DNA of 64,000 bases, taken from the NCBI GenBank assembly GCA_937135955.1, contig CAKZOB010000053.1, positions 1 to 64,000 of the forward strand, given 5' to 3'. Of this stretch, positions 1 through 64,000 are shown piece after piece. The stretch's first letter is position 1; each line of letters opens with the position of its first letter. The notes under the pieces are model-generated. The model saw nothing but the letters and a program-made list of their open reading frames with translations, searched no databases and had not been told where the DNA came from. Origin of the DNA: an uncultured Anaerolineales bacterium (lineage in GTDB: Bacteria; Chloroflexota; Anaerolineae; Aggregatilineales; Aggregatilineaceae). The position numbers and the translations under genes were made by a program.

Positions 1-812
1 GCCACGTCTGGCACGGCCTGGCGCACATGCCGCAGCGCCGCCAGCAATTGCTGATCGCCTTTGAGGCGGTTGAGTCGCCCCGCAAAGAGGATCACCCGCC
101 GCCCACCCAGCCGGAGACGCTGACGCAGCACAGCGACAGCGAACTCCGGCACGTCGAAACGGCTGGGATCAATGCCGTTGTGCACCACTTCGAACGGCGG
201 CAGATGGTTGGCTTCCAGGGCCTTCTTCAGTTCGTTGCTGACAGCGACCCGCGCATCAGTATAGTAATGTAGCGTGTGCCGGATCGAGAGATTGCGGGCG
301 GGATTCCAGCGCAAGCGCATCTGCCACAGGTTGTAGCCGAAGGGTAGGCGGTAGTTGAACCCGTCGCACTGTTCCGGGCGGGAAGGGTCTATGAAGTAGG
401 TGAGCTTGCCGTAGGCGAAGGTCATCGCATCGTGCGCCGTGAAGACCGTCGCCGCGCCAGCATAGCGGGCGATGACCAGACTGTGATAGCTGAGATGGCT
501 ATGGATATTGTGCGCGTGTACCACGTCGGGGCGCAACCGGCGCAACAGGCGGTTGAGCGGCCAGACGGTCTGCGGGTTGAACAGGCTAAACCACGCCCGC
601 CAGCGCTCGGCGTAGCGCGAATGCAGCACATGCACGGTGAAGCCGTCTCGTTTCTCGACGCGCGATGGCCCCGCCGAAGTGGTAACGAACGTGACCCGAT
701 GCCCCGCGGCGACATAGCCCTGCCCCAGTTGCCAGGCGACCCGGCCTGCGCCGCCCGGTTCGTCGGGGGGGAGCAGGTCGCTGAGGATGACAATGTGCAT
801 GGGTGTAGACAT
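1..812 (-). CDS. Glycosyltransferase family 4, 3' part outside window
   Basis: Sugar transfer from an activated nucleotide donor, probably at the cytoplasmic face of the membrane during polysaccharide assembly. About 270 codons are visible. The N-terminal GT-B domain starts with a Rossmann strand (MHIVILSDLLPPDEPGGAG) and has the acceptor-side HAHNIHSHLS segment near residue 110. The C-terminal domain begins at VHNGIDPSRF and FAGRLNRLKG, but the E-x7-E motif lies beyond the window edge. The start at 812 (MSTPMHIV) gives a longer N-terminus than the internal ATG at 800, which fits the family equally well. It is the last visible gene of the minus-strand operon, 191 nt beyond the previous glycosyltransferase, and the gap is filled by an inverted repeat. 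The acceptor and sugar cannot be told from sequence. Confidence 0.88.
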   Translation of the reverse strand, partial: MSTPMHIVILSDLLPPDEPGGAGRVAWQLGQGYVAAGHRVTFVTTSAGPSRVEKRDGFTVHVLHSRYAERWRAWFSLFNPQTVWPLNRLLRRLRPDVVHAHNIHSHLSYHSLVIARYAGAATVFTAHDAMTFAYGKLTYFIDPSRPEQCDGFNYRLPFGYNLWQMRLRWNPARNLSIRHTLHYYTDARVAVSNELKKALEANHLPPFEVVHNGIDPSRFDVPEFAVAVLRQRLRLGGRRVILFAGRLNRLKGDQQLLAALRHVRQAVPDV

Positions 813-953
813 CGGGTCTAGCCGTCGGTTATCAATCACCAGGAGCCGCCAGATACAACCGGGCGTGCGCTGCTTCCTAAGATACCACATCCCTTCGGCC
901 CTGCCAGCCGCGCATCCGGCGCTGGGGTATCTCACGATGGGGGCGAAATACCT

Positions 954-1031
954 GAACCGCAGAGACGCAGAGGACGCCGAGAAGAACTAACACTCCCTCC
1001 AACCTATCTTTTCTCTGTGCCTCTGCGGTTC
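954..1031. repeat. Dispersed inverted repeat, family B copy 1
   Basis: Two arms built from GCAGAG/CTCTGC words (954-984 and 1008-1031) can pair into a long imperfect hairpin. Related copies lie at 49634-49720 and 53950-54030. The right arm supplies the last codons and stop of the neighbouring glycosyltransferase. Confidence 0.8.
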
Positions 1032-2158
1032 AAAGACTCTCGCCCCGAATGCGAATGCATCGCCTGCTCGTAGACGCCGATCACGCGCTCCGCGACCTGC
1101 GCCCAGTCCTGCGTTTCGGCGTAGGCACGGCCTGCCGCACCCAGCCGCGCTCGCAGCGCGTCGTCGGTCAGCACGCGGACGATAGCATCGGCCAGCGCGG
1201 GCACGTCGTCCTGAGGGACGAGCAGCCCTGTTTCGCCATCGCGCACGGCTTCGGCCACGCCGCTGCCCGTCGTGCCGATCACTGGCAGTCCGCACGCGCT
1301 CGCCTCCAGGAAGACCAGCCCGAAACCTTCAAGCTTCTCGCCTATTGTCAGCGAGGGCAGCGCGAAGACATCAGCGTGCTGATACCAGCCCCGCAATTCC
1401 TCCTCGGAGACCTGCCCTAGCAAATGCACACAATCCGCCAGGCCTAGTGCGCGCGCCTGTTGCTGCACTCTGGCCAGATAGTCCGGCTCCAACTGAATGC
1501 CGGTCACGACAAGCTGCGCGTCTGGCACGCGCTGACGCACATGGGCCAGGGCCTCGACCAGCAGATGCGTTCCCTTGCGCGCTTTCACACCGCCGGTGGC
1601 CAGGATAGTCGGGCCGTGTTTGGCGGGCGCGGGGGCAGGCTGCCGAAAACGGGCGACATGCACCCCGTTGCGGATGACATGCGGCGCGCTGCCCGGCAAC
1701 GCGGCGTGTACTTGCGCTGCCGTGTACTCGCTGACCGCGATCAGGTGTGCGCGACGATAAGCGCGGCGGTAGAGCGCGCCGACCAACCGCCGCCGGGCCG
1801 TCTGGGGGACATACGTGCCATGTGCTGTCACCACCAGCGGGCGCTGACCCGCCGCTGCCGCGCCCAGGACGCTATACGGTTCGGCGACCACGTGCAGCAG
1901 GTCGCAGCCGGCGGTTGACCGGCGGACGCGCGGGATCGCCAGCAGCGAGCGGGCAACGAACAGGCGCGGGCGCGGCACCAGGCGCGGCAACACGGGGCGC
2001 AGGTCGGCCAGCCCCTCGATACCCGCTAGCGTCTCGCCCGGCTGTGTCAGCGCCACAACCTCGATCCCCCTTCTGGCCAGCGCGTGGGCCAGCTCCAGGG
2101 CGTAGCGCGCCCAGCCGTAATGTGTGTGGAATCCAGAAGAAAGCAAGGCGACGCGCAT
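1004..2158 (-). CDS. Glycosyltransferase family 4 (GT-B fold)
   Basis: Probably transfers a hexose or uronic acid onto a growing glycan. It is 384 aa with the usual two Rossmann-like domains. The first begins at MRVALLSSGFHTHYGWARYA. The second carries ILATGGVKARKGTHLLVEAL near residue 190, and the donor-binding E-x7-E motif EGFGLVFLEASACGLPV lies near 285. The start at 2158 directly follows the methyltransferase stop (2166), as expected for a coupled operon. The last eleven residues (ESLNRRGTEKR) are encoded by one arm of a dispersed inverted repeat, so the native C-terminus has been replaced or extended by repeat insertion. The catalytic core is complete and the enzyme is probably functional. 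Confidence 0.92.
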   Translation of the reverse strand: MRVALLSSGFHTHYGWARYALELAHALARRGIEVVALTQPGETLAGIEGLADLRPVLPRLVPRPRLFVARSLLAIPRVRRSTAGCDLLHVVAEPYSVLGAAAAGQRPLVVTAHGTYVPQTARRRLVGALYRRAYRRAHLIAVSEYTAAQVHAALPGSAPHVIRNGVHVARFRQPAPAPAKHGPTILATGGVKARKGTHLLVEALAHVRQRVPDAQLVVTGIQLEPDYLARVQQQARALGLADCVHLLGQVSEEELRGWYQHADVFALPSLTIGEKLEGFGLVFLEASACGLPVIGTTGSGVAEAVRDGETGLLVPQDDVPALADAIVRVLTDDALRARLGAAGRAYAETQDWAQVAERVIGVYEQAMHSHSGRESLNRRGTEKR

Positions 2159-2165
2159 CGTCAGG

Positions 2166-2765
2166 TCAACGCTTGCGGGCTTTCACCCAATAGCTGGACG
2201 GAAAGTTGGGGACGCTGTGATCTATTGCATCGAGGCTGAGAATGTCATAGTGATCTTTGAGCAGATGGCGGATGCCATACTCAGTGAAACGCCAGTAATC
2301 GTGCGGTTCCAGGTGTAGTGCCTGGCGAAATGGCAAACCGAGCAACAGGATTCCCCCCGGCTTGAGGATGCGGGTGATCTCAGCTAACGCGCTCAGGTAG
2401 TCGTCTACGTGCTCCAGCACGCTCCCGCACAGCACCGCGTCATAGGACTCGTCGGCGATCTCCGGCATGTGCCGGATGTCAACCTGCAATTGCGCCCCGC
2501 GCGCCGTAGACAGGTCGGCGGTAGTATAGGACTCGGCAGCAGTGAAGTAGTCGCGATAGTGCTTCCCTTCTTTGTCGGAGTCACTGCCGCTCCCCAGGGA
2601 AATCACGTGACCGGTCACGTCGGCGGCGTGCTTTCGCAGCCAGGCGTTGGTCTCGCGGCGGTTGCGCGTGATATGCAGCCCCAGCAACTCCAGGATTTTG
2701 ATCTTCAACCACACAGGGAGCAGGTGCTTAAAACGCTCTTTGAAGCGGTAGAGAAACATGCGCAT
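2166..2765 (-). CDS. Class I SAM-dependent methyltransferase
   Basis: A 199-aa methyltransferase (Methyltransf_11 type). Motif I is the loop VISLGSGSDSDKEGKHY. An acidic strand end follows (TTADLST), then the motif IV region YDAVLCGSVLEHVDDY and the LKPGGILLLGLPF loop. The DYWRFTEYGIRHLL segment is typical of methyltransferases found beside glycosyltransferases. I chose the start at 2765 because AAGGAG lies nine bases upstream. The longer open frame would run through the preceding glycosyltransferase gene. It probably methylates a sugar or capping group of the glycan made by this operon; the acceptor is not deducible. Confidence 0.85.
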   Translation of the reverse strand: MRMFLYRFKERFKHLLPVWLKIKILELLGLHITRNRRETNAWLRKHAADVTGHVISLGSGSDSDKEGKHYRDYFTAAESYTTADLSTARGAQLQVDIRHMPEIADESYDAVLCGSVLEHVDDYLSALAEITRILKPGGILLLGLPFRQALHLEPHDYWRFTEYGIRHLLKDHYDILSLDAIDHSVPNFPSSYWVKARKR

Positions 2766-2784
2766 GGGAGAATGCTCCTTGTGT

Positions 2785-3963
2785 TCAACCTGCCTCTTCC
2801 GCGAATGCCTTGATCGCTGCGGCCCGCGCTGCCCAAGTATAGCGCGCCAGAGCCTCAGCACGGGCACGCGCGCCCAATTGCGCACAGAAGGCCGGATCAT
2901 CGCGCAGGCGGCGGATCGCAGTCGCCAGCGCAGCCGAATCGCCGGGCGGGACAAGCAGCGCTGTTTTTCCTTCGGTCAGCACTTCGGCGAAGGCGGGTAG
3001 GTTCGAGGCGACGATAGCCCGCCCCGCCGCCATATACTCGAACAGCTTGAGCGGCGACGTATGATAGGCGAACTGCTCCGTCCACGGGTGGGGCATGGCG
3101 CAGACATCGAAAGCGCTCAGGTACAACGGCACAGCGTCGGGCAATACCTGTCCCGTCGCCAGGAAGCGCGTTGCATCCATCCCCGCCGCCGTCCAACGAG
3201 TGCGCAGCGCTGCGACCATGTCTTCCGGCCCGCCGACAATCGCCAGATGTGCCCCTTCGACCTCGCGCAGCGCCTCTACCAGCGTGCCCACGCCCTTATC
3301 CAGGCCGAGCATAGTCAGCCGCCCCACCCAGCCGACGATAAAGGCGTCTGTCGGCCAGTTGGCCGCCGCCCGCGCTGCAGCGCGATCGGGTAGATCGGCG
3401 AAACGCGCCGCGCGGAAGCCATCGTGCGCCACCAGGACGCGCGTTGCCCCTAGCGCGCGCATATACTCGGCCAGATGCCCGGTGATTGCCACCACACGTG
3501 CCCGCCGCGCCAGCAGCTTCTGCAACGGTTGAGCGGGGCGTGAACGGTGCACTTGATGCATCTCATAAATCAGCGGCGTGCGCGGGCGTAGCAGGGCCAG
3601 CGCCGCGCCGATGAACAGATCGCGCGTGTAGAGCACGTCGGCCCGCTGAAAGGGCAACCAGGCCAGCAGCGCCAGCAGATAGGTGAACGTCTGCGTCAGG
3701 AAGGTGAGCACAGAGCGAGGGAACAGGGGGAACAAATCCAGGCAGGGCAGGCGCGCGAAGGCAAAATTGCGCCGCACGCCGTAATGATCCCACAGCGAGC
3801 GCACCCCGCGCAGTTCGCGCGTGTTGAAGCGGCGCGGTGCCACCAGCGTCACAGCATAACCGGCGTCCGCCAGCGCCTCGCACATCTGCGCAATCTGCAG
3901 GCCGTGCGCCTTCTCGGTTGGCAGACGGTTGTTGCTCAGGTAGAGCAGGCGCGGCTCAGCCAT
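2785..3963 (-). CDS. Glycosyltransferase family 4 (GT-B fold)
   Basis: A 392-aa glycosyltransferase. The N-terminus LLYLSNNRLPTEKAHGLQIA is the usual beginning of GT4 enzymes that act on exopolysaccharide intermediates. The C-terminal domain shows VGWVGRLTMLGLDKGVGTLV near residue 210 and a donor-site signature SPLKLFEYMAAGRAIVASN near 305, where the FEYMAAG element takes the place of the canonical E-x7-E. The start overlaps the end of the preceding gene by eight bases, which indicates translational coupling. Specificity is unknown. Confidence 0.92.
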   Translation of the reverse strand: MAEPRLLYLSNNRLPTEKAHGLQIAQMCEALADAGYAVTLVAPRRFNTRELRGVRSLWDHYGVRRNFAFARLPCLDLFPLFPRSVLTFLTQTFTYLLALLAWLPFQRADVLYTRDLFIGAALALLRPRTPLIYEMHQVHRSRPAQPLQKLLARRARVVAITGHLAEYMRALGATRVLVAHDGFRAARFADLPDRAAARAAANWPTDAFIVGWVGRLTMLGLDKGVGTLVEALREVEGAHLAIVGGPEDMVAALRTRWTAAGMDATRFLATGQVLPDAVPLYLSAFDVCAMPHPWTEQFAYHTSPLKLFEYMAAGRAIVASNLPAFAEVLTEGKTALLVPPGDSAALATAIRRLRDDPAFCAQLGARARAEALARYTWAARAAAIKAFAEEAG

Positions 3964-5023
3964 GACGCCTCACCTCGTCCATCAGCGCCACCACACGATC
4001 CATCAGGCTGTCCAGCGAATGCGCCGCCAGCGCTCGCGCCCGCAACTCCGCGCCCAGCGCCGCGCGTTCCTCTGGCGAAAGCGCTAGCAACTGCGCCAGC
4101 CTGTCGGCCAGTGAGCTTTCGTCGGCATCCGGCGGCAGGGTGAGCAGGTCTGCTGCGTCGCCCAGCAAGGGCGCGAAATCCGGGTTGGTGACCAGGGTAG
4201 GCTTGCCCGCGATCATACCTTCCAGCGCGGCCTTGTCGAACAGGCCCGGCGGACTGAGGTTGACGGCGATCGCGCTCCGCCGCAGCAGGGCCATCGCCTC
4301 AGGGTATGGCAACGGGCCGGTCAGCGTCACTGGCGGTGGCGGATCACAGGAACGGATCAACGCTGCCAGCATGGCGGGGTAGTCCGGCTGCTCCAACACC
4401 GGCCCACCGATCAGTTGGACGCGGAACGCGCCCACGTCGCCCCGTGCGGCCAGCAATGCCGCAGCGCGAATCAGCGTGTCCTGCCGCTTGATACGGGCCA
4501 GCCGCGCCACCTGCACAATGGTGGGCGGAGTCTCTTCGCCCTCCGGCGGGGGGAACAGCGCCGCGTCTATGCCGTGCCCCATGACATGGACTCTGTCCGA
4601 TGGCAGCGGGAAGCTGCCCGGCGACGCCGTGAGGATATGCGTGGCCAGGCGAGCGGCCAGGCGCAGTTCGGGCGAGACCTGCCGGTGCGTGTACCACAGC
4701 AATAGCGGTTTGCGGTGCAGGCGCGCCCAGGGCGCGGCGAACCATACATAGCGCGGGATCATGTGGCAGAAGACGCCGTCAACTTCTGGCACCAGTCGCC
4801 GCAGGTGCGCAGTGAAGCGCCACGCCTGCGCCAACCGACCTGCGCCCGCCTCTTTGCCCATGCTCACCGCCCTGACGTTGGAGGGCAGGGGCGGGTAGGC
4901 CGTCTCCTGGCAGATCACGTCGAGGCGATCCAGGCGGGCAGCCAGCGCTTCCACCCAGCGCATGACGAAGCCCACCTGATCGTCGGCGGGGTCGAGCTTG
5001 CGCGTGATCAGCAGCCAGCGCAC
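3956..5023 (-). CDS. Glycosyltransferase family 4, GTG start
   Basis: A glycosyltransferase of about 355 aa beginning VRWLLITRKLDPADDQVG. The open frame extends upstream to an ATG at 5077, but a GTG at 5023 is preceded by GGGGAGG seven bases upstream and follows the stop of the previous gene by one base, so I prefer it. The donor domain contains IVQVARLARIKRQDTLIRAA, and the region near KAALEGMIAGKPTLVTNP is the equivalent of the E-x7-E site. It is more divergent than its neighbours in the donor site. It overlaps the next gene by eight bases. Confidence 0.87.
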   Translation of the reverse strand: MRWLLITRKLDPADDQVGFVMRWVEALAARLDRLDVICQETAYPPLPSNVRAVSMGKEAGAGRLAQAWRFTAHLRRLVPEVDGVFCHMIPRYVWFAAPWARLHRKPLLLWYTHRQVSPELRLAARLATHILTASPGSFPLPSDRVHVMGHGIDAALFPPPEGEETPPTIVQVARLARIKRQDTLIRAAALLAARGDVGAFRVQLIGGPVLEQPDYPAMLAALIRSCDPPPPVTLTGPLPYPEAMALLRRSAIAVNLSPPGLFDKAALEGMIAGKPTLVTNPDFAPLLGDAADLLTLPPDADESSLADRLAQLLALSPEERAALGAELRARALAAHSLDSLMDRVVALMDEVRRHG

Positions 5024-5024
5024 C

Positions 5025-6176
5025 TCAGGCCCTCCCCGCCAGACGCAGCGTCGCCCGGTAGGTTTCAGCGACGGCATCCAGGCCGCGCTGATAGTCGAAG
5101 CGCTCCAGCACGTCGCGTTGTCCCGCCGCGCCCATCGCCCGCGCGCGCGCCGGATCGTCGAGCAGGGCGATGATGGCCTCGGCCAACGCTTCCGGCGTAT
5201 GATCGGTCAGCAGACCGCTTTCGCCGTGCCGCACGACCTCTGCCGCGCCCAGGTGATCGGTGCACACCACCGGTGTGCCCGCTGCCAGCGCCTCGATCAG
5301 CACGCGGGCGACGCCCTCGTAGCGCGAACTGTGCACGTAGACGCTGGCAAGTTGATAGTAAGCGGATAAATCTTCGTAATCCACCCGCCCAGGGAAGATC
5401 ACCCCGGCGGCCTGCCCCTGCCGGACGAAGTCCGGGCGCGCCTGGAAGTCACCGGCCATCACCAGCCGCGCAGACGGGCGGGCCTGCCGCACCAGCCTGT
5501 AAGCTGCCAGCAACAGCTCGACATGCTTGGACGCCGCCGGAAACCCCACCCACAGCAACACCGGCGCATCCGCAGCGATGCCCAGCGCCCCCCGCAGCGC
5601 GGTCAGCCGCTCAGGCGAAACCGGCTCCGCGAAGCTGCTCACGGCGGTGGGGACGGTCAGCACGAAGACGCGCGCCGGATCAACCCCGCGCCGGACGCAG
5701 ATCGCTTTCTCGCGCTGCGAGAGCACGCGCAGCGTGTCGGCGCGCGGGACGACGAGCCGCGCTACCAGGGCCAGGGCGCGGTTGCGCAGGGGGCGCTCGG
5801 CGAGCCAGTGCGGATTGTCGAAAAAGTGACTGTGACTCTGCACGTTGAGCGGCAGCCCAAAGCGCCCCTTGAGCAGCAGCCCGACCAGCCCACAGGCGAA
5901 AGGGTCTTGAGTGGTCACTACGTCGGCGGGGTGTTGCTGGTGCAGGCGCGCTGCCACCCGATAGGCCGCCCAGGGGAAGAGCGCCGGGCGCGTGTTGGTC
6001 GGGTAGATGGCCAGGTTATCGGCGAGTTGCCGCGGCGTTTTTGGCTGACTTGCCGGATTATAGGCGACGATGGTCAGCGTCCCGATGCGCCGCGCGTATT
6101 CCAGATGGCGCTCTACTGTGTTGCCGCGCGGGTCGCCCAGCAACGAGGAGTCCAGGCTGATCATCAGGACGTGCAT
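5025..6176 (-). CDS. Glycosyltransferase family 4 (GT-B fold)
   Basis: A 383-aa GT4 enzyme. The N-terminal domain begins MHVLMISLDSSLLGDPRGNT and continues with an RHLEYARRIG helix. The C-terminal domain has LLWVGFPAASKHVELLLAAY near residue 205 and a clear E-x7-E motif EGVARVLIEALAAGTPVV near 290. It overlaps the upstream glycosyltransferase by 13 bases and abuts the downstream one, so all are likely made from one transcript. It is one of six enzymes that presumably build successive linkages of a single repeating unit. Confidence 0.92.
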   Translation of the reverse strand: MHVLMISLDSSLLGDPRGNTVERHLEYARRIGTLTIVAYNPASQPKTPRQLADNLAIYPTNTRPALFPWAAYRVAARLHQQHPADVVTTQDPFACGLVGLLLKGRFGLPLNVQSHSHFFDNPHWLAERPLRNRALALVARLVVPRADTLRVLSQREKAICVRRGVDPARVFVLTVPTAVSSFAEPVSPERLTALRGALGIAADAPVLLWVGFPAASKHVELLLAAYRLVRQARPSARLVMAGDFQARPDFVRQGQAAGVIFPGRVDYEDLSAYYQLASVYVHSSRYEGVARVLIEALAAGTPVVCTDHLGAAEVVRHGESGLLTDHTPEALAEAIIALLDDPARARAMGAAGQRDVLERFDYQRGLDAVAETYRATLRLAGRA

Positions 6177-7297
6177 ACGCCCTCCAGCACAGCAACCGTC
6201 TGCTCGACCAGCGTCTCCCAGGCGAAACGCTCCAGACCGTCGTCGGTGTGCGCGGCCAGGCGAGCGCGCGTGTCGCCGCTGCAGGCCAGGCGCAGCGTCT
6301 CGGCTAGCGCCGCCGGGTCGGGATAGGGCACCAGCAGCCCGTTGACATCGTGTGCGACGAGTTCGGGGTTGCCCCCCTTGTCGCTGGCGATAACTGGCGT
6401 GCCCGCCCCCAGCGACTCCAGCGCCACGTGCGACAGGCCCTCGTAGCCGGAATAGAGCACCGTGTAGTCGGCGGCGCGGAAATACAGCGCCAGCCGTTCA
6501 CGCGGCACACGTCCCAGAAACGTCACGCGCTCGCCGACCCCCTCGGAGGCCGCCAGCGCCCGCAACCGTGCCTCGTCCGGCCCATCGCCGGCGATCAACA
6601 GGCGCGCCTGTGGCACGGCGGGCAGTGCCCGAATCAAATGATCGATCCCTTTCCAGGGCACCAGGCGGGCGACAGTCAGCAGCAGCGGCCCTGCCCCCAG
6701 CCCCAGCGCAGCGCGCGCCTCGGCCTGACTCAGGCCGGTGGAGACTGTGTCCGGCGGCAGGGCGTTGTAGATGACGTGCACGCGCTCCGGCGGCGCGCCC
6801 CAGCCGATGACCATATCGCGCAGGTAGCGGCTGGGCACGATCACCCGGTCGGCGCGGCGTACCTCGCGCGCCCGCTGCGCCTGCAACAGCCGCACGCGCC
6901 AGAGATAGCGCCCTCGCTGAAAGGCGTCAATGTCTTCGGTCGGGGCGATCCAGCCCTTGTTGACGGCGCGCTCCCAGGCCCGGTCGCCAACCACCTTGAG
7001 CACGCGCGGGACATCGCCGCCGCCGATCAGCGGCAACCCCAGGTTGTTGATGAACATCACCTCGGCGCGGCGCATTTCGCCCCAGGCAGCGCGGGCGTAG
7101 TCTCCCCAGCGCAGGGGGAGCGCCCGCCGGGGAATGCGGCGCAACGGATAAGGGTAGCCCTCCGTCGGCCCCTCACTGAAGGTCAGGACGCGCACCACGT
7201 GCCCGCGCGCCACCAGTTCCGGCAACAGGCGATAGAGATAGGTCGCCGGGCCGCCCGGCTCGGGGTGGAAAATGCCAGTAGCGACGAAGATACGCAT
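6164..7297 (-). CDS. Glycosyltransferase family 4 (GT-B fold)
   Basis: A 377-aa GT4 enzyme starting MRIFVATGIFHPEPGGPATY, a glycine-rich nucleotide-sugar loop typical of the family. The donor domain shows LLTVARLVPWKGIDHLIRAL and the E-x7-E motif EGLSHVALESLGAGTPVIAS near residue 295. It is the first glycosyltransferase after the nucleotide-sugar dehydrogenase. It is separated from that gene by a perfect 14-bp hairpin and has no obvious Shine-Dalgarno, so its translation may depend on that leader structure. The acceptor is unknown. Confidence 0.92.
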   Translation of the reverse strand: MRIFVATGIFHPEPGGPATYLYRLLPELVARGHVVRVLTFSEGPTEGYPYPLRRIPRRALPLRWGDYARAAWGEMRRAEVMFINNLGLPLIGGGDVPRVLKVVGDRAWERAVNKGWIAPTEDIDAFQRGRYLWRVRLLQAQRAREVRRADRVIVPSRYLRDMVIGWGAPPERVHVIYNALPPDTVSTGLSQAEARAALGLGAGPLLLTVARLVPWKGIDHLIRALPAVPQARLLIAGDGPDEARLRALAASEGVGERVTFLGRVPRERLALYFRAADYTVLYSGYEGLSHVALESLGAGTPVIASDKGGNPELVAHDVNGLLVPYPDPAALAETLRLACSGDTRARLAAHTDDGLERFAWETLVEQTVAVLEGVCTS

Positions 7298-7308
7298 GGG
7301 TTGGGATC

Positions 7309-7342
7309 AGCCTTCGGAAGTCTGTGAGGACTTCCGAAGGCT
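7309..7342. repeat. Perfect 14-bp stem, 6-nt loop hairpin
   Basis: Left arm 7309-7322 and right arm 7329-7342 are exact inverted copies (AGCCTTCGGAAGTC), with loop TGTGAG. It lies between the nucleotide-sugar dehydrogenase and the first glycosyltransferase and has no T-run on the minus strand. It may stabilise or partition the operon mRNA. A similar hairpin built on CTTCGGAAGTC-like arms lies at 44393-44426. Confidence 0.85.
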
Positions 7343-7354
7343 CTTCATGAGTGC

Positions 7355-8671
7355 TTACAACCGCACGACGCGCGCCTTGCCTTTATGATTGCCGATCTTG
7401 TTGCGCGTGTCCACAATCAGGCGGGCGTGTTCGAGCAGGAAGGCGGGATCGTAGACAGTATGATCGGTGACAATGACGGCGCAATCCTGCGCCGCCAGCC
7501 ATTCGGGCGACAGTTCCACGCTCTTGACCACGCGGTCACCGCTCAGCCGCACCGACGGGACATAGGGATCGTTGAAGGAGACGATCGCGCCCTTCTCCTC
7601 CAGCAGTTCGTGTACATCCAGCGCGGGCGATTCGCGCACGTCGTCAATGTCGCGCTTGTAGGCCATGCCCAGAATGCCCACGCGCGCCCCGCGCAGGGCC
7701 TTGCCCTCTTCGTTGAGCGCCTCCATGACCATCTTGACCACGTGATAGGGCATGGAGGTATTGATCTCGCTGGCCAGCTCGATGAAACGGGCCGTATAGT
7801 TGAGCGCGCGCAGCTTCCAGCTCAGGTAGAGCGGGTCAATGGGGATGCAGTGCCCACCCAGGCCAGGCCCCGGATAGAAGGCCATGAAGCCAAACGGCTT
7901 GCTCTTGGCCGCCTCGATCACTTCCCACACGTCAATGCCCAGCCGCTGACACATGATGGCCATCTCGTTGACCAGGCCAATGTTCACCGCGCGGAAGGTG
8001 TTCTCCAGCAGCTTGACCATCTCGGCAGCGGTGGGCGACGAAACCTGAATCACCCGTTCGACCGCCGGCTCGTACAGGGCGGTCACCACTTCCACGCAGG
8101 CCGGCGTCATGCCGCCAACCACTTTGGGGGTGTTGCGCACGCCGTAGGTGGGGTTGCCGGGGTCTACGCGCTCCGGCGAGAAAGCCACGAAGACGCTCTC
8201 GCCCACCGTCAGGCCGTTGTTGAGCAGCCGCGGCACGATCACCTCTTCGGTGGTGCCGGGATAGGTTGTGCTCTCCAACACCACCAGCATCCCCGGATGG
8301 CAAATCTTGGCGACCTCGTCCGCCGCGGCGATCACATAGCTCATGTCGGGGTCTTTGGTCTTGCGCAGCGGCGTGGGCACGCAAATGCTGACCGCGTCGG
8401 CGTCGCGCAGGTCGTCGTAGGAGGTGGTGGCGCGCAGCTTGCCCGCCTTGACCAGCGGGGCCAGGTCGGCGGTGGGCACGTCGGCAATGTAGCTGACGCC
8501 CGCGTTGAGTTTGTCCGCTTTCTCGGCCTGCACGTCCAGCCCGATCACCGTATAGCCCGCGCGGGCGAACTCCACTGCCAGGGGCAGTCCCACATAGCCC
8601 ATGCCGATCACGCCGACTTTGGCCGTGCGCTGGTGCAGGCGTTCCAGAAGTTGTTGTTTGTAGTCGGTCAT
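7355..8671 (-). CDS. Nucleotide-sugar 6-dehydrogenase (UDP-GlcNAc/UDP-Glc type)
   Basis: NAD-dependent four-electron oxidation of a UDP-hexose to the uronic acid, which supplies a charged sugar to the glycosyltransferases downstream. It is 438 aa from the ATG at 8671. The N-terminal NAD domain has GMGYVG (G23, G25, G28). The central helix carries the ENTFRAVNIGLVNE segment. The catalytic thiol is Cys275 in GLGGHCIPIDP. The C-terminal domain has GMAYKRDIDDVRESPA. The HCIPIDP loop favours the UDP-N-acetylglucosamine/mannosamine (WbpA/WbpO-like) subgroup over plain UDP-glucose enzymes, but this is family inference. It is the first gene of the glycan operon. Confidence 0.93.
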   Translation of the reverse strand: MTDYKQQLLERLHQRTAKVGVIGMGYVGLPLAVEFARAGYTVIGLDVQAEKADKLNAGVSYIADVPTADLAPLVKAGKLRATTSYDDLRDADAVSICVPTPLRKTKDPDMSYVIAAADEVAKICHPGMLVVLESTTYPGTTEEVIVPRLLNNGLTVGESVFVAFSPERVDPGNPTYGVRNTPKVVGGMTPACVEVVTALYEPAVERVIQVSSPTAAEMVKLLENTFRAVNIGLVNEMAIMCQRLGIDVWEVIEAAKSKPFGFMAFYPGPGLGGHCIPIDPLYLSWKLRALNYTARFIELASEINTSMPYHVVKMVMEALNEEGKALRGARVGILGMAYKRDIDDVRESPALDVHELLEEKGAIVSFNDPYVPSVRLSGDRVVKSVELSPEWLAAQDCAVIVTDHTVYDPAFLLEHARLIVDTRNKIGNHKGKARVVRL

Positions 8672-8768
8672 AGCTCCATCCCAGTATGCCAGGCTAAGCT
8701 CAGGTGACAGAGCAGAAGGGGGGAGGAAACATCCAGGGCCACCCGCATCCGCATCGTTGCAAGCGCTC

Positions 8769-8797
8769 ATTATAGTGCGCCCCCACGTAGCGGACAA
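8769..8797 (-). promoter_or_regulatory. Sigma70-type promoter of the glycan operon
   Basis: On the minus strand TTGTCC (8792-8797) and TATAAT (8769-8774) are separated by exactly 17 bases. The predicted start is about 90 nt ahead of the nucleotide-sugar dehydrogenase. Confidence 0.7.
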
Positions 8798-8834
8798 TGA
8801 CGCTCGTCCACTGCGCGGCTGACAGGTGTCACTT

Positions 8835-8850
8835 TGTGAAAAAAATCACT
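8835..8850. promoter_or_regulatory. CRP/FNR-like palindrome in divergent intergenic region
   Basis: TGTGA-N6-TCACT, one base from a perfect CRP-type site, with an A-rich centre. Its centre is about 60 bases before the start predicted from the TATACT at 8890-8895, the usual class I activator distance. No good -35 element accompanies that -10, which fits activator dependence. Confidence 0.4.
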
Positions 8851-8889
8851 ATCTCTGCTGCCGCATATCCGCCGTAAAGCCAGGGGGAG

Positions 8890-8895
8890 TATACT
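8890..8895 (+). promoter_or_regulatory. -10 element for the DUF4203-like gene
   Basis: TATACT lies 41 bases ahead of the ATG at 8936. There is no recognisable -35 at the correct spacing. Confidence 0.5.
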
Positions 8896-8935
8896 ATGCT
8901 CATACAGAGCATCGCAGACGGCAAAAGGGGGGAGC

Positions 8936-9682
8936 ATGAACGGGGCACGTTTTGGGGAACTCAGATGGCGGGTGCTATGGGTATTGCTGGGAGGGATACT
9001 CCTCAGCAGTCTGCTGCCTGCCTGTAGCCCGATGGACCGCGATAACCCGCTGGAAGACCTGCGCCGCGACCTGACCGAATCCGACGAAGGAGTCGTGCGC
9101 GCACTGGTGGACAAGTTCGACCGCTGGCTGACCCTCGACGAGTTCGAGCTTCCGCTGACGCTCGTGCGCATTATCCGGGGAATCGTCGGCTTCCTGCTAC
9201 TCTTCGCCGGTTACGCCCTTTACAAGCTCCTGGTCATGTTGATCGGCGTCATCGTCGGGGCGATCATGGGCTACGGCTTCGGGGTCGAGGAAGGCGGCAG
9301 GCTACTGGGGATTCTGCTCCTGCTGGTCGGCGGCTGGCTGGGGGGCGTCCTGGCCTGGTTTCTGCATATGCTGGTCGTGTTCGCCATCGGCGCGTTCTGC
9401 GGCGCGATTCTGCTGGCTGCGCTCATTGACGGGGAAACGTGGGTGCTGATCGTCGGAGGGCTGCTGGGCGGCATCCTGTTGCTGGCCCTCTTCCAACTGC
9501 TCATTGTGCTGACCACCGCCAGCACGGGCGCGGTGCTCTTCGGCGGGCTGGCGCTGGGAGCCAGCGATGCCGTCATCCTGATCCTGTTCGTGTTGGGCGT
9601 GCTGGTACAGTACGGACTGCTGGCCTCGCGCGAACAAGAGGAAGAGAGGGGGGAAAAAGCGAAAAGCGCCCCTGCCGACTAA
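8936..9682 (+). CDS. Multi-pass membrane protein, DUF4203 (TM7SF3/TMEM198-like)
   Basis: A 248-aa protein. Residues 12-32 form a hydrophobic signal ending at LLPACSP, a possible lipobox with Cys32. A charged stretch of about 45 residues (DRDNPLEDLRRDLTESDE) follows. Then come six or seven glycine-rich transmembrane segments with repeated GG and VGAIMGYGFG motifs, the pattern of DUF4203/TMEM198-like domains. The tail is short and charged (EQEEERGEKAKS). The Shine-Dalgarno is GGGGGGAG, directly before the ATG. Function is not known in bacteria; a small-ion or scaffolding role has been suggested for relatives. It stands alone, divergent from the glycan operon, with a CRP-like site in its promoter region. 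Confidence 0.8.
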   Translation: MNGARFGELRWRVLWVLLGGILLSSLLPACSPMDRDNPLEDLRRDLTESDEGVVRALVDKFDRWLTLDEFELPLTLVRIIRGIVGFLLLFAGYALYKLLVMLIGVIVGAIMGYGFGVEEGGRLLGILLLLVGGWLGGVLAWFLHMLVVFAIGAFCGAILLAALIDGETWVLIVGGLLGGILLLALFQLLIVLTTASTGAVLFGGLALGASDAVILILFVLGVLVQYGLLASREQEEERGEKAKSAPAD

Positions 9683-9753
9683 TCCGCTCTGCGACGCTGT
9701 CCGCTCAGCAACAGCACACCGGCCAGGGTGAGCAGCGCCCGCCGGGCGACTCT

Positions 9754-11103
9754 TCAATCGGGGGCGGCGGCGGGTTCTTCGCGGATGTCTTCGCGCTCTT
9801 CTGCTTCGCGGACGCGCGGCGTGCGCACCACACGGATTTTGCGGATGCGTTTGTCGTCCACGCTGAGCACTTCCATATGCAGCGTGTCTTCGGTCAGGGT
9901 TTCGCCGGGGACGGGCACTTTGCCCAGCTTGCTGAAGACATAGCCGCCCAGGGTATCGCTGTCGTCGGTGGGCAGGTCTACGTCCAGCAGCCGGTTGAAG
10001 TCGTCCAGGTCAATGCCCGCGTCCACAATGTACTCATGCTCGCCGACTTGCTGATAGACCTCTTCCTCGTTGAAATCGTACTCGTCGCGTATCTCACCGA
10101 CGATCTCTTCAATCAGGTCTTCCAGGGTCACCAGGCCCGCCGTGCCGCCGTATTCGTCCACCACAATCGCCAGATGTACCTTGCGCTGCTGCATGTCCTG
10201 CAACAGGTCTACAGCCTTTTTGGACTCCGGCACGAAGTACGCCGGACGCAGCAGGTCTTTGATCGGGCGATCCTGAACCCCGTCGCGCCACAACGCCAAC
10301 AGGTCTTTGGCATAGAGCAGGCCGCGGATGTGATCGATGGACTCTTCGTAGACCGGAATGCGCGAATGCCCCGCCTCGACGATGACATCGAGAGCTTCGC
10401 GCAGCGGCGTCTCGATCTCCACCGCCACCACATCAATGCGCGGCACCATCACTTCGCGGGCCAGCGTGTCGCCGAACTGGAAGATCGAGTAGATCATCTC
10501 CTTCTCTTCGTCTTCGATCGCCCCGCCTTCCGAGCCAGCATCTACCAGCAACTTGATCTCTTCCTCGGTGATGGTGCCCAGCGCCGTGCGTCCCACAAAG
10601 GGGCGCGCCACCTTGTTGCTGATCCACTGCAACAGTTGCAGCGCTGGAGCCAGCATATGGGCCAGGATGTTGATCGGCCCGGCGACGCGCAAGGCCAGCG
10701 CGTCGGCATAGCCCAGCGCGATGTTGGTCGGCAGCATTTCTCCCAAGACCAGGGTGAGGATCGCCACCACAATCAGCACGCTCCCATAGGCCAGGGCGCT
10801 GGCCAGGGGCGCGGAGAATTCCTGGCCGATCAGCGCCTCGCGCACCGGCGGTACCAGCGCCACCGCCGATACCAGCGCGATCCCAAAACGCAGGGCCAGG
10901 TCTACCAGTTGTTGCGAGGCTAGCAGGCGCGTCGCGTCGTTGGCCAGGGCAAAAGCCCGTATGGCGCGCGGGTCGCCTTCGTCTGCCCAGTCTTTGAGCC
11001 TGGCTTTGTGGGCATTGATCAGGGCGCTGTAGCCCAACTTCAGCAGAGCATTGAGCAGGATCATGCTGCTCAACGCCAGCACCCCGCTTAAGCTATCGTC
11101 CAC
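9754..11103 (-). CDS. CNNM/CBS-domain transporter (HlyC/CorC family)
   Basis: A membrane protein of the CNNM/CorB-CorC family, linked to Mg2+ or Co2+ efflux and resistance. In its 449 aa, residues 1-190 form the CNNM transmembrane domain (ILTLVLGEMLPTNIALGYAD is the conserved E-x-xP helix). Two CBS domains follow (VMVPRIDVVAVEI near 235 and LVTLEDLIEEIVGEI near 340). A CorC_HlyC transporter-associated domain is at about 355-430. The start is a GTG at 11103; an internal ATG 13 codons on is the alternative. It ends in a proline- and alanine-rich tail. It is transcribed alone and converges with the DUF4203 gene. Confidence 0.93.
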   Translation of the reverse strand: MDDSLSGVLALSSMILLNALLKLGYSALINAHKARLKDWADEGDPRAIRAFALANDATRLLASQQLVDLALRFGIALVSAVALVPPVREALIGQEFSAPLASALAYGSVLIVVAILTLVLGEMLPTNIALGYADALALRVAGPINILAHMLAPALQLLQWISNKVARPFVGRTALGTITEEEIKLLVDAGSEGGAIEDEEKEMIYSIFQFGDTLAREVMVPRIDVVAVEIETPLREALDVIVEAGHSRIPVYEESIDHIRGLLYAKDLLALWRDGVQDRPIKDLLRPAYFVPESKKAVDLLQDMQQRKVHLAIVVDEYGGTAGLVTLEDLIEEIVGEIRDEYDFNEEEVYQQVGEHEYIVDAGIDLDDFNRLLDVDLPTDDSDTLGGYVFSKLGKVPVPGETLTEDTLHMEVLSVDDKRIRKIRVVRTPRVREAEEREDIREEPAAAPD

Positions 11104-11390
11104 CGAAGGTCACCTTTATCACCTGTTGACAGATCGGGGGTGTCCCCGGCCACACGCGGAGACGCATACCTCAGCGGCCAGCCTGCCAGATGCAGCATGG
11201 GCCGGAGGCATGTAACGGGAGAATGACCTCTGGAAGAAGGGGGATCCGCAGGATCGTCTGACACGCTCTGTATCATGGGCCAGTGTGAAGCGACAGGCTC
11301 GCCCTGACGGCGCAGCCTCGCTAACGAAATTGTACCATAGCCCGGCGGCAGCGCAAAGCGGCGATCGAGGGATGTGGTGAATTTGAGAGG

Positions 11391-11550
11391 TGCGAACAAA
11401 TGTGACGGGCAATTTGCCGCAGCCTGCTGCCCCTCACCCCTACCTCCCCTCTCCCTCGCGACCGCGTCGCGGGGCGAGGGTCTCGTCCAGGCGCTCCCCT
11501 TCGCCCGCAGCGCGGGAGAAGGGGCCGGGGGATGAGGGCCATCGGGCGGG
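11391..11550. repeat. Dispersed palindromic repeat, family A copy 1
   Basis: A mosaic of GC-rich palindromes: one unit around CTCGCGACCGCGTCGCGGGG and one around CCCTTCGCCCGCAGCGCGGG, ending in GGGGGATGAGGGCCATCG. The same units, in either orientation, recur near 20335, 33799, 41485, 48362 and 57362. Confidence 0.85.
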
Positions 11551-11709
11551 GCAAAGCCACGACAGGAGCGGGCTGGGAGAAATCCCACCTCACACGCCCG
11601 GTTGACCTCACCCCGCCCCTGTCCCGCGAAAACCTCACCAGCGCGAAGGGAATGGCGAAGCAGGCCAACCCTCGTGCCCTTGTTGTGACTTCTGGCACTG
11701 GGCATCGAG

Positions 11710-11739
11710 TTGGCACGGGCGTACCATTAGTGCGATATT
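11710..11739 (+). promoter_or_regulatory. Candidate promoter of the hydrogenase operon
   Basis: TTGGCA (11710-11715) and GATATT (11734-11739) are 18 bases apart. The start is predicted near 11746, which would place it inside the palindrome covering the first ribosome binding site. Confidence 0.45.
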
Positions 11740-11742
11740 CTC

Positions 11743-11760
11743 TTGTGAAGGAGTTCACAA
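11743..11760. promoter_or_regulatory. TTGTGAA-GGAG-TTCACAA palindrome at hydrogenase operon start
   Basis: A perfect 7-bp inverted repeat flanks the Shine-Dalgarno GGAG and ends directly at the ATG of the first hydrogenase gene. Read as DNA it is an exact TGTGA-N6-TCACA CRP/FNR-type operator. Read as RNA it is a 7-bp hairpin presenting GGAG in a four-base loop. Confidence 0.65.
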
Positions 11761-12336
11761 ATGGCATACGGCTTCCTGGTGACCGGAGCCGTGATCTGCG
11801 CGGTTCTGGCTATTCGTGCACGCCAATTGATCGCGGCGGCGCTATGGCTGGCAGGTTGTAGCGCCCTGGTGGCGTTCGCTCTGTATCTGTTGGGAGCGCA
11901 CCAGGTAGCGGTGATCGAGCTGAGCGTGGGCGCAGGGTTGGTGACGGTGCTGTTCGTCTTCGCCATCAGCATCGCCGGCGACGACGCGCTACACAAGCGT
12001 GAGTTCATGCCCAACAGTCTGGCGGTGAGCGCAGTAGTGGCTTTCTGCGCCCTGCTGGCCTGGCAGGCGCTCCCCCTGGAAGCACGCCCCACCGCCGGAG
12101 CGACCGTCTCGTTCCAGCAGATCGTGTGGTCCGACCGGGCGCTGGATGTGCTGGTGCAATTGGTGCTGATCTTCACTGGCGTGCTATGTGTGCTGGGTCT
12201 GCTCAAGGAGAGCACACCCGCCGCCAGCGGCAGCGCGGCGCAGGAAACGCCCGGCGCGCTGACCGCTTCCTCCAACGGGCGACGCGCGGCGCAGCCTGCG
12301 GCAGCGGAACAGGTATCGCGTGAGGAACGGCTCTGA
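11761..12336 (+). CDS. Hydrogenase membrane subunit, MbhD/DUF4040-NuoJ-like
   Basis: A 191-aa membrane subunit of the ion-translocating arm. Four or five hydrophobic helices are visible. The second and third carry YLLGAHQVAVIELSVGAGLV, the hallmark of MbhD/MrpB-type DUF4040 subunits and similar to NuoJ. A fourth helix near residue 140 (LDVLVQLVLIFTGVLCVLGL) precedes a Ser/Ala-rich soluble tail that is not usual for the family. It is the first gene of the operon. Its stop overlaps the ATG of the next gene by one base. Expression probably depends on the palindrome that brackets its ribosome binding site. Confidence 0.8.
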   Translation: MAYGFLVTGAVICAVLAIRARQLIAAALWLAGCSALVAFALYLLGAHQVAVIELSVGAGLVTVLFVFAISIAGDDALHKREFMPNSLAVSAVVAFCALLAWQALPLEARPTAGATVSFQQIVWSDRALDVLVQLVLIFTGVLCVLGLLKESTPAASGSAAQETPGALTASSNGRRAAQPAAAEQVSREERL

Positions 12337-12641
12337 TGGACACGGTAAACATTGTGCTGGTGGGGGCGTTTGCCCTGGCCGGTGTGGGCCTCTATGGCCT
12401 GCTGGTGGTGCGCAACCTGATCAAAGTGGTGGTGGCGCTGCAGGTGATGGTCAAAGGGGTGCTGCTGGCGCTGGTGGCCGCGGGCAAGGTCAGCGGGCAG
12501 GTCGCCTTGGGCGAAGGTCTGGCGCTGACGGTCATCGTCGCCGACACAGTGGTGGCAGTGATCGGGCTGGCCGTGGCCGTGCAGGTGCGGCGTGTGGTCG
12601 GCACGCTCGATCTGAAGCAACTATCCAACCTGCGAGGGTGA
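12336..12641 (+). CDS. Hydrogenase membrane subunit, NuoK/MrpC/HyfE-like
   Basis: A 101-aa subunit with three transmembrane helices. The pattern GLYGLLVVRNLIKVVVALQV in helices 1-2 and ALTVIVADTVVAVIGLAVAV in helix 3 matches NuoK and MrpC, the small subunits packed next to the antiporter-like proteins. Length and topology are typical. It overlaps the upstream gene and is followed after six bases by the large antiporter-like subunit. It is inferred to be part of the proton or sodium pathway of the group 4 hydrogenase. Confidence 0.85.
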   Translation: MDTVNIVLVGAFALAGVGLYGLLVVRNLIKVVVALQVMVKGVLLALVAAGKVSGQVALGEGLALTVIVADTVVAVIGLAVAVQVRRVVGTLDLKQLSNLRG

Positions 12642-12647
12642 GCGCGC

Positions 12648-14396
12648 ATGGCCGAAGCATTGATCGTCCTGACGATAGGGTTGCCCTGGCTGGGCGCGTT
12701 GCTGGTCTGGGCGGCAGGTGACCGCCGTCCGCGGGAGCAACACGCGCTGGCCGTGACGTTCTCCGTGTTGGCCGCGCTGGCTGCGCTGGCGCTGATCCCG
12801 CAGCACACAGCGGATGTCGCCCTGCGCGTGGATGCGGGCGGCGTGTTCGGCGACTTCACCTTCGTGCCGGACGGCCTGGGCGTCTTTCTGGCGGCGGTGG
12901 CGACCGTCGTGGGCTGCCTGGCGGTGATCTTCTCCGTGGACTACATGCGCGGCGAGGCCCAACTGGGCCGCTACTACGCGCTGGTGCTGCTCTTCATCGG
13001 CGCAATGGTTGGGTTGGTGCTGACGGGCAGCCTGCTGTTGCTGTTCGTTTTCTGGGAGATGACGGCGCTGTGCTCCTACGCGCTGATCTCGTTCTACAAC
13101 GACGATCCCAAAGCCGTCGCGGGCGGCATCAAAGCGCTGGTGATGACACAGGTCGGCGGCGTAGGGCTGCTGGCTGGCGCGCTGTTGAGTTACGCCTACC
13201 TGGGCGACGCGCAGATCAACACGCTGCTGTCGCGCGGCACGACGCTGCCAGCGGGCGTGCTGACCGCACTGGCCTTCGGCGGGCTGATCGCCGCCGCGGC
13301 CAAGTCGGCGCAGGTGCCGTTCCACACCTGGCTACCGGGAGCGATGGAAGCGCCCTCGCCGGTCAGCGCGCTGATTCACGCCGCGACGATGGTCAATGCG
13401 GGGGTGTATCTGCTGGCGCGTTTCTACCCGCTATTTTCCGGCGTAGAGGGCTGGACGACGGCGGTGACAGTCGTGGGGCTGGCGTCGGCGCTGTCGGCGG
13501 CGCTGATGGCAACCGTCGCGCATGACCTCAAGCGCGCCCTGGCCTACTCGACCATCAGTCAGTTGGGATACATGGTCTATGCGGTGGGCGTGGGGGCGAT
13601 CTTCGCCAGTCAGTTGCACCTGCTGAGCCACGCCGTGTTCAAGGCGCTGCTCTTCCTGGCGGCGGGCGCGGTCATTCACAGCACTGGCACGCGCGACATA
13701 CGGCAAATGGGCGGGTTGGGCAAGCAAATGCCGTTTGCCCGCGCTGTCTTCGTGATTGGCGCGCTGGCGCTGGCGGGCGTGCCCATCCTCAACGGTTTCT
13801 GGAGCAAGGAACTGATTCTGGAACATGGTCTGCACGACGGCCCGGCCTGGGCCTACGCGGGGATGCTGCTCGGCGCGGGGATCACGGCGCTCTACACCCT
13901 GCGCATGACCTGGCTGGTGTTCTACGGACGGGCGCGCTTCAAGGGGCACGCGCACGACGCCGGCCCGGCCATGCGCCTGGCAATGGGTGCCCTGGCGGTG
14001 GGCGCGCTGACGACCTGGCTGCTACTGGGGCTGTTCGGCGACCTGCTGGAGGAAAGCCTGCCTTTCCATCACCTGCACGTCGAATCTGGCCTGACGTTGA
14101 TCGAGGAAATCGTCACGGCACGGGCGACATTCGTCGCGCTGGCAGCGGTGGCTCTGGGCGCGCTGGCCTGGTGGCGACGCACCGACCTGGGCCTGTTGAG
14201 CGAACTGTTCGCCCCGCTGGGCCGCGCCGCGGCTGACGATTTCGGCTTCGAGCGGCTCAACAGGGCGGTGGTGTCGGCAACCATCCGCGCCGGAGAGACG
14301 TTGCGCGGCACTCAGACGGGCCGTCTCAACTGGAATGTGCTGGGCATTCTGGGCGGCCTGCTCGCCGTCCTGGCCTTTCTGACCTGGGGGGCATAG
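12648..14396 (+). CDS. Antiporter-like proton-translocating subunit, NuoL/MrpA type
   Basis: A 582-aa membrane subunit of the NuoL/MrpA/HyfB family. The N-terminal half contains VTFSVLAALAALAL and the FSVDYMRGE loop. The conserved channel glutamate is in FVFWEMTALCSYALISFYN, near residue 135. Central lysines and histidines appear in AAKSAQVPFHTWLPGAMEAP and SALIHAATMVNAGVYLLARF. The broken helix region is SHAVFKALLFLAAGAVIHST. The C-terminus has extra helices but no long lateral amphipathic helix, as in hydrogenase-associated forms. It would pump ions using energy from ferredoxin-dependent H2 chemistry. Confidence 0.93.
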   Translation: MAEALIVLTIGLPWLGALLVWAAGDRRPREQHALAVTFSVLAALAALALIPQHTADVALRVDAGGVFGDFTFVPDGLGVFLAAVATVVGCLAVIFSVDYMRGEAQLGRYYALVLLFIGAMVGLVLTGSLLLLFVFWEMTALCSYALISFYNDDPKAVAGGIKALVMTQVGGVGLLAGALLSYAYLGDAQINTLLSRGTTLPAGVLTALAFGGLIAAAAKSAQVPFHTWLPGAMEAPSPVSALIHAATMVNAGVYLLARFYPLFSGVEGWTTAVTVVGLASALSAALMATVAHDLKRALAYSTISQLGYMVYAVGVGAIFASQLHLLSHAVFKALLFLAAGAVIHSTGTRDIRQMGGLGKQMPFARAVFVIGALALAGVPILNGFWSKELILEHGLHDGPAWAYAGMLLGAGITALYTLRMTWLVFYGRARFKGHAHDAGPAMRLAMGALAVGALTTWLLLGLFGDLLEESLPFHHLHVESGLTLIEEIVTARATFVALAAVALGALAWWRRTDLGLLSELFAPLGRAAADDFGFERLNRAVVSATIRAGETLRGTQTGRLNWNVLGILGGLLAVLAFLTWGA

Positions 14397-14397
14397 C

Positions 14398-15885
14398 ATG
14401 GACGCTTTCGTGTGGATGATCCTGTTGCCACTGGCCGCCACGCCTGCTGTCTACCTGGCCGGTCGTGCGACTAAACCGCGCGGCGTGATTGCGCGGCGCG
14501 CGGCGTTGCCTGTGTTGCTGGCGACCTGGGTTGCCTTCGGCCTGGCTGTGTCCGACTTCGACGCGCACGGCGCAGCAACCTACACCCTGGGCACACTGGC
14601 GCTGCGCTGCGACGGGCTGAGTCTGTTGCTGGCGGCACTGACGCTGGCGCTGGGCACGCTGGTGCTGATCTATTCCGGGCCGTATCTGCGCGGCGAACCG
14701 GGCCAGGAGAAGTACTACGCCTCGCTGCTGGCCCTGCTGGGCGTGATGATGGGCCTGGGCTGCGCGGGCGACCTCTTCAACCTGTGGGTCTGGTTCGAGG
14801 CGATGGCGGTCGCGTCGTTCCTGCTGGTCATGTTCTATCACGAGCAGGCGCACGCCCTCGAAGCGGGCCTCAAATACCTGGCGCAGAGCGCGGTTGGATC
14901 GTCGTTGGTGTTGCTGGGCATTGCGCTGGTGTTGGCGCAGACGGGCACGCTCGATCTGGAGGCCATTCACACGGCGGCTCTGCCCTCGGCAACGCTGCTG
15001 GCAGCGGGGGCGCTGTTCGTCATCGGCTTCGGTGTCAAGGTGGCATTGGTGCCGCTGCACACCTGGTTGCCGGACGCGCACTCGCAGGCCCCCAGCGGGA
15101 TCAGCGCCATGCTCTCCGGCGTGGTGATCGAGGCCGGGCTGGTGGCCTTGTTGCGGGCACTGGCAGCGCTGGCGGGCGTCACGACCGCCTGGGGCGAACT
15201 GCTGATGATCTTCGGCGCGCTGAACATGGCCGCGGGCAACCTACTGGCCCTGCGGCAGACGCAGGTCAAGCGCCTGCTGGCCTACTCCAGCCTGAGTCAC
15301 ATCGGCTATATGCTGGTCGGGCTGGGCATCGCCCTGCACGTGCACGACGCGACAGGCGCAGAAGGTGGGCTATTCCATCTGCTCAATCACGGGCTGATGA
15401 AAGGGCTGGCCTTCCTGGCTGTCGGCGCGCTGATGTACGCGCTGCACCTGACCAGCGGTCATGATCACCGTCCCCTGACCATCGCCGACCTCAGCGGCGC
15501 GGCCACGCGCTATCCGTTGGTGGCGCTGGCGCTGAGCGTGGCTGTGCTGGGGCTGGGTGGCTTGCCGCCGTTGGCTGGCTTTATGTCCAAGTGGCAGATT
15601 TTCGTGGCAGGCTTCCGCACGCGCGACGGCTGGATCGAGGCGCTGGTGATCTTCGCCGCGCTCAACAGCGTGCTCTCGCTGGCCTACTACGCCCCGCTGG
15701 TCAACACCATCTACCGGCGGCAACCGTCGGCAGGCGTGCAGAGCGGGCGGGCCTTGCCGCTGGCGATGACCGCACCGCTGATCGCGCTGGGGCTGGCGGT
15801 AATTGTGGTCGGCGTGTGGCCGGGGACGTTGCGCTGGCTGGCCGAACCGGCGGGCCGGGCGCTGCTGGCCGCGTTCGGTGGATGA
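14398..15885 (+). CDS. Antiporter-like proton-translocating subunit, NuoM/NuoN/MrpD type
   Basis: A 495-aa second antiporter-like subunit, starting two bases after the stop of the first. The key motifs are the glutamate in FNLWVWFEAMAVASFLLVMF (near residue 135), VALVPLHTWLPDAHSQAPSG, and the lysine of the broken helix in LLAYSSLSHIGYMLVGLGIA. The helix-12-type lysine is in LLNHGLMKGLAFLAVGALMY. About 14 transmembrane helices are expected. Together with the NuoL-like gene this gives two pumping modules, more than in the minimal Ech enzymes. Confidence 0.93.
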   Translation: MDAFVWMILLPLAATPAVYLAGRATKPRGVIARRAALPVLLATWVAFGLAVSDFDAHGAATYTLGTLALRCDGLSLLLAALTLALGTLVLIYSGPYLRGEPGQEKYYASLLALLGVMMGLGCAGDLFNLWVWFEAMAVASFLLVMFYHEQAHALEAGLKYLAQSAVGSSLVLLGIALVLAQTGTLDLEAIHTAALPSATLLAAGALFVIGFGVKVALVPLHTWLPDAHSQAPSGISAMLSGVVIEAGLVALLRALAALAGVTTAWGELLMIFGALNMAAGNLLALRQTQVKRLLAYSSLSHIGYMLVGLGIALHVHDATGAEGGLFHLLNHGLMKGLAFLAVGALMYALHLTSGHDHRPLTIADLSGAATRYPLVALALSVAVLGLGGLPPLAGFMSKWQIFVAGFRTRDGWIEALVIFAALNSVLSLAYYAPLVNTIYRRQPSAGVQSGRALPLAMTAPLIALGLAVIVVGVWPGTLRWLAEPAGRALLAAFGG

Positions 15886-15912
15886 GGCAACAGGGATCAA
15901 CGAGGCACAGGC

Positions 15913-16227
15913 ATGGAAGACATTTTGCTGGCCCCTCTGGGCGCGTTCGTGGTGTACCTGGCGTTGGTAGCCGGTCTCTCTGGCTTCGGGCGATTGCTGG
16001 CCGGTCCGGCGCAGTCGTCGTCGCTCAAGTCGAGCATCTACGCTGGCGGCGAGGCGTCGCCGCAACGCCCGGCGGTGCCCGGTTACCGGCCCTTTTTCGT
16101 GATCGCGCTGTTCTTCGCCGTGCTGCACCTGGGCGTGCTGGTGCTGGGCAGCAGCGACCTGTCGGCGTTGGCCGGTGTCTACCTGCTGGGGTTGGGGTTG
16201 GCGCTGGTGACGCTGATTCTGGGATGA
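15913..16227 (+). CDS. Small membrane subunit, NuoA-like
   Basis: A 104-aa protein with three predicted helices. After the first helix a loop carries SIYAGGEASPQRPAVPGYRP, matching the YECG(E/V) loop of NuoA in position and charge. Then comes PFFVIALFFAVLHLGVLVLG, the counterpart of NuoA's second helix, where the usual conserved aspartate and glutamate (FDVE) are replaced by LHLG. It links the antiporter-like arm to the hydrogenase module in the gene order. The assignment is by pattern and position. Confidence 0.7.
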   Translation: MEDILLAPLGAFVVYLALVAGLSGFGRLLAGPAQSSSLKSSIYAGGEASPQRPAVPGYRPFFVIALFFAVLHLGVLVLGSSDLSALAGVYLLGLGLALVTLILG

Positions 16228-16320
16228 GTCTGGAGTCAAGAGTCCGGAGTGAGCGGGGCTGCTTGGTGTGGCCCTATCACTTACCATTGGCAACGGCAGA
16301 CGACAACGGGAGAGGCAACG

Positions 16321-16842
16321 ATGGAGTTCAACAAGACCTGGCAGGATATGCTCGAACAGCTCAAGACCTGGGCGCGGGTGAACTCGCCCTGGGCCATTCA
16401 CTTCAATAGCGGCTCGTGCAACGGCTGCGATATCGAGATTCTGGCCACGCTCACCCCGCGCTACGATATGGAGCGCTTCGGGCTGAAGTTGCAGGGCAGC
16501 CCGCGCCATGCGGACGTGTTGATCTGCACCGGTCCGGTCACGCGGCAGGCCCGCGACCGCCTGATCCGCATCTACGAGCAGATGCCAGACCCGAAGTTCG
16601 TCATCGCCGTCGGGTCGTGCGCTTTGAGCGGCGGCGCGTTCCAGGGGTGCTACAACATCCTGGGCGGCATTGATCAGGTGCTCCCTGTGGATGTCTATGT
16701 GCCCGGCTGCCCTCCGCGCCCGGAAGCGATCATTGACGGCGTGGTCAAGTTGCTGGAGCAACTCAAGGCCGGTTACCAACCCGCGGCGCGCCGTTCGGGA
16801 GTGCTGCGCCCTGTCCCCGTGCCGGTGACGGACGCTGGCTAG
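16321..16842 (+). CDS. [NiFe] hydrogenase small subunit, group 4 (NuoB-like)
   Basis: A 173-aa electron-transfer subunit that binds the proximal [4Fe-4S] cluster next to the active site. The ligands are visible as SGSCNGCDIE (Cys33, Cys36), VGSCALSGG (Cys100) and VPGCPPRPEA (Cys130). The CNGCDIE form is typical of group 4 hydrogenases (EchC, MbhJ, HyfI). I chose the ATG at 16321 because the longer open frame begins in the upstream gap with non-conserved residues. The 93-base gap before it contains a GAGTCTGGAGTC-type repeat fragment, which breaks the otherwise tight spacing of the operon. Confidence 0.93.
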   Translation: MEFNKTWQDMLEQLKTWARVNSPWAIHFNSGSCNGCDIEILATLTPRYDMERFGLKLQGSPRHADVLICTGPVTRQARDRLIRIYEQMPDPKFVIAVGSCALSGGAFQGCYNILGGIDQVLPVDVYVPGCPPRPEAIIDGVVKLLEQLKAGYQPAARRSGVLRPVPVPVTDAG

Positions 16843-16861
16843 GCGACTGTGAAGAGAGGCT

Positions 16862-17335
16862 ATGGAGACTGAGACCATGCTGAAAGCGGCTGCCCGCCTG
16901 TTGCAACGGTGGACGCAGGCAACGGTGACGCCAGAGCCGGAACGCCTGGACGTGACCCTGGACGCCGCCGACCTGGTGCCTGCCGTCGCCGCCTTGCAGG
17001 AGGCGCGTTGGGGCTATCTGGCGGCGATCACCGGCGTTGACCTAGGGCCGGAGGCGGGCGAGATCGAGTTGCTCTATCACTTCTGCGCGGGCGCGGCGGT
17101 CGTCACCCTGCGCGTGCGCACGCCGCGCAACCAGGCGTTCGTGCCCAGCATCTGCGACAGCGTGCCATCGGCCAGCTTCTATGAGCGCGAACTGATGGAG
17201 ATGCTGGGCGTCACCGTGGCCAACACGCCCAACACCGACCGCCTGTTCCTGCCGGACGACTGGCCGCAGGAGGTGTATCCGCTGCGCAAAGACTTTCGGC
17301 TGGAAGACGCACCATTGCCGGGGAGTGACACATGA
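16862..17335 (+). CDS. Hydrogenase/complex I 30-kDa-type subunit (NuoC-like)
   Basis: A 157-aa soluble subunit of the NuoC/EchD/MbhK family, which helps dock the large subunit. The conserved core appears as GYLAAITGVDLGPEAGEIEL and ASFYERELMEMLGVTVANTP, ending with LPDDWPQEVYPLRKDF, the family's C-terminal signature. It binds no cofactor. Its stop overlaps the start of the large-subunit gene by four bases. The start at 16862 may be replaced by the second Met five codons on. Confidence 0.92.
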   Translation: METETMLKAAARLLQRWTQATVTPEPERLDVTLDAADLVPAVAALQEARWGYLAAITGVDLGPEAGEIELLYHFCAGAAVVTLRVRTPRNQAFVPSICDSVPSASFYERELMEMLGVTVANTPNTDRLFLPDDWPQEVYPLRKDFRLEDAPLPGSDT

Positions 17336-18513
17336 CTGCAGAGCGCGAACCCTTTCGCATTCCCATCGGCCCGCAACACCCGTCGCTGAAGGAGCCGGGG
17401 CACTTCGAATTCTCGGTAGACGGGGAGATCGTCACGCAGGCGTCGTTACGGCTGGGCTACGTACATCGCGGCATCGAGAAAGGCGCGGAACAACGATCGT
17501 GGGTGCAGGCGCTCTATCTGCTGGAGCGCGTATGCGGCATTTGCTCGCACGTGCACGCCACCGCCTATTGCCTGGGGGTGGAAAAACTGGCGGGGGTGGA
17601 AGCGCCGCCGCGCGCACAGGCTATCCGTTCCCTGGTGGCGGAACTGGAGCGCATTCACAGCCATTTGCTCTGGCTGGGTGTCGCCGCGCACGAGGCCGGC
17701 TTCGACATGCTCTTCATGCATAGCTGGCGCGACCGCGAGACGGTGATGAACCTGCTGGAGGGCATCACCGGCAACCGCGTCAACTATTCGGCCAATCTGC
17801 TGGGCGGCGTCAAGTGCGACATTGATCAGCGCCTGGCCGATGCCATCCGTGCCGGGCTGGACTACCTGGAAGAACGCACCCAACACTACCTGGACGTGGT
17901 GCTCAACGATGCGCTGTTCCTGCGCCGGACGCGCGGCATCGGCGTGATGAGCCGCGAGGACGCCGAGCGCCTGGGGGTGGTGGGGCCGACGGCGCGCGCG
18001 TCGGGCGTGGCCCGCGATGTGCGGGTGGACGCTCCCTACGCCGCCTATCGCACGCTGCCTGTGCAGATCGTCACCGAGATGGCGGGCGACCTGCAGGCGC
18101 GTTTCATCGTGCGCGTGCGCGAACTCTTTGAGACTTACCGGCTGATCCGGACGCTGCTGGATACGCTGCCCGAAGGGGAACTGACCGTGCGTATTCCGCG
18201 CCGTATCCCGCCCGGCGAGGCAATCAGCCGCGTCGAAGCGCCGCGCGGCGAACTGTTCTACTACCTCAAGAGCAATGGCAGCGATCAGCCGGAGCGGATC
18301 AAGATTCGCACCCCTACTCTGCCCAACTTCGCCTCGGTGCTGGTGCTGACAGTGGGGCGGCAACTGGCCGATGTGCCCATGATCCTGGCGGGCATTGACC
18401 CTTGCTTCTCGTGCAACGACCGTATGGTCGCCATTCACGATACGGGGGAGGGACGCGACCGGCGCTGGACATGGGAACAACTCCGGCAACACGGGATCGA
18501 GGTGTACCGATGA
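17332..18513 (+). CDS. [NiFe] hydrogenase large subunit, group 4 (NuoD-like)
   Basis: The catalytic subunit that produces or oxidises H2 at a Ni-Fe centre. In 393 aa, both metal-binding CxxC motifs are intact: L1 ERVCGICSHVHA (Cys68, Cys71) and L2 DPCFSCNDR (Cys358, Cys361, ending at Arg364). This separates it from true NuoD, which has lost these cysteines. A 29-residue tail (365-393) follows Arg364, the position at which HycI/HyaD-type endopeptidases cut, and a HycI-like gene is the last of this operon. The N-terminus IPIGPQHPSLKEPGHF and YVHRGIEK are standard for the complex I/hydrogenase superfamily. The exact group 4 subgroup needs a tree. Confidence 0.95.
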   Translation: MTAEREPFRIPIGPQHPSLKEPGHFEFSVDGEIVTQASLRLGYVHRGIEKGAEQRSWVQALYLLERVCGICSHVHATAYCLGVEKLAGVEAPPRAQAIRSLVAELERIHSHLLWLGVAAHEAGFDMLFMHSWRDRETVMNLLEGITGNRVNYSANLLGGVKCDIDQRLADAIRAGLDYLEERTQHYLDVVLNDALFLRRTRGIGVMSREDAERLGVVGPTARASGVARDVRVDAPYAAYRTLPVQIVTEMAGDLQARFIVRVRELFETYRLIRTLLDTLPEGELTVRIPRRIPPGEAISRVEAPRGELFYYLKSNGSDQPERIKIRTPTLPNFASVLVLTVGRQLADVPMILAGIDPCFSCNDRMVAIHDTGEGRDRRWTWEQLRQHGIEVYR

Positions 18514-19433
18514 GCACACTCAACGCGCTGATCACGCTGGTAGTCTTCCCTGGCGGGCTGGCCATCCTGCTGACGGGCATGATCTACGAGTGGGTGGATC
18601 GCAAGCTAGTGGCGCGCCTGCAGAACCGCATGGGGCCACGCTGGTATCAGCCGCTGGCGGACACCGTCAAGCTGCTGGCCAAAGAGGAAGTGCTGCCCAA
18701 TGGCGTTCACGCGCAGATGTTTTACGCCCTGCCGGTGATCGCCCTGGCGGGCGCGCTGACGGCGACGCTGTACGTGCCGGTCTTCGGCTTGCGGCCCGCC
18801 TACAGCTTCAACGGCGATTTGATCGTCACCGTCTACCTGCTCAGCGTGCTGACGCTGTGCATGGGGCTGGCGGGAGCCAACACGCTCAACCGCTATGCCC
18901 TGATCGGCGCGACGCGCACGCTGACGCAGTTGTTCTCCTACGAAGCGCCATTTCTGTTGGCGCTGCTCGGCCCGGCGCTGGTGGCCGGTAGCTGGCAGAT
19001 CGGCGAGATCGCGGACTACGCCGAACGCCACTGGCTGATCCTGACACAGCCGGTGGGCTTCCTGGTGGCGATCATCGGGCTGATGGGCAAGCTGGAACTG
19101 CCCCCCTTCGACGCGCCAGAAGCCGAGACGGAGATCGTCGCGGGCGCGCTCACCGAGTATAGCGGGCGCGGACTGGCGTTGTTCCGGCTGGGCAAGGGCG
19201 TGGAACTGGTGATCGGCCTGACGCTGGTCGCCGCCTTCTACCTGGGTGGCGTGGCCAACCCGCTGTTGTTCTTCGCCAAGACGCTGCTGTTGCTGGCGGG
19301 CATGGCGGCCATGCAGACGTTGCTCACCCGCCTGCGCATTGATCAGACGGTCGGTCTGTGGTGGCGCTATGGGGCGCTGCTGGTGTTGGCGCAATATCTG
19401 GCGGTCATTGTGTGGCAAGGAGTGATGGCATGA
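18510..19433 (+). CDS. Hydrogenase membrane anchor subunit, NuoH/HyfC/EchB-like
   Basis: A 307-aa membrane subunit with about eight helices, linking the catalytic module to the pumping arm. Visible hallmarks are YEWVDRKLVARLQNRMGPRW in the first cytoplasmic loop and the acidic funnel PFDAPEAETEIVAGALTEYS near residue 200. I start it at 18510, where ATGA overlaps the stop of the large-subunit gene. The longer open frame would intrude into that gene. The next gene starts within its stop codon in the same ATGA manner. Confidence 0.94.
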   Translation: MSTLNALITLVVFPGGLAILLTGMIYEWVDRKLVARLQNRMGPRWYQPLADTVKLLAKEEVLPNGVHAQMFYALPVIALAGALTATLYVPVFGLRPAYSFNGDLIVTVYLLSVLTLCMGLAGANTLNRYALIGATRTLTQLFSYEAPFLLALLGPALVAGSWQIGEIADYAERHWLILTQPVGFLVAIIGLMGKLELPPFDAPEAETEIVAGALTEYSGRGLALFRLGKGVELVIGLTLVAAFYLGGVANPLLFFAKTLLLLAGMAAMQTLLTRLRIDQTVGLWWRYGALLVLAQYLAVIVWQGVMA

Positions 19434-19855
19434 AACTGACAGGGATGTGGCGTGATGCGTTGAGTGGGTTGGTGCGCCGTCCGGCGACGCAGCGCTACCC
19501 GTTCGAGCGGCTGCCCGCGCCGGAACGTCTGCGCAGCAAGCTACACTGGGACTTGTCGCAGTGCACCGGCTGTAGCCTGTGCGCCAAAGACTGCCCGGCC
19601 AACGCCATCGAGATCATCGCGCTGGATCGCAAGGCGAAGCGTTTTGTCTTCCGCTACCATGTGGATCGCTGCACTTTCTGCGGGCAGTGCGTGGTGAGCT
19701 GCCGCCAGAATTGCCTGACCATGTCCACTGGCGAATGGGAACTGGCTGCGCTGGATCGCCGCAGGTTCCAGGTGCACTATGGAAAAGAGGACGATGTCGC
19801 CGCCGTCCTGGATGAACACCCTGACGACGACGTGGCAGCAACTGGCGCGGGCTGA
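19430..19855 (+). CDS. Hydrogenase 2x[4Fe-4S] ferredoxin subunit (NuoI/HyfH-like)
   Basis: A 141-aa iron-sulfur subunit that relays electrons between a soluble carrier, most likely ferredoxin, and the catalytic pair. It has two CxxCxxCxxxC motifs: Cys45/48/51/55 (QCTGCSLCAKDCP) and Cys81/84/87/91 (RCTFCGQCVVSCR). The proline normally after the last cysteine is Arg in the second motif. The tail is acidic (LDEHPDDDVAATG). No NADH-binding subunits (NuoEF) are in the operon, which supports ferredoxin as the partner. Confidence 0.93.
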   Translation: MKLTGMWRDALSGLVRRPATQRYPFERLPAPERLRSKLHWDLSQCTGCSLCAKDCPANAIEIIALDRKAKRFVFRYHVDRCTFCGQCVVSCRQNCLTMSTGEWELAALDRRRFQVHYGKEDDVAAVLDEHPDDDVAATGAG

Positions 19856-20309
19856 TCGTTCGCCGCGCGTGGCCGTGCTGGGCATTGGCAACACGCTGAA
19901 TGGTGACGACGCGGCGGGAGTGGTAATCGTGCGCCGCCTAGCGGCAACGCTGCCACCCCGCCCCGACCTTCTGCTGCTGGAGTCTGGCAGCGCGCCGGAG
20001 AACGAGACGGGCACGCTGCGGCGGTTCGCGCCCGACCTGGTGCTCTTTCTGGATGCAGCGCAGATGGGCGCGCCGCCGGGGACGGTGCGCTGGGTGCCTT
20101 TCGACGCGCTGACCGGACTGAGCGCCTCCACCCATACCCTGCCTTTGTCGCTGCTGGCGACCTACCTGCGCGCCGAACTGGGTTGCCAGGTGGCGCTGCT
20201 GGGCGTTCAGCCCGCGTGCAACGAGATCGGCACGCCCCTCTCTGCGCCAGTGTGCACGGCCATCGAGGCGGTGGCTGATGCGCTGGCGGACTTCTTCCTC
20301 TCTATATAG
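19779..20309 (+). CDS. hycI: Hydrogenase maturation endopeptidase, HycI/HyaD family
   Basis: A protease that removes the C-terminal peptide of the hydrogenase large subunit after nickel insertion. The glycine-rich first strand RVAVLGIGNTLNGDDAAGV carries the conserved Asn-Asp pair and a metal-binding acid. LLLLESGSAPENETG and DLVLFLDAAQMGAPPG supply the second and third acidic sites. The HTLPLSLLATYL segment holds the conserved histidine. The start is uncertain: 19779, 19794 and 19812 are all in frame and overlap the ferredoxin-subunit gene by 44-77 bases. It matches the 29-residue tail present on the large subunit encoded upstream. HypA-F genes are not in this window. Confidence 0.88.
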   Translation: MEKRTMSPPSWMNTLTTTWQQLARADRSPRVAVLGIGNTLNGDDAAGVVIVRRLAATLPPRPDLLLLESGSAPENETGTLRRFAPDLVLFLDAAQMGAPPGTVRWVPFDALTGLSASTHTLPLSLLATYLRAELGCQVALLGVQPACNEIGTPLSAPVCTAIEAVADALADFFLSI

Positions 20310-20688
20310 GACACCCTCTCCAACAGTGGCTTATTATTACCCGCATCTTGAGCCGATGGCCCTCAACCCCCGGCCCCTTCGCCCGCAGCGCGGGCGAAGG
20401 GGAGCGCTCGCACGGGAGACAGTAAGTCCCCTCGCCCCGCGACGCAGTCGCGAGGGAGAGGGGATGGCCTGTCACATTTTGCGCGCGCCCGCCCGCAGGG
20501 GTGCGTGCAAAGCTTCTCAGCGATGTGCCCGCTGCGGGGGCGTTGACCTCACCCCCGCTCGGCGCTGGTGCGAGGCTGGAGGTGAGGTAAAGCGACAAAC
20601 GGTTCAACGGCAGGGGCTACTGCCGCGCCGCCAACCGGTCTATAATCCCCTCAGCTGAAGCGTGCCTGATACACAGGGAGGAATGAGC
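20310..20688. other. Intergenic region with family A repeat and aroE promoter element
   Basis: A gap of 379 bases. Most of it (about 20335-20605) is a family A repeat followed by a GACCTCACCCCCGCTCGGCG-type unit. A TATAAT lies at 20641-20646, about 40 bases before the aroE ribosome binding site. Open frames here are repeat translations. Confidence 0.7.
20335..20605. repeat. Dispersed palindromic repeat, family A copy 2
   Basis: Opposite orientation to the copy near 11391. It begins ATCTTGAGCCGATGGCCCTC, contains the CCCTTCGCCCGCAGCGCGGG and CTCGCCCCGCGACGCAGTCG palindromes, and ends with an inverted pair of GACCTCACC/GGTGAGGT words. Confidence 0.85.
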
Positions 20689-21546
20689 ATGGCCGCCAAT
20701 TACAAGGCCGAGTTGGTGGGCGTATTGGGCTTTCCGGTGGCGGAGAACCCCACCGGTGTCATGCAGGAGGCGGCATTTGCCGCTGTGGGGCTGAACTGGC
20801 GCTACCTCAACATCGAGGTGCCCCCCGAACGGCTGGCCGACGCCATGATCGGCGTGCGCGCCTTCGGGATGCGCGGCATTAACCTGACCATCCCCCACAA
20901 GGTGGCGGTGATGCAATACCTGGACGAGATCGCGCCGGATGCGCAGGTCATCGGCGCGGTGAACACCGTCCGCCGCGAGGGCGAGCGGCTGATCGGCGAG
21001 AACACCGACGGCAAAGGCTTTTTGCGCGGGGTGCGCCAGGACGCGGGCGTTGACCCGGCGGGCAAGCGCGTGGTGATCCTGGGCGCGGGCGGGGCGGCGC
21101 GCGCCGTTGCCACCGAACTGGCCCTGGCGGGCGCGGCGGCGCTCACGGTGGTCAACCGCTCGCGCGAGCGCGGCGAGCGCATGGTGGCCGACCTGCGGGC
21201 CAACACCGGTGTGCCGGTGACCTTCGTAGTCTGGCAGGGCACGTACCGCGTGCCGGAGGACACCGATATCCTGGTGCAGGCCACCTCGATCGGGCTATAT
21301 CCGGATGTAGACGGAATGCCGCCAGTAGACCTGAGCGCCGCGCCCGCGCATATGCTGGTCTGCGATGTGGTCTTCAATCCGCCGGAGACGCGCCTGCTGG
21401 CGGCGGCGAAGGCGCGCGGCCTGCCCACGCTCGATGGCCTGTCCATGCTGGTCTATCAGGGCGCGATCGGCTTCGAGATGTGGACGGGGCAGCCCGCGCC
21501 CGAAGCGGTGATGAAGAAAGCGCTGCGCGAAGCGCTGGGCGTGTAA
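20689..21546 (+). CDS. aroE: Shikimate 5-dehydrogenase family protein
   Basis: NADP-dependent reduction of 3-dehydroshikimate, or a close relative of that reaction. It is 285 aa starting at 20689, the ATG lying six bases after GGAGGA; two upstream ATGs are too close to or ahead of it. The catalytic lysine (Lys71) is in NLTIPHKVAV and its aspartate partner in ENTDGKGF. The nucleotide loop is LGAGGAARAV. The N-terminal substrate loop, usually PVxHSxSP with two shikimate-binding serines, reads PVAENPTGV here, so both serines are replaced. This subtype is widespread and still called shikimate dehydrogenase, but substrate specificity is less certain. It is followed by a strong terminator. Confidence 0.88.
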   Translation: MAANYKAELVGVLGFPVAENPTGVMQEAAFAAVGLNWRYLNIEVPPERLADAMIGVRAFGMRGINLTIPHKVAVMQYLDEIAPDAQVIGAVNTVRREGERLIGENTDGKGFLRGVRQDAGVDPAGKRVVILGAGGAARAVATELALAGAAALTVVNRSRERGERMVADLRANTGVPVTFVVWQGTYRVPEDTDILVQATSIGLYPDVDGMPPVDLSAAPAHMLVCDVVFNPPETRLLAAAKARGLPTLDGLSMLVYQGAIGFEMWTGQPAPEAVMKKALREALGV

Positions 21547-21569
21547 CTTCTCAGCCAATTGACTGGCCC

Positions 21570-21602
21570 GACAGGCGGGGTGACAACCCGCCTGTCTTTT
21601 TT
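21570..21602 (+). terminator. Rho-independent terminator after aroE
   Basis: A perfect 10-bp stem (GACAGGCGGG, 21570-21579, with 21587-21596), a seven-base loop and a run of six T (21597-21602). It isolates aroE from the sulfur operon. Confidence 0.92.
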
Positions 21603-21633
21603 GTGACGAATGGAACATGCGGGATTTATGCGT

Positions 21634-21665
21634 GTATCCGATAATGCGGATACTTCGATATATCG
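21634..21665. promoter_or_regulatory. Candidate ArsR operator: two adjacent palindromes
   Basis: GTATCCG-N6-CGGATAC (21634-21653) is a perfect inverted repeat with GATAAT overlapping its spacer. The exact palindrome CGATATATCG (21656-21665) follows after two bases. Both lie just ahead of the ArsR-family start codon, where an autoregulatory operator would be expected. Confidence 0.6.
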
Positions 21666-21675
21666 TCATTTACTG

Positions 21676-22074
21676 ATGGAATTTTGCCCCATGGCCGATT
21701 TTGCTTCCCTGCACGAGCTGCCCGACCCGCCCGCCCAGGAATTCGAATTGCTGCACGAGCGCCTCTGCCGCGCTATCGGCGACCCCCGCCGTCTGATGAT
21801 CCTCTACGCCCTGCGCAAACGCCCCTGTTATGTGGTCGAACTGGCCGAGCAACTCGGCTTCCCTCAGTCTACCGTCTCGCGTCACCTCAACGCGCTGCTG
21901 GCGGGCGGTCTGGTGATCAAAGAGCGGCAGGGACAAACGGTCTACTACGCCCTGCGCGACCCTCGCATCATCGCGGCGCTGGAGATCATGCGGGCCATCC
22001 TGCACGACCTGGTACAGCAAACTGCGCGGGTTGTAGAGGGAACCCCAGGCGAAGAGCCAACGCATAGCGTCTAA
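21676..22074 (+). CDS. ArsR-family winged-helix transcriptional regulator
   Basis: A DNA-binding repressor of about 132 aa that presumably controls the operon it heads. After the start MEFCPMADF, the segment RLCRAIGDPRRLMILYALRK and the recognition helix LGFPQSTVSRHLNALLAGGL are standard ArsR. The wing is VIKERQGQTVYYAL. The alpha-3 metal site ELCVCD is reduced to RPCYVVELA with a single cysteine, so classical arsenic or cadmium sensing is unlikely. A second cysteine in the N-terminal EFCPM, if translated, could allow a thiol or persulfide switch like SqrR/BigR. The start may be 21676 or 21691; neither has a Shine-Dalgarno. It is followed by the cytochrome and YeeE genes on the same strand. 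Confidence 0.85.
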   Translation: MEFCPMADFASLHELPDPPAQEFELLHERLCRAIGDPRRLMILYALRKRPCYVVELAEQLGFPQSTVSRHLNALLAGGLVIKERQGQTVYYALRDPRIIAALEIMRAILHDLVQQTARVVEGTPGEEPTHSV

Positions 22075-22113
22075 GCGCCCGGTGGGGGCGTTGATGTTCC
22101 TTGAGGAGGAGGT

Positions 22114-22875
22114 ATGCGATCGCACCGGCTCATTATCCCCACTCTGGCCCTGCTGGGCCTGGTGCTGGTGTTGACCAGCGGCCTCTGGTTGCTGACCCCT
22201 GCGCCCGCTGCTGCACAGTGTGGCTCGCAGGCGTCGTCGTGCAAGAACTGTCACGAAGTCAACCAGAAGTACCCGGTCAACACGTCGGGCGACTGGCACA
22301 TCGCCCATGCCTTCGGCGATTTCTGCCAGTTCTGTCACGGCGGCAATGTACAGTCCAACGATGCCAGCCTGGCGCACGCCGATATGTTCTACCCCTTGCA
22401 AGACCCCGGCCTGAGTTGTGCGGCCTGCCACCCCGCCGACTTCGCCCAGAAAGCGCAGGTCTACGCCGTGGCGCTGGGTGTGACGGTCGGTGGAGGGGCG
22501 GACACCGGCGGGGACGATCCGGCGGACGAAGCGGCCATCTTCGCCGCGGCCACTGCCATCTACGCCCCGCCGCCGCTGGGAGCCGAAGGTCAGGCTGTGG
22601 TGCTCATTGACTACAACCGCCGCTACGAGCGCGACGTGCTCGGCAAACAGGACCCGCCGGACTGGAAGAATGGCTTGCTGGCGGTGATGGCGGTCTTTCT
22701 GGGCGGAGTGCTCACGGTCTCGGTCTGGCGCTTTGAGGGGCTGGGGCGCACCATCCGCGAACTGCGCGAGTCGCCCTTTCTGTTTGGCGATCCCAACGCG
22801 CCTCCGCCGGTCGCACCAGCCGAGATTCCAGGGCTGGATCGTCCGGTAGATGAGCGCGATCTACGCGATCTGTAG
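22114..22875 (+). CDS. Membrane-anchored triheme cytochrome c
   Basis: An extracytoplasmic electron carrier of 253 aa. Residues 7-35 form a signal sequence ending AAAQCG. Three CxxCH heme sites follow: CKNCH (43-47), CQFCH (71-75) and CAACH (102-106). Extra histidines (WHIAHAF, LAHAD) could serve as distal ligands. A long Ala/Gly-rich linker leads to one transmembrane helix near 185-205 (NGLLAVMAVFLGGVLTVSVW) and a short cytoplasmic tail. A GAGGAGGAGG Shine-Dalgarno lies just before the ATG. I do not recognise the exact family. By context it passes electrons to or from the molybdoenzyme encoded downstream. Confidence 0.85.
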   Translation: MRSHRLIIPTLALLGLVLVLTSGLWLLTPAPAAAQCGSQASSCKNCHEVNQKYPVNTSGDWHIAHAFGDFCQFCHGGNVQSNDASLAHADMFYPLQDPGLSCAACHPADFAQKAQVYAVALGVTVGGGADTGGDDPADEAAIFAAATAIYAPPPLGAEGQAVVLIDYNRRYERDVLGKQDPPDWKNGLLAVMAVFLGGVLTVSVWRFEGLGRTIRELRESPFLFGDPNAPPPVAPAEIPGLDRPVDERDLRDL

Positions 22876-22904
22876 GCGAACAGAGGCGGAAAGGAGAACG
22901 GCCT

Positions 22905-23516
22905 ATGCGTACAGTTATCGCTTATCTACGTCGTGACCTGTGGTCTCCCTACGTAGCCGGCGCGCTGCTGGGCCTGGTGGCGGTGCTGACCCTGTGGTCT
23001 ACCACCAGGCTGGACGATATGCCCGCCCGTATGCCCGGCGCTTCGGGCAGCTTCCAGAACCTGGCCGCCTACCTGGGGCAGGAACTCACCAGCACCCAAA
23101 AGGTGCTGGTCGAAGGGGGCGCGCCCATCATCGTGCCGCGTGAGGGGCTGGAAGAGCAATTCGTTTACTTCGCCTTCACCATGCCCAGGGGCATCACCTG
23201 GCAGGTGTGGATGATCATTGGCGTGTTCCTGGGAGCGCTGGCCTCGGCGCTGCTATCGGGCGGATTCCGCATCAGCGTGATGCCGCACACCACGCAATGG
23301 CAGACGGTCTTCGGGCCGCAGCCCTGGAAGCGCTGGGCGTTGGTGTTCGTCGGCGGGATCATCCTGCAGATCGCGGCGGGCGTGGCCGGCGGATGCACCA
23401 GCGGACTGGCCATTTCCGGCGGCGTACAACTCACTCCCGCTGCCTTCCTGTTCATCCCCGGCATGTTCATCTCCGGCATTGCGACAGCGTTACTGGTTTA
23501 CCGGCGGAGGTATTGA
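22905..23516 (+). CDS. YeeE/YedE-family sulfur transporter half, PmpA-like
   Basis: A 203-aa membrane protein. One helix lies near residues 15-32. A periplasmic insertion of about 75 residues follows, then three or four helices. The motif GGCTSGLAISG at 162-172 (Cys164) is the hallmark of YeeE/YedE (sulf_transp) proteins, which move thiosulfate or persulfide sulfur through conserved cysteines. Full-length YeeE proteins are about 350 aa, and here the family is split over two genes. It sits between a cytochrome c and the second half-transporter, all on one strand. The large insertion (MPARMPGASGSFQNLAAYLG onward) is unusual. Confidence 0.85.
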   Translation: MRTVIAYLRRDLWSPYVAGALLGLVAVLTLWSTTRLDDMPARMPGASGSFQNLAAYLGQELTSTQKVLVEGGAPIIVPREGLEEQFVYFAFTMPRGITWQVWMIIGVFLGALASALLSGGFRISVMPHTTQWQTVFGPQPWKRWALVFVGGIILQIAAGVAGGCTSGLAISGGVQLTPAAFLFIPGMFISGIATALLVYRRRY

Positions 23517-23519
23517 GCT

Positions 23520-24113
23520 ATGGAACCGCTCGATCAGTCTGTATGGGAACTGGGGCCGATCGTCATCGCGTTGCTGATGGGCTTTTTGTTCGGCTTTGCG
23601 TTGGATAAGGGCGGCATGACGCGCTACCACAAGATCGTCAACGTCTTTCGCTTCACCGACCTGGCCGTGCTCAAGTTCATGATGAGCGCCATGGTCACCG
23701 GCATGGTGGGCATCTACCTGCTGGTGTGGGCGGGCGAGGTCGAACTGACGGCGATCACGCCCACTGTCCCCCTCAAGAATTTCGTGGGCGGGCTGCTCTT
23801 CGGCGTGGGCATGGCGCTGGTGGGCATGTGCCCCGGCACCATGATTTCCGGCGCGGCGCGCGGACAGCTCGACTATCTAATCCCTGGCTTCGGCGGCTTT
23901 TTGACTGGCGCGCTGCTCTATGGTTTCCTCTACCCCACGATCACCGATCTGTTCGACGGTCTTAAGGACTACGGCAACACCAAGCTGCCCGAACTGTGGG
24001 ATCTCAGCCCGGTGCTGACCGTGCTGGTCTTCGCCGAGGCGATCCTGCTGTTGCTCTACCTGATCCACCGCCTGAACCTGCGCCGCAAAGACCGACTGGC
24101 CGCAGAGAGCTAG
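23520..24113 (+). CDS. YeeE/YedE-family sulfur transporter half, PmpB/DUF6691-like
   Basis: A 197-aa membrane protein with about five helices, the partner of the preceding gene and only three bases away. FGFALDKGGMTRYHKIVNVF at the start is the DUF6691 signature (usually SGMTxPxKVxxF). GMALVGMCPGTMISGAARG near residues 97-115 is the second cysteine motif (Cys104). With the upstream half it reconstitutes the two-cysteine pathway described for YeeE-type thiosulfate uptake. It may import sulfur for the cytoplasm or supply substrate to the periplasmic molybdoenzyme; direction and substrate are inferred. Confidence 0.86.
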   Translation: MEPLDQSVWELGPIVIALLMGFLFGFALDKGGMTRYHKIVNVFRFTDLAVLKFMMSAMVTGMVGIYLLVWAGEVELTAITPTVPLKNFVGGLLFGVGMALVGMCPGTMISGAARGQLDYLIPGFGGFLTGALLYGFLYPTITDLFDGLKDYGNTKLPELWDLSPVLTVLVFAEAILLLLYLIHRLNLRRKDRLAAES

Positions 24114-24122
24114 GAGGCAGCC

Positions 24123-26339
24123 ATGAGCGATCAACCAACCGAACGTGTTCCACGCCTCAATCGCCGCAAATTCCTGCAGGCCGCGGGTCTGGCGGGCACT
24201 GGGGTAGCGATCGTCGGGTCGGGTGTCGGGGATATCCGGCGCGCCGAAGCGGGCGGCAGCGTGGGGCATCTGCCGGGGTCATACGCAGACAAAATTGTGC
24301 CGACTCTGTGCGAGATGTGCGTCTGGCGCTGCGGGGTGCGCGCCAAAGTGATTGACGGGGTGATCGAGAAGCTGGAAGGCAACCCCGATCATCCGCACTC
24401 GGAAGGGTATCTGTGCGCGCGCGGGCAGGCCGGGCTGATGATGACCTACGACGAAGACCGCGTGCTGGAGCCGCTGATGCGCGTGGGCGAACGCGGTAGC
24501 GGGCGCTTCCGCAAGGTAAGCTGGGACGAAGCGCTCGACTACGTCGCCGACAAGATGCTCAAGATCAAAGAGAACTTCGGCCCGGAGGCGATGGTCTTCT
24601 CCAGCACACACAACCTCAGTCAGCCGCTCTTCGAAAATCTGCTCTACGGTTATGGCTCGCCCAACTACGGCACGCAGCGCAGCCTGTGCTTCAACGCCAT
24701 GGTCACCGCGCACCTGCTGACTTATGGCATCGAGGAGCCGGCCCGGCGCTATGAGGGCATGAACTACATCATCCTCACCGGACGCAACCTGTTCGGCGGC
24801 ATTTCTACCAGCGAGACGCGCGCGCTGATGCAGCGCATCGCTGAGGGCGCGCACGTGGTTTACCTCGACCCGCGCTTCAGCGAGACGGCGGCCAAGGCTG
24901 CCGAATGGCTGCCGATCAAGCCGGGGACGGATAGCGCCTTTATCCTGGCGCTGATCCATGTGATGATCCGCGACGAGCTATACGACAAATGGTTTGTCTC
25001 GCAATACACCGTCGGCTTCGACGAACTGGCTGAGGGCGTGCAAGACTACACGCCTGCCTGGGCGGCCAGGATCACCGAAATTCCAGAGGCGACGATCTAT
25101 CGCATCGCGCACGAATTCGCCGAAAACCGCCCCAACGCCTTCGCGCACCCCGGCTGGCGCACCAGCAATTTCATCAACAGTTTCCACACCGAGCGGGCCA
25201 TTGCCATCCTCAACGCGCTGCAAGGGTTGTGCCCGCAGCAGGGCGACTGCATGTTTCTTAGCGAAGCGTCCGTCGAGCTGGGCAAGCCACCGCAACCTGG
25301 CTATCCGCCCATCCGCGCCGCGCGGCTGGACGGCGTGCCCTGGAAGTACAAGTTCGTCCCGCCCAAGCTGGGCGTCTTCCAGGAACTGCGCGACGCCATC
25401 CTCAGCGGTGAACCCTATCAGGCGCACGGCTGGTTCATCGCCCGCCAGAACCCGATGATGAGCCTGCCGGAGCGCCAAAAGACCCGCGCCGCCTTCCAGA
25501 AGCTGGGCCTGGTGGTGGTGATGGACATCATCATGAACGATAGCGCCTGGTACGCCGACGTGGTATTGCCAGAAGCAAGCTATCTGGAGCGCTACGATCC
25601 GTTGCATCCAGTGGGACGGCGCGTCTTCCTGCGTCAGCCGGTGATCGAGCCGCGCGGGCAGTCGCGCAGCGCCCTGTGGATTTACAAGCAACTGGGCGAG
25701 CGGCTGGGCCTGGGCGACTACTTCCAGTACGAGGACGAAGAAGATTACCTGCGTCAGCAGCTCAAGCCCTGGACGGAGCGGCTGGGCATCACCCTGGATC
25801 AACTCAAGCAAACCGGCTACTTCGAGGTGCCCGACGGCTACGAAGGCCCGACCTACCGCTGGGACACGCCCAGCGGCAAAGTGGAACTGGCCAGCGAAAC
25901 GCTGCGCAACGCCGGCTACGACGCCATCCCCCGCTGGTACGACCCGCCCGAACCGGGCGAGAACGAGTTCTATCTGCTGACGGGCAAGGTGGGCCAGCAT
26001 ACGCAGTTCGCCACCCAGAACAACGCCTACCTGCACGAAGTGCGCCCCACCAATCAACTGTGGATGCACCCTTCCAAAGCCGCCGAGCGCGGCATCGCCA
26101 ACGGCGACCGCGTGCGGGTGACCAGCCCTGCCGGTTCGGTGGAGATCGAGGTCTGGCTGACCGAGGGCATTCGCCCGGACTGCGTCTATCTGACGCCAGG
26201 CTTCGGCCACGAGAGCCGCGGTCTGCGCAAGGCGTTCGGGCGTGGCGCGGCAGATAGCGACCTGCACCTGACCTTTACCGACCCGATCAGTGGTGGGCAG
26301 GCGCTGACACAGACGTTCGTGACGGTGGAGAAGGTGTGA
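24123..26339 (+). CDS. Tat-exported molybdopterin oxidoreductase, PhsA/PsrA-like catalytic subunit
   Basis: A DMSO-reductase superfamily enzyme, probably acting on thiosulfate, polysulfide or a related sulfur compound outside the membrane. In 738 aa, a twin-arginine signal occupies residues 1-45 (NRRKFLQAAGLAG, Arg14-Arg15). The [4Fe-4S] site is CEMCVWRC plus CARG (Cys63, 66, 70, 98). The likely molybdenum ligand is Cys189 in RSLCFNAM. Pterin-binding stretches include ILTGRNLFGGISTSETRALM and YLDPRFSETAAKAAEWLPIK. A C-terminal molydop_binding domain starts near LLTGKVGQHTQFATQN. Reductive or oxidative direction cannot be settled; partner cytochromes c in the same operon allow oxidation. Confidence 0.9.
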   Translation: MSDQPTERVPRLNRRKFLQAAGLAGTGVAIVGSGVGDIRRAEAGGSVGHLPGSYADKIVPTLCEMCVWRCGVRAKVIDGVIEKLEGNPDHPHSEGYLCARGQAGLMMTYDEDRVLEPLMRVGERGSGRFRKVSWDEALDYVADKMLKIKENFGPEAMVFSSTHNLSQPLFENLLYGYGSPNYGTQRSLCFNAMVTAHLLTYGIEEPARRYEGMNYIILTGRNLFGGISTSETRALMQRIAEGAHVVYLDPRFSETAAKAAEWLPIKPGTDSAFILALIHVMIRDELYDKWFVSQYTVGFDELAEGVQDYTPAWAARITEIPEATIYRIAHEFAENRPNAFAHPGWRTSNFINSFHTERAIAILNALQGLCPQQGDCMFLSEASVELGKPPQPGYPPIRAARLDGVPWKYKFVPPKLGVFQELRDAILSGEPYQAHGWFIARQNPMMSLPERQKTRAAFQKLGLVVVMDIIMNDSAWYADVVLPEASYLERYDPLHPVGRRVFLRQPVIEPRGQSRSALWIYKQLGERLGLGDYFQYEDEEDYLRQQLKPWTERLGITLDQLKQTGYFEVPDGYEGPTYRWDTPSGKVELASETLRNAGYDAIPRWYDPPEPGENEFYLLTGKVGQHTQFATQNNAYLHEVRPTNQLWMHPSKAAERGIANGDRVRVTSPAGSVEIEVWLTEGIRPDCVYLTPGFGHESRGLRKAFGRGAADSDLHLTFTDPISGGQALTQTFVTVEKV

Positions 26340-26352
26340 GGGAGGCGCGCCG

Positions 26353-27093
26353 ATGGCCGACATCAAGAAATACGGCTTTGTGATCGATCCGCGGCGTTGT
26401 ATTGACTGCCGGGCCTGCCTGGTGGCCTGCCGCGCCGAGTGGAACACTCCCCCAGGCCAGACGCGCATCTGGGTGCACACCGACGGGCCGCAGGGCATCT
26501 TCCCCGCCGTGACGCAAACCTGGGTGCCCGTCCAGTGTCATCACTGCGAAGACCCCTGGTGTGTGGACGCCTGCCCCACCGGAGCGACCTTCAAGCGCGA
26601 AGACGGGCTGGTGCTCATTGACGAGGAAGCGTGCATCGGCTGTGGGCTGTGCGTCAACGCCTGTCCCTATCAGGTGCGCTTCCGCAATGAGGTGACGGGC
26701 AAGGCCGATAAGTGCAACGCCTGCTTTCACCGCGTGGATCGCGGCGAATTGCCTGCCTGCGTGGCAACCTGCATCGGCGGGGCGCGCCTCTTCGGAGATT
26801 TCAACGATCCGGAGAGTCCGGTCAGCCGCGCCATCAAAGACCAGGTAGTCTACCGCCCCATCACGCCGGAAGTGGACACCGGCCCCATGACCTACTATCT
26901 GTCCCCGCCCGATGCCTCAGCGGTACAGGTGTCGCCGCAGCCGCGCAAAGACCTGCCCGCCGAGGTCTTCTGGCGCAAGTGGGCCATTCCGATCGTCAAA
27001 GTGGCGGTGGGCGCGACCTTCCTGGGCCAGGCGGGCGCGTTCATCCTGCAATTGCTGCGTGGCGAGAACGAATACGAAGACGGCGCGGTCTAA
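26353..27093 (+). CDS. Four-cluster Fe-S electron transfer subunit, PhsB/FdnH-like
   Basis: A 246-aa electron-transfer subunit carrying four [4Fe-4S] motifs. Cluster groups are CIDCRACLVAC (16-26), CHHCEDPWCVDACP, CIGCGLCVNACP and CNACFHRVDRGELPACVATC, totalling sixteen cysteines. After the ferredoxin fold a single hydrophobic segment near 212-232 (PIVKVAVGATFLGQAGAFIL) anchors it, as in FdnH. It has no signal peptide and presumably travels with the catalytic subunit through Tat. It lies thirteen bases after the catalytic gene and sixteen before the cytochrome b gene. Confidence 0.93.
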   Translation: MADIKKYGFVIDPRRCIDCRACLVACRAEWNTPPGQTRIWVHTDGPQGIFPAVTQTWVPVQCHHCEDPWCVDACPTGATFKREDGLVLIDEEACIGCGLCVNACPYQVRFRNEVTGKADKCNACFHRVDRGELPACVATCIGGARLFGDFNDPESPVSRAIKDQVVYRPITPEVDTGPMTYYLSPPDASAVQVSPQPRKDLPAEVFWRKWAIPIVKVAVGATFLGQAGAFILQLLRGENEYEDGAV

Positions 27094-27108
27094 GGAGGGA
27101 GGATAGCC

Positions 27109-27951
27109 ATGTCAGACGAAACATTGACGCTTGAACAGCGCAAACGGCTTCAGGAACAGGTGTTGGTCAAGCATCATCTGGCCAATATCCTCACGCACTG
27201 GTTCAACGTGGCCATGTGGCTGTTGCTGTTGCCGACGGGCATCGGCATCCTGCTGGAGAAGACCTATCCGGCTTCTTCTACCGCCTGGAATGACCTGATG
27301 CGCCAGATTTTCGGCAGCACGGCCTCGCTCATCTACTGGCATGGCGTGTGGGGGCAAATCTGGATCGCGGTGCTCACCTTCAATATCTTCGTGGGCTTCC
27401 GCAAATACTTCCTCACCTTCGCCTCGACGCGCATGTTGCTGGACAAAGACGACCTCCGCTGGCTGATGATCAAGCCCTGGCACATGCTGGGTCTGCGCAA
27501 GCATGTGCCGCTGCCGCCCCAGGACGCCTACAACGCCGGGCAGAAGCTCTATAGCTACCTGGTGGTCATCGGCTCGTTCTGGATTGGCCTGACGGGCATG
27601 ATCATGGTCTATTCGGAACACATCCCGACTTCCTGGCAGTGGGTCATTCAATGGGCCATGCCCATTCACTTCCTGTCGGCAGGCATCACCTTTGCTGGCG
27701 TGATCATTCACGTCTATATGGGCGCCATCTTCCCGGAAGAACGGCAGGCGTTCTTCAGCATGTTCACCGGCAAGGTCAACGGCCTGTACGCCTATCTGCA
27801 TCATCGCAAGTGGTATCTGCGCAAGATGGCGGAGAAAGCCGCCTGGGAAGCTGAATATCGCCGCCGCTACCGCGAACCGGCACAGGCTGAAGCGCCCCAG
27901 GCGAGCACTGCACCGGGCACAGCTTCTGCCGACGCGCCCGCAGGAGACTGA
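27109..27951 (+). CDS. Cytochrome b subunit, PhsC/FdnI-like
   Basis: The membrane subunit that exchanges electrons with quinone. In 280 aa there are four transmembrane helices. Histidines at 30 (LTHWFN), 78 (YWHGVW), 187 (MPIHFLSAG) and 201 (IIHVYMG) match the four heme-b ligands of FdnI. It is therefore the diheme cytochrome b type, not the NrfD-type anchor of polysulfide reductases. A charged C-terminus of about 50 residues ends in an Ala/Pro/Thr-rich tail. With the two preceding genes it forms a complete PhsABC-like quinone-linked enzyme. Confidence 0.92.
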   Translation: MSDETLTLEQRKRLQEQVLVKHHLANILTHWFNVAMWLLLLPTGIGILLEKTYPASSTAWNDLMRQIFGSTASLIYWHGVWGQIWIAVLTFNIFVGFRKYFLTFASTRMLLDKDDLRWLMIKPWHMLGLRKHVPLPPQDAYNAGQKLYSYLVVIGSFWIGLTGMIMVYSEHIPTSWQWVIQWAMPIHFLSAGITFAGVIIHVYMGAIFPEERQAFFSMFTGKVNGLYAYLHHRKWYLRKMAEKAAWEAEYRRRYREPAQAEAPQASTAPGTASADAPAGD

Positions 27952-27953
27952 CC

Positions 27954-28604
27954 ATGCGCCGCCTGTTGTGGATTCCGTTGCTATTGCTGCTGGGCACCGC
28001 GCTGGCCGCCTGTGAGGATGATCAGCCGCGCACGTCGCCCGATTCTGCCTACCAGGCTCCGGAGCCGACGACCGTCCCCGCCGCCGCCCCCGCCCCCGAC
28101 CGCGGTCAAACGCTCTACAACACGTGGCGCTGCGCGGGCTGTCATGGCGAGCAGGCGCAGGGCCAGGTCGGCGGGGCGCTGGCCGGTACCACGTTGCCTT
28201 TCGAGCAGTTCGTGCAGGCGGTGCGGCAGACGCGCCCGCCCAAGCCCGCTTTCAGCACCGCCGAACTGACCGATGGCGACGTGCGCGACATCTACGCCTG
28301 GGTGACTTCGTTGCCCGCGTCGGCAGAGGTGGCGGCTGCTGTGCAGCTTGGCCCTGGCGAAGTCTTGGGCATGAGCGTCTGGACACAGAGCGGTTGCGAT
28401 GCCTGTCATGGCGCGTTCGCCCAGGGATCGCCCTATGCGCCCGCGCTGGTCGAGACCGATCTCTCGCTGGACGATTTCCTGGCCGCGCTGCGCCGCGACG
28501 TGACGACCATCCCTGAGCACGGGCCGGACGCCATCAGCGACGAATGGGCCGCGCGGCTCTATCGCTGGCTGGTGGCGGGAGCATCCATCACCGGCGGATG
28601 TTGA
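27954..28604 (+). CDS. Diheme cytochrome c lipoprotein
   Basis: A periplasmic electron carrier of 216 aa. A lipoprotein signal ends at LAAC (Cys20), then a Pro/Ala-rich linker. Two cytochrome c domains carry CAGCH (60-64) and CDACH (148-152). Both domains share the same lengths and helices (RQTRPPKPAFS and RRDVTTIPEHG loops), so the protein looks like an internal duplication. It starts two bases after the cytochrome b gene and is the last gene of the sulfur operon. A hairpin follows its stop. The redox partner is presumably the triheme cytochrome or a terminal oxidase, by inference. Confidence 0.88.
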   Translation: MRRLLWIPLLLLLGTALAACEDDQPRTSPDSAYQAPEPTTVPAAAPAPDRGQTLYNTWRCAGCHGEQAQGQVGGALAGTTLPFEQFVQAVRQTRPPKPAFSTAELTDGDVRDIYAWVTSLPASAEVAAAVQLGPGEVLGMSVWTQSGCDACHGAFAQGSPYAPALVETDLSLDDFLAALRRDVTTIPEHGPDAISDEWAARLYRWLVAGASITGGC

Positions 28605-28608
28605 GAAA

Positions 28609-28641
28609 CTGCCCCTCGGCGCGGCGTGCGCCCAGGGGCAG
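28609..28641 (+). terminator. Hairpin at the end of the sulfur operon
   Basis: CTGCCCCT pairs with AGGGGCAG, and inside this GGCGC pairs with GCGCC, giving a 13-bp stem with a single mismatch. There is no T-run, so it may protect the transcript end rather than terminate by itself. Confidence 0.6.
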
Positions 28642-28689
28642 ACCAACGTGTAGCTATCAGGGGCTGGAGGGGACAACTGCTCTCCAGTC

Positions 28690-29796
28690 TCATCCTTCTG
28701 CCAGCGGCAACTCGACGGTGACCTGCGTCCCGCGCCCCACCACCGACTGAATATCCAGCGCGCCGCCATGCACTTCAATCAGGCGGCGAGCCAGCGGCAG
28801 GCCCATGCCCATGCCCTGTTGCTCCTGACGATCGCGGTCAATCTGATAGAACTCGCGCAGAGCGTGCGCCAATTGTTGCGGCGGGATGCCCGGCCCGTGA
28901 TCGGTGACAGTGATCACCGCTTGCCGACCCGATCGCCACGCCGATACCACCACTTCGCCACCGGCGGGCGAGAAGCTCAGCGCATTGGCGATGAGTTCCG
29001 CCAGGGCGTGCTTGAGCGCGTTGATGTCGCCCCATACGGTCAGGTCTTCGTCGCGCTCTTCGATGCGCGCGACCGCCTCGGGGCTGCGCGGAGCGAACCG
29101 TTTGCCCAGGCTCACCGCCGCGATCAGCAATTCCGAAACGTGCACCGGCATCCCCTGTTCGCGCAACACATTCGCTGTGAGCAGGTCCGCTTCCAACTGT
29201 GTGATCAGCACCATCTGCTCGACCACGTGATGGAGGCGATTGCTGCCGCGACCGATGTAGTCCAGCAACTCCAGCAGTTGGTGTGGTTCAAGCTGCCCCA
29301 CCTGGCGGGAGATGATGTCCAGCGCCATCTCGATGGAAACCAGCGGCGTGCGCAGTTCGTGCGCGATCATCTGCACCAACCGCCGCTTGGCCTCTTCAAC
29401 GCTCCCCTCGATGGCGCGGGCGGTCACTTCGTGCCGTTCGAGACGGGCCTCGATGGCCGCCAGTAACTCCGCCGACGAGAAGGGCTTGGTCAGGTAGTCG
29501 TCTGCGCCCAGCTCCATGCCATGCCGCATGAAGCTACGATCGGTGCGCGCAGTGAGGAAGATAAACGGCACCGCCGCCAGAGACGCCATCTGCCGCACTG
29601 CCAGCAGCACCGAATAGCCGTCCATTTCTGGCATGGCGATGTCGCAGACGATCAGATCGGGCAGAAACTTTTCGGCGGCTTCCACTCCCTCGCGCCCATT
29701 GGCAGCCCCCAGCACTTCGAAGCCTTCATATCCCAGGATTTCGAGGATGTTCTCGCGAACAGATTCTTCGTCCTCAATTACCAGTATCTTGGTCAC
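28690..29796 (-). CDS. Response regulator-histidine kinase hybrid (REC-HisKA-HATPase)
   Basis: A 368-aa signalling protein. An N-terminal receiver has acidic residues EDEE, phospho-accepting Asp in LIVCDIAMPEMDGY and Lys in DDYLTKPFSS. It is joined by a short helix to a kinase core: the H-box is MIAHELRTPLVSI near residue 165, and the ATP lid includes ELIANALSFSPAGGEVV, DHGPGIPP and GMGLPLARRLIEVHGG. The start is the GTG at 29796 with GGGGGAG eight bases upstream, overlapping the upstream kinase by 23 bases. There is no membrane segment. It probably receives phosphate from the upstream kinase and signals onward; its output partner is not here. Confidence 0.9.
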   Translation of the reverse strand: MTKILVIEDEESVRENILEILGYEGFEVLGAANGREGVEAAEKFLPDLIVCDIAMPEMDGYSVLLAVRQMASLAAVPFIFLTARTDRSFMRHGMELGADDYLTKPFSSAELLAAIEARLERHEVTARAIEGSVEEAKRRLVQMIAHELRTPLVSIEMALDIISRQVGQLEPHQLLELLDYIGRGSNRLHHVVEQMVLITQLEADLLTANVLREQGMPVHVSELLIAAVSLGKRFAPRSPEAVARIEERDEDLTVWGDINALKHALAELIANALSFSPAGGEVVVSAWRSGRQAVITVTDHGPGIPPQQLAHALREFYQIDRDRQEQQGMGMGLPLARRLIEVHGGALDIQSVVGRGTQVTVELPLAEG

Positions 29797-32700
29797 GGTC
29801 CTGCTCCCCCGCTGATACCCGACCCTGCAATGGAATTCTAATCGTGAATGTCGTCCCCGCGCCAACGACGCTTTCGCAAGCGATTGTCCCCTGGTGCAGG
29901 TCAACGGCGCGCTTGGTGATGGCCAGCCCCAGCCCTGTGCCCTGGATGGTGCCCACGTTCTCCCCGCGATGAAATGGCTCGAAGAGATGTTCCAGGTCTT
30001 TGGGCGGGATGCCGATACCCTCGTCCTGCACGCAGATCAGCAACTCCTCCCCGTCGCTCGCCAGGGTGAAACGAACAGTGCCCCCCTGCGGCGAGTACTT
30101 GACGGCGTTGGAGAGCAGGTTGGTGAGGATGTGACGCATGAGTTTCTCGTCGAGCCACAGCCAGGGCTGCAGGCATTCGAAGGAGGTTTCGAAGTGAATG
30201 CCGGGCGACGCGCTCAGTTGCACCGCTTCCAGCACTTCCTGAGCCAGGGCCAGGATATCCAGCTGTTCGGGGCGGAACTGCAACTGATCGGCTTCGGCCC
30301 GCCCCAGCAGCAACACCTCGTCGAGCAACTGCGTCATGTGCTGCGAGGCCGCGCGCACACGCTGGAAGTGTTTGGCTTTCTGGTCGGCCCCCAGCCGGTC
30401 GAAGTAGCGCTCCAGAATCTCGGTTGACGAGACGATGGTCGTCAGCGGGGTACGAAATTCGTGCGAAGCCATGGAGACAAAGCGCGTCTTCAGGTCGCTC
30501 AGTTCGCGCTCTTTTTCCAGCATCTTGCGCAGTTCTTCTTCGGCACGTTTGCGCTCGGTGATGTCAATGACGTAGACCAGGATGCGCGCCCAGGTCTGTT
30601 CCGACCCCGGCGGCACCGACAGACCGACCACGGCGTGAATGGTGCGCCCCGTCCGCGTGACAAAGGTCTGCTCGCTCGCGTGACGGGTCTGCCCTTCGGC
30701 CAGGGCGATCACCTGCTCCTGCAGAAGCCGTTGCTGAGGATCATAGGCCAGGTTGGCCAGCGTGGCCCGCAGGTCGCTATAGGAATCGAGTTCGAACAGG
30801 TCGAGCGTGGCCTGGTTCACCTGCAGGATGCGCGCGTCGGCGGCGCAGGCCTGTATCGCTTCGGGGTGCTCGGCGAAGTAGCGCCGGAAGTCGGTTACGC
30901 CCTCGGCGCGCAAGGCATCAATCCGCACCCGCACGCGCGAGAAGTCTTCTTCCCACAGCGAGACCGGCGCGTGCTCGAACAGGCCACGATAGCGGATTTC
31001 GCTTTCCAGCAGGGCGCTTTCGGCGCGTTTGCGCTCGGTGATGTCGCGCAGATGACAGACCATGCCACCGCGCCGCCCGGCAATGGCCGTAATGCGCGAC
31101 AGCCCCACTTCGGCGTCGAAGGTCGAGCCGTCTTTGCGCTGTGCCACGATCTCCAGTTGCTGGACGACGCCCTCCTGAATCACTCGCTCGATGGCCTGGG
31201 CAAAGTGCGCGACCGACTGCGGATGAGCCACGCGCGTCAGAGGTTGATCGAACAGTTCATCCGGCTTGTAGCCGAAGAGCCGGTCGAAGGTGAGATTGGT
31301 TTGCGAGATAGTGCCCGTCGGGCGCACCAGCAGGATGGCGTCGCTGCTGTTATTGAGGATGGCCTCTACGCGGCTGCGCGTGCGTTCCAGTTCCTGAGTG
31401 CGCTCGGCTACGCGGCGCTGCAGCTCCTCGTTATGGCGGCGCACCTGTTCGCTAAGCCGGACGTGCGACAGGGCGATGGCCAGTTGATCGGCCAGTTGGG
31501 CGGCGATCACCCGATGCGCCACCCCGAACGCGCCCACTTCTCGCTCGCCCAGCGCCAGTTCGCCGATCACCTCCTCGCCCACGACAAGAGGCGCGCTCAG
31601 GTAAGCGCGCGCGCCATAGGCCGCCAGGCGACTCTGCAACACGCTGGGCGCAGGTAGCGCCGTCACGTCGTTCACGATAGCCGGGCGCATTTGCCGGATG
31701 TTTTCCGGCGTATTGAATGACGCCAGCGGCACGTATTCGCCCGAATTGAAGACCGTTTCGCCGTTCGCGCCCACGATGATCATCAACACGTCGTTCCGCA
31801 CCGGGTCGAACAGGGCCAGGCTGGCGCTCCAGCAGGGCACCAGCCGGCAGAATCCTTGCAACGCCACCAGCGCGATTTCCTGCGCGGGTTGCCCGGCCAA
31901 TACCCCCTGTTGCAGGGTGTGCAGCACGTTCAGGCGGGCGGCGTAGTGGGCCAGGGTGTTTTCGAACTGTTTGCGCTCGGAAATGTCGCGGGCGATGGTC
32001 ACCAATCCCTGCACTTCACCAGAACTATCGCGCAGGGGGATTTTGGTTATCAACACCGTGTGCGCTTTGCCGGTGTGATCGGTGACAATCTGCTCCACAT
32101 TGAAGAACGACTGTCCGTCTTCGATCACGTGCTGATCCATCGCGCGGTACTGGCTGGCTAATTCTGGCGCGAAGAAGTCTTCGGGCATTTTGCCCAGCAC
32201 TTCTTCTTCTGTCGTCACACCCAGCAGCGACTGCGATGCTTTGTTCAGCAGCCGGTAACGCCCCTGCCGGTCTTTGAAGTAAACGTAGTCCGGCAACAGG
32301 TCAATCAGCGTGCGCAGCAGATTGCGTTCTTCGGCCAGCGCCTGCTCAGCTTTCTGGCGCTCGCTCATGTCGCGCAGGATGTCTATGAACACCAGCCCCT
32401 GGCGCAACCGCAGCGGCGTGATCGTCACATCTACTGGAAAGACAGTGCCATCGCGCCGCACCAGTTCAGTGGAAAAGCGCGTGCCTCCGGATTGACCTTC
32501 CAGAGCGCGCTGATAGATGGGGTGGGGGACGCCTGTGCGCACATGAGGGGCCTCAAGCTGGGCCGTGGTCATGCCGCATAGCTCATCGAGCGTGTAGCCC
32601 AGCATCTGGCAGGCGGCAGGGTTGGCATCGAGGATACGCTCCTCGCTGTCTTCGACGAGGATGGCGTCGAACGCGCCCTGGAGCAGCGCCTCGTAGCGCA

Positions 32701-32833
32701 GCACGGCTTCGGCCAGGGCCTGTTGAAGTCGCCGCACCTCATCAGCCGCACTGCCTGGCCTTGGGGCCGACGCGTGCGTGTCTTCTTCATTGTGTCCGCT
32801 GGAATTGGGAGTGAACCTGGCCGACGGAGCCAT
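29774..32833 (-). CDS. Multi-PAS/GAF sensor histidine kinase
   Basis: A 1019-aa cytoplasmic sensor kinase. Order of domains: PAS1 (about 45-160, LLQGAFDAILVEDSEERILD), PAS2 (about 170-285, LIDLLPDYVYFKDRQGRYRL), GAF (about 310-450, including AYLSAPLVVGEEVIGELAL), coiled coil, PAS3 (about 480-600), PAS4 (about 610-760), HisKA with SMASHEFRTPLTTI near 785, and HATPase with DEGIGIPP and GTGLGLAITKR. The start at 32833 follows GGGGAG by eleven bases. No ligand can be named. The gene overlaps the downstream REC-kinase hybrid, so the two are made together, and it converges with the sulfur operon. Confidence 0.92.
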   Translation of the reverse strand: MAPSARFTPNSSGHNEEDTHASAPRPGSAADEVRRLQQALAEAVLRYEALLQGAFDAILVEDSEERILDANPAACQMLGYTLDELCGMTTAQLEAPHVRTGVPHPIYQRALEGQSGGTRFSTELVRRDGTVFPVDVTITPLRLRQGLVFIDILRDMSERQKAEQALAEERNLLRTLIDLLPDYVYFKDRQGRYRLLNKASQSLLGVTTEEEVLGKMPEDFFAPELASQYRAMDQHVIEDGQSFFNVEQIVTDHTGKAHTVLITKIPLRDSSGEVQGLVTIARDISERKQFENTLAHYAARLNVLHTLQQGVLAGQPAQEIALVALQGFCRLVPCWSASLALFDPVRNDVLMIIVGANGETVFNSGEYVPLASFNTPENIRQMRPAIVNDVTALPAPSVLQSRLAAYGARAYLSAPLVVGEEVIGELALGEREVGAFGVAHRVIAAQLADQLAIALSHVRLSEQVRRHNEELQRRVAERTQELERTRSRVEAILNNSSDAILLVRPTGTISQTNLTFDRLFGYKPDELFDQPLTRVAHPQSVAHFAQAIERVIQEGVVQQLEIVAQRKDGSTFDAEVGLSRITAIAGRRGGMVCHLRDITERKRAESALLESEIRYRGLFEHAPVSLWEEDFSRVRVRIDALRAEGVTDFRRYFAEHPEAIQACAADARILQVNQATLDLFELDSYSDLRATLANLAYDPQQRLLQEQVIALAEGQTRHASEQTFVTRTGRTIHAVVGLSVPPGSEQTWARILVYVIDITERKRAEEELRKMLEKERELSDLKTRFVSMASHEFRTPLTTIVSSTEILERYFDRLGADQKAKHFQRVRAASQHMTQLLDEVLLLGRAEADQLQFRPEQLDILALAQEVLEAVQLSASPGIHFETSFECLQPWLWLDEKLMRHILTNLLSNAVKYSPQGGTVRFTLASDGEELLICVQDEGIGIPPKDLEHLFEPFHRGENVGTIQGTGLGLAITKRAVDLHQGTIACESVVGAGTTFTIRIPLQGRVSAGEQDRDQDTGN

Positions 32834-33050
32834 CAGACGAACGTCTCCCCACGCACCGCCCGCTGAGCACTTACGATCATCCGTGAGTATGTTGCTACCG
32901 CTTCTAGAGTAACACATTTTACCTACATTTATCCTTTATTCACGAATTATTGGGGAGACATTAGGAAGCGGTTCTGAGTATTTGAGTCCCCTTACGCAAG
33001 GCGCGGCGACTTTGTGCCTGCTCTGCTCAAACCGATTACAATCGGGCCTC

Positions 33051-33740
33051 ATGAAAACAGTATTCTGGCTGGTCTGGGCCGGGGTCTTGGCAACTGCAGT
33101 GCTGGGAACGGCGGCGACGCTCGGTTACGCTCCGTCTGCCGTTGCGCTGGCGGAGCAAACACCGCAGGGATTGGCGGGGCGCGTCACCCTCACCCCGCCG
33201 CCCGCAACGATCAGCATCTCCTCCCCTTCGGTCACGCCGGAGCGCGACTGTACGCAGGTCTTCCCGCTGGAAAACGTGGAAGCGGTCGAACTGGGGCGCA
33301 CCACTTTGCTGCAGCTTGAGGCAGCCTTGGGGCGGGCCAGGCGCGATCCGGGGCGTGCCAGCTACTACCGCTTCACGGCGCAGGGGTGTGTGCTGCGGGC
33401 GCTGATCGGGGTGGAGGAAGTGCTCGAAATTGAGGTGCGCGACTACGGCACGCTCGGCCTGTTGCTGGAGCGTTACGGCATCCCCGCCGCCGTGGGCGTG
33501 TCGCAGGGCAACCTGACCCTGCTGGAAGTCGGCTATACGGTATTGCTCTATCCCGACCGGGGAGTGATCGCCGTGTTGCCAGTCGAGCCGACGGCGTTGA
33601 CCCCCGATACGCCGCTCTACCGGCTGATCTTTCGCCCGCCTTTTGGGGCCGCTGCGCAACTCAGGCGGCTCAACGCCCGTGCGGTCGCCTGGCCGCTGCC
33701 GACGGGCACGCCCACGCCTGATGCGGAGCATGAGTCATGA
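33051..33740 (+). CDS. Secreted protein of unknown function
   Basis: A 229-aa protein that I do not recognise. The first 35 residues are a signal peptide (MKTVFWLVWAGVLATAVLGT, ending near AVALAEQ). The rest is a soluble domain with alternating short strands and one helix (TTLLQLEAALGRARRDPGRA). It has two cysteines (RDCTQVF and QGCVLRA) about 40 residues apart that could form a disulfide. The C-terminus is rich in Pro and Thr (LPTGTPTPDAEHES). It stands alone downstream of the divergent kinase gene. The pattern resembles small secreted Chloroflexi-type orphan proteins, but no family can be assigned. Confidence 0.65.
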   Translation: MKTVFWLVWAGVLATAVLGTAATLGYAPSAVALAEQTPQGLAGRVTLTPPPATISISSPSVTPERDCTQVFPLENVEAVELGRTTLLQLEAALGRARRDPGRASYYRFTAQGCVLRALIGVEEVLEIEVRDYGTLGLLLERYGIPAAVGVSQGNLTLLEVGYTVLLYPDRGVIAVLPVEPTALTPDTPLYRLIFRPPFGAAAQLRRLNARAVAWPLPTGTPTPDAEHES

Positions 33741-34097
33741 GTCTGGAGACACGAGTCCTGAGTTCAAGGGCGGACAGCCATTGAGAGCATCGCGAACACT
33801 TAACTTTACCTCACCCCCGCTCGGCGCTGGCGCGCCTCGCGCCCCCTCTCCGACGCGGCTATGCATTACCCACATCTTGAGCCGATGGCCCTCAACCCCC
33901 GGCCCCTTCGCCCGCGCTGCGGGCGAAGGGGAGCGCCTGGGCGACAGAAAGTGAGTCCCCTCGCCCCGCGACGCCGTCGCGAGGGAGAGGGGATTCAGGG
34001 GTGAGGGGCAGCGGACTGCGGCAAATTGCCCGTCACATTTTGCACGCACCCGTCAGAAGGTATGCCTTGCTCTCAATGCTGGGGGCTGGTGACGAAG
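33741..34097. other. Intergenic region filled by family A repeat
   Basis: A 357-base gap with no gene. 33735-33762 has a GAGTCTGGAGACACGAGTCC fragment also seen near 16225. 33799-34060 is a long family A repeat copy. The last bases precede the convergent PLP-enzyme gene. Confidence 0.7.
33799..34060. repeat. Dispersed palindromic repeat, family A copy 3
   Basis: The longest copy. It carries the CACCCCCGCTCGGCGCTGGC unit, the ATCTTGAGCCGATGGCCCTC lead-in, then CCCTTCGCCCGCGCTGCGGG, CTCGCCCCGCGACGCCGTCG and a closing CCGTCACATTTTGCACGCAC. Confidence 0.85.
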
Positions 34098-35222
34098 TCA
34101 CGGCGCAGCAGAAGAGCGTATCGCCGAGTCGAGATCGTCCCACAGGTCATCAGCATCTTCGATACCAACGCTAAGGCGCAGGAGCGAGGGCGGAAGGTGT
34201 TCCTGCCCTGGGATGGCAGCCCTGCGCTCCATTGTCGATTCCACGGCTCCCAGGCTGGTGGCATGGCGAATGAGCCGGACATTGCGGCAGACTGCATCCG
34301 CAAACTCGGCCCCTCCCAGCAGATCGAACGAAATGATCGTTCCGAAGCCCTTGAGCATACGCCTGGCAATAGCATGGGTCGGGTGCGAGGGTAGGCCCGG
34401 ATAGCGGACGCAGGTGACCAGTGGGTGCTTCTCAAGCCGCTCCGCCAGGATCATGGCGGTCTGTTGCGCTCGCTGCAGGCGCAGCGCGAGAGTCCGCGCC
34501 CCCCGCACAGCCAGAAAGGCTTCCAGTGTTCCGGGGGTCGCGCCGGTCAACTCGCGCGACTTCCTGAGGGCGCGCCAGAGCGCTTCATCTCTGGTCGTGA
34601 CGACCCCCGCCAGTAAGTCGGAATGGCCGCCGATGAACTTGGTCGCCGACTGGACTGATACTGTGGCACCGAAGTCGAGCGGCTGTTGATTTAAAGGCGT
34701 GGCAAAGGTGTTATCTACCGCCACGATCGCTCCAGGCTTGCGGGGGGCAGCGCAGATGGCTTCCAGGTCGGCCACGATCAGCAAGGGGTTCGAGGGCGAT
34801 TCGAGCCAGATCAGGTCTGCGACGGCGCAGGCATCTATCCATCCGGCGGTGTCGTCCACTGCCACACGCCGCACAGTCCAGCGTCCGCGGGCCGCGCCCG
34901 CCGCTGCCAGGCCCACCGTCCCCAGGTAACAGTCATCGGGCAACACCACTACCGCACCGGCTGGCAGTTGATCAAACACAGCGGCAATGGCCGCCATGCC
35001 GGAAGCAAAGGCTAAGGCCTTACCCGCCTCAAGCCCACCGACAATCTCTTCGAGTGCTTCCCAGGTCGGTGTGCCATCATCGCGCGAGTACCCGCGCTCG
35101 CTGCCGAGGACGAAGTTCGATGCAGGAATCGGCGGCACGTTCAACGGTGCGCCAGGCTCCGAAGCGCGGCCTGCCGAGACGAGCCACGATTCCGGTTTGA
35201 TGCCAGAAGAGAATTTCTCCAT
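34098..35222 (-). CDS. PLP enzyme of the cystathionine gamma-synthase/lyase family
   Basis: Trans-sulfuration-type PLP enzyme acting on sulfur amino acids (gamma-synthase, gamma-lyase or methionine gamma-lyase type). It is 374 aa from the ATG at 35222, with GGAG eight bases upstream. The Schiff-base lysine is Lys195 in SVQSATKFIGGHSDLLAG. The ring-stacking region is LAFASGMAAIAAVFDQL, and the cofactor aspartate is in IVAVDNTFATPLNQQPL. The YSRDDGTPTWEALE segment replaces the usual YxRxxNPT. The C-terminal LLRLSVGIEDADDLWDDL is typical. The precise reaction is not decidable. It stands alone between repeat-filled gaps and may supply sulfide or homocysteine in this sulfur-active organism. Confidence 0.9.
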   Translation of the reverse strand: MEKFSSGIKPESWLVSAGRASEPGAPLNVPPIPASNFVLGSERGYSRDDGTPTWEALEEIVGGLEAGKALAFASGMAAIAAVFDQLPAGAVVVLPDDCYLGTVGLAAAGAARGRWTVRRVAVDDTAGWIDACAVADLIWLESPSNPLLIVADLEAICAAPRKPGAIVAVDNTFATPLNQQPLDFGATVSVQSATKFIGGHSDLLAGVVTTRDEALWRALRKSRELTGATPGTLEAFLAVRGARTLALRLQRAQQTAMILAERLEKHPLVTCVRYPGLPSHPTHAIARRMLKGFGTIISFDLLGGAEFADAVCRNVRLIRHATSLGAVESTMERRAAIPGQEHLPPSLLRLSVGIEDADDLWDDLDSAIRSSAAP

Positions 35223-35413
35223 TTGGAATACTCCATACCAGGCTCTGTGATGGTAGATAACCCCTGAGCACACCTGTCGACATGTCCCAGGCAGGGCCAT
35301 TAGCCGGGATTCTCGCCCTCTGAATTCGTAGCTCACTCCTCCGTCAGTTGTCCAGCGTCGCCCGATCAGTAGAATTGAAGGCGACTGATATCATCACACT
35401 GCAGGAGGCTACC

Positions 35414-35998
35414 ATGGAAGAGCTACGCGCCATTCTGAATTCGGTTGGGCCGTCGAACGACACGCTGGCGTGGGATTTGGCGCTCTATGGGCTGTTCTTC
35501 CTCAACCTGATCACGTTGCTGATGTTGCCCGACGGCTCGACGACGGGCACCATCCTCAGCATCTTTGTCCTGGTCTCCATTTTCATTGACAAGACCTTTG
35601 CCTTCGGCTACCTGATTGACAGCGGCCCCTATACGCCGGAGACATGTCACGCCAAGATTTTCGTGGGTACCTACCTCATCCGGGCGGCCATGTTCGCTGC
35701 CCCGCTGACAGTCGCCGCGTCTACCGACAGCGGCAAGGTACGCGCGACGGGCGTCATCGCAGGGATCGGCGGAGGCATCTACATGTTCGTGCGCTGGTTC
35801 TTCGATCAGCGCAACATCGAAGCACCCGATATCACCTGCTTCAACACCGCGGTGATGGCGCAAAATATGGGTATGATGCTGCTCCTGGCGCGGCTGGTGC
35901 TGGGCCGTCGGCTACGCCTGGGCGTCGTATACCGGCACGTTCCAGTCGCGGTAACGGGCGATCTTGCCGCGCACAAGGTCGAAGTAGAGCTGCCGTAG
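35414..35998 (+). CDS. Integral membrane protein of unknown function
   Basis: A 194-aa protein with five predicted helices: near residues 20-40, 45-62, 80-100 (IFVGTYLIRAAMFAAPLTVA), 110-130 and 145-165. A strong AGGAGG lies five bases before the ATG at 35414. There are no motifs I recognise. The last 26 or so residues (LGVVYRHVPVAVTGDL onward) are encoded antisense to the C-terminus of ilvE and are probably a readthrough extension after loss of an earlier stop. Real gene status rests on the ribosome binding site, the hydrophobicity pattern and the long frame. Confidence 0.65.
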   Translation: MEELRAILNSVGPSNDTLAWDLALYGLFFLNLITLLMLPDGSTTGTILSIFVLVSIFIDKTFAFGYLIDSGPYTPETCHAKIFVGTYLIRAAMFAAPLTVAASTDSGKVRATGVIAGIGGGIYMFVRWFFDQRNIEAPDITCFNTAVMAQNMGMMLLLARLVLGRRLRLGVVYRHVPVAVTGDLAAHKVEVELP

Positions 35999-36850
35999 CT
36001 GACTGACGATCGGCCCCATCTTGCCGGTGCCCACCGGACGATGATCTACTTCGGTGATCGCTACGATCTGCACGCCCGTCCCGCAGAAGAACGCTTCATC
36101 GGCCACGAAGACCTCGGTGCGGTCAATATCGCGCACCTCGACCGGCACGCCCATCTCGTGCTGCAACAGATGGATCACCGTGCGACGGGTGATGCCCTCC
36201 AGGATGTTGGTGGTCACCGGCGGGGTGATCGCCACGCCGTCGCGCACCATGAAGAAGTTCTCGGCGCTGCCTTCGGAGATGTGGCCATTGTGATCCAACA
36301 CCAGCGCTTCGTCGAAACCAGCGAGCGCGGCGTCGGTCTTGATAAAGGCCGAGTTGGCGTAGGCTCCGGTGATCTTGCCGCGGGCCGGAATCATGTTGTC
36401 GTCAATGCGCCGCCAGGCCGAGAAGGTGACGCGCGAACCTTCTTCGTTGGGGATGTAGCTGCCGAACGGCTGCGCGAACATGGTGAAATCGCATTCCAGG
36501 TCGTGCAGGCGCACGCCGATCACGGTCGAGGACTTGTAAACCAGGGGACGGATGTAAACGTCTACCCCGCGGTAATTCTCGGTGCGCAGCAGGTCAATGA
36601 GGATGGCGAGCATGGATTCCGGCGTGTGCGGCAGGTCCATCATCAATATTTTGGCCGAATTGAGCACACGCTTGAAATGTTCGAGCGGGCGGAAGAGGAA
36701 TAACTGCTGTTCGTCGTCGTTCCAATAGGCCCGCATCCCGCCAAACGCGCCCGTCCCATAATTGAGCGCATGGGTCATTACGCTGACTTTGGCTTCTTCG
36801 ATGGGCACAATGCGGCCCTGGAAATAAGCATACGAAGGTCCTTGCGCCAT
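35912..36850 (-). CDS. ilvE: Branched-chain amino acid aminotransferase
   Basis: Last step of leucine, isoleucine and valine synthesis, or the first step of their breakdown. In 312 aa, the catalytic Lys159 lies in ARGKITGAYANS, and the class IV signature EALVLDHNGHISEGSAENFF follows at about residue 180. The N-terminal FGGMRAYWND and VYIRPLVYKS place it with the long-established bacterial IlvE group. The start at 36850 has AAGGAG nine bases upstream; the longer frame has no conserved residues. Its 3' end overlaps the convergent membrane-protein gene by 87 bases. A TATAAT lies at 36960-36965 on this strand. Confidence 0.95.
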   Translation of the reverse strand: MAQGPSYAYFQGRIVPIEEAKVSVMTHALNYGTGAFGGMRAYWNDDEQQLFLFRPLEHFKRVLNSAKILMMDLPHTPESMLAILIDLLRTENYRGVDVYIRPLVYKSSTVIGVRLHDLECDFTMFAQPFGSYIPNEEGSRVTFSAWRRIDDNMIPARGKITGAYANSAFIKTDAALAGFDEALVLDHNGHISEGSAENFFMVRDGVAITPPVTTNILEGITRRTVIHLLQHEMGVPVEVRDIDRTEVFVADEAFFCGTGVQIVAITEVDHRPVGTGKMGPIVSQLRQLYFDLVRGKIARYRDWNVPVYDAQA

Positions 36851-36959
36851 ATGACCAGTCTCCTTGTGGTGTCCACCATACCATCCTATGCCAGACGAGA
36901 CGCCGCCAGACCCCTTGTCGGCGTCCCGTCCCTGGTGCGCTCTGTAGTGCGCCTGCCAG

Positions 36960-36965
36960 ATTATA
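36960..36965 (-). promoter_or_regulatory. -10 element upstream of ilvE
   Basis: TATAAT on the minus strand, about 110 bases before the ilvE start. The -35 region is weak (TCATTG at 17-base spacing). Confidence 0.45.
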
Positions 36966-37011
36966 CGCCCCCTCTGCCTGCGCAATGAATCCAGGCAGGA
37001 CCAAAGGGTCG

Positions 37012-37752
37012 TCACTCCACGAATTCGAGATAGTCGGTCGTCAGCGCGTCCAGGTCGCAGTACATGCCGCGCCGATGTTCTGGTACCAGCAGGGCGATCT
37101 GATACATCATCTCGCGCGTCATGATGCGCAGTTCGTCGCGCGGGATGCGTGTCCGCCCTTCTGTGCGGAAGCGAAACGGTCGCCCGAAGTTGATCTGCAC
37201 CTGGGCGCGGCGCAGTCGGAGCAGGCTACCGGGGAACTGCTCGGTTCCGTCCAGTCCCACGGGCTGGATCACTGCGCCGGTGCGCGTGGCGACGTAGGTG
37301 GTGCCGTCTTTGGGATCGGCCAGGCTGTGATGGCGCGTGCCTTCGGGGGCGATCAGCACGGCGTGCCCGCGTTCCAGCAGGGCGATTGTGCTATCGAGCG
37401 CCTGCCGGTCTACTTCGCCGCGCCGGACGGGGTAGACACCCCATGCCTGCGTCATCAGCCTGACGAGGGGGTTGCGATAGTTCTCGATCTTCGACATGGG
37501 GGTCAGGAAACGGTTGGTGACTGCCCCCACCACCACAAAGGGATCGAGAGCGGCGATATGGTTCATGATCACGATCAGCGGGCCGCTGGCGGGCACGCGC
37601 TCACTGCCCGTGCAGTGGGCGTTCACCAACAGGCGAAGCCCTACTCCGCGTAGCAGCGCGTCGCGTAGCCAGCGCCGCCGTCGATCGTACTGCGCCTGAC
37701 GCTCGACCACGGGGTGCAGGCGAGTGCGGGTAGGCTGGTCGGTAGTGCTCAC
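37012..37752 (-). CDS. plsC: 1-acyl-glycerol-3-phosphate acyltransferase (PlsC family)
   Basis: Second acylation in phospholipid synthesis. A 246-aa protein with the acyltransferase block I MNHIAALDPFVVVG (NHxxxxD-like, His and Asp present), block III APEGTRHHSLADPKDG and the hydrophobic block IV region AVIQPVGLDG. The translation start is a GTG at 37752 with GGGAG seven bases upstream. Membrane association through the hydrophobic LIVIMNHI region is likely. It is the second gene of a minus-strand group with the pseudouridine synthase. Confidence 0.87.
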   Translation of the reverse strand: MSTTDQPTRTRLHPVVERQAQYDRRRRWLRDALLRGVGLRLLVNAHCTGSERVPASGPLIVIMNHIAALDPFVVVGAVTNRFLTPMSKIENYRNPLVRLMTQAWGVYPVRRGEVDRQALDSTIALLERGHAVLIAPEGTRHHSLADPKDGTTYVATRTGAVIQPVGLDGTEQFPGSLLRLRRAQVQINFGRPFRFRTEGRTRIPRDELRIMTREMMYQIALLVPEHRRGMYCDLDALTTDYLEFVE

Positions 37753-37794
37753 GTCCGTTCTCCCTGGTATGCTCTGGGTGTGCGGTGAACAGAG

Positions 37795-38517
37795 TCAGGA
37801 CTTACGGCCCTCTTTGAGGCGGCGCACTTCCGTCGGAGTGAGGGTGCGCCACTGACCGGGCCGCAGATGCCCGATCTCCAGGAATTCGATCTTGACGCGA
37901 ATCAGGCGTTTGACGGGGTGCCCCAGCAACAACGCCACGCGGCGAATCTGGCGATTACGCCCTTCGCGCATGATCACTTCCAGCCAGGTATCGCTGCCGG
38001 TTTCTTCCAGCACACGCACTTTGGCCGGAGCAGTGCGTTCGCCATCGAGCACCACACCATGCCGCCACGCTTCGAGCGTCTTGGGCGCGGGCCGCCCCCC
38101 TACCAGCACGTGGTAGGTCTTGGTGTGCCCGTAGCGCGGATGCATCAGGCGGTCGGCCAGGTCGCCGTCGTTGGTGAGCAGGATCAGCCCCTCGCTCTCG
38201 GCGTCGAGCCGGCCCACGGTGAAGAGATGCCCTTCGTGTGGCACCAGTTCATACACCAGCGGACGGCGTTCTTTGCCCTGGCGACGGCGGCTGCACAGCA
38301 CGTTGCGGGGCTTGTAGAGCAGGTAATAGACGAACTCCGGCGGTTTGAGCAGTTCTCCGTCTACGCGCACCTCATCGCGCGTCAGGTCGGCTTTTTCGCC
38401 GATCTGCGCCACCCGCCCATTGACGGTCACGCGGCCCTGCTGAATGAGTTCTTCAGCGGCCCGCCGCGAGGCGATGCCCGCCTGGGAGATCAGTTTTTGC
38501 AGTCGTTCTTCGGCCAT
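37795..38517 (-). CDS. 23S rRNA pseudouridine synthase, RluB/RsuA family
   Basis: Pseudouridylation of ribosomal RNA. A 240-aa enzyme: an S4 RNA-binding domain at residues 1-60 (LQKLISQAGIASRRAAEELI), then the catalytic core with the nucleophilic Asp in VGRLDAESEGLILLTNDGDL, near residue 105, and EGRNRQIRRVALLLGHPVKR near the end. These are typical RluB/RsuA marks; the exact target uridine is not deducible. The start is placed at 38517 (MAEERL), preceded by AGGA. Confidence 0.94.
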   Translation of the reverse strand: MAEERLQKLISQAGIASRRAAEELIQQGRVTVNGRVAQIGEKADLTRDEVRVDGELLKPPEFVYYLLYKPRNVLCSRRRQGKERRPLVYELVPHEGHLFTVGRLDAESEGLILLTNDGDLADRLMHPRYGHTKTYHVLVGGRPAPKTLEAWRHGVVLDGERTAPAKVRVLEETGSDTWLEVIMREGRNRQIRRVALLLGHPVKRLIRVKIEFLEIGHLRPGQWRTLTPTEVRRLKEGRKS

Positions 38518-38545
38518 TGCTTTCCTATATCCCTCAGGGCCAGGG

Positions 38546-39820
38546 TTACTGTCCGGCATAGCGCACCACGACCAGGGTCGTGTCGTCGAAGGGGGGCGCA
38601 GCGCCCCGGAACGCTTCGACCGCTGCGATCAGGTGTTCCTTGATGGCAGAAGCCGGACGGTCGGCGCAGGCGCGCACCGTCTCTACCAGCCGCGCGTCGC
38701 CGAACGGCTCGCCGCGTTCGTTCTCCGCTTCGGTCAGGCCATCTGTGTAGAGTATCAGCACATCACCCGCTGTCATCTGGAACTCTACTGGCCGCAAGGG
38801 CAGGTCGGCGAACCAGCCCAGCGGACGCCCCCCGCGCGGCAGGAATTCATGGGTGCCCTGGGTCGTGCGCCACAGCAGCGGGCGGTTGTGACCAGCGTTC
38901 ACCCCCAAAACGCGCCCGCCGGGATGCAGCAGCGCATAGTAGACGGTCACGAACATGCCCGACTCGATATCCTGCAACAGGGTCGCGTTGGTCTGGCCCA
39001 GGGCGGCTTCGGGCGTGCCCGTCATCAGCGTAGCGCTGCGGATCAGGCTGCGCGCCATGGCCATGAAGATCGCCGCGGGCGCGCCCTTGTCCGACACATC
39101 GGCGATGATCACGCCCAGCCCGTCGTCTACTGGCAGACAATCGTAGAAATCGCCGGCCACTTCGCGGGCCGTGCGCCACTCCGCGGTGATGTCATAACCG
39201 GCCAGCACAGGCAGCGTCCCCGGCAGGAGATCGCGCTGAATGACCTGAGCCATCTGTAGCTCTTTTTCCATGCGCCCTTTTTCGACGGCCACCCGGTAGA
39301 GCCGGGCGTTTTCGATGGCCACGCCCGCCTGGGCAGCGAAGGCGGTCAGCAGCTCGCGGTGACTCTCGTTGAACAGGCCCGCCTGCAGCCGGTTGTCCAC
39401 ATAGACCAGCCCGATCAGGCGCTCTTTGACCAGGATGGGCACACAGAGGATCGAGCGCAGCCCCAGGATCATGATGCTTTCCCCGCGCGTAAAGCGCTTG
39501 TCGAACTGCGCGTTGTCGGTGAGCAGAGGTTGGCGGGTTTGCATCACCTTGCGGATGATCGTCGTGCTCACCTGGAATTCGGGGGACTGCAGATCGCGGC
39601 GATCCATCCCGCGGGCGACCTTGAACTCCATCTCGCCGCGGTTGTTGTCGCACAGCATCAGGAAGCCGCGCTCTGCGTTGGTGACCTCGATCACGCGATC
39701 CATGACGTTTTCCAGCACCGTGTCCAGGTCGAGGCTGGAATTCAATTCGCGCGTGATCTGGTAGAGCGTCGCCAGGTGTTGGGGGTCGGACACCGGCGGG
39801 GTGTGTGACAGCTCGCTCAT
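38546..39820 (-). CDS. GAF-PP2C (RsbU/SpoIIE-type) serine phosphatase
   Basis: A 424-aa regulatory phosphatase that typically dephosphorylates an anti-sigma antagonist. An N-terminal GAF domain (about 20-185, with ILCVPILVKERLIGLVYVDN) senses an unknown ligand. A helical linker (GRMEKELQMAQVIQRDLLPG) leads to the PP2C core. Metal-binding aspartates are seen in VAGDFYDCLPVDDG, VIIADVSDKGAPAAIFMA and LILYTDGLTEAENERGEPFG, with PPFDDTTLVVVRY at the end. The start at 39820 follows GAGGA by seven bases. It is divergent from the M20 peptidase gene. Confidence 0.93.
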   Translation of the reverse strand: MSELSHTPPVSDPQHLATLYQITRELNSSLDLDTVLENVMDRVIEVTNAERGFLMLCDNNRGEMEFKVARGMDRRDLQSPEFQVSTTIIRKVMQTRQPLLTDNAQFDKRFTRGESIMILGLRSILCVPILVKERLIGLVYVDNRLQAGLFNESHRELLTAFAAQAGVAIENARLYRVAVEKGRMEKELQMAQVIQRDLLPGTLPVLAGYDITAEWRTAREVAGDFYDCLPVDDGLGVIIADVSDKGAPAAIFMAMARSLIRSATLMTGTPEAALGQTNATLLQDIESGMFVTVYYALLHPGGRVLGVNAGHNRPLLWRTTQGTHEFLPRGGRPLGWFADLPLRPVEFQMTAGDVLILYTDGLTEAENERGEPFGDARLVETVRACADRPASAIKEHLIAAVEAFRGAAPPFDDTTLVVVRYAGQ

Positions 39821-39848
39821 GGCATCGTCCTCGGCGTGGAGTGCCCGC

Positions 39849-39854
39849 ATTATA
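39849..39854 (-). promoter_or_regulatory. -10 element for the PP2C phosphatase gene
   Basis: TATAAT on the minus strand, about 30 bases before the start codon, in a GCTATAATGCG context also seen in other minus-strand promoters here. Confidence 0.5.
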
Positions 39855-39869
39855 GCACCCAGGGCCTGC

Positions 39870-39897
39870 TTTGCACACCGCCTCTCGCTGGTATAAT
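39870..39897 (+). promoter_or_regulatory. Promoter of the M20 peptidase gene
   Basis: TTTGCA (39870-39875), a 16-base spacer and TATAAT (39892-39897), about 135 bases before the ATG. The leader includes a GAGTCTGAAAAGTCC-type fragment. Confidence 0.5.
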
Positions 39898-40032
39898 CGA
39901 GGCCTCACGAACCGGTTATGTCGTAGTTGGGAGTGATGAGGCGGGAGTATCGAGTCTGAAAAGTCCCTACAGGCTGTCCAGACTCATCGTGGGTTACTCT
40001 CTACTCCCAACCCCTCCACGCAAGGAGTACCG

Positions 40033-41394
40033 ATGAATCCCTACGAGTATCAGGAAGCGCACCGCGCGGACTTCCTGGAAGAACTCAAAGAATGGCTGCG
40101 CATTCCCAGCATCAGCACGCTTTCCGCGCACAAAGACGATGTGCGCCGCGCGGCAGAATGGCTGCGCGATCACTTTCTGCGCATCGGCATGACGCGGGCC
40201 GAGGTCTTCCCCACCAGGGGGCATCCGATAGTTTACGCTGAGTGGCTGGGCGCGCCCGGCGCGCCGACTGTGCTGATCTACGGTCATTACGACGTGCAGC
40301 CCGCCGATGACGCTGGCAATCAGTGGCTCAGCGATCCCTTCGAGCCGGTTGTACGCGATGGCAATCTTTATGCGCGAGGCGCAACCGACGACAAGGGGCA
40401 GACCTTCACGCAGATCAAAGCCGTCCAAAGCCTGCTGGCGACCGGAAATATGCCGGTCAACGTCAAGTTCGTGATCGAGGGCGAGGAGGAGTCCGGCTCG
40501 ACCAACATGTATCCTTTTGTTGAGGAACACGCCGGGCTGCTGGCTGCCGATGTCGTCGTAGTATCCGACACGCAGATACTCACCCTGGATCGCCCCTCTA
40601 TCGTCATCGGACTGCGCGGCATCGTCTATATGGAGATCGAGGTGCGCGGGCCGCGCCAGGCGCTGCATTCCGGCGTATATGGCGGCATCGTGCACAACCC
40701 CGCGCAGGCGCTGGCGGAGATTCTGGCGGCGTTGCACGACCGCGACGGGCGCGTGACTGTGCCCGGCTTCTACGACGACGTGCTCGAGCTTTCGCCCGCC
40801 GAACGCGCCGCGCTGGCACAGGTGCCCTTCACCCTGGAGCGCCTGCAACGCGATACTGGCGTGAGCGTGCCCTGGGGCGAGCCGGGCTACGAACTGCACG
40901 AACGGCTGGGCATCCGCCCCACCCTGGAGATCAACGGGCTGGTCAGCGGCTGGACGGGCGAAGGGGGCAAGACTGTGCTGCCCGATACGGCCCTGGCCAA
41001 GGTCAGTTGCCGCCTGGTGCCGCGCCAGGACCCGCACACCATCTACCGGCTGGTGGCGGATCACGTCGCCGCGCTGACGCCGCCCACCGTGCGCAGCGAG
41101 ACGCGCCTGTTGCACGCGGGCAACTGGGTCGTGGCAGAGGCTGACTCTCCCTATGTGCAGGCAGCGGCCCGCGCCTACGAGTTCGGCTTTGGAGCGGCCC
41201 CTGTCTATACGCGCGATGGTGGCTCGATACCGGTGCTCGGTGCCTTGCAAAGAGTCCTGGGCACGCCGGTCGTGCTGATGGGCTTCGGCCTGCCGGACGA
41301 CAACCTGCACGCCCCCAACGAAAAGTATTCGCTGGAGTGCTTCTACCGCGGGATGAAGACAGCGGCGCGCTTCTACCAGGAACTGAGGCGCTGA
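40033..41394 (+). CDS. M20-family dipeptidase/deacylase
   Basis: A zinc-dependent exopeptidase of 453 aa. The metal site is visible: YGHYDVQPADDAGNQW (His, Asp), ARGATDDKGQTFTQ (bridging Asp) and IEGEEESGSTNMYPF (general-base Glu-Glu pair). The MetalBD and lid domains follow the usual order (PRQALHSGVYGGIVHNPAQA for the dimerisation domain). It is cytosolic with no signal. AAGGAG is six bases before the ATG. The family is wide (CNDP-like dipeptidases), so the exact substrate is open. Confidence 0.93.
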   Translation: MNPYEYQEAHRADFLEELKEWLRIPSISTLSAHKDDVRRAAEWLRDHFLRIGMTRAEVFPTRGHPIVYAEWLGAPGAPTVLIYGHYDVQPADDAGNQWLSDPFEPVVRDGNLYARGATDDKGQTFTQIKAVQSLLATGNMPVNVKFVIEGEEESGSTNMYPFVEEHAGLLAADVVVVSDTQILTLDRPSIVIGLRGIVYMEIEVRGPRQALHSGVYGGIVHNPAQALAEILAALHDRDGRVTVPGFYDDVLELSPAERAALAQVPFTLERLQRDTGVSVPWGEPGYELHERLGIRPTLEINGLVSGWTGEGGKTVLPDTALAKVSCRLVPRQDPHTIYRLVADHVAALTPPTVRSETRLLHAGNWVVAEADSPYVQAAARAYEFGFGAAPVYTRDGGSIPVLGALQRVLGTPVVLMGFGLPDDNLHAPNEKYSLECFYRGMKTAARFYQELRR

Positions 41395-41484
41395 AGACAG
41401 AAAGGCTCCGTCCGCGCGGGCGCGCAGAGCAAAACAAGCCGGGCTTTTCTGTGACCTCAGGAAAACAGGGCGAAGCACCCTTTT

Positions 41485-41625
41485 ACCTCACCCCCGCTTG
41501 GCGCGGGGGCTTACTTTCTGTCGGCCAGGTGCTCCCCTTCGCCCGCAGCGCGGGAGAAGGGACCGGGGGATGAGGGCCATCGCCCGCAGCAAAGTCGCTG
41601 ACAACCTTTGCATGCACCCCTTGCC
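41485..41625. repeat. Dispersed palindromic repeat, family A copy 4
   Basis: It has the CACCCCCGCTTGGCGCGGGG and CCCTTCGCCCGCAGCGCGGG units and ends in GATGAGGGCCATCGCCCGCA. The rest of the M20-tRNA gap (41395-41484) holds nothing I can identify. Confidence 0.8.
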
Positions 41626-41649
41626 AACCCCTGGTCGTTTGTGTATACT
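41621..41649 (+). promoter_or_regulatory. tRNA-Cys promoter
   Basis: TTGCCA (41621-41626), exactly 17 bases, TATACT (41644-41649). It lies about 25 bases before the tRNA. Confidence 0.75.
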
Positions 41650-41672
41650 TTTTCTCACCAGAACACCTAACT

Positions 41673-41743
41673 GGCGACGTCGCCAAGTGGCAAGGCAAGG
41701 GTCTGCAAAACCCTCACCGTGGGTTCGATTCCCACCGTCGCCT
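41673..41743 (+). tRNA. tRNA-Cys (GCA)
   Basis: A 71-nt cloverleaf. Acceptor arms GGCGACG (41673-41679) and CGTCGCC (41736-41742) pair fully. U73 is the discriminator, as expected for cysteine. Anticodon GCA is at 41705-41707 in loop CTGCAAA, and the T-arm is GTGGGTTCGATTCCCAC. CCA is not encoded. Confidence 0.97.
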
Positions 41744-41751
41744 TCATCAGA

Positions 41752-41778
41752 AAAACGGGAGCAGCGCGCTCCCGTTTT
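41752..41778. terminator. Bidirectional terminator between tRNA-Cys and acs
   Basis: Stem CGGGAGC/GCTCCCG (41756-41762 and 41768-41774), flanked by four A on the left and four T on the right, so it can stop both converging transcripts. Confidence 0.85.
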
Positions 41779-41807
41779 CGCTTTGGCTGACGGCTGAAAG
41801 CCAATCG

Positions 41808-43706
41808 CTATTCCTCTAGTGTGCTCAGATCGCCCTCTTCTATGCCGAGCGCGCGCGCTTTCAACACGCGGCGCATAATCTTGCCGCTGCGCGTCTTGGG
41901 CAGACTCGGCACGAACTCGATGTGCGCGGGCTTGGCAATAGGGCCGACTTCGTGCGCCACGTGCTCGCGCAGGGCTTCGACCAGCTTCGGTGTCGGCTCG
42001 ACGCCCTGAACCAGGATGCAGTAAGCGTAAATGGCGCTACCGCGCACCTCATCCGGCACGCCAATCACCGCCGCCTCCGCCACTGCCGGATGGCTGACCA
42101 ACGCGCTCTCGATCTCTGCCGTGCCCAGCCGGTACCCGCTGACCTTGATCACATCATCCACACGACCGATGATCCAGAAGTAGCCGTCTTCGTCTTTGCG
42201 CGCGCTGTCGCCAGTCAGGTACATGCCGGGGAAGCGGCTCCAGTATTGCTGCACGTAGCGGTCGGGATCGCCGTAGATGGTGCGCAACATGGCGGGCCAG
42301 GGCGACTTGATCACCAGGTAACCCTCTTCGTTGGGGCCGACGGGATTGCCATTCTCGTCCACGACATCGGCCTGCACGCCGGGGAAAGGCAGAGTGGCGC
42401 TGCCCGGTTTGAGCGGCGTGCCAGGCAGCGGCGTGATCATGAAATTGCCGGTTTCGGTCTGCCACCAGGTGTCCATGATCGGGCAGCGGCCCTGGCCGAT
42501 CACGCGATGATACCATTTCCACGCTTCCGGATTGATCGGCTCGCCGACGCTGCCCAGCAGACGCAAGCTGCTCAGGTCGTGCCGGTTGGGCCAGGCGTCG
42601 CCGAAGCGCATCAGCCCGCGGATGGCCGTTGGGGCGGTGTAGAGCACCGTCACGCCGTGCCGCTCGACGATGTCCCACCAGCGATCCGGGAAAGGATGAT
42701 TGGGCGCGCCCTCGTACATCAGGCTGGTTGCGCCGAGCAGCAGCGGCCCATAAACAATATAGCTGTGACCGGTGATCCAGCCAGGATCGGCAGCACACCA
42801 CCAGGTATCGTCGTCTTTGAGGTCGAAGACCCACTTGAGGGTGGTCGCCACGCCCACCATGTAGCCGCCATGCGTGTGCAGAATGGCCTTGGGCTTGCCC
42901 GTCGTGCCGCTGGTGTAGAGCAAGAAGAGCGGATGCTCGGCGTCAAGCTCTTCGGTGGGGATGCACGTTTCGGCGATGGGCAGGCGCATCAGGTCGTGAT
43001 ACCACAGGTCGCGGCCCGGCTCCATGTGCACCTCCTGGCCGGTGCGCCGCACCACGATCACCGTCTGCACGGTGGGGCTGCGCTGCAACGCCTCGTCCAT
43101 GATGTTCTTGAGCGGCACAATGTTGCCGCGCAGCCAGGCCCCGTCGGCGGTGATGGCGACCTTGCTCTGGCTGTCTTCGATGCGCCCGTGCAGCGCCTCA
43201 ACCGAAAACCCGCCATAGACCACCGAGTGCACCGCCCCGATCTTGGCGCAGGCCAGCATCGCTACCACGATCTCCGGGATGCGCCCCATGTAGATGGTCA
43301 CCCGGTCGCCCTTGTTGACGCCCATCGCCCGTAGCACGCTGGCGAAACGGCACACTTCGCGGTGTAGCTGATGGTAGGTCAGGCTGCGCTGATCGTAGTT
43401 CTCGCCTTCCCACAGCAGGGCCACTTTGTTGCGCCGCCAGGTGTTCAGGTGACGGTCGAGCGCATTGTGCACAATATTGACCCTGCCGCCCACGAACCAC
43501 TGGTAGAAAGGCGGATTGCTGTCGTCGAGCGTCTTCTGCCAGGGCGCGAACCACTCGAACTCCTCGCGGGCGATGCGCCCCCATTCACCGGCCAGGTCGG
43601 TCAGCATGGCCTGGTGAATGGTTTCGTAGTCGGGATGGTTGACGTGACGCACAAGGTGCTCTGGAGGATAGTAAACCTCGCCAGTTAAGGGCTTTGTGCT
43701 GACCAT
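41808..43706 (-). CDS. acs: Acetyl-CoA synthetase (AMP-forming)
   Basis: Converts acetate, ATP and CoA to acetyl-CoA through acetyl-AMP. In 632 aa, the N-terminal [16 protein letters not shown] and the P-loop [20 protein letters not shown] near residue 260 are present. The adenylation signature is [12 protein letters not shown] (aromatic Trp pair), and the C-terminal lid has the reversible acetylation lysine in [10 protein letters not shown]. The start is 43706, with AAGGAG ten bases upstream; the longer frame begins in the promoter. A strong TATAAT at 43749-43754 and an inverted repeat suggest regulation with carbon source. Confidence 0.96.
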
Positions 43707-43748
43707 GTAAGACTGTCTCCTTGCCAACAATCAAAAACAACTATGCGC

Positions 43749-43782
43749 ATTATAGCAAATTTTCTTGAAGTAAATTTTGCTA
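43749..43782 (-). promoter_or_regulatory. acs promoter -10 and overlapping inverted repeat
   Basis: TATAAT on the minus strand (43749-43754). TAGCAAA (43753-43759) and TTTGCTA (43776-43782) form a 7-bp inverted repeat with a 16-base spacer that overlaps the -10. It lies between divergent acs and the redoxin-fold gene. Confidence 0.55.
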
Positions 43783-43854
43783 TTAATTTCACAAAACGGC
43801 CTGCGTCAGTCCACCTTGCTACAATCTGCTTCAGAGGTGGAGGTAGACTGTCTC

Positions 43855-44316
43855 ATGTCCTGGCTTGACTTCGGCCCGCAGGCGCAACAGGTCAGCGCCC
43901 CCGACTTCCGGCTGCAGACGCCGGACGGGGCGCCGATCACCCGCCGCGGCTTTCATAGCCGCGCGCACCTGGTGCTGTGCTTTTTGCCGGAAACGCTATC
44001 AGCGGCAGATCGCACGCGCCTGCAACGCCTGGCGCAGGCTCAGGATGACATTGTCGGGGCAACCGCCCATCTGTACGCCCTGACAGCACAGGCGCACACC
44101 TTCTCATTTGCGTTGCCCCTGTTGCTTGACCCCGATCGCGCCGTCCGCCGGAGCTATGCGGCGCTGTTTCCGCCAGAGCAGACTCCGGCTGAGGATGAGC
44201 CGTTCGTGGTCATCCTGGATCGCTACGGCGCGCCCGCTTTTGCCTCGGCGAACCTGCCCGACGCCGACGAGGTGCTGACGCGCCTGTGGGGCCTTCAATA
44301 CGAATGCCCGGAGTGA
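43855..44316 (+). CDS. Redoxin-fold protein without peroxidatic cysteine
   Basis: A 153-aa thioredoxin-fold protein resembling AhpC/TSA peroxiredoxins: APDFRLQTPDGAPITRRGF at the N-terminus, then HLVLCFLPETLSAADRTRL, then the RRSYAALFPPEQTPAEDEP and FVVILDRYGAPAFASAN stretches. The P-x-x-x-T-x-x-C motif is degenerate: Pro and Thr are present (FLPETLSAAD) but the catalytic cysteine is absent. The only cysteine of the strand is Cys42 or nearby, in LVLCF, and the last is in YECPE. It therefore cannot act as a standard peroxidase and may be a binding or regulatory relative. GGAGG lies eleven bases before the ATG. It is divergent from acs. Confidence 0.7.
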   Translation: MSWLDFGPQAQQVSAPDFRLQTPDGAPITRRGFHSRAHLVLCFLPETLSAADRTRLQRLAQAQDDIVGATAHLYALTAQAHTFSFALPLLLDPDRAVRRSYAALFPPEQTPAEDEPFVVILDRYGAPAFASANLPDADEVLTRLWGLQYECPE

Positions 44317-44392
44317 GGAGTCTCCGAGTGGCCCGTGTGGTCATTCTGAGCTGTCAGCGGTTGGCCGTCAGCTATCAGCCAGCAGGGAAAAG

Positions 44393-44426
44393 AAGACTTT
44401 CGGAGTCTGGGGGCTCCGGAAGTCTT
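44393..44426. repeat. Hairpin repeat related to 7309-7342
   Basis: Arms AAGACTTTCGGAG (44393-44405) and CTCCGGAAGTCTT (44414-44426) pair with one G-U, around an eight-base loop. It lies between the convergent redoxin gene and the secreted protein gene. Confidence 0.6.
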
Positions 44427-44457
44427 GCGGGGGGTCGGGAGTGAGCCTCTGGCGTCT

Positions 44458-46605
44458 CTAGTTACCGTAGTGCATATGCGCAGTGATAGTGCAGCTACTG
44501 GTCGCAGTGAAGGTGATCGAGTTTTCACCTCCAGACGCCCCACAGCCAGACCAGTAGTTCACGTTGCACTTGGGGTCAACAGCGACGGCGTGTGCTGCAA
44601 TCGTAGTACCTGGTGAATAACCGCCGTCGCAGTTAGGCGGAGTGTCGAGCATCGCCGAGCCTGATGTGTACTGGCAACCGCTCATGTCAATCGCTGCCGT
44701 GATGTGATAGCACTGGCCGCCCGGTTATCCGGGTTCGCCCGGTTGTTCAGGCTGTTGGACACAGGTCGCCGGATCCCACAGGCATTGGCCTTCGGGCGAG
44801 GTGACGCACTCGTTGGCCGGGTGCCCGCAGGTGTCACACGAGCCACACGGCAGCCATTGGCCGGGGCCGCCCGGTTGGCCGGGTTGGAAAGGTTCTCCCG
44901 GTTCGGGAACTGGCACTTCGCCCGGCGGCACCTGATCGCAATTGCCCAGCGCTTCTACTTCGCTCGCCAGCACCCACAGGCTGAGCGCCATCTCGCCGCC
45001 GGGGACGGCCGATCGGTCGATCTGCCACCACAGGTTGCCCGCTGCATCGTAGGCATACCCAATGACCGGGTACTCCACGCCTGCTGTCAGGAAGGCAAAC
45101 GCGGCCCGATCCAGGCCCGGCCCGACACGCACCCGTACATCGCCGCGGTTGGTGCGGACGATGCAGGGGAACTGTTGCTCTTGTCGCGGAATCTCAACCT
45201 TCAGTTCGCGCGGGCAGATCATCCCTTCGGCGGAGAACCAGGGACCGATGGTCACCACGAATTCACCCGGCCCCAGTCCTATGAGTATAAGATGACGGTC
45301 GGGTGAAACGAGCGTAGAGGCCGCCGGCACGACAGCGCCGGTGCTATCTACCGTCGTGATGCTATATCCTTCTGCGCCGGGATAGTCTGTCCATTCCAGG
45401 GTGATCGTGCCGCCGGTGATATCGGTGATGGTGGCCTGGAAGTCCTCGCAGTCCGGCGGCCTCACCTCAAAACTGGTCTCCGCGGTGCACACCAGGTGTT
45501 CGCCGATGTAGACCCGCATTACGAAGCGGAAGCCAGCATATCCTTCCGGCAGACGCCAGGAGATGCTGGGTGAGTCGCCGGGCGCCCATTCCGCATGGGT
45601 CAGGTACACTTCGCCGCCATCGGGCACGCGCCCATAGACGTAGATCGCGTAGCCCGTCGCACCAGGCACCATGTCCCAGAATACCCTGCCAAGCAGCGGA
45701 TCGTCTTTGTCCTGTTCGACGGTAAAGCGGAGATCGGGGCAACCACCGCTTTCGGGCGGATTGCCTGGGACAAAGCACCGTGGGCATTCCTGGGGGCCAG
45801 TGCCCGCCACGCCGGAGATGCCCGCTTGCCCGACGGGGCAACCAGGCGCGTCTGCTGCGCAGGTGACCAGCAGGCGGATGTCCCCCGTTTCTTGAGGATG
45901 ATCGGAAAACACTTCGACCTCATAGCGCCCGCTGCGTGGGGTCACTGTCGCCCAGTCTTCGAGTTCCTCGCCACCGCGCAGCAAGGCGACGGTTTGCCCG
46001 CGCTGATCGGTGACCCGGACCACGAAGGGATAGGTGAAAGGCTGCCCTTCGCTCGGGCTGGTGACCAGGAGCGTCGTCGGGCAGTCTTCGGCCTCGAACC
46101 AGAAGAACTGTGGATCGGCGGCGGGGATCAGGGTCACGTCCACCGCCTGACCAAAGAGCAACTGTGTGCTGTCGGGCGCGCTCCGCCCCAACAAGGTCAG
46201 CGCGAAGTCGCCAGTTGACCCATTCTCTCCCGTGATCCACAGCAGATAGATGCCGTCATCGGGCAGCACCGCCGAGAGATGTGCGCCCTGCATGTTGTCG
46301 TCGAGCGTGTTCTGAGTGCTGCTGGCGAGGATCACTCCGTTGGGGGCGATCAATTCGGCGCGCAGGTCGAGCGCCCCTGTCCAGTTGTCGGCGATGACGG
46401 TGATCACATCCCCCGCGCTGCCGGTGAAGCTATAGGTGACGCGCGGCGCGTCTTCTGCGATAGTACCGAACACTTTTGCGCCGTAGCTGATCGTGCCGCC
46501 GCCCTGGGCCTGAGTAGCCGTTGGCGCATGGGACAGTGACCCGATGACGACGAGGATGGCGATCAACAAACCGGCGCGCAGCCAGTAAGTGTGTTTGTGA
46601 GTCAT
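44458..46605 (-). pseudogene. Secreted multidomain protein interrupted by an in-frame TAA
   Basis: A large exported protein broken at 44725-44727. The intact part (46605 to 44725) is 626 aa: signal peptide (1-33, ending near TATQAQGGG), a PPC-like beta domain (GTISYGAKVFGTI and YSFTGSAGDVITVIADNWTG), a second beta domain with a DCP-rich opening, and Fn3-like modules (TLEWTDYPGAEGYSITTVDS). An SH3b domain follows near 490-575 (RTNRGDVRVRVGPGLDRAAF). A Cys-rich, PG-repeat tail then meets the stop. In the same frame a further 88 codons continue, with PNCDGGYSPGTTI and YWSGCGASGGENSITF, typical of a Flg_new_2/InlB B-repeat domain. A CAA-to-TAA change within the PG repeat would explain it. AGGAGG lies seven bases before the ATG. 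Readthrough or a genuine short form cannot be excluded. Confidence 0.75.
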
Positions 46606-46616
46606 GGTGCGCCCTC

Positions 46617-48119
46617 CTATAGCTCTGCCAAGGGGTTGTCCGCTGGGGCGAACTCCACCTCGGCGCTGCCGCCGCACAGGAAGCCCCGCGGCATATCGCC
46701 GAAGGCTCCACCGCCCCGCACTTCGCTGTAGGCACCAACCTCGATCCGGAAGCGGCTATAGTCGGGGGGGAACAACCCGAAACCTGACAGATGGTAGCTG
46801 GTGTGATCGCCTGGCACATTGATGACTCGAATTCCGATCAGACCACCATCGTCACCATAGGCGTAGATATGGATCAGATAGGCAGCCGCGCCCGGCGCGG
46901 CTGTCCAACCCGCTACAGCGCGGCGCTCCTCGACCGGCACGATGTCCACGCCTACCTCAAGGGAGCAGACCGGCGGCTCTTCCGAGAAGAATCGAACTTT
47001 GGTTGCACAGAGGAACGTGCCTATGTCCGTACCGCTTCCCGCGCTCACGTAAGCGGTGAAGGGGCCTCGAGGCAGGTCGGCGGGCTGAATGCTATACCGA
47101 TGGCTGGTATCGCCCTCCAGCAAGACGGGCGAATCTGGCAGCATGGCCCCCCAGGCATCCAGGACATAGAAGATGTACCAGTCGGCCCCTTCGACAGCGG
47201 GCCAGGTGAAGGAGAAAGTGCTGTCTCCTTCGTGGGTGACTGTCACCTCGAATTCGGCACATAGCTCCCCGCCGAAGTCTTCGCTGAAACATGGCGGGCA
47301 TTCTGTCGCCGTGCCCAATGCCGCCCCCGCAGCGCCACCTGCTGCGCTGCCGACGCAACCGGGGGCCTGATCTGCGCAACTGACCAGCAGATGGATCGTC
47401 CCCTGCTGTTGCGGGTCTTCGGAGAGCACTTCTACTTCATAGCGGCCACTACGGGCGGGCAGTACCAGGCGGTCTTCAACTGCGTCTCCGCCGTAAAGCA
47501 GGGCGATCAGAGGGCCTTGTTGGTTGCGCACCTTGACCATATAGGGGAAGGTGAAAGGCAACCCTTCGCTGAGGTTGGCGACAGTGAAGATGGTTGGGCA
47601 GTCCTGGGTCTCAAAGGTGAAGTATTGCGGCTGCGGATTCAGGGGAACGGTGACCTCGCGGCCCTCTCCATAGATCAGCGGTGTGGCAATGACAGGGCCG
47701 CGTCCCTGGAGCGTCAGCAGGAACTGTCCGTTCGTGCCATTTTCAGCGCTGACCAGGAGGGTATAAGTGCCAGTCTGTGGCAGAAAAAGCCCCAGAGTTG
47801 CATCTTGATGCTCAGCAGCAAAGGGGCTGCGCGCGCTACTGCCAGCGTTCAGCCCGTCGGGAGTGAGCAGAGTCACCTGGGGATCGAGCGTGCCGACCCA
47901 GTTCCTGACGTGCACCTGAACCAGGTCGCCCGCTGTGCCGTTGAAGCTGTACATCACTTCGGGGTTCTCGGCAGAGATTCTGCCGAGAACCTTCGAGCCG
48001 TAGCTGATCGTCCCACCGCCCTGAGCTTCGGTCACCGGGCGGTGGGGCAGCGCGACCCCCACGATAACCAGTAGCAGCACGATGAGCGCTGCTTTGCTCC
48101 AGACAGGCCATTCGCGCAT
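46617..48119 (-). CDS. Secreted multidomain protein, paralogue of the downstream gene
   Basis: A 500-aa exported protein. Residues 8-32 form a signal peptide (AALIVLLLVIVGVALPHRPV). Two PPC/jelly-roll-like beta domains follow (GTISYGSKVLGRISAENPEV; YFTFETQDCPTIFTVANLSE), then a Cys-rich linker. Two Fn3-like modules complete it (FSFTWPAVEGADWYIFYVLD; RAVAGWTAAPGAAAYLIHIY). Residues 1-250 align with the downstream protein block by block (TISYG, SFxGxAGD, RSGRYEVEV), so the pair arose by tandem duplication, but this copy lacks the SH3b and terminal repeat domains. The eleven-base intergenic gap implies co-transcription. Function unknown; surface binding or processing is a guess. Confidence 0.8.
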   Translation of the reverse strand: MREWPVWSKAALIVLLLVIVGVALPHRPVTEAQGGGTISYGSKVLGRISAENPEVMYSFNGTAGDLVQVHVRNWVGTLDPQVTLLTPDGLNAGSSARSPFAAEHQDATLGLFLPQTGTYTLLVSAENGTNGQFLLTLQGRGPVIATPLIYGEGREVTVPLNPQPQYFTFETQDCPTIFTVANLSEGLPFTFPYMVKVRNQQGPLIALLYGGDAVEDRLVLPARSGRYEVEVLSEDPQQQGTIHLLVSCADQAPGCVGSAAGGAAGAALGTATECPPCFSEDFGGELCAEFEVTVTHEGDSTFSFTWPAVEGADWYIFYVLDAWGAMLPDSPVLLEGDTSHRYSIQPADLPRGPFTAYVSAGSGTDIGTFLCATKVRFFSEEPPVCSLEVGVDIVPVEERRAVAGWTAAPGAAAYLIHIYAYGDDGGLIGIRVINVPGDHTSYHLSGFGLFPPDYSRFRIEVGAYSEVRGGGAFGDMPRGFLCGGSAEVEFAPADNPLAEL

Positions 48120-48577
48120 GAACTCGCCTCCTCAATGCAATGGTCGCATACCTCCTGCGTCCAGCCCTGTACTGCTGGACAACGACGGTTTGAGAAAATC
48201 TGTACAAATCCATCATACGCCTATTATTTGTCTTAAATCAACAAAGGGATCATCACAAACTCGTAAAAAAGATATTTCAAGTCATGTTTCTCTATTTTTC
48301 ACCCCCAGGTATTTTCTCCGGATAACCCAAAATCGAAGGGGCGCATGGTCACCCATACGCCCCTTCTTGCAGGTGCGTGCAAGCTGTGACGGGCCGTGTG
48401 CGGCAGTCTGTCTCCCCTCACCCCTCAATCCTCTCTCCCAACGCTGTGGGCGAGGGGACTTGCTGTCTGTCGCGCGAGCGCTCCCCTTCTCCCGCAGCGT
48501 GGGAGAAGGGGCCGGGGGTTGAGGGCCATCGGGCGCGCGCAAACTGTGACAGGCCGTGTGCGGTAGTCTGCTACCCC
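48120..48577. other. Intergenic region with promoter of the secreted pair and family A repeat
   Basis: A gap of 458 bases. The part next to the secreted genes is AT-rich (48180-48330) and holds a candidate TTGATT-N18-TATGAT promoter and a tiny open frame. 48362-48585 is a family A repeat. Between these I see nothing else. Confidence 0.6.
48132..48149 (-). other. Five-codon open frame ahead of the secreted gene
   Basis: AGGAGGT directly precedes ATG CGA CCA TTG CAT TGA (M-R-P-L-H). Its stop overlaps the GAGGAGG Shine-Dalgarno of the secreted protein. It could couple translation of the two, but the one-base spacing to its own Shine-Dalgarno makes this uncertain. Confidence 0.35.

Positions 48578-48585
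<8 letters not shown>
48362..48585. repeat. Dispersed palindromic repeat, family A copy 5
   Basis: It contains TCTCCCAACGCTGTGGGCGA and CCCTTCTCCCGCAGCGTGGG and a tandem end piece around GACAGGCCGTGTGCGGTAGT. Its edge runs into the iolG stop codon. Confidence 0.85.
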
Positions 48586-49588
<1,003 letters not shown>

Positions 49589-49633
49589 AGTTCTTTCGCT
49601 CCTCGCTCAATCTCACTCCGCGCAGGTCCTGTT

Positions 49634-49720
49634 TAACCACGGAGGTGCAGAGAACACAGAGGCAAGTCTTGAGAAGCTCTGGTTCTTCTCTGTGCCCTCT
49701 GCCTCTCTGTAGTGTTTTTT
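49634..49720. repeat. Dispersed inverted repeat, family B copy 2
   Basis: Arms around AACCACGGAGGTGCAGAG (49634 on) and CTTCTCTGTGCCCTCTGCCT (49684 on), ending in a T-rich stretch. It lies between the iolE-like gene and iolG, within the operon. Confidence 0.75.
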
Positions 49721-49739
49721 CTGCCCGCGAGACCGCGCC

Positions 49740-50648
49740 CTACATGCCAATGCTGCGCAGATACTCGCGGTTGCGGCGGGCGCTCTCCTTGGGCGACCCC
49801 AATGAGGGCAACACGTCCTGCTCGACGACGATCCAGCCCTCGTAGTTCATGGCGATCAGCGCGTCGCGCACCGCCGGGAAGTTCACCGCGCCGCGTCCCA
49901 GTTCGCAGAAGACGCCGTGCCGGATCGCGCCAAAGTAGTCCCAGTTCTCGGCGCGCGCCTGCGCGGCCACCGCCGGATCGAAGTCCTTGAAGTGCCCGTG
50001 CCAGATGCGGTCGCGGTAGGCTTGCAGGGCTTCCAGCGGGTCGCCACCGCCGAACATGTAGTGGCCCGTATCCAGGCACAGACCGAGCACTTCCGGATCG
50101 GTGAGAGACATCAGGCGGGCGACTTCGGCGGGCGTCTCTACGTAACCGGCGCAGTGATGGTGAAAGACAGTGCGCAGGCCGGTCTGCGCCCGCACTGCGC
50201 GGGCGATGCGGTTCGCGCCCTCGGCGAACACCTCCCACTGCGCGTCGCTCAGCCCCATCTCCGGCGTGATGCGCCCGGCATTCTGCGTGCGCTGCGGCAC
50301 TTTTCCGTTGTCGTCGGCCAGCACGATGAAGCAGCCCTCGCCAGCGGTGTCGCGCAGCAGGCGCGCCGTGCGCAGCGCGACCGCCTCGCCGTCGGCGTGC
50401 GCGGCGCGGTTGGCCAGCGCCACCGGCACGAACGCCGCCAGCAACGCCAGGCCGCGTTTGTCCAGCTCGGCGCGCAACATCGTCGGATCGGTGGGCATGA
50501 AGCCCCAGTCGCCCAGTTCGGTGCCGACGTAGCCGGTCTCGGCGATCTCGTCGAGTACCTGCGCGTAACCGGCGGCCTCGCCTTCCAGATCAAACTCCAG
50601 CACGCCCCACGAACAGGGCGCATTGGCAATGCGGAAAGTGTGGGTCAT
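49740..50648 (-). CDS. iolE: Inosose dehydratase-like TIM-barrel enzyme
   Basis: Dehydration of scyllo-inosose, the second step of inositol catabolism, or another sugar-isomerase-type reaction in the pathway. In 302 aa the AP_endonuc_2 TIM barrel starts [20 protein letters not shown]. Metal ligands are visible in [37 protein letters not shown] and [16 protein letters not shown], with the late Glu in [18 protein letters not shown]. It is placed by context with iolB, iolD and iolG. The exact family split between IolE and IolH-type proteins needs a search. Confidence 0.82.
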
Positions 50649-50689
50649 GGTGATCTCTGCTCCTCAAAGACAGGTCATGGCACGAGACA

Positions 50690-52555
50690 TTACAGGTAAT
50701 GCCGCTCGCGCTTTTTGTGCTCCACGTATTCAGCGCGCGCGCGTTGCACGTCGGGATTCTCCGACACTTCGGCGACGGCTACATCCCACCAACTCTCGTA
50801 GCCGCCCACGCGCTGCCGCCGGTCTACCTCGATGACGATGCACACCGGCCCGCCCTGGTACGCCGCCGCCTGCCGGATCGCATCGGCTAAGTCGTCGCGG
50901 TTGTGCACGCGGATCACGTGCGCGCCCAGGCTGGCGGCATTGGCAGCGTAGTCAATGGGCAGCACATCGCCGTCCAGATGCCCGCTCTCGGTGCGACGGC
51001 GGTACTTGGTGCCGAAGCCGTCCGACCCCACGCTCTTGGATAGTCCACCGATGCTGGCGAAGCCGTGATTGTCCAGCACGACGATGATCACCTTGATCCC
51101 TTCCTGGACCATGGTGGCAATTTCGCTGTTCATCATCAGGTACGAGCCATCGCCCACCATCACGTAGACCTCGCGCTCTGGCGCGGCGAGCTTGGCCCCC
51201 ATGCCGCCGGCGATCTCGTAGCCCATGCAGGAGTAGCCATATTCCAGGTGATAGCCCTTGGGGTCGCGCGTACGCCACAGCTTGTGCAGGTCGCCGGGCA
51301 GGCTGCCCGCCGCGCACAACACCACGTCCTGGGGACGCGAGAGCGTGTTGACCACGCCGATCACCTCGCCCTGACTGATCAGGGGGCCGTGCTCCAGGGT
51401 ATAGATGCGCTCGACTTCGGCGTCCCATTCGCGGTTATATTGCGCGGCCAGCGCGCGATACTCCGCCGCAACCTGCCATCCCTCCAGCAGCGGCAACAAC
51501 TCTTCCAACGTGACGCGGGCATCGCCCACCAGGGGGATGGCACTGTGCTTGTAGGCGTCGAATTCGGCCACGTTGATATTGATGAAGCGCACGTTGGGGT
51601 TTTGGAAGGCCGTCTTGGAGGCGGTGGTGAAGTCGCTATAGCGCGTGCCGATGCCGATCACCAGGTCAGCGTCGCGGGCCATGCGGTTGGCACCCAGCGT
51701 GCCGGTGACGCCGATCGCGCCCAGGTTGAGCGGATGATCGTAGGGCAGCGCGCCCTTGCCCGCCTGCGTCTCGCCGACGGGAATGCCCGTGCGCTCGACG
51801 AACTGCCGCAGCATAGCCGTCGCGTCGCTGTAATGCACACCGCCGCCCGCGACGATCAGGGGGCGGTGGCTCTGCCTGATCCACTGCGCCGCCTGGCGCA
51901 GCGATGCCACGTCGGGCCGGTTGCGCGGGATGTGCCACACGCGCTTGCGGAAGAACTCTTCCGGATAGTCGAAAGCCATCGTCTGCACGTCCTGCGGCAG
52001 GGCCAGCGTCACCGCGCCGGTGTCGGCGGGCGAGGTCAGCACGCGCATGGCTTCCGGCAGGGCCGTCAGCAGTTGCTCCGGGCGCGTGATGCGATCCCAG
52101 TAGCGCGAGACCGGCTTGAAGCAATCGTTGACCGAGATATCCTGCGAGTGTTCCCATTCGAGTTGCTGGAGCACAGGTGCTTGCAACCGCTCGGCGAAGA
52201 TATCACCGGGGAGCAACAACACCGGAATGCGGTTGATGGTGGCTGTCGCCGCGCCGGTGACCATGTTGGTCGCGCCGGGGCCGATGGACGAGGTGCAGGC
52301 GAAGGTCTGCAGGCGGTTCTTCATCTTGGCGTAGGCGATGGCCGTGTGCACCATCGCCTGTTCGTTGCGCGTCTGATAGTAGCGGAAGGTGTCCGCGTAT
52401 TGCTGCAGCGCCTGCCCGATCCCTGCGACGTTGCCATGCCCGAAGATGCCCCAGCATCCAGCGAAAAAGGGATTTTCCACGCCATCGCGTTCTACATACT
52501 GGTTTTGCAAAAAGGAGATGAGCGCCTGTGCCATCGTCAATCGTCTGGTAGCCAT
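50690..52555 (-). CDS. iolD: 3D-(3,5/4)-trihydroxycyclohexane-1,2-dione hydrolase
   Basis: A thiamine-diphosphate enzyme that opens the ring of the inositol intermediate. In 621 aa, the catalytic Glu region is YYQTRNEQAMVHTAIAYAKM and IGPGATNMVTGAATATINRI follows. The central domain has PYDHPLNLGAIGVTGTLGAN, and the ThDP motif is GDGSYLMMNSEIATMVQEG. The C-terminus VCIVIEVDRRQRVGGYESWW is typical of IolD. The start at 52555 has AGGAG six bases upstream, 13 bases after the end of iolB; the longer frame intrudes into iolB. Confidence 0.95.
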   Translation of the reverse strand: MATRRLTMAQALISFLQNQYVERDGVENPFFAGCWGIFGHGNVAGIGQALQQYADTFRYYQTRNEQAMVHTAIAYAKMKNRLQTFACTSSIGPGATNMVTGAATATINRIPVLLLPGDIFAERLQAPVLQQLEWEHSQDISVNDCFKPVSRYWDRITRPEQLLTALPEAMRVLTSPADTGAVTLALPQDVQTMAFDYPEEFFRKRVWHIPRNRPDVASLRQAAQWIRQSHRPLIVAGGGVHYSDATAMLRQFVERTGIPVGETQAGKGALPYDHPLNLGAIGVTGTLGANRMARDADLVIGIGTRYSDFTTASKTAFQNPNVRFININVAEFDAYKHSAIPLVGDARVTLEELLPLLEGWQVAAEYRALAAQYNREWDAEVERIYTLEHGPLISQGEVIGVVNTLSRPQDVVLCAAGSLPGDLHKLWRTRDPKGYHLEYGYSCMGYEIAGGMGAKLAAPEREVYVMVGDGSYLMMNSEIATMVQEGIKVIIVVLDNHGFASIGGLSKSVGSDGFGTKYRRRTESGHLDGDVLPIDYAANAASLGAHVIRVHNRDDLADAIRQAAAYQGGPVCIVIEVDRRQRVGGYESWWDVAVAEVSENPDVQRARAEYVEHKKRERHYL

Positions 52556-52568
52556 AAGATTCTCCTCT

Positions 52569-53459
52569 CTACCGTTGCGGCGGCTCCATGCCCAGGTCAA
52601 CCACAGGCAGGCGCGGATCGAGGTGCGTCCACGTGCTCTTGACCCAGGCATAGGCCGGATCGTCACTGTTGGCCAGCGACTGCGCCGAGCCAGCCAAAAA
52701 GTTCAGGTAATAAGTCGTATAGCCGGGCGGGCTGGCCACCGGATGGTAGCCTTCCGGCACCAACACGGCGTCGTGATGTTGGGCCAGCAGCAGCGCATCA
52801 ATGCTGCGGTCATCGTTGTAAACGCGCTGAATAGCGTAGCCGCCGGGCCGATCGATCTTGTAGAAGTAAATCTCCTCCAGGTCGGCTTCCAGCAGCGTCC
52901 CGTCCGGCGCGACGCGGTGCACATCGTGCTTGTGCGGCGGGTAGCTCGACCAGTTGCCGCCGGGCGTATACACCTCGACGCACACCAGCCGATGACAGTC
53001 GAAGCCGGGCGGGATGACGCTGACGATCTGCCGCGAGGCGTTGCCCCCGCCGCGCAGCTCTATCGCGCAGTCGGCGGGCGTGATCAGCCGCGCGGGATGA
53101 TCCTGGTCAGTGGGCACCCAGCAGGTCGCGACTTCGAAACCGTCGGTCAGTGCTTCGAGCACGAAGTCGGTGCGGCGCGAGAGGTACAGCGCATAGGGCA
53201 TACCGCGGAATACATCCGGGCGCCTGCCCACGCGCGGGAAATCGCCTGCGCTGGTCTGTACGCGGCACACCCCGCCCAGGATGACGTGCACGTATTCGTG
53301 TTCGCCGGTGTTGCCCGCCCAGGTCTCGCCGCGCTTCATGCGCCGCGCCTGCATGTTGAGGAACTGCCAGCCAGCCTGTTCGGCGCGCACCTCGGCGAAG
53401 ACGCCCGCTTCACCTGTGTCTTTGGACTTGATCAGCAGCGTTTCTGCAGTGTAGTGCAT
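52569..53459 (-). CDS. iolB: 5-deoxy-glucuronate isomerase
   Basis: A cupin-type isomerase acting after IolD in inositol catabolism. In 296 aa, the first cupin has WAGNTGEHEYVHVILGGVCR and the second NWSSYPPHKHDVHRVAPDGT, with conserved histidine ligands. EEIYFYKIDRPGGYAIQRVY and PEGYHPVASPPGYTTYYLNF complete the IolB signature. GGAGG is five bases before the ATG. It is first in the operon and has a leader of about 410 nt from the putative start of transcription. Confidence 0.95.
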   Translation of the reverse strand: MHYTAETLLIKSKDTGEAGVFAEVRAEQAGWQFLNMQARRMKRGETWAGNTGEHEYVHVILGGVCRVQTSAGDFPRVGRRPDVFRGMPYALYLSRRTDFVLEALTDGFEVATCWVPTDQDHPARLITPADCAIELRGGGNASRQIVSVIPPGFDCHRLVCVEVYTPGGNWSSYPPHKHDVHRVAPDGTLLEADLEEIYFYKIDRPGGYAIQRVYNDDRSIDALLLAQHHDAVLVPEGYHPVASPPGYTTYYLNFLAGSAQSLANSDDPAYAWVKSTWTHLDPRLPVVDLGMEPPQR

Positions 53460-53878
53460 GAGGGCCTCCGCTTCTTAGGGGAGCGAGGGATGGCGAGCGA
53501 GGAAATAGGAGGGGCCAGCGCCAGGGAAGGACTCTACATAGCCGCCGAATAAGCTTCTTTTCATGCCGCAAATCCGCAGTACTCCGGCCTGGCACATGAC
53601 CGTCCCCGCTAAAATCATAAAAACGTGCGCCGTCCGAAGCTAACGCAGCATATGTGCCAGCCTGCTTGCGTCAGAGGTTCGTGTCGCCTTTTCGGACGGC
53701 GCACCCATCTGATCCTGAGGCCAGCGTTGATCCGGCGAGCGTGGTGCCGCACGCTCCAGGCAACAGACCTCAGGCAAGGGATTGGCTGCGCACACAGGAC
53801 GATGCCCGCCTTGCACGGTGCAACAGCGCCACAAACGACAACGCCCTGGCGCTGCGCAGCGCGTGTGTAAACGTTTCC
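53460..53878 (-). promoter_or_regulatory. Long structured leader of the iol operon
   Basis: The stretch between the predicted start of transcription (about 53877) and iolB is 400+ nt with no convincing gene. Stem-loops visible: GCGCTGCGCAGCGC palindrome near 53850; TTGCAC-G-GTGCAA near 53812; GAGCGTG/CACGCTC near 53736-53755 inside a CCTGAGG/CCTCAGG pair; and a 14-bp perfect stem GTGCGCCGTCCGAA (53625-53638 with 53691-53704) whose minus-strand 3' side is followed by GTTTTTA, terminator-like. Confidence 0.5.
53625..53704 (-). terminator. Terminator-like 14-bp hairpin inside the iol leader
   Basis: Perfect 14-bp stem with a 52-base loop that has its own inner hairpin (AGCA/TGCT and ACGCA/TGCGT pairs). 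On the minus strand the stem is followed by GTTTTTATGATTTT. It may be an attenuator for iolB-iolG or an unrelated small-RNA terminator. Confidence 0.45.
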
Positions 53879-53879
53879 C
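53866..53879. promoter_or_regulatory. LacI-type operator at the iol promoter
   Basis: TGTAAACGTTTCCC: the core AAACGTTT (53869-53876) is a perfect LacI/CcpA-family palindrome centred on the predicted transcription start of iolB. The nearest regulator gene is LacI family. Confidence 0.6.
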
Positions 53880-53883
53880 TGAG

Positions 53884-53910
53884 AGTATAGCGTTTTGCCC
53901 GCGCTGTCAA
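53884..53910 (-). promoter_or_regulatory. iol operon promoter
   Basis: On the minus strand, TTGACA (53905-53910) is followed 15 bases later by TATACT (53884-53889). The spacing is short for a housekeeping promoter but both elements are near consensus. Confidence 0.55.
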
Positions 53911-53949
53911 GAACAGATGGCGGCTGTTTGCGCTTTACTGCGGGGGCAG

Positions 53950-54030
53950 GATTCACCGCAGAGAACACACAGGGCGCAGAGAAGGCACAGAGAAAGTGCC
54001 TTCCCTTGGTATTTTGCGGTTCAAAAAGCG
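53950..54030. repeat. Dispersed inverted repeat, family B copy 3
   Basis: It lies between the LacI-family gene end (54043) and the iol promoter, with words TCACCGCAGAG and TTTTGCGGTTCAAA as arm ends. A minus-strand transcript of the regulator would run through it. Confidence 0.75.
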
Positions 54031-54042
54031 GTGCGGCGGTCT

Positions 54043-55041
54043 TCAGGGCGGCGGCGCAGTGGAACTGCGCTTCGTCAGCGCCGTCGGCAACGTCACCGCT
54101 TGCGGCGGGAGGTCGGGATCGCTCATCTGCGCCAGCAGGATATGGGCCGCTGTCTCGCCGATGGTGTAAATTGGCTGAGCGACCGTCGTCAACGGCGGGA
54201 TGAGGAAAGAGGCCAGCGCGATGTCGTCGAAGCCGATCACCGACAGGTCTTCCGGCACGCGCAGTCCCAGTTTGTAGGCCGCATGCAAGACCCCGACGGC
54301 CATCGAGTCGGTCAGCGCGAAGATTGCCGTGGGGCGGGGAGATTCGGCCAGCAGGCGCAGCGCCGCGGCATGTCCCGTCTCGAAATCGGGTGCTCCCTGC
54401 ACAACGTGTAGCCCTCTGTCCAGCCCGGCCCGTTCAAGGGCTGCCCGCGCCCCAGCAATGCGGTCGGTGGGGATGGTCTCCGGGCCGGTGCTGATGACCG
54501 CAATGTGGTGGTGCCCCAAGTCCAGCAAGTAGTTGATCGCCTGGCACGCCCCGTCGAAGTTGGCCACCAGCACCTGACTGGCCGGAACGCCCGGCAAAGC
54601 CCGTTCCAGCAATACCACCGGAATCCCGTGTTCCAACAGTTGCTCGACGTTGGCGCGGCGGTCTTCGGCGGGGATGAAATACACCACCGCATCCACCCGT
54701 TGACCGAGCAGCATGGCGATATAGTCTTGCTCTTTGGCCAGGTCTTCTTCGGTGTTGCAGAACAGGGCACGGTAGCCGTGCGCGAAGAGTGTTTTTTCGA
54801 TGGCGAAGACCAGCGTGCTGAAGTAGGACTCGTGAATGCGCGGTAGCAGCACGCCGACCGAATGCGTCTCCTGGCGGCGCAGTCCCTGGGCGATGGCATT
54901 GGGCTGGTAAGAGAGTTTGCGCATCGCCTCCAGCACGCGCTCGCGCGCGCTCTGGCTGACGTAGCCTGTGCCGTTGATCACCCGCGAGACCGTCGCTATC
55001 GAGACGCCCGCCTCCGCCGCCACATCCCTGATGGTCACCAT
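54043..55041 (-). CDS. LacI-family transcriptional regulator
   Basis: A 332-aa repressor, most likely of the iol operon 580 bases downstream on the same strand. The helix-turn-helix is VTIRDVAAEAGVSIATVSRV plus INGTGYVSQSARERVLEAMR. The hinge follows with KLSYQPNAIAQGLRRQETHS, then a periplasmic-binding-like effector domain (VGVLLPRIHESYFSTLVFAI). It is not an IolR of the DeoR or RpiR type. The effector, perhaps inosose or an inositol derivative, is inferred from context only. Confidence 0.9.
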   Translation of the reverse strand: MVTIRDVAAEAGVSIATVSRVINGTGYVSQSARERVLEAMRKLSYQPNAIAQGLRRQETHSVGVLLPRIHESYFSTLVFAIEKTLFAHGYRALFCNTEEDLAKEQDYIAMLLGQRVDAVVYFIPAEDRRANVEQLLEHGIPVVLLERALPGVPASQVLVANFDGACQAINYLLDLGHHHIAVISTGPETIPTDRIAGARAALERAGLDRGLHVVQGAPDFETGHAAALRLLAESPRPTAIFALTDSMAVGVLHAAYKLGLRVPEDLSVIGFDDIALASFLIPPLTTVAQPIYTIGETAAHILLAQMSDPDLPPQAVTLPTALTKRSSTAPPP

Positions 55042-55345
55042 CGCTCACCGATCCTGGCCTGAGCAACCCGCCCAGAGCCTCGCGGCAAACCATAGCACGG
55101 GCGCGCGGGCGCTGTCAAGCGCTCCCCGCAGAGCGCAACTTAGACTGGGGAAATCTCGCCACGAGGCGCGTCAGCGCCGAGCGGGGGTGAGGTCAACCAG
55201 AAGATCACACCTGAGCTTACTTCTGCCCCTGGTTCTGCTGGCTGGTTTTGATGCGATTACCCTGGCAGCGCGCTGCAACCTTTGCGCGCGCCCCCCGCGA
55301 TCGGCTATAATTTACACGTATCTGTTACCAGAGAGAAGCGGTCTC
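55042..55345. other. Intergenic region between LacI gene and def
   Basis: A 304-base gap between divergent genes. About 55168-55200 is a fragment of the family A repeat (CGCCGAGCGGGGGTGAGGTC). TATAAT lies at 55306-55311, 35 bases before the def start, with a weak TTGCGC 18 bases upstream. Nothing else is evident. Confidence 0.6.
55306..55311 (+). promoter_or_regulatory. -10 element of def
   Basis: TATAAT with TTGCGC (55282-55287) at 18-base spacing. Confidence 0.5.
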
Positions 55346-55936
55346 ATGACCATCCGCGACATCATCACGCCTCAGAACCCGATCCTGCGCAGGAAAGCGC
55401 ACAAAGTGCGCGACTTCGCCGACCCCAAGCTACAAGCGCTCATTGACGACATGGTCGAGACGATGCTCGCCGCGCCGGGCGTGGGCTTGGCCGCGCCGCA
55501 GGTAGCTGTCAGTCAGCGAGTGATCGTCGTGCGCCTGCCCGACGACGAGGAATCGCGCCAGGAATACGGCGAAGATGCTGGCGTGCTATACATTGTGGTC
55601 AATCCGGAGATCGTGCGGGCCTCGCGCGAGATGGTAGATGGCATCGAAGCGTGCCTGTCTATTCCCGGCTACTATGGCACGGTGCTCCGTCACGAAGCTG
55701 TGACTGTGCGCGGGCAGGATCGCACGGGCAAAGAAATCCGCATCAAAGCCAAAGGCTGGCTGGCGCGCGTCTTTCAGCACGAGATCGATCACCTGGACGG
55801 CATCCTCTTCATTGACCGCGCCAGCGAAATCTGGCGCGCCCGCGACGAGGAATTTGGCACCGGGCGGCCCGATCCCCTGGCGGGGCTGGTGGAAGAAGTC
55901 ACCGCTCTGCCGGGTGGGAAGAGCGGCGAAGAGTGA
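55346..55936 (+). CDS. def: Peptide deformylase
   Basis: Removes the formyl group from nascent proteins. In 196 aa, motif I is GVGLAAPQ (45-52), motif II EACLS with metal ligand Cys103 (usually EGCLS; Ala replaces the glycine), and motif III HEIDH with two metal histidines and Glu (145-149). I start it at the ATG at 55346, preceded by AGAGAAG. The longer frame begins in the LacI gene and has no conserved residues. It has an extended C-terminal tail. Confidence 0.95.
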   Translation: MTIRDIITPQNPILRRKAHKVRDFADPKLQALIDDMVETMLAAPGVGLAAPQVAVSQRVIVVRLPDDEESRQEYGEDAGVLYIVVNPEIVRASREMVDGIEACLSIPGYYGTVLRHEAVTVRGQDRTGKEIRIKAKGWLARVFQHEIDHLDGILFIDRASEIWRARDEEFGTGRPDPLAGLVEEVTALPGGKSGEE

Positions 55937-55963
55937 GAGGCCTTTGAGAAGCCCTGATCGGTA

Positions 55964-56045
55964 GGGTCACCTCACCCCTGCTTGGCGCTCGCGCGCCTCG
56001 CTGTCCTTTCTGTATGCATGAGGGGCGAGGAGTGAGGTAAACCGA
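55964..56045. repeat. Partial family A repeat between def and the radical SAM gene
   Basis: It starts with CACCTCACCCCTGCTTGGCG and ends GAGGGGCGAGGAGTGAGGTA, an inverted pair of the CACCTCA/TGAGGT ends with the middle units missing. Confidence 0.6.
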
Positions 56046-56094
56046 TGCGCGGCAAAGCGTCTGTCATAGTTCGTACGGTTCAATTTTTTTCGCC

Positions 56095-56123
56095 TTGCCC
56101 ATAGAACAAAAGTTCGCTATACT
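56095..56123 (+). promoter_or_regulatory. SOS-type promoter with LexA box
   Basis: TTGCCC (56095-56100), exactly 17 bases, TATACT (56118-56123). The spacer contains GAACAAAAGTTC (56104-56115), the GAAC-N4-GTTC LexA box of Gram-positive and Chloroflexi-type SOS systems. The promoter feeds the radical SAM/HhH gene. Confidence 0.75.
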
Positions 56124-56159
56124 TGAATTATCGGCGGGCGAGCGAAAACCAGGTGCCCC

Positions 56160-57302
56160 ATGGATGGTCACGACCTGCTCGAGCAACTGCGCGGCACAGG
56201 CGACTGGGAGTCGGTGGGCGACGCGCCCGAACATGAGCGCCCCATCCGCCGCCCTGGCGTCCCCGATCTCAGCGAGTGCGTCACGCATGTCGTCGCGGGC
56301 AACCGGCGGATGTCCGTGCTCAAGGCGATGACAACCACCGCCTGCGAGCGCGATTGCTTCTACTGCCCCTTCCGCGCCGGTCGTTCGGCCATGCGCCGCG
56401 TCAAGATCACGCCGGATGACATGGCGCGCGGTTTCATGGCGCTCTACCGGGCGGAGGCGGTAGAAGGATTGTTCCTTTCGTCAGGGGTAGTGCGCGGCGG
56501 TGTCAGCAGTCAGGACGCCATCCTCGATGTGGGGGCGATCCTGCGCGAGAAGTACGGCTTCCGCGGTTATATTCACCTGAAGATCATGCCCGGCGCGGAG
56601 CGCGATCAGGTGGTGCGCGCCATGGCGCTGGCCGACCGCGTCTCCGCCAACCTGGAAGCGCCCACCGCCGAGCGACTGACGCGCATCGCGCCCGGCAAAC
56701 GTTTCGCTGAGGAACTGCTCGCCCCGTTGCGCTGGGTGCACGAACTGCGACAGTCCAGCGAAGGGCGGTTGCGGGCCAGCAGCACGACCGAATTCGTCGT
56801 CGGGCCGGCGGGTGAGCCGGATGTCGAGCTGCTCAGCCTCACCGAGTATCTACACCGGCAACTGGGACTGGCGCGGGTCTACTTCTCCGCTTTCCGCCCC
56901 GTCCCCGATACACCGCTGGATAACGTCGCCCCTACCGACGATCTGCGCCGTATCCGCCTTTATCAGGCCAGTTTCCTGATCCGCGATTACGGCTTCAGCC
57001 TGGAAGAACTGCCCTTCACCGCCACTGGCAACCTGCCCCTGCACACCGATCCCAAGCGTGCCTGGGCCGAAGCACATCTGCGCGAAGCGCCGCTGGAGGT
57101 GAACACAGCCTCGCGACAGGAGTTGCTGCGCGTGCCGGGCATCGGCGCGAAAGGGGCCGATCGTATCCTGGCTGCGCGGCGACGCGGACGGTTGCGCAGC
57201 CTGGAAGACCTGCGCGGCGTGGGCGTCGCCAATGTAGCGCGCGCCGCCCCCTACCTGTTGCTGGACGGGCGACGACCGATTGAGCAGCCGCGGTTGTTCT
57301 AA
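56160..57302 (+). CDS. Putative DNA modification/repair radical SAM protein with HhH domain
   Basis: A 380-aa radical SAM enzyme of the family annotated as putative DNA modification/repair. The Fe-S loop is CERDCFYC (Cys62, 66, 69), preceded by MSVLKAMTTTA. Other conserved parts are YRAEAVEGLFLSSGVVRGGV, YIHLKIMPGAERDQVVRAMA and RVSANLEAPTAERLTRIAP. The C-terminus is a helix-hairpin-helix DNA-binding module (EVNTASRQELLRVPGIGAKG and RILAARRRGRLRSLEDLRG, about 315-360). The promoter carries a LexA box, which fits a damage-response role. A uracil-DNA glycosylase-like partner gene usually found beside it is missing here. Confidence 0.88.
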   Translation: MDGHDLLEQLRGTGDWESVGDAPEHERPIRRPGVPDLSECVTHVVAGNRRMSVLKAMTTTACERDCFYCPFRAGRSAMRRVKITPDDMARGFMALYRAEAVEGLFLSSGVVRGGVSSQDAILDVGAILREKYGFRGYIHLKIMPGAERDQVVRAMALADRVSANLEAPTAERLTRIAPGKRFAEELLAPLRWVHELRQSSEGRLRASSTTEFVVGPAGEPDVELLSLTEYLHRQLGLARVYFSAFRPVPDTPLDNVAPTDDLRRIRLYQASFLIRDYGFSLEELPFTATGNLPLHTDPKRAWAEAHLREAPLEVNTASRQELLRVPGIGAKGADRILAARRRGRLRSLEDLRGVGVANVARAAPYLLLDGRRPIEQPRLF

Positions 57303-57679
57303 GGGAGAAGACGGGAAGTCGCCAAAAGTGAGGGCCTGCGTAGCAACAGACAGCGGCGCGTGAGGATTCTTTGCACCCAGCCCCGCGCTGCGGGCGAAGG
57401 GCAGCACTCGCAAGAGAGACAATAAGTCCCCTCGCCCCGCGACGCAGTCGCGAGGGAGAGGGGATGTAGGGGTGAGGGGAGACTTGCGGGTAATGCATAG
57501 CCCCGACGCGGGGAGGGGACAAGCCGAGCACAGCGAGGCTGGGGGTGAGGTAAGGTGGCAAGCGATTTGATGCAATCCCTTTGCCCTGCCTGCGCGAGAT
57601 ATGGCAGCAGGACAGGGTGTAGGTTACACTAAGGCTGTCCTGTCTTTCCCTTACATGTGTCCCTTCCGAGGGAGGAGTC
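57303..57679. other. Intergenic region filled by family A repeat
   Basis: A gap of 377 bases, mostly family A repeat (57362-57572). The remainder has a weak TACACT-type -10 near 57627 and GGGAGGAG before the next ATG. Confidence 0.6.
57362..57572. repeat. Dispersed palindromic repeat, family A copy 6
   Basis: It carries AGCCCCGCGCTGCGGGCGAA, CTCGCCCCGCGACGCAGTCG, a GGGTAATGCATAGCCCCGAC piece and the closing CGAGGCTGGGGGTGAGGTAA. Confidence 0.85.
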
Positions 57680-58912
57680 ATGAGTTCGGAATACAGCGCT
57701 GCGGCATCGGTGACTGCCGATCCGCTGCTCGCCTGGCGCGACGAGTTTCCCCTTCTCAGTCAAACCAATTACCTGATCAGCAATTCGCTGGGAGCCATGC
57801 CGCGCCGTGTCTACGACAACCTGCGCCAGTACGCGGATACCTGGGCGACGCGCGGTGTCCGCGCCTGGGGCGAGGGCTGGTGGGATATGAACGTCCGTAT
57901 CGGCGACAAGATAGGGGCGATCATCGGTGCACCGCCCGGCACCGTCTCCATGCATCCCAACATCTCCATCGCCCAGAGCATTCTGCTGTCGTGTTTCGAT
58001 TATGACGGGCCGCGCAACAAGGTCGTCATTGAGAGCGGCATTTTCCCCTCGGTCTACTATGTGCTGCGCGGGATGCTTCCCCGGCATATCGAGCTACACA
58101 TGGTAGAAAGCCAAGACGGCGGGATCACCGTGCCGGTGGAACGCATCATCGAAGCGATAGACGAGCGCACGTTGCTGGTGCCGATCAGCCATGTGCTGTT
58201 CCGCAGCGCGTACATCCTCGACGTGCAGGCCATCATCGAGAAGGCGCACGCCGTCGGTGCGACGGTGATCCTCGACGGCTATCACGCGGCAGGCATCATC
58301 CCGGTGGACGTGACCGCCCTCAATGTGGATTTTTACCTGGGTGGCGTGCTCAAATGGATGTGCGGCGGGCCGGGGGGCGTCTTCCTGTACGCCCGCCCCG
58401 ACTATCTTAAGACGGTGCGCCCCAAGATCACCGGCTGGATGGCGCACAAGCGTCCCTTCGCCTTCGAGGTGGACGAGATAGACCTGCGCGAGGACGCTTT
58501 CCGCTTCCTCAATGGCACGCCGACCATCCCCGCGCTCTACGCCAACGAGCCGGGCATTGACATCATCGCACAGGTGGGGGTGGACAATATCCGCCGCAAG
58601 TCCATGCATCAGACGGCGTTGCTGATCGCCCTGGCCGAACAGGCCGGCTTCAAGATCAATTCACCGCGCGATCCGGCGCAGCGCGGCGGCACGGTGACGC
58701 TGGAACCGGATCCGACCTGTTCGTATGAGATTTCCCGCGAACTGATCGCTCGTAATATTCTGGTGGATTACCGTCCGCAGGCGGGCATTCGCCTGTCGCC
58801 ACATTTCTACAACAGCGACGAAGAACTCTACCAGGCCGTAGATGCTATCAAAGAGATTCTGGCGGATGGTAGCTGGCAACATCACGCGGCGGGCCGCGCT
58901 TTCGTGACATAG
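57680..58912 (+). CDS. Kynureninase-like PLP enzyme (aminotransferase class V fold)
   Basis: A 410-aa fold-type I PLP enzyme. The cofactor lysine is Lys225 in YLGGVLKWMCGGPGGVFLYA, whose K-x3-GGPG pattern is that of kynureninases. The cofactor aspartate is in VILDGYHAAGIIPVDVTALN, and the C-terminal SYEISRELIARNILVDYRPQ and AGIRLSPHFYNSDEELYQAV fit this group. It would cleave kynurenine to anthranilate and alanine. A KynB-like hydrolase gene lies 185 bases downstream, supporting tryptophan breakdown by the kynurenine route. No tryptophan 2,3-dioxygenase is present in the window. GGAGG lies five bases before the ATG. Confidence 0.78.
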   Translation: MSSEYSAAASVTADPLLAWRDEFPLLSQTNYLISNSLGAMPRRVYDNLRQYADTWATRGVRAWGEGWWDMNVRIGDKIGAIIGAPPGTVSMHPNISIAQSILLSCFDYDGPRNKVVIESGIFPSVYYVLRGMLPRHIELHMVESQDGGITVPVERIIEAIDERTLLVPISHVLFRSAYILDVQAIIEKAHAVGATVILDGYHAAGIIPVDVTALNVDFYLGGVLKWMCGGPGGVFLYARPDYLKTVRPKITGWMAHKRPFAFEVDEIDLREDAFRFLNGTPTIPALYANEPGIDIIAQVGVDNIRRKSMHQTALLIALAEQAGFKINSPRDPAQRGGTVTLEPDPTCSYEISRELIARNILVDYRPQAGIRLSPHFYNSDEELYQAVDAIKEILADGSWQHHAAGRAFVT

Positions 58913-58983
58913 CTCCCCAGGTGGGAGCGCTCCCCTTCTGCTCCGCGAGACAGTGAGGATGCTGACCGCAAGTTGGGAGCGAT

Positions 58984-58994
58984 TTGTCAGACAA
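58984..58994. promoter_or_regulatory. Short palindrome ahead of the KynB-like gene
   Basis: TTGTC-A-GACAA, a perfect 5-bp inverted repeat about 105 bases ahead of the start codon. It may be an operator; no regulator gene lies beside it. Confidence 0.3.
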
Positions 58995-59096
58995 CTTTGT
59001 GGTTAAAGATAGTTCCATTTTTCGTAAATTGTTGCATAATCATAGAAGAGGCTGGCACGAGTGTGGAGCAGACAGGAGAAAGCCTGTCTCTGACCT

Positions 59097-59756
59097 ATGA
59101 AGACTGAAGGCATCCGCCTTTACGATATCAGCCGCACCGTTTCGCTAGACCTGGCCGTCTGGCCAGGCGATGCGCCGTTTCGCTACGAGCATGTGCTGCG
59201 GCGACGCGATGGGGCATCGGTCAACCTGACCACGCTCACGCTCAGCCCGCACACCGGCAGCCATGCCGACGCGCCCTATCATTTTCTCGACGGCGCGCCA
59301 CACCCTGCCGACCTGCCGCTCGAACCCTATCTTGGTCTGGCGCACCTGGTGACGGTGTCGCGCCGTTCGGGCGGGATTGTGCCAGACGACCTGGCTGGTC
59401 ACGATCTGAATGGTGCGCGCCGCCTGCTCATTCGCACCTGGGTGAGCGATCTACCGGATGACACCTGGCCGGAAGATTTTCCGTATCTGACGGTCGAACT
59501 GGTTGACTGGCTGGCGACGCAGGGGGTGATCCTGGTAGGACTGGACAGTCCTTCTGTAGACGCTTTCGACAGCGCTGATCTGCCCTGTCATCACCGCCTG
59601 TGGCACCATGGGTTGGTACACCTGGAAGCGCTGCATCTGGTGGGGATGCCCGATGGTGTCTACGAACTGATCGCGCTGCCGCTCAAACTGACTGGTGTGT
59701 GTGGGAGTCCTGTGCGGGCTGTGCTACGCGCTGCCCGCCCCCCTCTCTGGAGATGA
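59097..59756 (+). CDS. kynB: Cyclase-family hydrolase, kynurenine formamidase-like
   Basis: A metal-dependent amidohydrolase-fold enzyme of 219 aa. The family motif HTGSHADAPYHF (His52, His56, Asp58) binds the metal, followed by GLDSPSVDAFDSADLPCHHR with a late conserved histidine cluster. Both are typical of KynB (N-formylkynurenine hydrolysis), and the upstream kynureninase-like gene supports this call. A generic cyclase with another cyclic amide substrate is possible. It has no clear Shine-Dalgarno and may use the AT-rich promoter near 59030. Confidence 0.8.
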   Translation: MKTEGIRLYDISRTVSLDLAVWPGDAPFRYEHVLRRRDGASVNLTTLTLSPHTGSHADAPYHFLDGAPHPADLPLEPYLGLAHLVTVSRRSGGIVPDDLAGHDLNGARRLLIRTWVSDLPDDTWPEDFPYLTVELVDWLATQGVILVGLDSPSVDAFDSADLPCHHRLWHHGLVHLEALHLVGMPDGVYELIALPLKLTGVCGSPVRAVLRAARPPLWR

Positions 59757-59773
59757 CGAGGGATAGCAGAGTG

Positions 59774-60145
59774 ATGGCTGAACCGCTCGTACTGATTGTT
59801 GATGACGAAAAGGGGCTGCTCGATCTCTTCTGTGCCATGCTGCGCCCCCTGAAGCTGCGCGTGCTGACGGCTGAGGGCGGTGCTCAGGCCATCGAATTAC
59901 TGGAACAGATCACTCCCGATCTGCTCATCCTCGACCTGGCCATGCCGCAGATCAGCGGTTATGACGTGCTGAACTTCGTCAAGCAGACCCCGCGCCTGGA
60001 CGAAATGCGGGTGCTGGTCTTGACGGCCACCGGTCCCCTGCGCCGTTCTCCGACGACTGATCTGCGCATTGCCCGCTGGATGACCAAGCCGGTTGCATCG
60101 AGCGAGTTTCGAGCGGCGGTGCAGGGGCTGCTCAGCGAAAAATAA
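59774..60145 (+). CDS. Single-domain response regulator
   Basis: A 123-aa receiver (CheY-like) with no output domain. Acidic pocket IVDDEKG, phospho-acceptor Asp in LLILDLAMPQISGY, switch Thr in VLVLTATG and the conserved Lys in ARWMTKPVASS. The residues between Thr and Lys are shortened compared with standard receivers. The start is 59774; a GTG three bases ahead is an alternative. It lies 17 bases after the KynB-like gene and 170 before a second receiver. Confidence 0.9.
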   Translation: MAEPLVLIVDDEKGLLDLFCAMLRPLKLRVLTAEGGAQAIELLEQITPDLLILDLAMPQISGYDVLNFVKQTPRLDEMRVLVLTATGPLRRSPTTDLRIARWMTKPVASSEFRAAVQGLLSEK

Positions 60146-60314
60146 GGTATAATAGGCCGAGAGGGTAGATAACTAAGCCCTTGAAAATATTATGGATCGC
60201 GCTCAGGCTGACCGTTCGCTTGTTGGTGCTCGTTGACCTCTTTACATCAAAAGCCGTAAAGAGAACGTCGGGGACGCGCATCCGCAATCTGTAAAATTGA
60301 GGGGGGGCAAGGTG

Positions 60315-60695
60315 ATGGCCGTCCCAACCGTCCTCGTCGTAGAAGACGATCTGCTGGAATTGAAGTTGTTCTCCCTGTTGCTAGAGCGCCATGGCTACCG
60401 CGCGCTGAGCGCCGCCGGTGGTGCGGAAGCATTGCATATCCTCTCGTACAGAAGACCCCATGCCCTGGTGCTCGATCTGGTGATGCCCTGCATATCGGGG
60501 ATTGAGGTGTTGCGCCATGTGCGCAATACGCCGGAGCTGAGTTCTCTGCCGGTGCTGGTGCTCACTGCCCGCCCTGCTATGCTCGCTCAGGCGCACTCTC
60601 TGGGAGTGGAGCACTGGCTGATCAAACCGGTGCAGGCCCGGCAGTTTATCGAGGCATTACACCAGATGATCGGCAATGGAAATACGGCTACCTAG
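60315..60695 (+). CDS. Single-domain response regulator
   Basis: A 126-aa receiver: acidic pocket VVEDDLLE, Asp in ALVLDLVMPCISGI, Thr in VLVLTARPAM and Lys in EHWLIKPVQARQF. No output domain, so it acts by protein-protein contact or in a phosphorelay. The start at 60315 is preceded by AAGGTG. It is a relative of the receiver at 59774, not a recent duplicate. Its 3' end overlaps the convergent membrane-protein gene by four bases. Confidence 0.9.
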   Translation: MAVPTVLVVEDDLLELKLFSLLLERHGYRALSAAGGAEALHILSYRRPHALVLDLVMPCISGIEVLRHVRNTPELSSLPVLVLTARPAMLAQAHSLGVEHWLIKPVQARQFIEALHQMIGNGNTAT

Positions 60696-61783
60696 CCGCC
60701 CTGAACGCCAGCGCGCGCTTGTTCGAGCAGACTCTGCACGCTGACGCCGCGATAGCTCCACCCGCAATTCATCGCGCATAACTCTTCGAGGATGGGCAGC
60801 GCCTGCGCGTAGTAGCCGCCGTTGACGTAGTTCCGCGCGTTCAGGTACATCTCCACGAAGATCGCTTCGCCCAGCAAGGTGCTTGGTTGCACCGGTCGGA
60901 TGTCATTGGCGCGGTAGATCAGCAGCACGCCCCGCGCCAGCATATCGGCTCCATCGGGGTTCTGCCCGCGCAGATACAGCTTGCCCTGTTCGGTGAGCGC
61001 CTTCACCAGCAAGTCCTCGACCTCGGCGGTGCGGTAGTCCGGCGCGAGGGCGCGCAACGCATCCAGCCACTCGATGGCCTCTTCGTAGCGCACCAGCCGC
61101 ATGGCCGTCTGGGCCTGCTCGAAGAGATAGGCCGGGTCCTGGCCTGGTTCGGGCGAGGGCGTCGGGCTGGGCAGTGGGGGCGTGGGCGAAGGGGAGGGCG
61201 TGCTGCTGGGCGTTGGGGTATCGGTCGGCGCGGGGGTGGGCGTGTAGGAGACAATGGCGCGGGCTGTTGCCAGCAACTGAGCGCTGTCGCCAGCGTAGGC
61301 CGCCGGCGCGTTAACCGTCTCGACGATCCAGGCGAAACGCGCTGCGGCCAGTTCAGCATACCCCTGGGCCAGGTCGTTGACGCCCATGCGATACTGCTCG
61401 GCAATACCGGTGGCGATCGTCTGCGTCAGGCGGGCGTCGTTGGTCGCCAGGCCGTCGCGGTAACCGGCAAAACCGGCGAAACCCACCATCAACAGACACA
61501 GACACAGCGTTGTGCCCAGCACCAGCAGCAGTAACAGGGGGCGGGCTGCCGTGCCCCCGACGATGATCTCGGCAGTATCGGCCAGCGGGTCAATGGGCGG
61601 TTCTTCAGCGGGGGGCGGAATACTCACCGGCGCGCGCGGGCGCGTGTCCTCTTCGGCCAGGGGCGGTTCGTCGCGCAGCAGCGGGCTTCTTCCTGCCGCA
61701 GAAGCTTCTGCCTGAGGCGGCGTTGATGGTGACTCATCATCGCCGAGGGGAGGCAACTTGGGTTCGGGAGGTCTTTCCGCCAT
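60692..61783 (-). CDS. Single-pass membrane protein with Pro-rich linker and TPR-like domain
   Basis: A 363-aa protein I cannot name. The cytoplasmic first 95 residues are Pro/Glu-rich (PRAPVSIPPPAEEPPID). One transmembrane helix follows near 105-130 (PLLLLLVLGTTLCLCLLMVG). A helical region comes next, then a long Pro/Thr/Ser linker (TPTPAPTDTPTPSSTPSPSP). The C-terminal domain resembles TPR repeats (YLFEQAQTAMRLVRYEEAIE, ALPILEELCAMNCGWSY). The linker and repeats would lie outside the membrane. A scaffold role is only a guess. A TATAAT lies at 61818-61823 on the minus strand, with TGGACG 17 bases upstream. Confidence 0.75.
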   Translation of the reverse strand: MAERPPEPKLPPLGDDESPSTPPQAEASAAGRSPLLRDEPPLAEEDTRPRAPVSIPPPAEEPPIDPLADTAEIIVGGTAARPLLLLLVLGTTLCLCLLMVGFAGFAGYRDGLATNDARLTQTIATGIAEQYRMGVNDLAQGYAELAAARFAWIVETVNAPAAYAGDSAQLLATARAIVSYTPTPAPTDTPTPSSTPSPSPTPPLPSPTPSPEPGQDPAYLFEQAQTAMRLVRYEEAIEWLDALRALAPDYRTAEVEDLLVKALTEQGKLYLRGQNPDGADMLARGVLLIYRANDIRPVQPSTLLGEAIFVEMYLNARNYVNGGYYAQALPILEELCAMNCGWSYRGVSVQSLLEQARAGVQGG

Positions 61784-61817
61784 GATCCTTCTGCCTGGTG
61801 TGCGTTCGGCGGGGCGG

Positions 61818-61846
61818 ATTATAGCCCTGCGCCTGGCCCCCGTCCA
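61818..61846 (-). promoter_or_regulatory. Promoter of the TPR-like membrane protein
   Basis: TGGACG (61841-61846), 17 bases, TATAAT (61818-61823) on the minus strand. Confidence 0.55.
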
Positions 61847-61946
61847 CGACGTTTGCCCCACGCGCCCCACACGCCACAAGTGACGACGCACGGCGACAGG
61901 CCCCTATTTGTATCGGATTAACAAGGCGACTTGTGCGGAATCGTTT

Positions 61947-61975
61947 TTGCCCGCGCCGTCAGAATGTGCTACAGT
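61947..61975 (+). promoter_or_regulatory. Promoter of the BMP-type permease genes
   Basis: TTGCCC (61947-61952), exactly 17 bases, TACAGT (61970-61975), about 95 bases before the first start codon. The genes for the ATPase and binding protein are not between promoter and permease. Confidence 0.6.
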
Positions 61976-62070
61976 GATCGCAGATGCGGGCAGGAAAGGA
62001 ACGACAGCGCATCATACATCTACTAATGCTTCTTTGTTTCCCTTTATCATCGTCATATTTCGAGGATGTT

Positions 62071-63267
62071 ATGCCCCCGAACCTGTTTCATAGTCCCCGC
62101 CTCGACCGCGCCATTGATGCTCTAATGCCCCTGATCGCCGTCCTGTTGGCCCTTCTGGTGGGCGGCCTGATGATCGTGCTGATGAATGCCAACCCCATCA
62201 CCGCCTACCGGGGGCTGTGGGATGGCGCTTTCGGTTCTAAAAACGCTGTAGCCGACACCCTGGTCAAGGCCACACCGCTGCTGCTGGTGGGGATCGGCAT
62301 CTGCATCAGCTTTCGGGGAGGTGTGGTCAACATCGGCGGCGAGGGTCAGATGATCGCGGGGGGCCTGGTCGCCGTCGCCATCGGTCTGGGATACAAGGAT
62401 GCCGATCCCACCCTGGTGATCATCGCCTGCCTGGTCGGTAGCTTCGTGGCGGGCGCTGTATGGGGGGGTATCGCGGGCGTGCTCAAGGCCTATTTCAACG
62501 TCAACGAAATTCTGAGCACGATCATGCTCAATCAGATCGCTACCTTCGGCATGATGTATCTGGTGCGCAGCGAGTTCATTGACCCGCGCCAGAAAGGCGC
62601 AGCCGCGCCCATCCCCGAAACTGAGCGTCTGCCGCGTCAGTTCGACCTGCCCCGCATCGGAGGGGCGCTCGACGATCTCTACCGCTGGCTGGGGTTGAGC
62701 GGCGAAGGCGGGACGCAGTGGGGGACGACCCTGCTGCACAATGGCATCATCATCGCGCTGGTGCTGGCAGTGCTGGTCTACGTTTTGCTCTGGCGGACGA
62801 CAGTGGGCTACCGCATTCGCGCGGTGGGCAAGAATCCCCGTGCGTCGCGCTATGCGGGTATTCCCGTCAGGCGCTATATGGTGCTCTCGCTGGTGCTCAG
62901 CGGCGGATTGGCAGGGCTGGCGGGCGGCATTCAGCTCTTGGGCGTGCGGCACCGCATGAACGCCGAAGGCGGTGCGATCGCCTTCACTGGCAACGCCGGT
63001 TTCAATGGCATCGTGGCGGCTTTGTTCGGCGGACTGCATCCCCTGGGGACGATCCCTGCTTCCATCCTCTTCGGCGCGCTGCTGGTGGGCGGCAACAAAT
63101 TGCAGCGTACGGTACAGGTGCCTTCGGCGCTGATCACTGCGCTGATCGGGCTGGTGATCGTCTTCGTGGTAGGCAGCGACATTTTCGTCCGCCGTCGTTC
63201 GCGCCGTCGGGTGACGGTGAGCGTGGCAGAAGCAACAGAAGCAGCAGAGGTGAGAGCAAGTCCATGA
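62071..63267 (+). CDS. ABC transporter permease, BMP/nucleoside type
   Basis: One of two transmembrane subunits of a purine-nucleoside or riboflavin-like BMP-family importer (YufP/RbsC-like BPD_transp_2). In 398 aa with about ten helices, the conserved core GICISFRGGVVNIGGEGQMI and NEILSTIMLNQIATFGMMYL appear. The C-terminal EAA-like loop YRIRAVGKNPRASRYAGIPV is present. The start at 62071 has GAGGA a few bases upstream; a longer frame begins in the promoter region. Its stop overlaps the start of the next permease by four bases. The substrate is inferred only from family. Confidence 0.92.
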   Translation: MPPNLFHSPRLDRAIDALMPLIAVLLALLVGGLMIVLMNANPITAYRGLWDGAFGSKNAVADTLVKATPLLLVGIGICISFRGGVVNIGGEGQMIAGGLVAVAIGLGYKDADPTLVIIACLVGSFVAGAVWGGIAGVLKAYFNVNEILSTIMLNQIATFGMMYLVRSEFIDPRQKGAAAPIPETERLPRQFDLPRIGGALDDLYRWLGLSGEGGTQWGTTLLHNGIIIALVLAVLVYVLLWRTTVGYRIRAVGKNPRASRYAGIPVRRYMVLSLVLSGGLAGLAGGIQLLGVRHRMNAEGGAIAFTGNAGFNGIVAALFGGLHPLGTIPASILFGALLVGGNKLQRTVQVPSALITALIGLVIVFVVGSDIFVRRRSRRRVTVSVAEATEAAEVRASP

Positions 63268-64000
63268 TCGGCGATCTGATCACAGCGAGCGTGCTGGCGT
63301 CTGGCATCCGGTTGGCCACGCCCTATCTGTACGCGGCCCTGGGCGAGACTTTCGGGCAGCGTAGCGGCGTGCTGAACCTGGGCGTAGAGGGCGTGATGCT
63401 GATGGGAGCGTTCACGTCGCTGTGGGCGGTGCACGAGTTCACGCCGGCGGGCGCGACAGGCTACGACGCGGGGGCGCTGGCGATGGGCGTGCTGGTGGCG
63501 ATCCTGGTGGGGCTGATCATGGGCCTGGCAACCGCCGTGATCAATGTGACGTTGCAGGCCGAGCAGGGCATCAGCGGCATTGGCATCTACCTGTTCGGGC
63601 TGGGCATGAGCGACCTGCTCTTCCAGAAAGTCTTCGGCGGCAACGTGGTCACCGTCAACGGCTTTCCCAAGGTGTACCTGCCTGTGCTCAGCGATATTCC
63701 TGTGCTGGGCGAGATTTTCTTCCGGCAGAATCTGCTGGTCTACTTCGCCTTTGCGCTGGTGCCAGTGACCTGGTTCGTGCTCAACAAAACCACGCTGGGC
63801 CTCAAGATTCGCGCGGTGGGGCAGAACCCCGAAGCCGCCGATGCTATGGGCATCAGCGTGGCGCGCGTGCGCTACTTCACCGTGACGCTGGGGGGCGTGC
63901 TGGCTTCGCTGGCGGGGGCGTCGCTCTCGATTAGCCTGGTCAATGTCTTTCAGCAGAACATGACCGCCGGGCAGGGCTTCATCGCCGTGGCGCTGGTCTA
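63264..64000 (+). CDS. ABC transporter permease, BMP/nucleoside type, cut by window edge
   Basis: Second transmembrane subunit (YufQ-like). About 245 codons are visible from the ATG at 63264, with GETFGQRSGVLNLGVEGVML and the EAA-like loop GLKIRAVGQNPEAADAMGIS. The 3' end lies outside. With the preceding permease it should form the heterodimeric channel, and an ATPase and lipoprotein substrate-binding protein are expected further downstream. Confidence 0.92.
   Translation, partial: MIGDLITASVLASGIRLATPYLYAALGETFGQRSGVLNLGVEGVMLMGAFTSLWAVHEFTPAGATGYDAGALAMGVLVAILVGLIMGLATAVINVTLQAEQGISGIGIYLFGLGMSDLLFQKVFGGNVVTVNGFPKVYLPVLSDIPVLGEIFFRQNLLVYFAFALVPVTWFVLNKTTLGLKIRAVGQNPEAADAMGISVARVRYFTVTLGGVLASLAGASLSISLVNVFQQNMTAGQGFIAVALV

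Follow-up and report, generated by a model that had tools for sequence, protein, structure and literature searches.

A PhsA/PsrA-type molybdoenzyme operon of uncultured Anaerolineae and its near-obligate Rieske/cytochrome b/nine-heme cytochrome c partner

An eight-gene operon for a PhsA/PsrA-type molybdoenzyme in an Anaerolineales genome is one part of a larger system. The other part is a module that combines a nine-heme cytochrome c with a bc-type cytochrome b and a Rieske protein, and in the Anaerolineae sampled the molybdoenzyme is almost always accompanied by it. The window, meaning the whole stretch of 64,000 nucleotides that was analysed, belongs to contig CAKZOB010000053.1 of assembly GCA_937135955.1 (Chloroflexota; GTDB Aggregatilineales; Aggregatilineaceae).

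The operon occupies positions 21676-28604 of the + strand with intergenic gaps of 2-39 bp, and its order is ArsR regulator, triheme cytochrome c, C-terminal YeeE half, N-terminal YeeE half, molybdoenzyme, Fe-S subunit, cytochrome b and diheme lipoprotein. This same-strand set had been proposed by the sequence-only reading, and all eight genes were found, seven of them with Pfam or NCBIfam matches. A consensus scan placed a terminator-like hairpin with a T tail (21570..21596, +) between aroE and the operon; its role as a divider of the two is only suggestive, since the scan of the region returned five hairpins against 3.8 expected by chance. The core operon is kept in about 80 related loci, and the gene order was seen again in dozens of genomes, with 56-72% identity in the catalytic subunit, and therefore the arrangement is not a chance one. 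The earlier claim that cytochrome and YeeE genes accompany the catalytic gene was borne out among relatives, in which the triheme cytochrome was present in 64/65 and YeeE in 60/65, together with the Fe-S subunit (73/74) and a membrane anchor (63/63). The diheme lipoprotein, found in 10 of the 61 assessable relatives, is the least conserved part. Distant Phs/Psr enzymes of the Chloroflexota have neither the cytochrome nor the YeeE genes alongside.

The catalytic molybdopterin subunit (24123..26339, +) carries a Tat signal, an N-terminal [4Fe-4S] site and the Pfam domains PF00384, PF01568 and PF04879. Its match to the PsrA/PhsA/SrrA lineage profile stood well above other lineages, with 601 bits against NF012032 compared with 267 and 266 for the next models, 151 for the arsenate reductase ArrA and 103 for the tetrathionate reductase TtrA. 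Thus the PhsA/PsrA likeness suggested by the sequence-only reading held, and the subunit did not fall into an unrelated family, while its score remained under the PhsA equivalog cut-off of 694. The best solved structure was Psr of T. thermophilus (2vpw, 435 bits), which belongs to the same family. Across the aligned sequences the molybdenum-ligand Cys was present in 81/81 and the twin Arg in 77/81. Two residues of T. thermophilus Psr that we take to belong to the active site, His145 and Arg332, differed in their fate: the His145 position was His in 81/81, whereas the Arg332 column held Trp in 81/81, with an invariant Phs-like Arg one column later. A quick tree supported the clade of window-type catalytic subunits (98 SH-aLRT) and placed the reference PhsA/PsrA sequences on long branches.

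The Fe-S electron-transfer subunit (26353..27093, +; PF13247) is of the four-cluster type, has no signal peptide and ends in a hydrophobic helix; its best NCBIfam matches were of the TtrB/NrfC/DsrO types, every score being below cut-off. The membrane anchor (27109..27951, +; PF01292, TIGR01583 at 79.7 bits) is a cytochrome b with a putative quinone site that aligned to FdnI of E. coli formate dehydrogenase N (1kqf_C). It has the heme-ligand histidines of the FdnI/PhsC type, His22, 30, 78, 187 and 201 being invariant, and no Pfam match to NrfD was found in the window operon. The operon thus differs from PsrABC, whose anchor is of the NrfD type, and has cytochromes and YeeE proteins in addition.

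Likeness to enterobacterial PhsABC extends to the Tat-exported PhsA-type enzyme, the Fe-S subunit, the FdnI-type cytochrome b and the gene order, but the catalytic identity is about 34%, and PhsABC has no Rieske/nine-heme partner. The phsABC locus in record L118 is without cytochrome c, YeeE or ArsR. The earlier statement that phsABC operons as a rule lack a transporter did not stand, the phsABC of an E. coli plasmid adjoining a DASS-family anion symporter.

Both YeeE/YedE halves match PF04143, the first gene (22905..23516, +) at positions 170-308 and the second (23520..24113, +) at positions 10-155, so that the C-half gene precedes the N-half gene. The closest known systems are the thiosulfate transporter YeeE/TsuA, in contrast a single full-length chain, and split half-size YeeE pairs. 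In Spirochaeta TsuA, the second Cys motif aligned, weakly, with an invariant GGCTSGL in the C-half, and the first aligned with a conserved Cys104 in the N-half; the halves scored 24.5 and 28.7 bits against the TsuA equivalog cut-off of 400. The triheme cytochrome c (22114..22875, +) has a signal peptide, three CXXCH motifs and a C-terminal membrane helix, placed at residues 184-208 in a low-confidence AlphaFold model (mean pLDDT 57). It matched no Pfam family, and in the alignment of relatives H62, H65 and H88 were invariant and an extra Cys36 nearly so. In the diheme lipoprotein cytochrome c (27954..28604, +; PF13442 twice), the lipobox Cys20 and both CXXCH motifs were invariant across 11 sequences.

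The ArsR-family regulator (21676..22074, +) scored 81.4 bits against the HTH_metalloreg subfamily cut-off of 55. A perfect palindrome, TATCCG-ATAATG-CGGATA (21635..21652), lies 5' of the operon as the presumed ArsR site, and since it falls inside the longest ORF, which opens at 21610, the true start is placed at the ATG at 21676 or 21691, 3' of the operator. The pattern TATNCG-N6-CGNATA, with up to one mismatch, occurred upstream of arsR in 26/52 loci against 0.37 in shuffles. A stricter pattern, TATYCGNNAATNCGRATA, again with up to one mismatch, matched just once in the whole 4.28 Mb genome, in front of the operon; a genome-wide search for an operator common to the operon and the partner module thus gave the palindrome once only, with no copy at the module. 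ArsR may bind this palindrome and would then derepress this operon only. The protein has a single nearly invariant Cys (C53 in long-ORF numbering, 96% of relatives) and reached 33 bits against the cut-off of 155 for the sulfite/sulfide sensor BigR. A CRP/FNR-like site, TTGTGA-N6-TCACAA, was found upstream of the operon in 33/52 relatives' loci against about one in shuffles, and as a half-site only in the host.

In relatives the operon usually runs on into the partner genes, linkage being seen for the nine-heme cytochrome in 42/50, cytochrome b in 37/57 and the Rieske protein in 31/47. In the host the module is unlinked, on contig C34, and consists of cytochrome b (PF00033), the nine-heme cytochrome, the Rieske protein (PF00355) and FmdE. 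The paired His ligands and Rieske motifs expected of a cytochrome bc-type complex were found, and in relatives His97/111/198/213 of cytochrome b and both Rieske motifs (CxHxGC/CPCH) were invariant. The AlphaFold model of the nine-heme cytochrome had a mean pLDDT of 46. An in-frame TGA considered as a stop in the host nine-heme gene was rejected, the frame being open through all nine heme motifs and the alignment search reporting none; nor did any profile or structure match support an identity as octaheme tetrathionate reductase.

Co-occurrence was assessed in 396 Anaerolineae genomes, in which window-type PhsA was present in 44, the nine-heme cytochrome in 43 and both in 40. The nine-heme cytochrome was therefore present in 40/44 PhsA carriers compared with 3/352 others (Fisher p ~1e-46), and in 0/15 genomes with the other Phs/Psr class only. 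In the three exceptions the gene lay on a short contig whose end carried further genes of the system. This pairing strengthens the earlier proposal that the enzyme is wired to both quinone and cytochrome c. A heme-copper oxidase was found in the host and in 42/44 carriers compared with 243/352 other genomes, an association that says little about direction because all 15 genomes with the other class only also carry one.

Our leading reading, held tentatively, is that the operon encodes an oxidoreductase for sulfur compounds that exchanges electrons with the quinone pool and works together with a Rieske/cytochrome b/nine-heme complex of its own, with the oxidative direction slightly favoured over reduction. 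The molybdenum site would lie on the periplasmic side and share electrons with the Fe-S subunit and the cytochrome b of FdnI type; the latter would pass them to, or take them from, menaquinone close to the cytoplasmic side of the membrane. We infer that the substrate would be a reduced sulfur compound of the sulfide/polysulfide or thiosulfate class, oxidised with electrogenic reduction of quinone, and that the split YeeE pair may carry sulfur species across the membrane. The Rieske/cytochrome b/nine-heme complex would re-oxidise the quinol and send electrons towards cytochrome c and an oxidase, and the triheme and diheme cytochromes may connect enzyme and complex at the outer face.

Several points count against this reading: the members of the PsrA/PhsA/SrrA lineage that have been characterised are all reductases (table in PMC10100899), sox and dsr genes are absent from the linked genes, and the C34 module carries no ArsR operator that would tie its regulation to that of the operon. 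The first of these speaks for a respiratory reductase of the PhsABC/PsrABC type, acting on thiosulfate or polysulfide, a possibility we take seriously without expecting it to prove right. Menaquinol would be oxidised at cytochrome b and the molybdenum site would reduce the sulfur compound, proton motive force being used for thiosulfate and the cytochromes and Rieske/nine-heme module serving as an alternative outlet for quinol electrons. The window anchor is of the PhsC/FdnI type, as in 16/72 relatives, NrfD types accounting for the other 56, and a survey that annotated PhsABC in a Chloroflexota genome of the UBA6092 family interpreted it as thiosulfate reduction (PMC9040765); a record named UBA6092 (L021) carries the cluster described here. 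A reductase, however, leaves the almost obligate quinol-oxidising complex without an obvious role, and the enzyme falls short of the PhsA equivalog and departs from T. thermophilus Psr at Arg332.

A system for reducing selenite, tellurite or a related oxyanion is improbable. The lineage does contain the selenite reductase SrrA (PMC10100899, PMC7331816), and the closest counterparts of the nine-heme, cytochrome b and membrane parts are ExtM, ExtP and ExtQ of the Geobacter ext cluster (extHIJKLMNOPQS), which has been implicated in selenite/tellurite reduction (PMC5877670). The partner module and the ext cluster both have a bc-type cytochrome b (ExtP/ExtQ-like), a Rieske protein (ExtO) and a multiheme cytochrome, ours corresponding to the N-terminal two thirds of ExtM with nine hemes rather than twelve; no porin was seen here. 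Scores were, however, far under the Ext equivalog cut-offs (ExtM 137-174 of 800; ExtP 201-224 of 290), the two YeeE halves point to sulfur, and the ext gene list has no molybdoenzyme (PMC5877670), whereas here the module is paired with one of Phs/Psr type. That the modules share only a lineage history or a co-transfer, with the operon working alone, is very improbable, for while the genes adjoin in most relatives and one-block transfer could explain joint inheritance, the association persists across different contigs (12 of the 40 co-occurring pairs, the host included) and neither module is present in the congeneric genome G003 (98% complete).

Within the favoured reading of a sulfur-compound oxidoreductase, the operon and the C34 module could even form one super-assembly, the triheme cytochrome physically joining the molybdoenzyme to its own quinol oxidase. 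This extension is speculative and we consider it unlikely; if true, a single assembly would couple sulfur oxidation to quinol re-oxidation, a form of sulfur respiration without earlier description. Our literature search found no description of YeeE with a thiosulfate reductase, or of a Rieske protein and octaheme cytochrome with a polysulfide reductase. A 2013 paper on a Chloroflexi sediment genome notes in one sentence that octaheme cytochromes occur within operons of the DMSO reductase family; this appears to be the same kind of linkage, the main text being silent on gene order, family, partners and function.

Anaerolineae are abundant in sediments and bioreactors and are mostly described as fermenters. 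The results suggest an undescribed sulfur-linked respiratory system common to many uncultured sediment bacteria, its carriers making up about one in nine of the sampled Anaerolineae genomes (44/396). With its two-locus layout, the combination of the PhsA clade and the nine-heme cytochrome offers a simple marker for locating the system, and the Geobacter-like Rieske/cytochrome b/multiheme complex gains a concrete, testable partner enzyme. Should sulfur intermediates prove to be oxidised or reduced by it, Anaerolineae would conserve energy by taking part in the sulfur cycle, a role that a plain 'phsABC' annotation overlooks.

The eight genes lie on one strand at 21676-28604 of the window, with 2-39 bp between neighbours, in a genome of 93 contigs totalling 4.28 Mb, which its named relatives place in the Anaerolineales (Chloroflexota). 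The same-strand operon described in the sequence-only reading was recovered by family searches part by part, except that the second gene product, with three CXXCH motifs, has no Pfam family. The first gene encodes an ArsR regulator. The YeeE pair matches PF04143, first its C-terminal and then its N-terminal half, and in each half the cysteine motif that can be aligned to Spirochaeta TsuA is retained. Next come a molybdopterin oxidoreductase carrying an Fe4S4 domain at its N terminus, a multi-cluster Fe-S protein and a formate dehydrogenase gamma (FdnI)-type cytochrome b with its expected histidines; the last gene encodes a diheme cytochrome c that has a lipobox. In the triheme protein His62, His65 and His88 are invariant beyond the three heme-binding histidines, and an additional Cys36 is nearly so; the protein may have a Cys-ligated heme like those known from certain sulfur cytochromes.

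Scanning the GTDB species genomes yielded 80 loci, nearly all in Anaerolineae and one in Neomarinimicrobiota (Fidelibacterota). The expectation that the cytochrome and YeeE genes would be kept in relatives held: where the contig extends far enough, the triheme cytochrome was found at 64/65 loci and YeeE at 60/65, alongside ArsR (56/65), the Fe-S subunit (73/74), a membrane anchor (63/63) and the diheme lipoprotein (10/61). The anchor is of the window's FdnI type at 16 loci, a long HybB/HmcC-like NrfD at 48 and a short NrfD at 8. Since these types are intermixed across branches of the catalytic tree, with gene order otherwise constant, sequence comparison of the relatives' loci (L005-L084) suggests that the anchor was replaced repeatedly. 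A secreted tandem rhodanese recurs near the cluster in 15 loci (for example L082:4680-5624).

A perfect palindrome, TATCCG-ATAATG-CGGATA, stands at 21635-21652, upstream of either candidate arsR start. At 26 of 52 loci arsR is preceded by TATNCG-N6-CGNATA with no more than one mismatch, where shuffles predict 0.37. Because the palindrome has a single copy in the window's genome (somewhat stricter pattern, at most one mismatch), the operon is probably the only target of ArsR there. A CRP/FNR-type site was found upstream at 33 of 52 loci in relatives and was not found upstream of the window's operon.

The earlier interpretation of the operon stood in part. The catalytic subunit is of Phs/Psr type, scoring 601 bits with the NCBIfam PhsA model, and falls short of that model's curated cut-off of 694. 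Other models scored far lower (DmsA 267, formate dehydrogenase alpha 266, ArrA 151, TtrA 103 bits), and among solved structures the nearest is the polysulfide reductase of Thermus thermophilus (435 bits). Across 81 catalytic sequences the cysteine that ligates Mo and the histidine corresponding to T. thermophilus His145 do not vary, whereas the column of Arg332 is Trp in all 81, followed by an invariant Arg also present in enterobacterial PhsA. In a quick tree, whose deep branches are long and not reliable, the catalytic subunits of loci with YeeE and the triheme cytochrome formed a single group (support 98), separate from T. thermophilus PsrA, from the PhsA of an E. coli plasmid and from the other Chloroflexota Phs/Psr enzymes. 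More distant Chloroflexota units (L110-L113), in contrast, comprise catalytic and Fe-S subunits and, where seen, an anchor, without YeeE or triheme cytochrome.

A second Phs/Psr class in Anaerolineae (L154 in G297, L155 in G390, L156 in G462 and L160 in G407; 37-41% identity to the window's enzyme) carries a single in-frame TGA, always at the U of GG-U-[SA]S, a position that is Cys in T. thermophilus PsrA, L110 and L161. Five further genomes had one TGA each in the same search. A hairpin lies 3' of the TGA in all four, with energies not exceptional against shuffles; its loop in three of four is AGGTCT, like that of the E. coli fdhF SECIS. SelA was found in the related genomes tested (G000, which is the window's own, as well as G068 and G095). 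These enzymes are probably selenoproteins, with the selenocysteine distant from the Mo ligand.

In most relatives the cluster runs on into a bc-type cytochrome b, a multiheme cytochrome c whose eight CXXCH motifs are joined by a ninth of the form CXXCH or CX4CH, and a Rieske protein; at some loci an FmdE/zinc-finger protein comes next. At assessable loci the nine-heme cytochrome was linked in 42/50, cytochrome b in 37/57, Rieske in 31/47 and FmdE in 15/45. The models that come closest are those for ExtM, ExtP and ExtQ from the ext cluster of Geobacter, every score lying well under cut-off. In the window's genome this partner module (cytochrome b, nine-heme cytochrome at 37742-39037, Rieske with intact ligands, FmdE) is on another contig, C34. 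In the closest relatives (L006, L009, L011) the Rieske-like protein has seemingly lost its ligands (CPEGGC/CVCRKR in L006) and a linked bc-type cytochrome b is missing, whereas most other loci (L012-L084) keep both.

Other redox loci were also observed. A membrane-bound group 4 [NiFe]-hydrogenase operon occupies 11761-20309 (+) of the window, with antiporter-like subunits, NuoB/C/D/H/I-like proteins and a HycI maturation peptidase; as the two CxxC motifs (RVCGIC, DPCFSC) are intact in the large subunit, the operon probably encodes a hydrogenase and not a fragment of complex I. Elsewhere in the genome (C56:1-18000), a secreted four-domain rhodanese adjoins a multiheme cytochrome, and a group 3 hydrogenase of sulfhydrogenase-like type lies downstream of the rhodanese, with a 17-heme cytochrome and Fe-S and NrfD subunits adjacent. 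A further molybdopterin enzyme and Fe-S subunit (26-29% identity) lie beside a small five-heme cytochrome (C52:45000-64000).

We found no description of the operon, its YeeE pair or the partner module in the open-access literature. Hug et al. 2013 noted two octaheme cytochromes in operons of DMSO-reductase-family subunits in one Chloroflexi genome (PMC3971608), and PhsABC of a Chloroflexota UBA6092-family genome was entered as thiosulfate reductase in a Zodletone spring survey (PMC9040765). We prefer the oxidative direction, with a reduced sulfur compound as electron donor, slightly over reduction, because a dedicated quinol-oxidising partner is best explained by a molybdoenzyme that feeds the quinone pool. 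The molybdenum site would lie on the outer face, the Fe-S relay would carry electrons onward, and cytochrome b, by homology to formate dehydrogenase N, would meet quinone near the inner face; the Rieske/cytochrome b complex would then oxidise quinol, with the nine-heme cytochrome standing where cytochrome c1 would. A heme-copper oxidase in the window's genome and in 42 of 44 carriers agrees weakly with this direction. The reductive direction follows close behind, since every characterised relative of the catalytic subunit is a reductase (PMC10100899).

Of 396 sampled Anaerolineae genomes, 44 carry window-type PhsA (at least 58% identity) and 43 the nine-heme cytochrome; 40 carry both (Fisher p ~1e-46, which overstates the strength as the genomes are related, not independent). 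In the three genomes with the nine-heme gene only, it lay on short contigs, with other genes of the system at contig edges, and the protein was found in 0/15 genomes carrying only the other Phs/Psr class. PhsA and the nine-heme cytochrome lie on separate contigs in 12 genomes out of the 40. Assembly breaks may account for some of these, but in the window's genome, one of the 12, both contigs run tens of kilobases further past the two loci. The broader result is a respiratory system encoded at two loci and specific to this clade.
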